Below are positions 1 to 32,558 of a stretch of 32,558 bases of DNA, piece after piece. Positions within the stretch are counted from its first letter, which is position 1; each line of letters begins with the position of its first letter. This DNA comes from Paludibacteraceae bacterium (GTDB taxonomy: Bacteria > Bacteroidota > Bacteroidia > Bacteroidales > Paludibacteraceae), in NCBI GenBank assembly GCA_905234025.1, contig CAJOFT010000011.1, forward strand, positions 1-32,558, in the 5' to 3' direction. Under the pieces are notes generated by a model. That model ran no database searches, had not been told where the DNA came from, and worked only from the letters and a program-made list of their open reading frames with translations. The position numbers were made by a program, and so were the translations under genes.

Positions 1-26
1 CTTTGGGCGAAGTTCTTGTACTAATC

Positions 27-62
27 CACCATTTTGGTGCCATTTACACCACTTTTCTCCAC
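27..62. promoter_or_regulatory. Upstream inverted MraZ-box-like array
   Basis: CACCAC-TTTT-CTCCAC at 47-62 is, on the other strand, GTGGAGAAAAGTGGTG, the same architecture as the pair at 159-174 but in the opposite orientation. A further CACCA lies at 27-31, 20 bp from the one at 47-51. Known MraZ operators are short TGGGN-like direct repeats with 10-bp spacing, so this may be a second, inverted MraZ site. Its role is inferred only. Confidence 0.4.
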
Positions 63-80
63 ATTGTTGAAAACTTTTAT

Positions 81-103
81 AACTCACTGAAATTCAGTGA
101 GTT
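81..103. terminator. Perfect 11-bp hairpin, possible terminator of a gene left of the window
   Basis: AACTCACTGAA and its exact complement TTCAGTGAGTT are separated by one base and followed by the T-rich TATTTATG. Nothing coding is visible between 1 and 263, so this could end transcription arriving from the left and insulate the dcw promoter. The T tract is weak. Confidence 0.45.
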
Positions 104-158
104 TATTTATGTTTGTGCTTGTTGAAAACCGGTATAAAACAATGTTTGTAAATTTTTT

Positions 159-201
159 GTGGTGAAAAGTGGGGAAATATCAAATATTTTTTGTACCTTT
201 G
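159..201 (+). promoter_or_regulatory. mraZ/dcw promoter with MraZ-type operator
   Basis: TACCTTTG at 194-201 matches the Bacteroidota -7 consensus TAnnTTTG. Immediately upstream, GTGGTG-AAAA-GTGGGG (159-174) gives two TGGnG boxes spaced 10 bp, the arrangement bound by MraZ in other bacteria. It overlaps the expected -33 region, as a repressor site would. Autoregulation of the dcw cluster by MraZ is inferred from this placement. Confidence 0.6.
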
Positions 202-226
202 CAGCGTTTTTTGAAGAAAAACAGAA

Positions 227-260
227 AAATCGTAAATCGTAAATCGTCAAATCGTAAATT
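227..260 (+). repeat. AAATCGT heptad repeat in the mraZ leader
   Basis: Three consecutive AAATCGT units (227-247), one base, then a fourth (249-255) and a partial AAATT end 4 bp before the mraZ ATG. The same motif in 15-mer form precedes mraY and murG. It occupies the position of a ribosome-binding site but has no Shine-Dalgarno character. Confidence 0.8.
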
Positions 261-263
261 GAC

Positions 264-728
264 ATGAGTACATTTATTGGTAATATCGAGGTCAAGGCAG
301 ACGAGAAAGGTCGTATCTTTGTGCCGGCAGGTTACCGCAAGATTCTGGCGGAAATGGAATCCAAACGCATTGTCATGCGTCGTGATACGGACAATGCCTG
401 CCTGATTTTCTATCCCGAAACGGTGTGGAACGACAAGGTGGCTGCATTGCGTAATGCGCTGGACGAATGGGATCCTGAAGACCAGTTACTGCTGATGCAG
501 TTTATGTCTGACGCTGAAATGCTGGAGCCTGATAATCAGGGACGTATTCTGCTGCAAAAACGGAACTTTGAGTGCCTTAATGACGGACAAACCAATTCCG
601 AAAGCAAAGAAATGGTCTTTGTCGGAATGTTTGACCGCTTCGCATTGTGGAATCCGGAAGTGTTTGCCAACAAGAAACTGGAGCAGCATGACCTTGCAGA
701 GCGTATCCGCGTCAGAATGAGAAAATGA
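264..728 (+). CDS. mraZ: Transcriptional regulator MraZ
   Basis: This 154-residue protein is MraZ, the DNA-binding regulator encoded first in dcw clusters, related in fold to AbrB and active as a ring-shaped oligomer. Both family DxxGR signatures are present: D13-E-K-G-R17 in the first half and D90-N-Q-G-R94 in the second, showing the normal two-repeat structure. Length is typical. The ATG at 264 follows the promoter with a TAnnTTTG box at 194-201 and a heptad-repeat leader. The stop overlaps the rsmH start in ATGA (725-728), so the two are translationally coupled. The TGGnG boxes in its own promoter suggest that it represses the cluster, which is known for MraZ in E. coli and inferred here. 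Confidence 0.95.
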   Translation: MSTFIGNIEVKADEKGRIFVPAGYRKILAEMESKRIVMRRDTDNACLIFYPETVWNDKVAALRNALDEWDPEDQLLLMQFMSDAEMLEPDNQGRILLQKRNFECLNDGQTNSESKEMVFVGMFDRFALWNPEVFANKKLEQHDLAERIRVRMRK

Positions 729-1618
729 ACACCATATACCACATACCGGCGATGTTGACAGAGACAATCAACGGCTTGAATGTCAAGCCGGACGGTGTCT
801 ATGTGGATGTCACTTTCGGAGGTGGCGGTCATTCACGCGCCATTCTCGAAGCAGGGGCAGGCGCGCTTTATTCCTTTGACCAGGATTTGGATGCATACCG
901 GAACAGCATTGATGATCCGCGTTGGCACTTTGTACACGGGAACTTCCGGTACTTGTCCAACTTTATGGACTTTTACGGTGTGGCGGAAATAGACGGGCTG
1001 ATTGCCGATTTGGGCGTGAGTTTCCATCACTTTGACGAAGCAGACAGAGGATTCAGTTTCCGTTTTGATGCACCGCTTGATATGCGCATGAATCAGAAAG
1101 CCGGACAAACCGCGGCAGACCTTATAAATACATATAGCGAGGAAGAACTGGCGCGGGTGTTGGCATTGTATGGGGAACTGAAAAACGCCCGGCAGTTGGC
1201 GCGCAAACTGATACAGGCACGACCTGTTGCAAAAACCGGCGATGTTCTGAAAGCGCTGAACATTGATGTCGAAAATATTGACCCGCGGCGGAAGAAAGAA
1301 CTGACTTGTATGTTCCAGGCATTGCGGATTGAGGTGAATGACGAACTTGGAGCACTCCGTGAAATGCTTGTTGCAGCAAAGGATTTGCTTAAGCCCGGAG
1401 GACGGATTGCCGTGCTGACATATCATTCACTGGAAGACCGGATTGTGAAGAACTTTCTTCGCAGCGGCAACCTCGAAGGAGAGATTGAAAAAGATTTTTA
1501 CGGCAATATACTTTCTCCGTTTACATTGATAGAGAAAGGACTGAGTGCTTCCGCCGAAGAAGTGGAACGCAATCCCAGAGCCAGAAGTGCGCGCTTGCGC
1601 GTCGCGCAAAAAGTGTAG
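725..1618 (+). CDS. rsmH: 16S rRNA (cytosine-1402-N4) methyltransferase RsmH
   Basis: RsmH (MraW) uses S-adenosylmethionine to methylate N4 of C1402 in the 16S rRNA decoding site. The 297-residue product has the family marks in order: the SAM-binding TFGGGGHS at residues 30-37, DLGVS at about 95-99, FRFDAPLDMRM at about 112-122 and YHSLEDRIVKNF at about 243-254, ending with the NPRARSARLR tail. Length is normal. It starts inside the mraZ stop (4-bp ATGA overlap) and is followed after 7 bp by the ftsL-like gene, so it belongs to the dcw operon. Confidence 0.95.
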   Translation: MNTIYHIPAMLTETINGLNVKPDGVYVDVTFGGGGHSRAILEAGAGALYSFDQDLDAYRNSIDDPRWHFVHGNFRYLSNFMDFYGVAEIDGLIADLGVSFHHFDEADRGFSFRFDAPLDMRMNQKAGQTAADLINTYSEEELARVLALYGELKNARQLARKLIQARPVAKTGDVLKALNIDVENIDPRRKKELTCMFQALRIEVNDELGALREMLVAAKDLLKPGGRIAVLTYHSLEDRIVKNFLRSGNLEGEIEKDFYGNILSPFTLIEKGLSASAEEVERNPRARSARLRVAQKV

Positions 1619-1625
1619 AGATTAT

Positions 1626-1937
1626 ATGAAGACAAAGACAATACAGGGCTTCTTGAACGGAGAATTACTCCGTAGCGAATGGGTTCGCAAGCAGTACAAA
1701 CTGATTGCGCTCATTGTCGGTCTTGTGTTCATATATATTCTTGCGGGCTACCGCTCTATGCAGCAACAGCGCCGGTTGAGCGATCTTCGTGACGAAGTGC
1801 GTGACAAGAAATTCGAGTATCTGACGCTATCGACGGAATTAGTGACCCTGACACGCCAATCACAAGTGGTGAAGGAGCTGGAAGCACGCGGCAGCAAGTT
1901 GAAAGAAAACAAAACGCCTGCTGTTAAAATCAAATAG
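1626..1937 (+). CDS. ftsL: FtsL-like cell-division protein
   Basis: This 103-residue bitopic membrane protein has a short basic cytoplasmic N-terminus, one transmembrane helix at about residues 25-42 (KLIALIVGLVFIYILAGY) and a charged heptad-rich periplasmic stretch at about 43-92 suited to coiled coil. That topology, its size and its place between rsmH and ftsI identify it as the FtsL equivalent, which with its division partners activates the FtsW-FtsI septal synthase. Sequence conservation in this family is low, so the call rests mainly on position and topology. I chose the ATG at 1626 because longer in-frame starts run back into rsmH. Confidence 0.8.
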   Translation: MKTKTIQGFLNGELLRSEWVRKQYKLIALIVGLVFIYILAGYRSMQQQRRLSDLRDEVRDKKFEYLTLSTELVTLTRQSQVVKELEARGSKLKENKTPAVKIK

Positions 1938-1944
1938 CATTGAT

Positions 1945-3771
1945 ATGGGTGACAACCAACGAAATACGATTTTGCGCTTTGCAGCAATCTTCCTGCTCAT
2001 TACAGCAGGCTTTATTGCTGTGCTCGTGAAGATATTTGTCATTCAGACCAAAGAACGTGACCAGTGGCTGCAAGTGGCAAAAAGCCAGATCAAGACGAAC
2101 CAGCCAATACCTGCAACACGCGGCAATATCTTGGATTGCGAGGGACGTATGCTGGCTTCCAGCATGCCGCAGTACTACATCACAATGGATACCCGCGTGG
2201 AAGCCCTGCACTTGGGCGGTGACACATTGTTCTATAAGTACGTCGATTCGATTGCAGACGGCTTGAACCGGATCATCGGCGACCGTACAAGCGAGGAATA
2301 CAAAAATATCATGGTTACAGCGTTCAAGGCAAACAAGGGAAAAGGAAAGATGATTCCCAAGTTGTCGAAACGCCGTATCACGTACACCGAGCGGAAGGAG
2401 GTCGTGAAATTGCCGCTGGTACGCAGAGGTGTTTACAAATCCGGCATCAGTTTTGAGGACCAGCACCGCCGCGTAAAACCGTTCGGCAGTTTGGCAAGCC
2501 GCACAATTGGTACCATCTATGGCGATGGCGGTCAGGGAAATGCGGGACTTGAGAAAGCCTTTGAAAAGGAATTGGCAGGCAAGGACGGCGTGAGTACCAG
2601 ACAGCGTGTCGGAGGACGTTGGGAGAATGTGACCGTGGAAGACGAGGAGGACGGATTGGACGTTGTGACCACGCTGAATGCGGATTTGCAGGATATCGTG
2701 GAAACGGCTTTGCGTGAGCGTTTGAATGCGACAAGAGCGGATTGGGGCTGCTGTATTCTTATGGAAACGAAAACAGGGCACATCAAAGCCATTACGAATC
2801 TTGACCGCAATGCGGACGGCTCCTATTCCGAGGCAATGAACCATGCCGTGACACGTGTGGAACCGGGTTCGACATTCAAAACGATTGCATTGATGGCAGC
2901 GTTGGATGACGGAAAAGTCGGGCTGTACGACACGATTAAAGTCTATCGCGACGGATGGATGTACCTCGGCAAGTCCAAACACACGGATTCGCACCCCAAA
3001 GACACGATTTATACCGTCAGAAGCGCGCTGGCAATCAGTTCGAATATTGCGTTGGCGAAGATTGTCACCAAAGCATATGACGGTGATGCGGCGAAGTTCG
3101 TCCGCAAACTGGAGAAGATGAATCTGCGGGACAGCTTCTACAGCGAAATCCCCGGTGCAGACGGTCCGCGGATACAAGTGCCGAAGGATGCCGTAACAAT
3201 AAGCAAGATGGCTTACGGCTATTCGGTGGAACTGAGCCCGATGCAGATTCTGGCGTTCTACAACGGCATCGCGAACAACGGCAAGATGATCCGTCCGATG
3301 CTGGTGAGCGAATTGCAGCAGGACGGAATGACCGTAAAGGAGTTCAAAACGGAGACCATCAAATCGTCGATGTGCAAGAAATCTACGTTGAACGATATCC
3401 GTCTGTGCTTGCACGATGTGGTTTGGGACAACAACCTCGGAACGGCATCCGTGCGCAAATGGGCAGGGCGGATTGTGGCATACAAAGCGCAGAGCGACTT
3501 GGTGCATATTGCCGGCAAGACAGGAACGGCACAGTTGCTTCGGAACGGGCGTTATACGGGCAAGAACCACCGCATGACCTTTGTGGGATATTTTCCGGAA
3601 GAGGCACCGCAATATACCTGCATCTGCATGATTGAGAATCCGCAGAACTGGCCTGCCTACGATGCGGGTTACGATTGCGGAAACGTAGTGCGGACGATTG
3701 CAGAAAAGACGATTGCCTACAGCGATTGCTACGCCATTCATAAAGGCGAATTGGAACTGACAAAAAGATAA
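1945..3771 (+). CDS. ftsI: Septal peptidoglycan transpeptidase FtsI (PBP3 class)
   Basis: This 608-residue class B penicillin-binding protein crosslinks septal peptidoglycan. An N-terminal membrane anchor (about residues 10-33) precedes the dimerisation region with PATRGNILD (about 56-64) and the transpeptidase domain. The three active-site motifs are S309-T-F-K312, S365-S-N367 and K525-T-G527. It ends about 80 residues after KTG with no recognisable PASTA domain, whereas many Bacteroidota FtsI proteins are longer and carry one; that comparison is from memory of the family. It lies 7 bp after the ftsL-like gene and 4 bp before murE. Confidence 0.93.
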   Translation: MGDNQRNTILRFAAIFLLITAGFIAVLVKIFVIQTKERDQWLQVAKSQIKTNQPIPATRGNILDCEGRMLASSMPQYYITMDTRVEALHLGGDTLFYKYVDSIADGLNRIIGDRTSEEYKNIMVTAFKANKGKGKMIPKLSKRRITYTERKEVVKLPLVRRGVYKSGISFEDQHRRVKPFGSLASRTIGTIYGDGGQGNAGLEKAFEKELAGKDGVSTRQRVGGRWENVTVEDEEDGLDVVTTLNADLQDIVETALRERLNATRADWGCCILMETKTGHIKAITNLDRNADGSYSEAMNHAVTRVEPGSTFKTIALMAALDDGKVGLYDTIKVYRDGWMYLGKSKHTDSHPKDTIYTVRSALAISSNIALAKIVTKAYDGDAAKFVRKLEKMNLRDSFYSEIPGADGPRIQVPKDAVTISKMAYGYSVELSPMQILAFYNGIANNGKMIRPMLVSELQQDGMTVKEFKTETIKSSMCKKSTLNDIRLCLHDVVWDNNLGTASVRKWAGRIVAYKAQSDLVHIAGKTGTAQLLRNGRYTGKNHRMTFVGYFPEEAPQYTCICMIENPQNWPAYDAGYDCGNVVRTIAEKTIAYSDCYAIHKGELELTKR

Positions 3772-3775
3772 AACT

Positions 3776-5221
3776 ATGATACTGAACGAGTTACTGAAAG
3801 TGATTACGCCGCTGAAAGTGGTCGGCTATGCAAATGTCGATATTACTGGCATCCAGTTTGATTCACGCAAAGTGGAAGCGGGAAATATGTTTGTTGCGCA
3901 GGTGGGCACAGCAGTAGATGGACATGCGTTCATTGATGGTTGTGTCGCCAAAGGCGCGGCGGCAGTAGTGCTTTCAAACGCGGAGTTTATGCCTGCTGCG
4001 GCAAACAGCGTGTGCTATGTGCTGGTGGAAAACACCGACAAGGCATTGGGGCTGATGGCATGCAAGTGGTTTGGCGAACCGTCGCACAAGATGAAACTGG
4101 TCGGTGTAACCGGCACGAACGGCAAAACTACCATCGCCACCTTGTTATATAAACTCGCGCGCGCGTTAGGACACAAAGCGGGATTGCTTTCAACGGTCGT
4201 GAATTATGTGGACGAGGAGGCTGTGCCTGCCACGCATACCACACCGGATGCACTGGAACTCAATGGCTTGCTCGCACAAATGGTGGCCGCGGGCTGCGAG
4301 TACGCGTTTATGGAGGTTTCGTCGCACGCGATTGCGCAGGAACGCATTGCCGGCTTGGACTTTGACGGAGCGTTGTTCACCAATCTCACGCGCGACCATA
4401 TTGATTATCATAAGACTTTTGACAACTATCGCGATACGAAAAAACGGCTCTTTGACAGCCTGAAACGCAATGCTTTTGCCGTAACGAATAAGGATGACCG
4501 GAACGGGCTCGTAATGACGCAGAATACGGAGGCTAAGGTCTATTCTTATTCGGTGCGTGCAATGGCGGACTACCGCGCGCAGATTCTCGAAGAAGGCTTC
4601 GACGGCATGTTGCTGAACATGGACGGACAGGAAGTGTTTGTGCCGTTGGTCGGACGATTCAATGTCAGCAATCTGCTCTGTATCTATGGCGCGGCATTGA
4701 ATCTCGGCTTTGAGAAAATGGAAGTGCTGCGTGTTTTGAGTACTTTGAAGCCTGTGAACGGACGCTTTGAGACCATTCGTTCGCCGAAAGGGTGGACGGC
4801 GATTGTCGATTATGCGCACACGCCCGATGCGGTGGATAATGTCATCCAGACGATTAACGAGATTCGCAAGGGCAAACTCATTACGGTGGTTGGCTGCGGC
4901 GGAAACCGTGACAAGGGAAAACGTCCGATGATGGCGCAGATTGCGAAGCATGGTAGTGACCAGTTGATCTTGACATCAGACAATCCGCGTGACGAGGAAC
5001 CTGCTGATATACTGAAAGACATGGCGGCAGGCTTGACGGAGGAAGAACTCCGTTCAACCTTGATTATCGAAGACCGTGAATCGGCAATCAAAACCGCTTG
5101 CACGATAGCCCAATCCGGAGATGTCATTCTCATTGCCGGCAAAGGCCACGAGGATTACCAGATCATCAAAGGCGTGAAGCACCACTTCGACGACCACGAA
5201 ATCGTCCGCAAATGCCTCTAA
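3776..5221 (+). CDS. murE: UDP-MurNAc-tripeptide synthetase MurE, meso-DAP type
   Basis: MurE adds the third amino acid to UDP-MurNAc-L-Ala-D-Glu in the cytoplasm using ATP. The 481-residue protein has the Mur ligase P-loop G113-T-N-G-K117-T-T, the central VSSHA motif and the C-terminal VVGCGGNRDKGKRP region. D402-N-P-R405 is the known signature for meso-diaminopimelate specificity, so this organism should build meso-DAP peptidoglycan. The start lies 4 bp after ftsI. The next gene, mraY, is separated by 172 bp of tandem repeat, unlike the tight spacing upstream. Confidence 0.95.
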   Translation: MILNELLKVITPLKVVGYANVDITGIQFDSRKVEAGNMFVAQVGTAVDGHAFIDGCVAKGAAAVVLSNAEFMPAAANSVCYVLVENTDKALGLMACKWFGEPSHKMKLVGVTGTNGKTTIATLLYKLARALGHKAGLLSTVVNYVDEEAVPATHTTPDALELNGLLAQMVAAGCEYAFMEVSSHAIAQERIAGLDFDGALFTNLTRDHIDYHKTFDNYRDTKKRLFDSLKRNAFAVTNKDDRNGLVMTQNTEAKVYSYSVRAMADYRAQILEEGFDGMLLNMDGQEVFVPLVGRFNVSNLLCIYGAALNLGFEKMEVLRVLSTLKPVNGRFETIRSPKGWTAIVDYAHTPDAVDNVIQTINEIRKGKLITVVGCGGNRDKGKRPMMAQIAKHGSDQLILTSDNPRDEEPADILKDMAAGLTEEELRSTLIIEDRESAIKTACTIAQSGDVILIAGKGHEDYQIIKGVKHHFDDHEIVRKCL

Positions 5222-5340
5222 ATGCGCAAATGAAAAAATGCGCAAATGAAAAAATGAGAAAATGAAAAAATGAGAAAATGTGCAAATGAAAAAATGAGAA
5301 AATGAGAAAATGCGCAAATGCTAAAATGCGAAAATGAAAA
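5221..5340 (+). repeat. Fifteen tandem AATGNNNA octamers
   Basis: Starting with the last base of the murE stop, exactly fifteen 8-bp units fill 5221-5340. Each begins AATG; the variable bases give AATGAAAA, AATGAGAA, AATGCGCA, AATGTGCA, AATGCTAA and AATGCGAA. Because 8 is not a multiple of 3, ATG triplets occur in all frames. A short relative lies at 26869-26908. Confidence 0.9.
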
Positions 5341-5350
5341 AATAAATGCT

Positions 5351-5393
5351 TAAATCGTAAATCGCTAAATCGTAAATCGCTAAATCGTAAATT
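5351..5393 (+). repeat. TAAATCGTAAATCGC 15-mer repeat before mraY
   Basis: Two perfect units (5351-5365, 5366-5380) and a third partial one (5381-5393) end directly at the mraY ATG. The motif family also precedes mraZ (227-260) and murG (22003-22060). Confidence 0.85.
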
Positions 5394-6677
5394 ATGCTCT
5401 ATCATCTCTTCGATTACCTCACCACCGCTTACGGCCATTTTGCCGGCGCACGGCTGTTCGATTACATCTCCTTCCGCGCCATCATGGCGGGCATTATTGC
5501 CTTGTGTACCAGCATCTGGTTCGGCAACTGGTTCATCAATTACATGAAGCGTCACAACATCTCCGAGACGCAGCGCGACGAGAAACTCGACCCGTTCAAC
5601 GTCGCCAAGAAAGGTGTGCCGACCATGGGCGGATTGATTGTCATTGCTGCCATTCTGCTGCCGTGTCTGCTGCTTGGCAAACTGACCAACGTCTATATGC
5701 TTCTGTTGCTCATCACCACTTTGCTGATGGGCGCACTCGGCTTCGCGGACGATTATATCAAGACTTTCCGCAAGAACAAAGACGGTCTTAACGGCTGGGT
5801 CAAGATTGCCGGACAGGTGACGCTTGGATTGATTGTTGGTCTCACATTGCGTTTCGCACCTGCCGTGTCGATGAACGAAGTCGTTACAAGTCACATTGAG
5901 AACAACATCGTCGTGGTCGAGAAAACGCCGGAAATCAAGTCCACGCAGACCACCATTCCGTTTGTCAAACACCATAACTTCAACTATGCCGACCTCTTCA
6001 GCTGGACGGGCGAAAACAACAAATACCGCTTCGGCTGGATTTTCTTCGTGCTGCTGACGATTTTCGTGGTTGCGGCTGTGAGCAACGGTGCAAACCTCAA
6101 CGACGGCATGGACGGTATGTGTGCAGGCAACTCGGCGATAATCGGTGTCGCGTTGCTCATATTGGCATACACGAGCGGTAGTGTCGTGTGGGCGGAATAT
6201 TTCGATGTGATGTACATTCCCGGCAGCGAAGAACTTGTGGTCTTCCTCGCATCGTTTGTCGGTGCGTTGGTGGGTTATCTGTGGTTTAACGGCTTTCCTG
6301 CGCAGGTCTTCCTCGGTGATACGGGCAGTTTGACAGTTGGTGGCATTATCGGCGTTTGCGCGATGGTCATTCACAAGGAGTTGATGATTCCCGTGCTCTG
6401 CGGTGTCTTCCTCATGGAGAGCGTCAGCGTCATTCTCCAGACGCAGGTCTATAAGTATAACAAGAAGAAAGGTCGCCATGTGCGTGTATGGAAACGCACG
6501 CCGTTGCATGACCATTTCCGCACGTCGGTGGAGCAGGTTCTGAAGAACGACCCGACCTGTGCGATTATCTTCAAAGGCAGCGGCAATCTGCACCATGAGA
6601 CAAAGATTGTCCTTCGTTTCTGCATCGTCACGCTCATCCTCGCCGCCATCACAATTTTGACATTAAAAATAAGATAA
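5394..6677 (+). CDS. mraY: Phospho-MurNAc-pentapeptide transferase MraY
   Basis: MraY transfers phospho-MurNAc-pentapeptide from UDP to undecaprenyl phosphate, making lipid I at the inner membrane. The 427-residue protein has about ten hydrophobic helices and the family motifs: KKGVPTMGG near residue 73, the FADDY aspartates near 120, NGANLNDGMDGM near residue 235, and the TPLHDHFRTS loop near the C-terminus (the form with one His replaced by Asp). It is longer than the roughly 360-residue proteobacterial enzyme because of extra sequence around 160-200, as in other Bacteroidota as far as I recall. The start directly follows the repeat leader. A palindromic repeat begins 3 bp after its stop. 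Confidence 0.95.
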   Translation: MLYHLFDYLTTAYGHFAGARLFDYISFRAIMAGIIALCTSIWFGNWFINYMKRHNISETQRDEKLDPFNVAKKGVPTMGGLIVIAAILLPCLLLGKLTNVYMLLLLITTLLMGALGFADDYIKTFRKNKDGLNGWVKIAGQVTLGLIVGLTLRFAPAVSMNEVVTSHIENNIVVVEKTPEIKSTQTTIPFVKHHNFNYADLFSWTGENNKYRFGWIFFVLLTIFVVAAVSNGANLNDGMDGMCAGNSAIIGVALLILAYTSGSVVWAEYFDVMYIPGSEELVVFLASFVGALVGYLWFNGFPAQVFLGDTGSLTVGGIIGVCAMVIHKELMIPVLCGVFLMESVSVILQTQVYKYNKKKGRHVRVWKRTPLHDHFRTSVEQVLKNDPTCAIIFKGSGNLHHETKIVLRFCIVTLILAAITILTLKIR

Positions 6678-6680
6678 ATA

Positions 6681-6712
6681 CCCCCTCCCGACCTCCCCTC
6701 ACGGGAGGAGAA
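6681..6712 (-). repeat. Inverted copy of the GGGGAGAG palindromic repeat
   Basis: Read on the minus strand this reads CTCCTCCCGTGAGGGGAGG followed by TCGGGAGGGGGT, aligning along its whole length with the 33-bp repeats in murD (7107-7139 and others) but in the opposite orientation. On the plus strand its end supplies GGGAGGAG at 6703-6710, a strong Shine-Dalgarno-like sequence 4 bp before the DUF559 start at 6715. Confidence 0.8.
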
Positions 6713-6714
6713 AA

Positions 6715-7092
6715 ATGAGCGAGATACCAAAATATATTACTGCGCGGACGTATGCATACCATATTTTGAGAGATAATATGCACCAACTCCGCAATCATCA
6801 AACGGACGCAGAGTATATGTTATGGCAACGTATCAGAAACAAACAATTAGGTGCAAAATTCCGTCGGCAGCATATTATAGATGATTATATTGTTGATTTT
6901 GTTTGCCTTCAGCACCAACTGATTATTGAGGTAGATGGTAAATATCACGCGGGTGGGGAGCAAAAGGAATTTGATGCTGTCAGAGAGCAAAAGCTCAAGT
7001 CAGAGGGCTATTATATCTTACGTTTTACGAACGAAGAAGTAATAAACAATTTAGACCAAACAATAGAATGTATAAAAAAACATCTAATATGA
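6715..7092 (+). CDS. DUF559-family (Vsr/MTES-like) endonuclease
   Basis: This 125-residue protein is of the DUF559 family, small nucleases with a PD-(D/E)xK-type fold related to the Vsr mismatch endonuclease. Visible marks are the N-terminal QTDAEYMLWQRIRNKQLGAKFRRQH block (residues about 29-53 in total), DYIVDFVC with the conserved Asp, LIIEVDGKYH with Glu and Asp as likely metal ligands, and the C-terminal GYYILRFTNEEV. Its role is unknown. It is not a normal dcw gene, is richer in A+T than its neighbours, and is bracketed by inverted copies of a palindromic repeat (6681-6712 and 7107-7139). The stop overlaps the murD start in ATGA (7089-7092). The upstream repeat provides its GGGAGGAG ribosome-binding site. 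I infer an inserted cassette. Confidence 0.85.
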   Translation: MSEIPKYITARTYAYHILRDNMHQLRNHQTDAEYMLWQRIRNKQLGAKFRRQHIIDDYIVDFVCLQHQLIIEVDGKYHAGGEQKEFDAVREQKLKSEGYYILRFTNEEVINNLDQTIECIKKHLI

Positions 7093-8615
7093 ATACTAAT
7101 TATACACTCTCCCCTAAGGGGAGAGCTGGAGAGGGGTTTCTTGTAGTTCTCGGTGCTGGCGAAAGCGGAACAGGTGCCGCTATTCTCGCCAAAGAAAAAG
7201 GTTTTGAGGTTTTTGTCTCCGACATGGGCGAAATCAAACCTCCGTATCGCGCCTTGCTCGACCAGCACGGCATTGCATGGGAGGATGGCGGACATACGTT
7301 TGACAAACTCAAAGATGCCGATGAAATCATCAAATCGCCCGGCATCCCGAACGATGCTCCTATCATCCGACAAATCCAAAATTACCATTCTTCTCTCTCC
7401 CCTGAGGGGAGAGTCGGAGAGGGGTTTCAGGGAGTTCCCGTCATCTCCGAAATCGAGTTTGCTGCCCGCTACACCGATGCCAAGATGATTTGCATCACCG
7501 GCTCCAACGGCAAAACCACCACGACCTCGCTTATCTATGACATTCTCCGCCGTGCAGGTTTGAATGTCGGTCTGGCAGGCAATATCGGTGCGTCACTGGC
7601 ATTGCAGGTCGCGCACGAACACCATGATTACTATGTCATCGAACTCTCGTCTTTCCAGCTCGACAACATGTACGATTTCCGCGCGAACGTGGCGATTCTG
7701 CTCAATATCACGCCTGACCACCTTGACCGCTATAATTTCGAGTTCCAGAACTACGTCAATGCCAAGTTCCGCATCACGCAGAACCAGACGAAGGACGATG
7801 CGTTCATTTATTGGTCGGAGGATCCGGTCATTGACCGCGAGATACGGAAGATGTCGCTTGGCGCAACGCTTTATCCGTTCGGCAAGTCCGGCAATGCTGC
7901 CTATATCCGTGGCAACGACTTGGTGGTTGAGGCAGGCGAACCGCTTGTCATGCCCTATCAGGAACTGTCGTTGCAGGGCAAGCACAACCAACTGAACTCG
8001 ATGGCGGCATCCATTGCCGCGCAGGTTTTGCACATCAAGAACGATGTCATCCGCGAATCCTTGAAGCAGTTTGCCGGAGTGGAGCACCGCTTGCAGTATG
8101 TGGCAACCGTCAAGGGTGTGCGTTGGATTAACGACAGCAAGGCAACGAACGTCAATTCCTGTTGGTATGCGTTGGAGTCCATGACCACGCCGACGGTGCT
8201 TATTCTCGGCGGCAAGGACAAGGGCAACGATTATTCGGAGATTGACGATTTGGTTCGCGAGAAGTGCCACACGCTCATTTTCATGGGCTTGCACAACGAA
8301 AAACTCCACGAACATTTTGACAAGTTTGCAAAATCTTCTCTCTCCCTTGAGGGGAGAGCCGGAGAGGGGTTTAAATCTTCTCTCTCTCTTGATGAAAGAG
8401 CCGGAGAGAAAATATCCTCCCTCCCTTGTGGGGAGGGACGGGGAGAGGTTACTATTATCGACACGAACAATCTCAACGATGCCGTTCAGGCAGCATATCA
8501 TGCTGCGCATGAAGGTGATACGGTTTTGTTGTCGCCATGTTGTGCTTCGTTTGACTTATTCAAGTCTTACGAGGATCGCGGCAACCAGTTCATGTCCGCC
8601 GTCCGCAAACTCTGA
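7089..8615 (+). CDS. murD: UDP-MurNAc-L-Ala:D-Glu ligase MurD with repeat-encoded insertions
   Basis: MurD adds D-glutamate to UDP-MurNAc-L-Ala. Family marks include VVLGAGESG near the N-terminus, the P-loop G138-S-N-G-K142-T-T, IELSSFQLD, NITPDHLDRY, WINDSKATN, LILGGKDKG and the C-terminal LLSPCCASFDLFKSYEDRGNQF. The protein is 508 residues, about 60 more than usual. The excess is at three places encoded by palindromic repeats: residues 6-17, about 101-114 and 415-454, each reading like LSLEGRAGEGF. The first copy replaces the native N-terminus, since no other start codon lies before VVLGAGESG, so the ATG at 7089 overlapping the DUF559 stop is used. All core motifs are intact and in frame, so the enzyme is probably functional. 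The inserts lie between core blocks, likely in surface loops. Confidence 0.93.
   Translation: MNTNYTLSPKGRAGEGFLVVLGAGESGTGAAILAKEKGFEVFVSDMGEIKPPYRALLDQHGIAWEDGGHTFDKLKDADEIIKSPGIPNDAPIIRQIQNYHSSLSPEGRVGEGFQGVPVISEIEFAARYTDAKMICITGSNGKTTTTSLIYDILRRAGLNVGLAGNIGASLALQVAHEHHDYYVIELSSFQLDNMYDFRANVAILLNITPDHLDRYNFEFQNYVNAKFRITQNQTKDDAFIYWSEDPVIDREIRKMSLGATLYPFGKSGNAAYIRGNDLVVEAGEPLVMPYQELSLQGKHNQLNSMAASIAAQVLHIKNDVIRESLKQFAGVEHRLQYVATVKGVRWINDSKATNVNSCWYALESMTTPTVLILGGKDKGNDYSEIDDLVREKCHTLIFMGLHNEKLHEHFDKFAKSSLSLEGRAGEGFKSSLSLDERAGEKISSLPCGEGRGEVTIIDTNNLNDAVQAAYHAAHEGDTVLLSPCCASFDLFKSYEDRGNQFMSAVRKL
7107..7139 (+). repeat. Palindromic repeat copy 1, in frame in murD
   Basis: CTCTCCCC-TAA-GGGGAGAG is a perfect 8-bp-arm palindrome (7107-7125), followed by a tail CTGGAGAGGGGTTT (7126-7139). 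It encodes LSPKGRAGEGF, becoming residues 7-17 of MurD. Confidence 0.9.
7395..7427 (+). repeat. Palindromic repeat copy 2, in frame in murD
   Basis: CTCTCCCC-TGA-GGGGAGAG (7395-7413) plus TCGGAGAGGGGTTT (7414-7427). It is read in the same frame as copy 1 as LSPEGRVGEGF, between the N-terminal domain and the PVISEIEF block of MurD. Confidence 0.9.
8331..8450 (+). repeat. Palindromic repeat copies 3-5, two as an exact 42-bp tandem in murD
   Basis: Copy 3 (core 8340-8372) and the decayed copy 4 (8382-8414) each begin with AAATCTTCT and form two adjacent 42-bp units, 8331-8372 and 8373-8414. They encode KSSLSLEGRAGEGF and KSSLSLDERAGEKI. Copy 5 (8416-8450) is a variant palindrome, CCCTCCC-TTGTG-GGGAGGG, encoding SSLPCGEGRGEV. 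All keep the murD frame. Confidence 0.88.
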
Positions 8616-8650
8616 AGTACACCCAACACGTTAAATCTTACACGCTCACC

Positions 8651-8756
8651 CCCCTAAACGTTAAACGCTACACGCTAAACGCTAAACGTTAAACGTTAAA
8701 CCCTAAACGTTAAACCCTAAACGTTAAACCCTAAACGTTAAACCCTAAACGGTTAA
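8651..8756 (+). repeat. TAAACNN heptad array with four 14-mers
   Basis: Heptads TAAACGT, TAAACGC and TAAACCC run from about 8654. Four perfect 14-mers ACGTTAAACCCTAA fill 8693-8748. It lies between the murD stop and the accessory island, where there is no coding sequence until 8943. Confidence 0.85.
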
Positions 8757-8780
8757 CCACCCCCCATCCAACTATACGTA

Positions 8781-8812
8781 ATTTATAGGTTATTTATAGG
8801 TGATTTATAGGT
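8781..8812 (+). repeat. Three ATTTATAGGT units at 11-bp spacing
   Basis: ATTTATAGGT occurs at 8781-8790, 8792-8801 and 8803-8812, one helical turn apart. The rest of 8757-8942 shows no coding sequence and no clear promoter. Confidence 0.8.
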
Positions 8813-8942
8813 TGTTCAGAAGACTGAAAGGACATATAAAAGGCTTATGACCATCTTCTGACAGCCAAGTTCACCGCAAATTTATTCCCGTTGGAAAGAA
8901 AATAAGAACTCTAATATTTACACAACAAAAATCGTACCAAAC

Positions 8943-9449
8943 ATGGCACAAGTCACATTAAAAAATCCATTTGATTCATTTCATGGCACATTGACGCCGC
9001 ATGGCATCGTCAATCGCAAGAAAACGTACAAAATCCGCAATAGCAAAGCTGTTGCCAAAGGACCTCAGGAGGCGTATGTCATCAAGCATCCCCGCGATTA
9101 CGAAATCGATCCTCCGAAGGGTGAGGAGCTCCGTAATATCAACTGTTGGACAGAGGCGTCGAACCGTGCCGCGCAGTTGATTTTGATGGAGAAGAACGAC
9201 GGTGTTATTCCGAAGGAAAAGCTGGCTGTCTATGCGTTGCGCAAAGTTCCTGTTTATTACACGTGGGATGAGGCGGAGCCGCTTATAAATCTGTTCCGTT
9301 CCCGTTTTGAACGCCAGTTTCCTGGCAAGCGTGGTTCCGCTCCTGACGACGATGCTCCCATTGACAAAACCACGCATCGCCCCAAGCGTTACATCCATTT
9401 CCCCTCCTTCCTCCGTGCCATCCTGTACCGCACCATCAAATCCCGCTAA
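8943..9449 (+). CDS. Protein of unknown function (168 aa)
   Basis: I do not recognise this protein. It is soluble and basic with no signal peptide or membrane segment. It starts MAQVTLKNPFDSFHGTLTPHG, has a middle block with ELRNINCWTEASNRAAQLI and ends with an Arg/Lys-rich HFPSFLRAILYRTIKSR. The coding frame is clean and its base composition resembles the cell-wall genes more than the A+T-rich mod-res genes. It is the first gene after murD and may belong to the original host locus or to the island. The preceding 327 bp contain only repeats. Confidence 0.65.
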   Translation: MAQVTLKNPFDSFHGTLTPHGIVNRKKTYKIRNSKAVAKGPQEAYVIKHPRDYEIDPPKGEELRNINCWTEASNRAAQLILMEKNDGVIPKEKLAVYALRKVPVYYTWDEAEPLINLFRSRFERQFPGKRGSAPDDDAPIDKTTHRPKRYIHFPSFLRAILYRTIKSR

Positions 9450-9464
9450 AAAATCTGCATATAT

Positions 9465-9508
9465 TATGCAAATTTATTTGCATATGTCAAAAATAAGTTG
9501 TACCTTTG
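9465..9508 (+). promoter_or_regulatory. Promoter with a perfect dyad over the -33 box
   Basis: TTTG (9477-9480), a 20-bp spacer and TACCTTTG (9501-9508) form a textbook Bacteroidota promoter. The perfect inverted repeat TATGCAAAT-TT-ATTTGCATA (9465-9484) covers the TTTG box, the place for a repressor operator. A second, shorter dyad GCATA-TAT-TATGC (9457-9469) overlaps its left end. Confidence 0.75.
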
Positions 9509-9530
9509 CGCGCTGAAATTTGTTTACTCA

Positions 9531-9788
9531 ATGAAAGATAATCAGACTACACAGAAAAGTGGTCAGACAAGTACGTTGACAGATACGTTGACAAGTACGT
9601 TGACGGGTACGCGGAAAAGTATTGTTGATATCATTCGGGAAAACCCTAAAATTACCATCCCTCAAATAGCAACCCGGTTGGGCAAAAATCCGCGAGGAAT
9701 AGACAAACACATGCAAAAACTCCGCGAACTTGGTATCATCCGCCGTGTTGGGGGAGATTTTGGCGGTCATTGGGAAATTGTGTCGTAG
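9531..9788 (+). CDS. Small winged-helix DNA-binding protein, possibly the detached tail of an AlbA_2 regulator
   Basis: The 85-residue product has a low-complexity N-terminus made of TLTDTLTSTLTG, encoded by 12-bp repeats at about 9576-9611, then a winged helix-turn-helix: SIVDIIRENPKITIPQIAT, LGKNPRGIDKHMQKLRELGIIRRVGG and the wing ending GGHWEIV. Such domains occur at the C-terminus of Schlafen-AlbA_2 ATP-binding regulators such as the one at 17583-18950. It may therefore be a remnant or a free-standing repressor. A strong promoter with a perfect operator-like dyad lies directly upstream, favouring a working autoregulated repressor. The ATG at 9531 sits about 17 bp after the expected transcription start, so a longer reading back to 9498 is unlikely. 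Confidence 0.7.
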   Translation: MKDNQTTQKSGQTSTLTDTLTSTLTGTRKSIVDIIRENPKITIPQIATRLGKNPRGIDKHMQKLRELGIIRRVGGDFGGHWEIVS

Positions 9789-9790
9789 TA

Positions 9791-9816
9791 AATATACCCC
9801 CGACATACATAGGGAA
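9791..9816 (-). repeat. Inverted relative of the 43-bp repeat flanking rhuM-fic
   Basis: ATATACCCC followed after four bases by ATACATAGG resembles the minus-strand reading of the repeat at 20688-20730 (ATATACCCCTCCATATATAGG), allowing one gap. It lies between the winged-helix gene and the GIY-YIG gene. The similarity is short. Confidence 0.4.
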
Positions 9817-9868
9817 TCCCCCTAACACTGCCATTAACACAGCAATAAAAAAGAAAATAAATAAAACT

Positions 9869-10696
9869 ATGGCAAAGATAGTACATACCATCTTATTTGG
9901 AGAGGATATAGATAGTTCTCGGCAAGTATATATCGACAATTGCGTTTGCCAATTGTTTCTGATTCGTCATGACGATAATGCCGTACTCGCACAAATCGCA
10001 GATGCTATTGATAAACCTGCTGTGTATGTTCTCCTGAATAGAGAGACAAGGAAGGCGTATGTTGGTCAGACCGATTCGTTCAAGAAGCGTTTGCAGCAGC
10101 ATTGGAACAAGACATTCTGGACAGAAGCCATGTGTTTCCAAGCCAATGACAATTCTTTGCATCTGACGAGTATTCATTATTTGGAAGCTATCGCCTATGA
10201 CTTAGCCAAGAAAGTCGGTAATTATGATCTCTCTGAGAACACCCAAGTGCCAAAGAAACCGGCAACGACTCCGCAACATCGCATTCCGGCAGAGCAGTTT
10301 TTTGAGTATGTACAGTTCTTGACGCAGTTTGTCGGCTGTGATATCTTCAGTTCAAAAAAGGAACAGGCTAAGCCGGAGCAACACATCTTTTATTGCAAGA
10401 GAGCTGGGAGCGATGCTAAGGGGTATCTGCGCGAGAATGAAGAATTTGTTGTATTAGCCGGAAGCGAACTGCGTAGTGGAGAGTGCGATTCACTCAAACC
10501 GCAATCCATCGAGAAACGCAATGCTTTTATTAAAGTTAATTGCACGCAAGCAAAAGGCAAGATTATCCTTAAAGCAGATTACACTTTCGCCTCACCATCT
10601 GCGGCCGCAGCAATGGTTGTAGGTGGCAGTTCCAACGGCTGGACAAGATGGAAGGATGCAGAAGGAAAAACGTTGAGCGAGGTTTACAGAAAATAG
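9869..10696 (+). CDS. GIY-YIG nuclease-domain protein with C-terminal DUF4357
   Basis: In this 275-residue protein the middle domain has the GIY-YIG signature AVYVLLN (residues about 51-57) and AYVGQT (63-68), with R74 and E106 (HYLEAIAYDLA) in the positions of the catalytic Arg and Glu, so a nuclease is plausible. The C-terminus, about 195-272, fits DUF4357: GYLRENEEFVVLAGS, IILKADYTFASPSAAAAMVVGGSSNGWTRWKD and TLSEVY. These proteins are often found near restriction-modification genes, as here just upstream of mod. Substrate is unknown. I chose the ATG at 9869; the earlier in-frame start at 9770 would overlap the preceding gene and read the repeat at 9791-9816. Confidence 0.82.
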   Translation: MAKIVHTILFGEDIDSSRQVYIDNCVCQLFLIRHDDNAVLAQIADAIDKPAVYVLLNRETRKAYVGQTDSFKKRLQQHWNKTFWTEAMCFQANDNSLHLTSIHYLEAIAYDLAKKVGNYDLSENTQVPKKPATTPQHRIPAEQFFEYVQFLTQFVGCDIFSSKKEQAKPEQHIFYCKRAGSDAKGYLRENEEFVVLAGSELRSGECDSLKPQSIEKRNAFIKVNCTQAKGKIILKADYTFASPSAAAAMVVGGSSNGWTRWKDAEGKTLSEVYRK

Positions 10697-10699
10697 ACA

Positions 10700-10717
10700 T
10701 TGTAAATTGATTTACAA
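10700..10717. promoter_or_regulatory. Perfect 18-bp dyad before mod
   Basis: TTGTAAAT-TG-ATTTACAA is a perfect inverted repeat with a 2-bp spacer, 25 bp before the mod ATG. It resembles the dyad at 9465-9484: same 2-bp spacer, and half-sites agreeing at 6 of 8 positions (nTGnAAAT). It is a likely operator. No TAnnTTTG box is visible nearby. Confidence 0.6.
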
Positions 10718-10742
10718 ATCTAAAAAAAGCGAGACAAGATAT

Positions 10743-12476
10743 ATGGCAAAACAGTCTAAATATGATAGTTTATCAAGAGAGCAATTGATTGATAAAATAC
10801 TAAAATTAGAAAAGGAGAAGTATGGCCTTGTCTGGGAAGACAAGGAAGAAGATGTCGCAAAACGTTGCGAGGCAGAACTTCCATTGCTGAAAGAAGATAA
10901 GACGCGGGAGATTGTCAAAGACAAATCATTACCGTATAATATCATTATTGAGGGTGACAATTATCACTCTTTATATGCTTTGAGTTTTTCGCACAAAAAG
11001 AGTATTGATGTTATTTATATTGATCCCCCGTATAATACGGGTAAGAAATACGAATGGAAATATAATGATAGTTGGGTAGATGAGAATGATCGGTATAGAC
11101 ATAGTAAGTGGCTATCGTTTATAAGCAAAAGATTGAGGCTAGCAAGAAATTTATTGACATATGATGGAATCATTTTTATATCAATAAATGAGAATGAGTT
11201 AGCACAATTAAAGTTATTATGTGATTCAATTTTTGGAGAAAAGAATTATATTGCAACATTACCAAGAATCACTAAGAAAGCAGGAAAAACTACTAATGTA
11301 GTAGCAGATAATAATGATTTTGTTATAGCCTATTGTAAAAATAAAGGAAGAACATTTAATAAACTTGAATTGGTAGATAAGCAATATAAACATGAAGATG
11401 AGTATGTGGAAAGTCGTGGGAAATATAAGCTAAGTCAAACTTTAGATTATAGTTCCATACAATATTCAGTCTCTTTAGATTATGAGATAAAATTAGAAGG
11501 TGAAATATTTAGACCAGGAGGTGTGTCATACGATGACATGATTATTCGGCAGCAACGTAACCCTTCTAGTGATTATTGTTGGAGATGGTCTAAAGAATTA
11601 TATGATTTTGGATTAGCAAATGGTTTTATCGTTGTTAAAAGAACTAAGAAAGGAAAAAGAATATATACTAAAACATATCAAAATGCAACTATTAATAAAG
11701 ACGAAGATGGAACATATTTTATAGAATATTCAGAAAGAGCGAAAAATGCCACGACATTAGATTTGACTGATAATGTGTTTTCAAATGATAATGCAAAAAA
11801 AGAGTTAAATAAATTATTTGGAGAAAAGGTATTTGAGTATACAAAACCTACATCTTTAATACAAAGATTAATGTTTTGGGCTAGTAAGAAAGATTCTGTT
11901 GTATTAGATTTTTTTGCAGGGAGTGGCACCACAGGACATGCTATATTAAAATTAAACAAAACCGATGGAGGTAATCGTAGATTTATACTATGCACGAATA
12001 ATGAAAATAATATTTGTACTGAAGTAACATATCCGAGAATAAAAAAAGTAATCGAAGGCTATGCAGATGTATCGGGAATACCTGCAAATCTTAAATACTA
12101 TACGCAAACATTCGTTCCTGTTGTTGTGTCTGATAACGACAAACGGGAATTAGTTAACAGCAGCACAGATATACTATGTGTCGCTGAAGATTGCTATGAA
12201 CTAATCCGAGAAAGAAATAATCAAAGTGATTTTTCTGTATTCAAAAGCGCAAATAAACAAATGGCTATCATATATGATGAGGATTACATATATGATTGTA
12301 TTGATTATTTAAATGAGAACAGGTCTGAATTGGAGACAATCATATATGTGTTCAGTTATGATCACACCTATGATGCCGAAGACTTTGCAGGACTAAATAT
12401 TCAGTTCGCGGTAAAGCCTATACCCGAAGCGATAATAAACGTATATCGTAAAATCTCTAAAATGAAGAAAAAATGA
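10743..12476 (+). CDS. mod: Type III-like DNA adenine methyltransferase (Mod)
   Basis: This 577-residue N6-adenine methyltransferase is of the beta class: DPPY (residues 94-97, motif IV, in VIYIDPPYNTG) precedes the SAM-binding D389-F-F-A-G-S-G-T-T (motif I). The variable region between, about 150-330, should hold target recognition. The C-terminal 150 residues are typical of Mod subunits paired with Res. Mod methylates its site and, in Type III systems, provides specificity to the Res complex. It overlaps res in ATGA (12473-12476). The gene is clearly richer in A+T than the flanking cell-wall genes. I use the ATG at 10743; the TTG at 10707 lies in the dyad and is unlikely. Confidence 0.92.
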   Translation: MAKQSKYDSLSREQLIDKILKLEKEKYGLVWEDKEEDVAKRCEAELPLLKEDKTREIVKDKSLPYNIIIEGDNYHSLYALSFSHKKSIDVIYIDPPYNTGKKYEWKYNDSWVDENDRYRHSKWLSFISKRLRLARNLLTYDGIIFISINENELAQLKLLCDSIFGEKNYIATLPRITKKAGKTTNVVADNNDFVIAYCKNKGRTFNKLELVDKQYKHEDEYVESRGKYKLSQTLDYSSIQYSVSLDYEIKLEGEIFRPGGVSYDDMIIRQQRNPSSDYCWRWSKELYDFGLANGFIVVKRTKKGKRIYTKTYQNATINKDEDGTYFIEYSERAKNATTLDLTDNVFSNDNAKKELNKLFGEKVFEYTKPTSLIQRLMFWASKKDSVVLDFFAGSGTTGHAILKLNKTDGGNRRFILCTNNENNICTEVTYPRIKKVIEGYADVSGIPANLKYYTQTFVPVVVSDNDKRELVNSSTDILCVAEDCYELIRERNNQSDFSVFKSANKQMAIIYDEDYIYDCIDYLNENRSELETIIYVFSYDHTYDAEDFAGLNIQFAVKPIPEAIINVYRKISKMKKK

Positions 12477-15322
12477 AAGAGATTCAATACCAGAAAAAAT
12501 ATATCAACAAACTGGCAAACACAGCCAAAGAGTTATTGAAAGACCCATATCGTGATAGTGGTACCATTATTTTCAAAGCTCCTACGGGTTCCGGAAAAAC
12601 ATATATGGTGGCACAAGCGTTAACGCAAATGGTAAAAGATAATCCCGAAATATCTTTTGCCTTTATCTGGATCTCCGTAAACAATTTGCATGAACAAAGC
12701 TTAAATAGTTTGTCTTTATATTTTGAAGATGAGCGATTGCTGGAATGTATTACCAATGCAGACCTAAACAATAATGCAATTGAGCAAAACCAGATAATGT
12801 TCATTAACTGGGAGAGTATAAACAAGGAAAATTCACTTTTCCGTGTCGATAATGAACAAAATTGGAATTTGCAGACAGTTGTAGAAAATACAAGGGATAA
12901 CGGTTGTACCCTCGTTTTGTTGATAGACGAGAGCCATAGAAATGCAAATACCGATAAATCGAAAGAGTTAATTGAAATAATTGCGCCAAGACTTATTATT
13001 GAAGTTACAGCCACCCCGAAGAATTCATCCGGCACCTTAATTGATATACCTTTGAGAGAAGTAATCGACGAAGGCATGATAAAAAAAGAGGTGCGTATCA
13101 ATGATGAAAAGCCATCTTCGATTAAAAATAATGAAGACATATTAAGAATGGCTTTGCGCAAACGTACCCAATTACGAAGTGCATACACGAGCCTTAATAA
13201 AGATATTAATCCGCTATTACTTATTCAAATTCCAAACAAAAGGGCAAATGATGTAAGCAATCCTGAAGATGAAATTATTGCTTTCTTGAGCGAACAAGGA
13301 CTGACCATACAAAATGGGAAAGTTGCTTTATGGTTATCCGAAGATCACAGGAATAAAGAAGAAGTTGAATTAAATAGTAGTGCTGTTGAAGTTCTAATAT
13401 TTAAGGAAGCTATTGCTTTAGGTTGGGATTGTCCAAGAGCAAGCATTTTATTCTTGCAACGTGAATGGAATAATGAACGATATGAGTTCAATATTCAGAC
13501 GTTGGGACGAATTATGCGAATGCCGGAACAGATGCATTATGAAGAAAAACCGGAACTCAATTATGGGTATGTATATACAGCATCCGATAATTTTACAATT
13601 GTTGAAGATTTGGCAAAGGATTATGTTAGTCAGCAAAGATTAACAATTGACCATGATATATATAGTTCTCGTCCCCACATATTTAGCGAACATATTCGTC
13701 GTAAAAGAGAACTAACCAGATTATCCGGCGATTTTAAGAAAGTATTTAATGAGGCAGCGCTAAATTACAGACTGAAGGATAAAATCAATTGTGATGTAAA
13801 TCAAATAGTTAAGACCATAAAATTAGAGGCTGTCGTCCAGGAAATAGATAAAGGAGGAGAGCAAGAAGTACAATTTAAAGATAAAAAACAAATTAACAGA
13901 AGTAAAGCAGAGATCCAGAGTTTATATGATGGATTTATTCGTAAAATGGTGAATCCGTATGAAATTGCTCGTTCTCAAAATATCCTTAAAACGGCTATTC
14001 GCAGCTGGTTTAAATCTGAACTTTCTATTTCAGACGATGATCTTATTCAAATGATTGTAATGAGTTTTAGCCAGAATAATAATGCTCATTTCAAACAGGT
14101 AATAGACGACGCAAAAGAGTTATATAAAAATCTGCCGACAAAGACTGACGAAATAACAACAAATGAGAATTGGACCATTCCTAATTCTGTTGATATTTTC
14201 TCTGATTGTGAAGAAATAAGACCAAGCGCTAAGTCTATATTAAAACAAGAGGATGCAAAGTGTTTTATCGCAAAAAAAGACAAAAATGGTAAATCGGAAT
14301 TATCCAAACCGGAAAAAGAGTTCATTGCTCAAATGGAAGGTTCCGATGACTACCTACAATGGTGGTACAAAAACGGGAAAGGAGAAAGCAAGTATTTTTG
14401 TATAGCTTATCAAAAGGAAGACGGGTTCTATTATGGTTTTTATCCTGACTTTATTCTGAAGACAAAAAAGGAAACAATAATTGTAGAGATAAAAGACGAT
14501 AAAGATTTTAAAGCCGATAATTATTATAAATTAAGAGCGGGCAGGAAATATTTAGAGCGATTGAATGGAGAGGAGAAAGTTCGTTTCTATATTCTTTCTC
14601 CAAATTGTTATTATGAATTTTTCCGGAAATTAAACGATATGGACTTAGATAGCTTTGAGTCCAAATTTGAACATAATTTATTGACATTTATCCAAAGCCA
14701 ACAACTTCAGATTCAAGAAAAGATTAAAAAAGCCGAGGCTTTAACAAAGGCAGAAGAAGAATACAAAGAGCTTTTCTCTGAGTATGAAAAATCCCTATCA
14801 GAGTTAGGAGACGAGAAGTTTAGAAGAGAATTACTGGAGTTGGAATTGGATGAAGCAAAAGCTATTATAGAACAATACAAAACAAATATTGATATTCTAT
14901 CGATTGTTTCTAAGCCCAAAGAAATGACTATTGAAAAAATGGTCATTAGCACCCCATTCAATATATGTATTATAGGTGAAGTTTCGGACCTGTCACAAAT
15001 ACGACATGAGTTGAATTCATATTTTGAGAAAATAGGAATTGCTCCAACAGATTGGGATGTGGATTTTATCAACAATACAAAATTGGAGAATGCCAATATA
15101 TACAAATCTCTGCAGAAGGGACAAACTAAATATAACATCATTGTCGTGGGACAAATATACCATCATTCGGGAAAAGGAAACCAAAAGGCTAATATTATTT
15201 CAGAATTAAAAAATGAGAAATATATACCATTTATTGTTGGTTGTTCTCCTAAAGAGGTGTTGACACCGGATAATTTAATAAAGAAATTACATGAGTATTT
15301 GACAGAATATTACTCCATATAG
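12473..15322 (+). CDS. res: Type III-like restriction subunit (Res) with C-terminal extension
   Basis: This 949-residue DEAD-like helicase-nuclease should cleave unmodified DNA together with Mod. Motifs in order: APTGSGKT (about 36-43, Walker A), D152-E-S-H155 (motif II), TATP (about 180, motif III), LGWDCPRA and QTLGRIMRMP (motifs V and VI), then a PD-(D/E)xK nuclease domain with KPEKEF, YPDFIL (D659) and VEIKDD (E672, K674). After the nuclease comes a long charged coiled coil (about 740-810) and a final domain of about 135 residues (NICIIGEVSDL, YNIIVVGQIYHHSGKGN, YIPFIVGCSPKEVL) that I do not recognise and that is not part of classical Res. The start overlaps the mod stop by 4 bp, so the two are co-translated. 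Confidence 0.9.
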   Translation: MKEIQYQKKYINKLANTAKELLKDPYRDSGTIIFKAPTGSGKTYMVAQALTQMVKDNPEISFAFIWISVNNLHEQSLNSLSLYFEDERLLECITNADLNNNAIEQNQIMFINWESINKENSLFRVDNEQNWNLQTVVENTRDNGCTLVLLIDESHRNANTDKSKELIEIIAPRLIIEVTATPKNSSGTLIDIPLREVIDEGMIKKEVRINDEKPSSIKNNEDILRMALRKRTQLRSAYTSLNKDINPLLLIQIPNKRANDVSNPEDEIIAFLSEQGLTIQNGKVALWLSEDHRNKEEVELNSSAVEVLIFKEAIALGWDCPRASILFLQREWNNERYEFNIQTLGRIMRMPEQMHYEEKPELNYGYVYTASDNFTIVEDLAKDYVSQQRLTIDHDIYSSRPHIFSEHIRRKRELTRLSGDFKKVFNEAALNYRLKDKINCDVNQIVKTIKLEAVVQEIDKGGEQEVQFKDKKQINRSKAEIQSLYDGFIRKMVNPYEIARSQNILKTAIRSWFKSELSISDDDLIQMIVMSFSQNNNAHFKQVIDDAKELYKNLPTKTDEITTNENWTIPNSVDIFSDCEEIRPSAKSILKQEDAKCFIAKKDKNGKSELSKPEKEFIAQMEGSDDYLQWWYKNGKGESKYFCIAYQKEDGFYYGFYPDFILKTKKETIIVEIKDDKDFKADNYYKLRAGRKYLERLNGEEKVRFYILSPNCYYEFFRKLNDMDLDSFESKFEHNLLTFIQSQQLQIQEKIKKAEALTKAEEEYKELFSEYEKSLSELGDEKFRRELLELELDEAKAIIEQYKTNIDILSIVSKPKEMTIEKMVISTPFNICIIGEVSDLSQIRHELNSYFEKIGIAPTDWDVDFINNTKLENANIYKSLQKGQTKYNIIVVGQIYHHSGKGNQKANIISELKNEKYIPFIVGCSPKEVLTPDNLIKKLHEYLTEYYSI

Positions 15323-15414
15323 CATCGTGCCAGACCGAAATCCGCAAAGCGCAAGATATTATTGACGGCTGTGCCGCACGCAAGAAAGCAATACTGGATA
15401 AATATTTGAAATAA
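15322..15414 (+). pseudogene. Remnant of a C-terminal coding segment, possibly HsdS
   Basis: Directly after the res stop an open frame without a start codon reads ASCQTEIRKAQDIIDGC, then AARKKAILDKYLK and a stop. The helical ending resembles the C-terminus of Type I specificity (HsdS) or fused methylase subunits, from memory of the family. It suggests that an older restriction gene was lost here. From 15415 to 15522 I see nothing further coding. Confidence 0.4.
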
Positions 15415-15522
15415 ACAAAATTAGATTGTAAAAATGGCAAATTACAAAATAAGATATCGTTAGTAAAAAAGTGGAGTGTGTTTTGATAAAAGAATCTATT
15501 TCGCAATTTGATTATTAATTGT

Positions 15523-17499
15523 ATGCAAGACAGAGTTTGTTATTTCTCAAGGGATGATATGTCTTTAGGGTATAATCTTGAAATGGCGGAAAAGCGTATT
15601 CAAGAACTGTCTAAAGGTGAGATGCCTACTGATATAGAAGGCATCATTGAACTATGGCATATCAAACAGATGTATGATAATGATTGCAGATTACTGAAAT
15701 GGGATGATAATGAATATCAAACACTGAAAGACCAAACACATGAGTATAACAATATTATAGCGAGATTTTTTAATGGTCTTAACCCTAAAACAATAAAAAA
15801 CAATTTCGAACATTTAGAATGGGGTTATAAAAAAACATTCTGGGAAATAATAGATGCATATAAGTTATATAAACTGCTTGAACCGGAGACCTTACGTGAA
15901 ATACTAACAAAAAACATCAATTATGTACGTGAGGTTTTAGAGTGCCAAGGTTTAGTTGAAAAGTTTAAAGGCATTATTCGTGAAATCCTTATCAGCAACG
16001 TAAATTGTGCTCATATTCTTTTAGATAAATATGTTGCTAAGCAAGACTTGCATAGAGAAAAGAAAATCTATTTGCCATCCAATCTTACTTTAGAAGATAA
16101 AGAGCAAATGCTTATTAATTATTTACAAAGTGCAGAGCCTAATATAAACTATGTACGGTTAATTTCTCAAATAAAAAACTGTAGTCAAATAAAAATATCA
16201 CCAAAAACAAGACTTATGGCTGAAAAATTAGCTCAGAAACTTAATGATGAATTGATGAGCAGTCCAACAGCCATAAAAACGAATTGGTCTGTGGGGATTC
16301 GGTTTGTGGATGATAATAAAACAGAGCCAATAGAGTTAAGTATTGATGAAAAAGGTGTTCTTACATATACTTACAGTATCCCATACATAAAAAAATGTGA
16401 TAGCGTAAGGAGAGTGACTAATTGTATCTCACTTTTCGGCTGGTTGAATAATCACCGTATGTTAAATCTAATTAATAAGAGAACCGAAGTGGACACTATG
16501 GAAACCTTATTGATTGATAAAGGAAAGGACGCTTATCCAACATATATGGTATTTGACCAAAAGAATAGATTGTCATTACATCAGTTATACGCATATAGAA
16601 ATACCCTTACCACGATTAATGGTTCTTATGAAGGTGAGTTAAAGCAGTTCTATGAACATTATCTCAAAGATACATATGGTTATCCGGGATTAGTCATAAA
16701 CCTCCCAAAATCCGAAGATTCAGCACTGAATAAATGCCTTATAATATGTCCTGTTTTAGATGCAATAGTAAAACAATTTAACGCATTTGCGGAAGAAGGC
16801 GAAATAGATAAGGAACTTATTAGGTTGTCTCTACCGTTGAAGGTTGAAGAAGGGAAAAGCCTTTTAGCAAATAAATACTATGAAATAGCCGAAGATAATG
16901 ATGATATAAAGAGTGTCCTGTATGGTTTATTTGGGGCGGGTAATTCATTACTTGCTTATGTAGAACCCTTCAAAAATAAAAATTATCATTCATTAATCGA
17001 TTTGCTTACAAATGAAACAAAGGTACTATACTCAAATTATCATGCATATCAAAAGCCTCATCTTGATTTTCTAATAAAACAAGGAGTGATCGGTGTTAGT
17101 GCCGACGGATATGTTTATGTCGCAAATCCATCAATGGTCAAAGTTTTAAAATCTTTATGGGAGTATGAAGCATGCTCTTATTGGCATTATGGGGAAGCAG
17201 AGCGAAAAACAATTGATGATATGTGCGCAAATGGCTGGCTTGTGAAAGATAATCATTTGTTAAGTAAGCCGGAACGTGACTATTTCAGTTATTACCTTGA
17301 TAATATGAAATTTACCAATGGAAAGGCATATAGAAATCATTATGCACATGGAGATTCTCTTTCAGCAGATGATGTAAATGCACATTCTTTAGCATACATA
17401 ACTTTCTTAGAGTTACTTACAATATTGTTACTAAAGATTGAGGACGATTTACAGTTATCAAGAAACACAGGACTCTTGCCCACAAAGCAAAACAACTGA
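15523..17499 (+). CDS. Large protein with C-terminal HEPN-type RNase motif
   Basis: I do not recognise the family of this 658-residue, soluble, mostly helical protein. Near its end the sequence YRNHYAHG contains R604-N-H-Y-A-H609, the RNxxxH pattern of HEPN RNases, followed by a hydrophobic helix (YITFLELLTILLLKIEDDL) as in HEPN four-helix bundles. HEPN domains act in abortive infection and toxin systems, often beside restriction genes. The first 500 residues may be a sensor. The gene is A+T-rich like mod and res, and lies 200 bp after res in the same direction without a clear promoter of its own. The ATG at 15523 is preferred to the TTG five codons earlier. A defence role is inferred. Confidence 0.7.
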   Translation: MQDRVCYFSRDDMSLGYNLEMAEKRIQELSKGEMPTDIEGIIELWHIKQMYDNDCRLLKWDDNEYQTLKDQTHEYNNIIARFFNGLNPKTIKNNFEHLEWGYKKTFWEIIDAYKLYKLLEPETLREILTKNINYVREVLECQGLVEKFKGIIREILISNVNCAHILLDKYVAKQDLHREKKIYLPSNLTLEDKEQMLINYLQSAEPNINYVRLISQIKNCSQIKISPKTRLMAEKLAQKLNDELMSSPTAIKTNWSVGIRFVDDNKTEPIELSIDEKGVLTYTYSIPYIKKCDSVRRVTNCISLFGWLNNHRMLNLINKRTEVDTMETLLIDKGKDAYPTYMVFDQKNRLSLHQLYAYRNTLTTINGSYEGELKQFYEHYLKDTYGYPGLVINLPKSEDSALNKCLIICPVLDAIVKQFNAFAEEGEIDKELIRLSLPLKVEEGKSLLANKYYEIAEDNDDIKSVLYGLFGAGNSLLAYVEPFKNKNYHSLIDLLTNETKVLYSNYHAYQKPHLDFLIKQGVIGVSADGYVYVANPSMVKVLKSLWEYEACSYWHYGEAERKTIDDMCANGWLVKDNHLLSKPERDYFSYYLDNMKFTNGKAYRNHYAHGDSLSADDVNAHSLAYITFLELLTILLLKIEDDLQLSRNTGLLPTKQNN

Positions 17500-17538
17500 T
17501 TAAACAGCAACAACCCAAAGCACCCAAACCACCAAACC

Positions 17539-17594
17539 GGATTTCCTAATCTGGAGCGAGTTAATGAATAAAAAGGAAGAATATGGAAACACAA
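17539..17594 (+). repeat. Leader shared with rhuM-fic, copy 1
   Basis: This leader and the first four codons (METQ) of the AlbA_2 gene match 19635-19688 before and within rhuM-fic: GATTT, a GCGAG block, ATGnATAAAAAGGAAnAATATGG and AAACACAA. The two unrelated genes thus share a start region of about 50 bp. Confidence 0.7.
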
Positions 17595-18950
17595 AATATA
17601 GAGTACAAAGTAAAGTGGAAAGACGAGTTTCTAAAAGAGATTTGCGCATTTGCCAATTCCCAAGGCGGTACGCTTTATATCGGCATTGACGATAACGGAC
17701 ACATTGAGGGCGTAACTGATGCGAAGAACTTATTAGAAAACCTACCCAACAAAGTGCGGGATACAATGGGTATCTTGGTCAATGTCAAGCACGAACGCAG
17801 AGAAGACAAAGATATTGTCTCCGTTTCTGTCGAGCCAAGTAGCGTTCCTATCTCGCTCAATTCTCAGTATTATATTCGTTCAGGTTCAACAAAACAGGAA
17901 TTGCGCGGTACTGCTCTGCAAGAGTTTATACTCAAAAAGATGGGCAAGCAATGGGACGATGTGTATCACGATACAGCAACTATAGATTGCATTGATCCCA
18001 AGGCTATTGCATATTTCATCAAACGAAGTATTGCTGCCAAACGCCTTACGCCGGAAACAACTGGCGATACGCCGCAAGAAGTATTGGAGAACTTGCGGCT
18101 TATCTCTGATGATGGCAAACTCAAATATGCTGCAATTCTGCTTTTCGCCAAAGATCCTTTGCGCTATTTTACAGGAGTACAATTCAAAATAGGTCGTTTC
18201 GGAGAGGATGAAGCGGATTTGCGCTCACAAGACATAGTGGAGGGTAACATTCTTCAAATGGCAGACCGCGTTATTGAGGTTCTTAAGAACAAATACCTCC
18301 ATTCATACATTCGGTATGAGGGTATGCAACGCATTGAGGAATTGGAGATACCTGAAGATGCTTTCCGTGAAATATTGTACAATGCGATAGTTCACAAACA
18401 ATATACAGGCGCACCTATACAAATGCGTATCTTTGAAGACCATATCGAGTTGTGGAACGAAGGGAATCTGCCGGAGAACTACACAGTGGAAACACTCATG
18501 CACAAACATGCGTCCAAACCTCGGAACTTGAATATCGCTAGTGTGTTCTACAAAGCAGGTTTTATTGAGGCATGGGGGCGCGGTTACAAGAAGATTCAGG
18601 ACGGTTTCAATGAAGCCAAACTGCCGATGCCTGTTTTTGCAACAGCGTTCGGAGGTGTGGAAGTGAATATAACAAGACCAAGAGCCATTGAAAATGGCGG
18701 TCAAAATGGCGGTCAAAATGCAGCGCAATTAACTGAAAGACAGCAGTTAATACTCTCTTCAATAGAGAAACATGGCGGTCATGTTGGCGGACAAAATGGC
18801 GGTCAAAAAGCGGGGTTGAATAATGAAGATTTGGCAAAATTGTTGGGTATAAGCTTACGAACCATTGAAAGAGAAGTTGTTGTTTTGAAGAAAAAGAATC
18901 TCATCAAGCGTATTGGCTATGGCTTAAAAGGCTATTGGGCAATTATTTGA
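17583..18950 (+). CDS. Schlafen AlbA_2 domain ATP-binding transcriptional regulator
   Basis: This 455-residue protein begins with an AlbA_2 (Schlafen AAA_4) domain: E7 and FANSQGGTLYIGIDDNG (residues about 23-39) are its hallmark. A GHKL-like ATP-binding region follows (FREILYNAIVHKQY, IELWNEGNLP, FYKAGFIEAWGRGYKKI). Next is a Gly-Gly-Gln repeat linker (NGGQNGGQN and GGHVGGQNGGQK, about 370-410) encoded by AATGGCGGTCAA-type repeats, and a C-terminal winged helix (NEDLAKLLGISLRTIEREVVVLKKKNLI in pieces). Such proteins are annotated as ATP-dependent DNA helicases or regulators and are frequent in defence islands; the exact function is unclear. It starts 83 bp after the HEPN gene, with a leader shared with the rhuM-fic gene downstream. 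Confidence 0.88.
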   Translation: METQNIEYKVKWKDEFLKEICAFANSQGGTLYIGIDDNGHIEGVTDAKNLLENLPNKVRDTMGILVNVKHERREDKDIVSVSVEPSSVPISLNSQYYIRSGSTKQELRGTALQEFILKKMGKQWDDVYHDTATIDCIDPKAIAYFIKRSIAAKRLTPETTGDTPQEVLENLRLISDDGKLKYAAILLFAKDPLRYFTGVQFKIGRFGEDEADLRSQDIVEGNILQMADRVIEVLKNKYLHSYIRYEGMQRIEELEIPEDAFREILYNAIVHKQYTGAPIQMRIFEDHIELWNEGNLPENYTVETLMHKHASKPRNLNIASVFYKAGFIEAWGRGYKKIQDGFNEAKLPMPVFATAFGGVEVNITRPRAIENGGQNGGQNAAQLTERQQLILSSIEKHGGHVGGQNGGQKAGLNNEDLAKLLGISLRTIEREVVVLKKKNLIKRIGYGLKGYWAII

Positions 18951-18988
18951 CATGAGATCGGTTTCTCGCCATACAACAACAGAAAACT

Positions 18989-19090
18989 ATGCCCGATGTA
19001 CTAACCCCACAACAACGCCATCGCTGCATGTCGCATATACGCAATAAGGCTACGAAGCCGGAAATGAATACAAAACTGACAACCATATAG
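18989..19090 (+). pseudogene. Truncated Vsr endonuclease (N-terminal 26 residues)
   Basis: An ATG at 18989 opens MPDVLTPQQRHRCMSHIRNK and continues ATKPEM, the conserved Vsr N-terminus (very short patch mismatch repair, usually beside cytosine methylases). Homology then stops and NTKLTTI and a stop codon follow. The break coincides with ATGAATACAAAA, which recurs at 19171-19182, and with the repeat beginning at 19086. The catalytic core is missing, so this is a dead fragment. Confidence 0.7.
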
Positions 19091-19108
19091 CCTGGTCCTT
19101 TTTTGAAA
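19086..19108 (+). repeat. TATAGCCTGGTCC repeat, copy 1
   Basis: The 23-bp element beginning TATAGCCTGGTCC and ending TTTTTTGAAA is identical at 19439-19461. A diverged copy (CAGCTTGGTC then a T run and GAAA) lies at 19152-19170. The copies bracket the small gene at 19171-19434. Confidence 0.75.
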
Positions 19109-19170
19109 CATCAAAGCCGTACATACTACACACATAAATATCAATGCACAGCTTGGTCTTTTTTTGAAAT

Positions 19171-19434
19171 ATGAATACAAAAATTAAAACAGAAGAACGG
19201 ATTTGCCGCTTGGTTGCATGTCTTGGGAAAGAGACAAAACCGCGTCGTGAACTGATGGCCGAGTTGGGACTTCGGGAGAGCAGCCGTAGAAATTTCAGGG
19301 TTAATTATATCAATCCTGCGATTGAACAGGGATATGTGCGAATGACTATTCCGGGGGCACCCAGTTGTCCTGAACAAGCTATGTCCTTACTCAAAACGGA
19401 CTTGATTTCCTTGCAGAATTATCACAAGACGTAA
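19171..19434 (+). CDS. Small winged-helix protein or regulator fragment
   Basis: This 87-residue reading frame resembles the C-terminal helix-turn-helix tail of ATP-binding or Fic-type regulators: EERICRLVACLGKETKPRREL, MAELGLRESSRRNFRVNY and INPAIEQGYVRMTIPGAP. The long N-terminal part such a protein would normally have is absent. It begins at ATGAATACAAAA, the same 12 bases at which the Vsr fragment breaks, and is enclosed by copies of the TATAGCCTGGTCC element. It may be a shuffled remnant rather than a working gene. Confidence 0.5.
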   Translation: MNTKIKTEERICRLVACLGKETKPRRELMAELGLRESSRRNFRVNYINPAIEQGYVRMTIPGAPSCPEQAMSLLKTDLISLQNYHKT

Positions 19435-19438
19435 AAGT

Positions 19439-19461
19439 ATAGCCTGGTCCTTTTTTGAAAG
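19439..19461 (+). repeat. TATAGCCTGGTCC repeat, copy 2
   Basis: This copy is identical over 23 bp to 19086-19108. It starts 4 bp after the stop of the small winged-helix frame. Confidence 0.75.
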
Positions 19462-19514
19462 GGAGAAAAGATAGAAAACGTTAAAAAAAGAAAAAAACTT
19501 GCATTTCAAGTGAT

Positions 19515-19557
19515 AGATTTGCCCTCTTTTATGCCTTATATATGGAGGGGTATATAA
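19515..19557 (+). repeat. 43-bp direct repeat, left copy
   Basis: It begins AGATTTGCCCTCTTTT and ends TATGGAGGGGTATATAA. It matches 20688-20730 at 40 of 43 positions, and the pair flanks the rhuM-fic gene. Inside, CCCTC and GAGGG can pair across a TA-rich centre. Confidence 0.85.
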
Positions 19558-19634
19558 AAGGACATGAAGTGTCCGAACAAAGAGCAACAAACGCATTTTG
19601 CATAAAATAAAAAAGCACTCAAAACACTACACTC

Positions 19635-19688
19635 GATTTCATGCCTAAGGCGAGGTGATGGATAAAAAGGAATAATATGGAAACACAA
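19635..19688 (+). repeat. Leader shared with the AlbA_2 gene, copy 2
   Basis: It corresponds to 17539-17594. Here the small frame inside the leader is ATG-GAT-AAA-AAG-GAA-TAA, a five-codon minicistron whose stop lies just before the rhuM-fic ATG at 19677. In the other copy the equivalent frame stays open past the start. Confidence 0.65.
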
Positions 19689-20681
19689 CCACATATATCG
19701 CAATCAAGTATAGAAATCTATACTGCACCGGACAATAGTATCCAACTGCAAGTCAAGTTGGATCAAGATACAGTATGGCTGACGCAAAAGCAGTTAGCTG
19801 AATTATTTGGCGTTAAAAAAGCAGCTATTTCCAAGCATATATCCAATATATTTGCTACTGGGGAACTTGAACCGACCATGACAGTTTCCAAAATGGAAAC
19901 AGTCGTAAACCGTGGTTTCCGAGGTGTTGTAACGGATTGGGTTGAATACTACAATCTGGACATGATTTTGTCTATTGGCTACCGCGTCAATTCACGTAGC
20001 GCTATTTCCTTCCGTCAATGGGCAAATCGTGTATTGAAAGATTTCCTTATCAAAGGTTACGCAGTACGTACAAGTCTGCAGCTCAAGCAATATGAGGAGC
20101 TGAAGCAGTTGGTCGGTGTGTTGCAACAGACCATGCAAACAGAAGCATTAACCACCAACGAGGCACGAGACTTGGTCAAGGTGGTGACGGATTATACATA
20201 CGCGCTCGACACTTTGGACAATTACGACTATCAGCGTCTTGCAATAAGCGATACTGAAGGTGAAGAGCGTTTCCATGCGACATACGAGAATGCTATGGAG
20301 GCTATTCGCTCACTCAAAGAAAAATTTGGTGAGAGTTGGTTGTTCGGCAACGAGAAAGACGATTCGTTCAAGAGTAGTATAGGGCAGATATACCAGACTT
20401 TCGGCGGTCAGGAACTTTATCCGAGCGTGGAAGAAAAGGCTGCGATGTTGCTGTATCTTGTGACGAAAAATCATTCTTTTTCGGACGGCAACAAACGCAT
20501 TGCCGCTACGCTTTTCCTTTGGTTTATGGACAGAAACGGCATTCTTTACACGCCTGAAGGACACAAACGCATAGCGGATAATACACTTGTTGCACTCACG
20601 CTGATGATTGCCGAGAGCCGGACAGAAGAAAAGGATGTCATGGTAAAGGTGGTCGTTAATCTGATTAACAAAAAGAATTAA
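19677..20681 (+). CDS. RhuM-family protein fused to a Fic/Doc domain
   Basis: In this 334-residue protein the N-terminal RhuM region has a helix-turn-helix-like segment (WLTQKQLAELFGVKKAAISKHI, as 34-55) and continues through FRGVVTDWVEYYNLDMILSIGYRV and the SFRQWA block. The C-terminal half is a Fic/Doc fold with the full motif H266-S-F-S-D270-G-N-K-R274, the Doc-like form. Fic proteins add AMP and Doc adds phosphate to targets; here the target is unknown, but toxin activity is plausible because the catalytic His is present. No obvious antitoxin gene adjoins it. The gene is a separate module between 43-bp direct repeats (19515-19557, 20688-20730), directly before ftsW. Confidence 0.9.
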   Translation: METQPHISQSSIEIYTAPDNSIQLQVKLDQDTVWLTQKQLAELFGVKKAAISKHISNIFATGELEPTMTVSKMETVVNRGFRGVVTDWVEYYNLDMILSIGYRVNSRSAISFRQWANRVLKDFLIKGYAVRTSLQLKQYEELKQLVGVLQQTMQTEALTTNEARDLVKVVTDYTYALDTLDNYDYQRLAISDTEGEERFHATYENAMEAIRSLKEKFGESWLFGNEKDDSFKSSIGQIYQTFGGQELYPSVEEKAAMLLYLVTKNHSFSDGNKRIAATLFLWFMDRNGILYTPEGHKRIADNTLVALTLMIAESRTEEKDVMVKVVVNLINKKN

Positions 20682-20687
20682 GCAAAC

Positions 20688-20730
20688 AGATTTGCCCTCT
20701 TTTTTGTCCTATATATGGAGGGGTATATAA
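20688..20730 (+). repeat. 43-bp direct repeat, right copy
   Basis: It matches 19515-19557 with three substitutions. It starts 6 bp after the rhuM-fic stop and ends 18 bp before the ftsW ATG, so it forms the immediate ftsW leader. Confidence 0.85.
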
Positions 20731-20748
20731 TAATGATATAATAAAAAC

Positions 20749-21996
20749 ATGATGAAACGTTTGGATTTGAAGTATATTGACAAGACATACTGGGTCTTGT
20801 TCCTCACACTGGTCGTGGTGGCAGTAATCGCCCTGTTCTCGGCTGGAAGTACACTCGTTTACGAACGACATTCCGTCCTCGGACCGGTGCTGTCGCAGAT
20901 GATTTTCCTGTTCCTCGGTGTAGCCATCGCGTTCTTTATCCAGTTCGTGCCGAGCATGTATATCCGTGCAGGCGGTTATGTGCTGTTGGGCTTTTCGTTG
21001 CTGTGCCTGTATTTTATCATGCTGTTCCCGCACAGTTCGATGGTGGCAACCATCAACGGTGCCAGCCGCTGGATAAAAATAGGCGGATTCACGTTCCAAC
21101 CGTCGGAATTGGCGAAATTGAGCCTGATTATCGTGGTCGCGGACCTGCTTTCGCGCATCAAAACCGAGGAGGACAAGAAAAAATACTTCTTCTGGACACT
21201 TGGTCTGACAGCTGCAACGGCTTTGCCTATTATGACGGGCAACCTCTCAACGGCGGTATTGCTTGGCGGTATTGTGCTGATTATGTGGTTCTTGGCACAT
21301 CTTCCGTGGAAGTATATCCTTGCAACGGTCGGTATTGCTGTGGCATTGTTGGTGGCGGGATATCTGATTGTGGAGTTCGGCTTTGTGCGGCAACATCGGA
21401 AAATGGGCGGACCGTTTGCGCGTGCCGTGACCTGGGTCGGGCGTATTGATGATATCTTCACAGAACACAATCAGGATGCGGCAGAGTTCAAACTGACGGA
21501 CGATAACTACCAGCGTTCGATAGCGAAAGTGGCAGTGGCGCGCGGTGGCAAATCGCCGGTCGGTGTGCTGCCGGGAAACAGTCAGGAACGCGACTTCCTG
21601 CCGCAGGCGTTTGCGGATTACATCTTCGCAATCATTGTGGAGGAATCGGGCATGGTAGGTGCTATCTTTCTGATATTTATTTATCTGGCAGTTCTCTTCC
21701 GCGCGTGCCTGACAAGCAGTCGTTTCGGCGATTATGCGGCAATGCTGATGGTAATGGGCTTGGCGCTGATGCTGACGTGTCAGGCGTTGGTGTCCATGAT
21801 GGTGGCGGTTGGTCTCGGTCCCGTGACAGGACAGCCATTGCCGCTGATTTCGCGTGGCGGAACGAGTGCTGTGATAACAAGTGTTTATTTCGGCATCATC
21901 ATGGCGGTCAGCCGCGAGCAGAAAGAACTCAAAGAGCGTCAGACCCAGACGACAATCAAATCTAAGGAAGAAGTGCCGGAAATAACGCTCGAATAA
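20749..21996 (+). CDS. ftsW: Lipid II polymerase FtsW
   Basis: This 415-residue polytopic membrane protein is of the SEDS family (FtsW/RodA/SpoVE), the glycosyltransferase partner of FtsI at the septum. It shows about ten transmembrane helices, the GASRWIKIGGFTFQPSELAKL block (about residues 103-123), RVGRIDD-like WVGRIDDIF, the SIAKVAVARGGKSPVG and QAFADYIFAIIVEESG region, and PLISRGGTSAVIT near the end; these are standard SEDS motifs. Its normal dcw neighbour murD is 12 kb upstream, so an ftsW promoter must now exist within or near the right 43-bp repeat. The start may be either of two adjacent ATG codons (20749 or 20752). Confidence 0.93.
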   Translation: MMKRLDLKYIDKTYWVLFLTLVVVAVIALFSAGSTLVYERHSVLGPVLSQMIFLFLGVAIAFFIQFVPSMYIRAGGYVLLGFSLLCLYFIMLFPHSSMVATINGASRWIKIGGFTFQPSELAKLSLIIVVADLLSRIKTEEDKKKYFFWTLGLTAATALPIMTGNLSTAVLLGGIVLIMWFLAHLPWKYILATVGIAVALLVAGYLIVEFGFVRQHRKMGGPFARAVTWVGRIDDIFTEHNQDAAEFKLTDDNYQRSIAKVAVARGGKSPVGVLPGNSQERDFLPQAFADYIFAIIVEESGMVGAIFLIFIYLAVLFRACLTSSRFGDYAAMLMVMGLALMLTCQALVSMMVAVGLGPVTGQPLPLISRGGTSAVITSVYFGIIMAVSREQKELKERQTQTTIKSKEEVPEITLE

Positions 21997-22002
21997 AATC
22001 AT

Positions 22003-22060
22003 TAAATCGTAAATGACTAAATCATAAATGACTAAATCGTAAATGACTAAATCGTAAATA
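22003..22060 (+). repeat. TAAATCGTAAATGAC 15-mer repeat before murG
   Basis: Units occupy 22003-22017, 22018-22032 (one change), 22033-22047 and a partial 22048-22060, ending 2 bp before the murG ATG. It is the same family as 5351-5393, with GAC in place of CGC. Confidence 0.88.
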
Positions 22061-22062
22061 TT

Positions 22063-23127
22063 ATGAGATACCTCATCTCCGGCGGTGGAACAGGTGGTCA
22101 CATCTTCCCCGCAGTAAGTATTGCAAACGCGTTGCGCGAGTTGGATTCCGAAGCAGAAATCCTCTTTGTCGGAGCACTCGGACGCATGGAAATGGAACGT
22201 GTCCCGCAAGCGGGATATAAGATTATCGGTCTGCCGGTGCGCGGCTTCGACCGCAAACGCCCGTGGAAGAACATCTCTGTGCTCATTGATTTGGCGCGCT
22301 CAATGCGTATGGCGAAGAAGATTATCAGGGACTTCCGTCCGGATGTCGGTGTCGGTGTAGGCGGTTATGCTTCAGGCGCAGCGATGAAAGTGGCTGCGAA
22401 AATGGGTGTGCCTATTCTGTTGCAGGAGCAGAATGGTTTTGCAGGTGTGACGAACAAACTGCTCAAAGATGATGCACAGAAGATTTGCGTGGCATACGAA
22501 AACATGGAGCGTTTCTTCCCGAAAGACAAGATTATCCTCACCGGCAATCCTGTCCGGCAGAATCTGTTGGAAGGCAAAAAACAAGCCGGCAACGGCAAAA
22601 AGAATCTGCTGATTATCGGTGGCAGTCTCGGCGCACGGACCATCAACGAAGCCATTGCAAACGGCTTGGACAAATTGGCTATGGCTGGTATCAATGTCGT
22701 CTGGCAGACGGGAAAAGCCTACTATGAACAATATCGAAATATCGACACTTCGAAATATCGTAATGTCGAAGTAAAAGAATTCCTGAGCGACATGCCCGAC
22801 CGCTATGCAACGGCAGACCTTGTTATATCCCGCGCGGGCGCAAGTTCGATTTCGGAACTCTGTCTGTTGGGCAAACCGTGTGTGCTTGTGCCGTCTCCGA
22901 ATGTGGCGGAGGACCATCAGACGCACAATGCCATGGCGTTGGTGAACAAGAATGCGGCGGTGCTGGTGCGTGATGCCGAAGCGGCGGAGAAACTGGTAGA
23001 TACGGCACTTGCGCTGATTCAGGACGATGCGAAACTAAAAGAACTGCGCAAGAATATTCTCACTCTTGCGCAGCCCGATTCAGCTCGTCGTATTGCGGAA
23101 GAAGTTATCCGCTTGGCGAAGAAATAA
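22063..23127 (+). CDS. murG: UDP-GlcNAc:lipid I N-acetylglucosaminyltransferase MurG
   Basis: MurG converts lipid I to lipid II on the inner face of the membrane. The 354-residue GT28 protein has the glycine-rich SGGGTGGHIFPA (about residues 6-17), GVGVGGYASG (about 95-104), QEQNGFAG (about 122-129), IIGGSLGARTIN (about 185-196) and the donor-binding SRAGASSISELCLLGKPCVLVP region (about 256-277). Length is normal. It is the last cell-wall gene here: its stop is immediately followed, without any spacer, by the stop of convergent serS, so murC, ftsQ, ftsA and ftsZ are not in this cluster. Confidence 0.95.
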   Translation: MRYLISGGGTGGHIFPAVSIANALRELDSEAEILFVGALGRMEMERVPQAGYKIIGLPVRGFDRKRPWKNISVLIDLARSMRMAKKIIRDFRPDVGVGVGGYASGAAMKVAAKMGVPILLQEQNGFAGVTNKLLKDDAQKICVAYENMERFFPKDKIILTGNPVRQNLLEGKKQAGNGKKNLLIIGGSLGARTINEAIANGLDKLAMAGINVVWQTGKAYYEQYRNIDTSKYRNVEVKEFLSDMPDRYATADLVISRAGASSISELCLLGKPCVLVPSPNVAEDHQTHNAMALVNKNAAVLVRDAEAAEKLVDTALALIQDDAKLKELRKNILTLAQPDSARRIAEEVIRLAKK

Positions 23128-24486
23128 CTATCGGATCATATCGTCGCCGAAGAACGGTTGCAGTGCTTTCGGAATACGGATTCCTTCTTCGCACTGGTTG
23201 TTCTCCAACAAAGCGGCTACAATTCTCGGCAGTGCTAACGCGCTGCCGTTCAAGGTGTGCGCGATATACACTTTCTTGTCATCTGCCTTGCGGTAGCGGC
23301 ATTTGAGACGATTTGCCTGATACGTGTCGAAGTTCGAGGTACTTGAAACCTCCAACCAGCGGTGTTGTGCCTCGGAATAAACCTCGAAGTCATAGCATAA
23401 TGCAGCCGTGAAGCTCATATCGCCGCCACAGAGACGGAGAATACGATAGGGTAACTCCAGCTTCTGCAGCAGACCTTCCACGTGTGCTAACATCTCACGG
23501 TGTGAAGCATCCGAATGGTCAGGTGTGTCAATGCGTACAATCTCAATCTTCGAGAACTCGTGCAGACGGTTCAATCCGCGCACGTCCTTGCCGTAACTGC
23601 CAGCTTCGCGACGGAAACACTCCGTGTAAGCGCAGTTTTTGATGGGCAGGTTAGCTTCGTCAATGATTTCATCGCGATACAAATTGGTCACCGGTACTTC
23701 CGCAGTCGGAATCAGATACAGGTCATCCACTTCGCAGTGATACATCTGTCCTTCCTTGTCCGGCAGTTGTCCTGTGCCGTAACCCGAAGCCTGATTAACC
23801 ACCGTTGGCGGCATGATTTCCGTATAACCGGCTTTGTTGGCTTCTGCGAGGAAGAAATTGATCAGTGCGCGTTGCAGGCGTGCGCCTTGTCCGATATAGA
23901 CAGGGAAACCTGCGCCTGAAATCTTCACGCCGAGGTCGAAGTCAATGAGGTTGTATTTCTTTGCAAGTTCCCAGTGCGGGAGTTTTGCAAAGGCAGGTTG
24001 CGGGTCTTCGGAAGCAGGCCAGTCGCGCAATGCGATACCGTTTCCGTCTGCATCGAACGAACGGTTGCCTTCTGCCAGTTTCTTGAGCGGTTCGCCGAAA
24101 TTCCAGCCGCCGACTTTGACAGCCACGTTGTCTTCTGCGCCTTTGCCTTCAGGAACGATGGAGTAGGGTACATTCGGTATTTGCAGCAGTGCTTGCGTCA
24201 GTTTCTCTTCTTCGGCAGCCATTTCCGCCTCAAGGGCTTTGATGTTCTCTTTCAGTTCGCCTGTTTTGGCTTTGGCGGCTTCGGCTTCTTCGCGTTTGCC
24301 TTGTGCCATAAGTGCGCCGATGGACTTCGATATCTGGTTCATCTCTGCGCTTGCCGCGTCTTTTTTCTGTTGGGCGGCTTTACGGGCTTGGTCTATAGCA
24401 ATGACGCTCTCGATTGTGTCGTGAGCGTCATTGAAATGCTTCTTTTCCAAACCCGCGACGATAGCTTGTTTATTGAGTGTTAGCAT
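23128..24486 (-). CDS. serS: Seryl-tRNA synthetase
   Basis: This class II synthetase of 452 residues charges tRNA-Ser. The N-terminal antiparallel coiled-coil arm, which contacts the tRNA, spans about residues 30-105 (Ala/Lys/Glu-rich). The catalytic domain has AEVPVTN, the motif 2 block CFRREAGSYGKDVRGLNRLHEFSKIE and motif 3 LNGSALALPRIVAALLENNQ. It starts 6 bp after rpmA and is the last gene of the rplU-rpmA-serS operon. Its stop abuts the murG stop. Confidence 0.95.
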   Translation of the reverse strand: MLTLNKQAIVAGLEKKHFNDAHDTIESVIAIDQARKAAQQKKDAASAEMNQISKSIGALMAQGKREEAEAAKAKTGELKENIKALEAEMAAEEEKLTQALLQIPNVPYSIVPEGKGAEDNVAVKVGGWNFGEPLKKLAEGNRSFDADGNGIALRDWPASEDPQPAFAKLPHWELAKKYNLIDFDLGVKISGAGFPVYIGQGARLQRALINFFLAEANKAGYTEIMPPTVVNQASGYGTGQLPDKEGQMYHCEVDDLYLIPTAEVPVTNLYRDEIIDEANLPIKNCAYTECFRREAGSYGKDVRGLNRLHEFSKIEIVRIDTPDHSDASHREMLAHVEGLLQKLELPYRILRLCGGDMSFTAALCYDFEVYSEAQHRWLEVSSTSNFDTYQANRLKCRYRKADDKKVYIAHTLNGSALALPRIVAALLENNQCEEGIRIPKALQPFFGDDMIR

Positions 24487-24492
24487 AGCTAC

Positions 24493-24753
24493 TTATTGTG
24501 CAATTGGTTGGATAGAAACGTAGGATTTGTTGTTGCGTTTGCGGGTGAAAGTCACGATTCCGTCTGTCAGCGCATACAAAGTATGGTCGCTGCCGATACC
24601 CATATTCTGACCCGGATTGTGTTGTGTACCACGCTGGCGAACGATGATGTTACCTGCTTTCGCAAATTGTCCGCCCCATATTTTAACGCCTAAACGTTTG
24701 CTTTCTGATTCACGGCCGTTCTTTGAACTACCGACACCTTTCTTGTGTGCCAT
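24493..24753 (-). CDS. rpmA: Ribosomal protein bL27
   Basis: bL27 is an 86-residue protein of the large subunit whose N-terminus reaches the peptidyl-transferase centre. It begins [20 protein letters not shown] and contains the usual [17 protein letters not shown] block. There is no N-terminal extension of the Firmicutes type. It lies 44 bp after rplU; that gap holds a TTTAAACT-like short repeat (about 24768-24791). Confidence 0.96.
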
Positions 24754-24797
24754 AATCTGATTTCTTTAAACTTTAAACATTAAACTTTAACCTGAGA

Positions 24798-25112
24798 TTA
24801 CGCAATAATCTCCTTTACTACGAGGTTCGTCAAATCCTGACGGTGACCGGTCAGTTTTTTGTAACCTTTGCGGCGTTTCTTGTGGAATACCAGCACTTTC
24901 TCTCCGCGGCATTCATTGTCAAGAACTTCGCAAACCACTTTGGCTCCCTTAACGGTCGGAGCACCTACTTTAATCTTGCCGTCGTTGTCAACGAGCAGCA
25001 CTTTGTCGAACTCAACCACGGCGCCCTTCTCGGCTTCCATACGGTTGATGAACAGCTTTTTGCCAGCTTCTACTTTGAATTGCTGGCCTTGCATTTCTAC
25101 AATAGCGTACAT
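24798..25112 (-). CDS. rplU: Ribosomal protein bL21
   Basis: bL21 is a 104-residue 23S-rRNA-binding protein. It starts [18 protein letters not shown] and ends with the typical [18 protein letters not shown] signature and VVKEIIA. It is the first gene of the rplU-rpmA-serS operon. The promoter at 25238-25269 gives it a leader of roughly 120 nt with strong potential hairpins, suggesting regulation in the 5' untranslated region. Confidence 0.96.
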
Positions 25113-25196
25113 TTAATTAATTTGTTTAATAATTCCATCGTGCAGGCGGCTGATCGCCGGGCTTCTGCGCTGCTAAATATCTATTTTCATACGCTG

Positions 25197-25238
25197 CCGA
25201 CGGGCGTCTTTTTCAAGCCTGAACACGAAAAAGCCCGC
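25197..25238 (-). other. Hairpin in the rplU 5' leader
   Basis: On the minus strand CGGGC-TTTTTC near the transcription start can pair with GAAAAA-(GAC)-GCCCG about 20 nt later. A second possible stem, CGGC-GATCA-GCCG, lies closer to the gene (about 25151-25163). Ribosomal-protein leaders are often autoregulatory, but I cannot assign this one to a known class. Confidence 0.45.
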
Positions 25239-25269
25239 AAAAGTACTGCTTTTTTTTCATTCCCGCAAA
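25238..25269 (-). promoter_or_regulatory. rplU operon promoter
   Basis: On the minus strand TTTG (25269-25266), 20 bp, then TACTTTTG (25245-25238) match the Bacteroidota consensus in sequence and spacing. Confidence 0.75.
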
Positions 25270-25306
25270 TATTTCTTGCATTTTTTTGAAAAAAGAGTGA
25301 AAAAAT

Positions 25307-25338
25307 ATTGCATAGTTGCTAATTTTGTAGTACCTTTG
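25307..25338 (+). promoter_or_regulatory. folD promoter
   Basis: ATTG (25307-25310, one mismatch to TTTG), 20 bp, then TACCTTTG (25331-25338) lie 18 bp before the folD ATG. It diverges from the rplU promoter 37 bp away. Confidence 0.72.
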
Positions 25339-25356
25339 CACGTTTTTTATTGGATT

Positions 25357-26259
25357 ATGGTAGTTTTAGACGGAAAATATATTGCTGCGCAGATTCGCGC
25401 GGAGCTGAAAAAGGAAGTCGCGGACATGGTGGCGGACGGGCATCGTGCTCCTTCTTTGGGCATCGTCATTGTCGGGCACAATCCCGCAAGCGAGACATAT
25501 GTGGCGAACAAAATGAAAGCTTGTGCGGAAGTGGGGATTGAGGCGCGGAAGATTGCGTTGGAAGAGTCTGTCACCGAAGCGGAACTGCTCTCCTGTGTGG
25601 CGAACTTGAACAACGATTCCTCCATTGACGGCTTCATCGTCCAGTTGCCGCTTCCGCCGCACATCAGCGAGCAGAACATCCTCTCTGCCATTGATTATCG
25701 CAAAGACGTGGACGGCTTGACACCTGAAAATGTCGGACGCACGGTACAAGGTCTGCCTTCTATTGTCAGTGCAACACCGCGTGGCATCAGTGAGCTGCTT
25801 TGCCGCTATAATATTCCAACGGAAGGCAGGCACGTAGTGGTTATCGGGCGGTCGAATATAGTTGGCAAACCGATGGCAATATTGCTCATGCAGCGTCCGT
25901 ATTTGCTCGTGCCAAAGATGAGCGTGGCAGCAGTGGGAAACGCAACGGTCACTATCTGCCACAGCAAAACGCGCAACCTCAAGGACATATGCCTCACGGC
26001 GGACATCATTATCGTGGCAGCCGGAAGTCCTGGACTGCTCACGGCGGATATGGTGCGCGAAGGGACAACGGTGATTGATGTCGGCATAACCCGTGTGGAC
26101 GATCCGGCAACGCCGAAAGGCTATCGTTTGGCGGGAGACGTGGATTTTGAAAACGTAGCGCCGAAATGCGCGTACATAACGCCTGTGCCGGGCGGGGTTG
26201 GTCCGATGACCATAGTTAGTTTGTTGAGTAACACGCTTCAGGCGGCAAAGAAGATTTGA
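25357..26259 (+). CDS. folD: Bifunctional methylene-THF dehydrogenase / methenyl-THF cyclohydrolase FolD
   Basis: FolD interconverts 5,10-methylene- and 10-formyl-tetrahydrofolate in cytoplasmic one-carbon metabolism. The 300-residue protein has Y48-x3-K52 (YVANK, catalytic Lys), QLPLP (96-100), [13 protein letters not shown] (116 onward) and the nucleotide-binding [14 protein letters not shown] (161-174), with [11 protein letters not shown] near the end. The ATG at 25357 is placed 18 bp after the promoter; longer starts would lie upstream of the transcription start. Its stop overlaps the TTG start of the next gene. Confidence 0.95.
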
Positions 26260-26888
26260 AGAAGATTCTCCTCATAATATGTGCATTGTGCGCCATGACG
26301 GCATTTGGCAGCGAACGCCAGACGCGGCGGGTGTATCTGGAAAGGGTGTTCGATTGTCCGAAGGAACGGGCTGAAGCTGTGGTGGACACCTTCGTTTATG
26401 CCTTGCAGACGGATATAAACTCGCTTTTTGATTGGGCATTTCTCGGCACCGGTGAACAGGGTGACCCGAAAGGCAAGGATGCCGTGAGTGTCGTCTATAC
26501 GGGCAATAGTTACGAAGTGGAAACGCGCACAGGCATACTGACGCTGACAATCAACGTGCTGGGTATGCCGTGGTTCAAAAATCGCGAACTGGGCAGTATT
26601 TACCGTGACAGTGTCGTTAATGAAACCCGCCACGCAAAATTGGATATCACCTATTCCGGCGCACTCCTCCAGGCGGCAGACGGACAGTTCCATACGACGG
26701 CTCTGAACGAAAACCAGACACAGGTGGATTTTGAACTGAATGTAACGCTGGGCAAGTTCTTCTCGGCGTTTGTCACAAACAAAATGTGGAACGAGGTCGC
26801 TGTCTGGCGGATTGAAAAGATGATTGACAATATAAAAGAATATGCCGAAACGGGCAAAGTGACCGCGAGAGAAAATGAGAAAATGTAA
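26256..26888 (+). CDS. Secreted protein of unknown function (210 aa), TTG start
   Basis: I do not recognise this protein. A signal peptide is clear: a basic KK, the hydrophobic [14 protein letters not shown] core and a probable cut near residue 18, so it is exported to the periplasm. The signal is only complete if translation begins at TTG (26256), which overlaps the folD stop as TTGA; the first ATG (26295) lies inside the signal. The rest is alternating beta strands ending in an amphipathic helix ([19 protein letters not shown]), somewhat like a START/SRPBCC-type lipid-binding fold, but this is only an impression. The 3' end lies in an ATG-rich repeat and overlaps a possible start of the M16 gene. 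Confidence 0.75.
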
Positions 26889-26908
26889 AAATATGAAAAT
26901 GAAAAAAT
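26869..26908 (+). repeat. GAGAAAAT-like octamers at a gene junction
   Basis: GAGAAAAT-GAGAAAAT-G followed by TAAAAATATGAAAATGAAAAAAT is of the same character as the octamers at 5221-5340. It encodes the end of the secreted protein (ENEKM) and the beginning of the M16 frame (possible ATGs at 26875, 26893 and 26899). Confidence 0.65.
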
Positions 26909-29799
26909 TAGCACTTGTTTTGTTGGCTCTCTGTGCGTTGGGCGCGCAAGCCAAAGAGTATCAGTTCCAAACCGTAGATGGTGACCCTGTTGCAGCGCGC
27001 ATCTACAAGTTGGATAATGGTCTGACCGTCTATTTGTCGCAGAATGCCGAGAAGCCGGAGATTCAGACGTTTATTGCTGTCCGTGCAGGCTCGCAGAATG
27101 ATCCGCTCGAATCAACGGGTTTGGCTCACTATCAGGAGCATATTATGTTCAAAGGCACAAAGTCTTATGGCACAACGAATTACGAGGCGGAACTGCCCAA
27201 CCTCAATGCCATTGATTCCCTGTACGAAGTCTATGGCGCAACCACCGACCCCGAGCAGCGCAAAGCCATCTATCACCTGATTGATTCATTCTCTTACGAG
27301 AGCTCGAAGATTGCTATTGCCAACGAGTTTGACAAACTCATGAACGCCATCGGTGCTACCGGCGTAAACGCCTTCACAGGCACGGACATGACATGCTATC
27401 ACGAGGTTATCCCTGCCGGCGAACTTACCCGTTGGGCGATGATTGAATCAGACCGTTTCCAAAATCTTGTTGTCCGTGGTTTCCACACCGAACTGGAGAC
27501 CGTTTACGAGGAGTTCAATCTGTATTCCACGCAGGATGATGAAAAGATTGATTTGGCAATTGGCAAGCTCCTTTATCCGGATGTTCCTTACCGTCAGCAT
27601 AGTGTAATCGGCACGCAGGAGCACCTCAAAAGCCCGAGTCTGAAGAACATCAAAAAGTTCTACGACACATACTATCGCCCGAACAATGTGGCTGTTTGCT
27701 TGTCCGGAGACTTTGAATTTGAGCATGCAATTGAAGTCATTGACAAGTATTTCGGTGCTTGGGAGCCCAAAGACCTTCCCGCATTCGAACTGCCCGTACA
27801 AGCCGATTTGACCGCTCACAAGGACACGCTTGTTTATGGCAAGGAATCACCCGAAGTCTGGCTTGCTTGGAAATTGCCGAACGTGCGTCATGAGGATTAT
27901 GATGCCTTGCAGGTAATGAGTGCTGTCATGGAGAACGGCAAATGTGGTCTCCTGAACTTGGACGTGGAGCAGAAACAAGCCTTGCTTGGAGTGGGCGATT
28001 ATCTGCATGGCGGCAACGATTATTCGACCTATTATCTGTTCGGCAACCCAAAAGCGAATCAGACCTTGGACGAGGTGCGTGATATCTTGTTGGCGGAGGT
28101 TGAGAAACTCAAAAAAGGTGAGTTCTCGGACGAACTTCTGCTGTCTATTGTGCGTAACCAGAAACGCAATGACCTTATCGGACAGCAGGAAAACTTTAAC
28201 CGCACATGGAATTTCGTGCAGGCGCACGTGTACCAGATTCCTTATGAAAACATTGTGCATCGTCTTGACCGTCTGGAACTCCTGAAAACGGAGGATATCG
28301 TGCGCGTGGCGAACAAGTATCTGCAAGACAATTATGTCTGCGTCTATAAGCATCCGGGCGACAATGGCGTTAATCCCGAGAAGGTGGAGAAGCCCGATAT
28401 TACGCCGATTGAAATGAACCGCGATGCACAATCACAGTTCTGCGAAGAACTGATAAAGATGGATGCGGAGAACCTCAAGCCGCAGTTCCTCGATTTCAAC
28501 AAAGACCTTTCCCGCAGTATGCTGCCTAATGGCGTGGAACTGCTCTATGTCCGCAATACGGAGAACGACCTCGCACAACTGAATTTCGTGGTTGGCGTAG
28601 GCGCAGACCAGGAACCGATGTTGGATTTCTCATCGGCATTGCTTTATTACCTCGGAACGGACGAACTTTCCGCAGAGGAGTATCAGACCAAGCTCTATTC
28701 ACTGGCTGCCGAAGCTTGGGCGTATGCCGGTGACAACGAAACGGAACTGGGCGTTTACGGCTTGCAGGAAACACTTCCGGAAGCCCTTCAACTCATGGAA
28801 AACTGGGTCTTGACGGCGCTGCCTGATCAGGAAATCCTGAAAGAAATTGTCCTCGACGAGATAAAATCGCACAATGACAGCAAATCCGACCAACAGTCCT
28901 GTTTCCGCCATTTGATGCGTTATGGCATGATTGGCGCGAAGGCGATGCAGGCGCGCTTGTACACGCCGAAACAGATGAAGAAACTCAAAGCACAAGCCGT
29001 TTTGGATCGTTTGCGTGCATTCTTGCCGGCTATTGAGCGGGTGGAGTACTACGGTCCGATGTCGGAGAATGAACTGAAAGCACTCCTTGCCAAATCGAAT
29101 CTCATGGCGCTGGCAGATGCCTCCAAACGCACGGAAGCCAAGCATATTCTCATGGAACTTGTCAAGCAGAACGAAGTCTGGGTGGCGCCGTATGATGCCA
29201 ACAACTCCTATTTGGTGGGCTATGCCAACTGGGGAGAGGTTTATTCGCCGAAGGACGAAGCCATTATCCGTCTCTTCAACGAATACTTTGATGGTTCGAT
29301 GGGCTCGATTGTTTTCCAGGAAATGCGTGAAGCGCGCGCATTGTGCTATGCGTCCGGTGCTTCCTACGATATGCCCGAATACAAAGGCGAAAACAACTAC
29401 TTCTACACCTATATTATCTCGCAAAACGACAAATTGCAGGATTGCATCGAGGCATTTGACACGATTTGCAACATCTTGCCGCAATCGCAATCAGCCTTCG
29501 ACAACGCCAAAACCTCGCTCCTGAAAAGCATCGAAAAGCGTCGTTATGTGCGTTCGGCACCCATTGACAGCTATGTTTATTATCGCGAAAAAGGTTGGGA
29601 TCACGACCGTTGGGAGGACATTTACCGCGAAGTCCAGAAATTGACCCTGGAAGATGTCGTCGCCTTCCAGAAAGCGCATGTGGCGAACCGCACGTACCGT
29701 TATCTCATCCTCGGCAACCCGAAGGAGCTGGATATGAACTACCTCAAAACGAAGGGTGCTGTCAAGAACCTCAAAATCAAAGATATCTTTGTGTACTAA
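26893..29799 (+). CDS. M16 family zinc metallopeptidase, exported
   Basis: This 968-residue protein is of the pitrilysin/insulinase type with duplicated M16 halves. A signal peptide (KMKKLALVLLALCALGAQA) sends it to the periplasm. The inverted zinc motif H79-Y-Q-E82-H83 lies in GLAHYQEHIMF; the second half, from about residue 530, lacks such a motif, as is normal for the non-catalytic half. Substrates are likely peptides or misfolded proteins; this is family inference. The start is uncertain because the junction repeat contains ATG at 26875, 26893 and 26899; I chose 26893, which gives a good signal peptide and avoids overlap. Its stop overlaps the prfA start (TAATG). Confidence 0.9.
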   Translation: MKMKKLALVLLALCALGAQAKEYQFQTVDGDPVAARIYKLDNGLTVYLSQNAEKPEIQTFIAVRAGSQNDPLESTGLAHYQEHIMFKGTKSYGTTNYEAELPNLNAIDSLYEVYGATTDPEQRKAIYHLIDSFSYESSKIAIANEFDKLMNAIGATGVNAFTGTDMTCYHEVIPAGELTRWAMIESDRFQNLVVRGFHTELETVYEEFNLYSTQDDEKIDLAIGKLLYPDVPYRQHSVIGTQEHLKSPSLKNIKKFYDTYYRPNNVAVCLSGDFEFEHAIEVIDKYFGAWEPKDLPAFELPVQADLTAHKDTLVYGKESPEVWLAWKLPNVRHEDYDALQVMSAVMENGKCGLLNLDVEQKQALLGVGDYLHGGNDYSTYYLFGNPKANQTLDEVRDILLAEVEKLKKGEFSDELLLSIVRNQKRNDLIGQQENFNRTWNFVQAHVYQIPYENIVHRLDRLELLKTEDIVRVANKYLQDNYVCVYKHPGDNGVNPEKVEKPDITPIEMNRDAQSQFCEELIKMDAENLKPQFLDFNKDLSRSMLPNGVELLYVRNTENDLAQLNFVVGVGADQEPMLDFSSALLYYLGTDELSAEEYQTKLYSLAAEAWAYAGDNETELGVYGLQETLPEALQLMENWVLTALPDQEILKEIVLDEIKSHNDSKSDQQSCFRHLMRYGMIGAKAMQARLYTPKQMKKLKAQAVLDRLRAFLPAIERVEYYGPMSENELKALLAKSNLMALADASKRTEAKHILMELVKQNEVWVAPYDANNSYLVGYANWGEVYSPKDEAIIRLFNEYFDGSMGSIVFQEMREARALCYASGASYDMPEYKGENNYFYTYIISQNDKLQDCIEAFDTICNILPQSQSAFDNAKTSLLKSIEKRRYVRSAPIDSYVYYREKGWDHDRWEDIYREVQKLTLEDVVAFQKAHVANRTYRYLILGNPKELDMNYLKTKGAVKNLKIKDIFVY

Positions 29800-30899
29800 T
29801 GGATATATTGTCTAAAATAGAAGGTCTCGAAGCCAAATTTCACGAGATTAGTCTTCTGATTACTGATCCGGCTGTCATTGCCGATCAGGCGCGCTATGTC
29901 CGTCTCAACCGCGAGTACCACGATTTGGAACGGGTACTTGCGGCGGCGGAAAAGTACAAAAAAGCCGCCAAAGACTTGGAGGATGCGAAGCAAATCTTCT
30001 ACAACGAATCCGATCCCGAACTCAAGGAAATGGCGCGCGCCGAAATCGATGATTTGGAACCGCAGTTGCCAAAACTCGAAGAAGACCTCAAACTGCTGCT
30101 TTTGCCGCAAGATCCGGAAGACGGCAAGAATGTGGTCATGGAGATTCGCGGTGGAACAGGTGGTGACGAAGCGGCACTTTTTGCCGGAGACCTCTTCCGC
30201 ATGTACACCAAATATTTCGAAATGCACGGCTTCAAATATTCCGTCTCATCCTTCTCCGAAGGGGCTGTTGGCGGATACAAGGAGATAATTTTCAACGTCA
30301 CCGGACAGAACGTCTATGGCACGCTCAAGTACGAATCCGGAGTTCACCGCGTCCAGCGTGTGCCCGTAACCGAAACCCAGGGACGTGTCCACACCTCTGC
30401 GGCTACTGTCGCAGTTTTGCCCGAAGCAGACGAGTTCGAAGTGCATATCAACGAAGGTGAAATCAAGTGGGAAACATTCCGTTCCGGCGGTGCTGGCGGT
30501 CAGAACGTCAACAAAGTCGAATCAGGTGTCCGTTTGCGTTATAATTGGCGCAACCCCAATACTGGCGAAGTCCAGGAGATTCTTATTGAATGTACGGAAA
30601 CGCGTGACCAGCCCAAGAACAAGGAACGTGCTCTCGCGCGCCTGCGCACGCAAATATATGATAAGGAGCACCAGAAATACATTGATGACATTGCCGCCCG
30701 CCGCAAAACGATGGTTTCAACCGGTGACCGTAGTGCCAAGATCCGCACTTATAACTATCCGCAGGGACGAATAACTGACCATCGCATCGGTTACACCATT
30801 TATAACCTTGCCGCCTTTATGGACGGGGATATACAGGGAGTGATAGATGCCCTGACCGTTGCCGAAAACGCCGAGCGCCTCAAAGCCGCCGATTTATAG
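29799..30899 (+). CDS. prfA: Peptide chain release factor 1
   Basis: RF1 ends translation at UAA and UAG codons. The 366-residue protein has the codon-recognition tripeptide P189-V-T191 (PxT form), the catalytic GGQ at G233-G-Q235 in SGGAGGQNVNK, and a helical N-terminal domain. Length is standard. It begins 1 bp inside the M16 stop, so it is translated with that gene. Its TAG stop (30897-30899) directly abuts the TAA stop of the convergent DUF5020 gene (30894-30896). Confidence 0.95.
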   Translation: MDILSKIEGLEAKFHEISLLITDPAVIADQARYVRLNREYHDLERVLAAAEKYKKAAKDLEDAKQIFYNESDPELKEMARAEIDDLEPQLPKLEEDLKLLLLPQDPEDGKNVVMEIRGGTGGDEAALFAGDLFRMYTKYFEMHGFKYSVSSFSEGAVGGYKEIIFNVTGQNVYGTLKYESGVHRVQRVPVTETQGRVHTSAATVAVLPEADEFEVHINEGEIKWETFRSGGAGGQNVNKVESGVRLRYNWRNPNTGEVQEILIECTETRDQPKNKERALARLRTQIYDKEHQKYIDDIAARRKTMVSTGDRSAKIRTYNYPQGRITDHRIGYTIYNLAAFMDGDIQGVIDALTVAENAERLKAADL

Positions 30900-31698
30900 G
30901 AATTTCCATTTCAAACCCAGACACGGATTGCACATGAATCCTTTGCCCGTGAAGTTGTAGGAAAACTCGCACAGGTTCGGACACTTGAACCATTGCCCGA
31001 AAGCATACCACAGCTGCGGCTCCGAAATGAACACGAACGATTGTTTTGTCGGGTCGGTATAAACGTCGTTCTTGCGGTCATACACGCTTTGTTTCTGTCC
31101 CCATATATCTATGAATCCCGAGAAACTCAGCCCTTCCGCGCGGAATAGATCCTGACAAGCCCAAACGAATGTGAACTGCAACGGCACAAGATTCCCCGAT
31201 TGCTTTTTCCATTCGTCGTTGGATTTGATGTTCCACATGTTGTAGTCGTCCGCAATATATTTGAACAGCAGTTGCAGCGTGAACGTGTTCTTGAAGTTTT
31301 TGGTGTGCAGAAAATACTCTGGTCCGACAAGCACTGCATGGTTCACGCCATATCCGCCTTGCACCACTTTTCCGCCGAATATGCCTAATCCGCCATTGTA
31401 TTCCACGTGCAGCGACAAATCTTGTGCCTTCGTTTCTTTCCAGAAATTCAGGCTTCGCGTAATCTCCCAGTACGTCCCGAACGGACAGTTCTTCGGGTCT
31501 TGCGGGTTGTCGCTGGACTTGTTGATGCTGTAGTCCATGTCAAAGCAGTTCAACGGTTGTTGTCACGCGGTGGCTCCGCTGGTTCGCGCAGGCGGTGCCG
31601 TTCGAACCGAAATCATAATAAACCTGCAGATTCGCATCCACACCATACGCCGCCACTCCCGCTGCTATCAAACTAAAAACTAAAAAAACTCGTTTCAT
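30894..31698 (-). pseudogene. DUF5020-family outer-membrane protein gene, broken near the 5' end
   Basis: Family members are predicted outer-membrane beta-barrels of Bacteroidota, resembling nucleoside channels. The ATG at 31698 opens a good signal peptide (MKRVFLVFSLIAAGVAAYG) followed by NLQVYYDFGS and RVTTTVEL, then stops at TGA (31542-31540). The rest of the protein continues in another frame from about 31553 (FDMDYSINK, YWEITRSLNFW, LSLHVEYNGGLG, LVGPEY, FISEPQLWYAFG) to a stop at 30894. Homologues normally have about a dozen residues between TTVE and DMDY, so a short deletion of unequal frame is likelier than a single-base error. A promoter lies at 31932-31963 with a long repeat-containing leader. 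Confidence 0.75.
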
Positions 31699-31820
31699 GG
31701 TATTATATTGTATTGTTTTCGTTGTCTTTGTTTATTTTTTTTGCCGTCTCCGACATCAAAGTTTTTCCAACCCCCATTTTCATAAATATATATGATATAT
31801 ATATTTACACCCTCATTTTA

Positions 31821-31882
31821 TTGCACTATTATTGCACCATTATTGGACCATTACTGCACCATAATTGCACCATTAAGCACCC
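31821..31882 (-). repeat. Five tandem 11-bp TTGCACCATTA units
   Basis: Units at 31821, 31832, 31843, 31854 and 31865 (plus a partial at 31876) differ by one to three bases. They lie inside the predicted leader of the DUF5020 gene; on that strand the unit reads TAATGGTGCAA. The period is one helical turn. Confidence 0.85.
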
Positions 31883-31931
31883 TTTACCCTGAGACAGATA
31901 TGCCACGCTCCCCTCTCTGTCAAAAACCGTG

Positions 31932-31963
31932 CAAAGTTACAACAAATTTTTGACATGAACAAA
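31932..31963 (-). promoter_or_regulatory. Promoter toward the DUF5020 gene
   Basis: On the minus strand TTTG (31963-31960), 20 bp, TAACTTTG (31939-31932) match the consensus. It would give a leader of about 225 nt before the ATG at 31698. Confidence 0.65.
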
Positions 31964-32074
31964 TATTTTCGACACAAAAAGTCATAAAACCGGCTGTTTT
32001 TGGTGTATTTTTGCTAAACCTACTTGGCAAAAATCACGTTTGGACAAAAAAAACACCGAAAAAGCACAAAAAAT

Positions 32075-32105
32075 TTTGGCGGTCCAAAATAAAGCAGTAC
32101 TTTTG
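32075..32105 (+). promoter_or_regulatory. rRNA operon promoter P1
   Basis: TTTG (32075-32078), 19 bp, TACTTTTG (32098-32105), within a segment AAAAATTTTGG...AAGCAGTACTTTTGCA that is repeated almost exactly 168 bp downstream. Confidence 0.75.
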
Positions 32106-32242
32106 CACCCGCTTTCGGAAAAACAAGAAAGCAAAGTGACCTAAAATAGCATAAATGCTTAAAAATGCTAAAAAAGCGCAAAAAAATGTAACGCTGATTA
32201 TCAGCCACTTACAAAGAAAATGCAAAAAAAATGCTAAAAAAT

Positions 32243-32273
32243 TTTGGTAGTCCGAAAAAAAGCAGTAATTTTG
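32243..32273 (+). promoter_or_regulatory. rRNA operon promoter P2
   Basis: TTTG (32243-32246), 19 bp, TAATTTTG (32266-32273). The segment 32238-32286 duplicates 32070-32118, giving tandem promoters about 200 and 365 bp before the 16S gene. Confidence 0.75.
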
Positions 32274-32316
32274 CAGCCGATTTCGCGCCGAAAAGTAAAA
32301 AGCGAGGTCAAAAAGA

Positions 32317-32327
32317 TGGTCTTTGAG
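32317..32327 (+). promoter_or_regulatory. boxA-like antitermination element
   Basis: TGGTCTTTGAG resembles rRNA leader boxA (TGCTCTTTnA). It lies between P2 and the 16S gene, the expected place. Weak on sequence alone. Confidence 0.35.
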
Positions 32328-32470
32328 AAACTTAATTAATGATGATGTAGTACAAGAAAAGCTTACACCTTATATATATTATATAGGGGAAGCGAATTGG
32401 GAAATTTTGTCCCTGTCAAAAAAGTACACTATCTGATAAATCGATTGTTCTGAGCTAACGATTAAATTTT

Positions 32471-32558
32471 TACAACGAAGAGTTTGATCCTGGCTCAGGA
32501 TGAACGCTAGCGACAGGCCTAACACATGCAAGTCGAGGGGCAGCGCGGGGTAGCAATA
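32471..32558 (+). rRNA. rrs: 16S ribosomal RNA, 5' end only
   Basis: AGAGTTTGATCCTGGCTCAG (32481-32500) is the universal 5' primer region, followed by GATGAACGCTAGCGACAGG and CCTAACACATGCAAGTCGAG, a Bacteroidales-type sequence. The mature 5' end is put at about 32471. The gene runs off the window. Confidence 0.97.

Follow-up and report, generated by a model that had tools for sequence, protein, structure and literature searches.

Palindromic inserts in murD beside a DUF559 nuclease gene: a probable homing-like element at the mraY/murD junction of a Paludibacteraceae bacterium

Rickettsia palindromic elements (RPEs) are palindromic repeats found in frame within unrelated protein genes (PMC10969869). 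They are about 150 bp long, encode a conserved peptide and carry a CGTC end (PMC10969869, PMC3733652). In REPtrons of the REP/RAYT type, short palindromes flank one mobility-type gene and are dispersed around it (PMC3733652, PMC3116915). Nucleases with a domain of the DUF559 type are known from yet another literature. One such gene has been placed in the EDxHD family of homing endonucleases (PMC9403480), to which I-Bth0305I belongs, while the DUF559 protein VsrA is responsible for an SOS response in Caulobacter cells that have no cytosine methyltransferase (PMC12907096). A link between DUF559 and palindromes was not found in the literature searched, which was a single collection and hence is no proof of novelty.

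The locus to be compared with these systems lies in the cell-wall gene cluster of a Paludibacteraceae bacterium. In what follows, the window is the whole stretch of DNA that was analysed (32,558 nucleotides). Its relevant features are these:

6680..7139, forward strand: proposed mobile cassette (inverted palindrome, DUF559 gene, palindrome) of about 460 bp at the mraY/murD junction, an arrangement that recurs in relatives
6680..6709, reverse strand: left end of the cassette, an inverted and diverged unit (8 mismatches to the consensus in 30 positions; hairpin z -2.7)
6715..7092, forward strand: DUF559 nuclease gene (Vsr/EDxHD-like), 125 codons; Pfam PF04480, E = 8.6e-36
7089..8615, forward strand: murD, 508 aa with its inserts; Pfam Mur ligase domains; placed in an alignment of 54 genus MurDs
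7107..7136, forward strand: palindromic unit at murD site 1, the right end of the cassette, read as LSPKGRAGEGF (DNA hairpin z -2.6)
7395..7424, forward strand: solo palindromic unit at murD site 2, read as LSPEGRVGEGF, inside a 45-bp insert
8340..8369, forward strand: solo palindromic unit at murD site 3, read as LSLEGRAGEGF
8382..8411, forward strand: decayed unit at murD site 3 (8 mismatches)
8419..8448, forward strand: diverged unit at murD site 3 (7 mismatches), read as SSLPCGEGRGEV

Like RPEs, the murD unit and its relatives sit in frame within protein genes, which reveals a similar coding tolerance. Unlike RPEs, the unit measures only some 30-45 bp, is read in three phases and two orientations and is linked to a nuclease gene; inspection of the unit sequences found no CGTC tag at their ends. 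Identity with RPEs therefore fails on length, on tag and on constancy of the peptide. As in REPtrons, palindromes flank, and are scattered around, a single mobility-type gene, but here the enzyme is a DUF559 nuclease and not a Y1 tyrosine transposase, the copies lie mostly in genes, and the GTAG tag of REPs is absent from the units inspected. With the EDxHD homing endonuclease I-Bth0305I, the locus shares a related catalytic domain and the occupancy of one site in scattered hosts. It differs in that the DUF559 gene is bounded by palindromes, with no intron or intein recognised, and in that the protein consists of one small domain, with no extended DNA-binding region that could be recognised. 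Finally, VsrA has the same domain (PMC12907096), but it was interpreted in that work as a mismatch-repair nuclease and not as part of a mobile element.

The units in murD are well defined. Those at 7107-7136, 7395-7424 and 8340-8369 each depart by one mismatch from the 30-nt consensus CTCTCCCCTnAGGGGAGAGCCGGAGAGGGG, and the 28-nt core of the unit has 3 matches in the window against 0.00 expected (100 shuffles). At site 3, the block 8331-8450 is made of one good unit and then the two diverged ones, the peptide LSLEGRAGEGF being followed by KSSLSLDERAGEKISSLPCGEGRGEV. A sequence-only reading of the window had already described palindromic repeats in frame at three sites of murD, adding about 66 residues to an enzyme that keeps its catalytic motifs. 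This description stands: the three near-identical units and the two diverged ones are all open in the frame of murD, the inserts do add about 66 residues, and the protein still matches the N-terminal, middle and C-terminal Pfam domains. In the organism's own genome (1.94 Mb, 79% complete), DNA pattern searches allowing at most 3 mismatches, the method used for all copy counts given here, found the unit three times, every copy being in murD; the three insert peptides used as a protein query had given no match in this genome, and DNA patterns were used instead.

Alignment with relatives, the check that the same reading had proposed, places the inserted segments in a broader context. Most of the 54 aligned genus MurDs lack them, many having reading frames of about 428-460 codons. 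Site 1 is at the N-terminus, site 2 follows SPGIP...QLQ and precedes ISEIEF, and site 3 separates HNEKLHEHF from the IDT(N/D)NL motif; compared with the empty sites of three relatives (G198, G202 and G158), the site-2 insert is 45 bp long. At sites 1 and 3, some genus MurDs have short extensions that are unrelated to these inserts. A MurD carrying the same segments without the DNA palindrome, the case named as refuting, was not seen among them. Absence from nearly all orthologues thus supports, at the level of the alignment, the view that the segments are DNA insertions and not ancestral sequence. The murD of one relative (G193, locus L073) has an unrelated repeat, read as REPRTQNREP, at sites 2 and 3, which suggests that these loops may tolerate insertions in general.

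As for the three-dimensional position of the inserts, the AlphaFold model of MurD is of low confidence at residues 1-11, 105-113 and 416-454, which cover the inserts and fall between predicted helices and strands, and the solved MurDs have gaps at site 2. The model is moderate as a whole (mean pLDDT 63, alignment of 9 sequences), and for this reason the placement in loops rests on low local confidence together with the gaps against solved MurDs.

What had escaped attention is the neighbourhood. The palindromes had been taken as inserts of murD only; five units are indeed there, but an inverted copy lies outside, at 6680-6709, and adjoins the overlooked DUF559 cassette. Because the DUF559 gene is flanked on its left by this inverted unit and on its right by the site-1 unit, the latter is the right end of a nuclease cassette. 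The two ends of the cassette are alike only in part, and the stop codon of the DUF559 gene overlaps the start of murD (ATGA). Target-site duplications were not seen at murD site 2, nor at a filled purL site discussed below. Short A/T-rich tandem repeats (of the AAATGnGn, AAATCGT and TAAACGTTAAACCC types) occupy several gene junctions of the cell-wall cluster (5204-5392, 8638-8763, 219-259 and 21984-22059 in the window). In addition, a run of defence-type genes extends over 9770-20681, between murD and ftsW, with PADLOC matches to PDC-S14, a type III methyltransferase and restriction enzyme, PDC-S56 and PDC-S23. As these genes separate murD from ftsW, the cell-division and cell-wall cluster is interrupted by a defence island.

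The DUF559 protein scores 122.6 bits against PF04480, with a curated cut-off of 20.6, and in the profile search the 125-aa protein matches nuclease families only; the inserted stretches are open frames. Among solved structures, its profile finds 3hrl, endonuclease-like (E=2.9e-30), and 3r3p, a mobile intron protein (E=3e-7). The structural model (mean pLDDT 84.5) matches the fold of 3hrl, that of the homing endonuclease I-Bth0305I and, weakly, that of Vsr, with Foldseek TM scores of 0.71-0.72 by target length against the EDxHD homing endonuclease fold. Residues E33, D61, H78 and D87 are invariant in A1 and would be the EDxHD residues. The gene is under purifying selection, with dN/dS of about 0.06-0.17 where dS could be computed.

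The same junction is occupied elsewhere in the genus. An intact DUF559 gene stands between mraY and murD in our genome (G000) and in four others (G179, G167, G175 and G185); G164 has kept both palindromes around a 20-residue DUF559 remnant, and G166 a DUF559-like tail with the right palindrome. The seven genomes are scattered over the MurD tree (54 sequences, insert columns removed). On this tree, where G166 was not labelled as positive, the six DUF559-positive rows need six changes (shuffled mean 5.8), at least three of which are forced by well-supported branches. The DUF559 proteins of the junction form one group, close to an intact copy that G164 carries at ftsW/murG. This latter genome (loci L119 and L203) thus combines an intact cassette at ftsW/murG with a mere remnant at mraY/murD, and looks as if its cassette had moved locally. 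Read from the tree, the junction pattern would reflect repeated acquisition at the same site or many losses, homing being the simpler reading; the occupancy of one site could instead be the outcome of vertical descent with many losses.

Copies of the unit that stand alone complete the picture. Of 29 units sampled elsewhere in the genus, 20 are inside open frames of at least 200 codons, with at least 40 codons on each side; their hosts include LigA, TypA, an RluA-family synthase, MurI and methylmalonyl-CoA mutase. The proposal that the element spreads through coding sequence as RPEs do thus agrees with what is seen in relatives, but not with the organism's own genome, where at the mismatch limit given above the unit is confined to murD. 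The companion idea of a fixed 33-bp unit, able to spread as a multiple of three, has to be abandoned: the site-2 insert has 45 bp, and the units of relatives occur in every reading phase and in either orientation. It follows that the element is tied neither to a 33-bp length nor to one frame, and that the unit of inheritance is the DNA and not the peptide. An intrinsic openness of the unit to translation was considered as the cause of its coding tolerance and rejected: with 4.49 open frames of 6, it is only slightly above the background of 4.04, so that the tolerance is probably due mostly to selection.

Putting these observations together, we give a probability of about two-thirds to the following reading: the insert at murD site 1 is the right terminal repeat of a homing-like, non-splicing DUF559 element, whose palindromic ends have also given the solo copies at sites 2 and 3. 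This element would consist of an inverted palindrome, a DUF559 nuclease gene and a palindrome (about 6680-7139), within the cell-wall gene cluster, and the overlap of stop and start codons would allow murD to be made despite the cassette. The DUF559 protein, a relative of homing endonucleases of the Vsr/EDxHD type, would cut the empty site or close by, and recombinational repair would then carry a copy of the entire cassette to this junction in other strains, a form of homing that would need neither intron nor intein. Occasional cutting or repair at the palindromic ends would seed solo repeats, chiefly in adjacent genes in the present genome and over a wider range in some relatives, and selection would retain only those insertions that are in frame and in tolerant loops. 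The layout of the locus, its translation in frame, the lack of the inserts in relatives, the scattered filling of one junction, the link between DUF559 and palindromes and the purifying selection on the gene are all observed; the three capacities given to DUF559, cutting, homing and mobilisation of solo copies, are inferred.

The last of these capacities is where another explanation deserves most thought. The palindromes might have come first, as independent REP-like repeats moved by some other enzyme, with DUF559 cassettes invading them or being captured by them without moving the solo copies. Some genomes have solo units and no detected DUF559 (G197 with 7 units, G151 with 4, and G160), though some of these are incomplete, and G179 has as many as 24 units for a single DUF559. 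Against this speaks the proximity of the two partners. In the six DUF559 genomes, 7 of 42 units that are not cassette ends lie within about 4 kb of DUF559, when 0.17 would be expected (kinship ignored); two of these are in frame in murE of G179, and another, in the opposite orientation, is in the murE region of G167. In favour of the homing-like reading, among the genomes compared the deeper murD palindromes are confined to those with DUF559 or its remnant at the junction: sites 2 or 3 are filled in 4 of 6 DUF559-positive genomes and in 0 of 48 others (Fisher p=5e-5, kinship ignored). In our genome, all units are beside the cassette, and across phyla DUF559 is framed by two copies inverted relative to each other. 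We thus hold this sequence of events to be unlikely. The mobilisation of palindromes by a Y1 transposase, as in classical REP/RAYT systems, appears very improbable: the size and hairpin form of the unit do resemble those of REPs (PMC3733652), but no Y1 transposase match was found in the organism's genome (79% complete), and of 8 genomes 3 had matches, all weak and partial, while the copies are largely intragenic and devoid of the GTAG tag.

Might the inserted peptide itself be what is selected, as a protein motif or a functional loop of MurD? The copies in this MurD share one phase and have similar peptides, as this would predict. However, in other phases, orientations and genes the same DNA unit yields the unrelated SPLRGEPERG, LPCGESRRG and PLSGSPLKGE, a different repeat fills the same MurD sites in G193, and most relatives do without the segments, so that we give hardly any credence to this explanation. 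Nor do we see much room for regulatory RNA hairpins, terminators or an assembly artefact, the chances of which seem minimal. The units can form hairpins, but they match no Rfam family at gathering score, and terminator-like sites are not in excess (3, against 2.6 in shuffles). As to the artefact, we rejected it because separately assembled relatives have the same structure at the junction.

The homing-like reading can be confronted with DUF559 loci from a wider range of genomes. DUF559 is found in 66 of 150 genomes of the family and, among the matches listed there, 57 of 112 fall in open frames of at least 400 codons. A further 80 loci came from a scan of named genomes. The resulting set for Bacteroidota comprises 109 loci; as some are present in both sources, this is not a count of independent genes. 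Within this set, DUF559 lies in the frame of a host gene in 64 of 109 cases, the frame remaining open for at least 60 codons on either side, and inverted repeats between the flanks (score of at least 15) occur at 55 of 109 loci, against 5 of 109 controls, where each locus was represented by the highest-scoring of its control windows, eight at most (kinship ignored). Curated models match the host genes in separate stretches around DUF559 for RecG, ValS, IleS, LeuS, PurL, UvrA, PrmC and MetH, and palindrome-derived peptides are usually present on both sides of the embedded domain. Many of the sites adjoin conserved motifs: in ValS, LeuS and one IleS this is TTRPETI or a counterpart of it, in RecG it is TATPIPRTLA. 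In ValS (L016), LeuS (L024) and IleS (L021), DUF559 stands directly before TTRPETI or its counterpart, and its positions in the three tRNA synthetases are apparently homologous. The phylogeny of DUF559 tracks the insertion site (15 changes, against 34.7 when shuffled). In purL, a difference of exactly 139 codons separates the filled from the empty site. At the place where the right end of the element, GGGGAGGCT, starts in G076 (L018), the empty purL of G092 (L222) also has GGGGAGGCT; this shared sequence at the right junction may be microhomology used at insertion, or an excision scar. Inverted palindromes on both sides of DUF559 are also clear in Deinococcus, Pseudanabaena and Sphingomonas plasmid records, but less clear or absent in Sinorhizobium, Azospirillum and Shinella.

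Extending the argument to DUF559 nucleases in general calls for restraint, and we would put it forward as a possibility that falls a little short of probable: they may form an undescribed, widespread mobile class, in which cassettes bounded by palindromes would enter conserved positions in essential genes by homing, in frame and with no splicing. If their ends also moved alone, DUF559 would be a candidate mobiliser of RPE-like coding palindromes. The CGTC REPs, a group that has been connected with the RPEs of Rickettsia, seem to have no dedicated transposase (PMC3733652). The locus described here ties coding palindromes to a specific nuclease family that can be purified, and this makes their origin directly testable. 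Members of DUF559 reside in frame within host proteins by the dozen, among them RecG, UvrA and tRNA synthetases, and the sites of insertion constitute a natural record of the enzyme loops that tolerate insertion. A domain so far discussed mainly as a Vsr-like nuclease gains in this way a second possible role, and the locus suggests that a homing-like nuclease may invade essential genes without a splicing partner.
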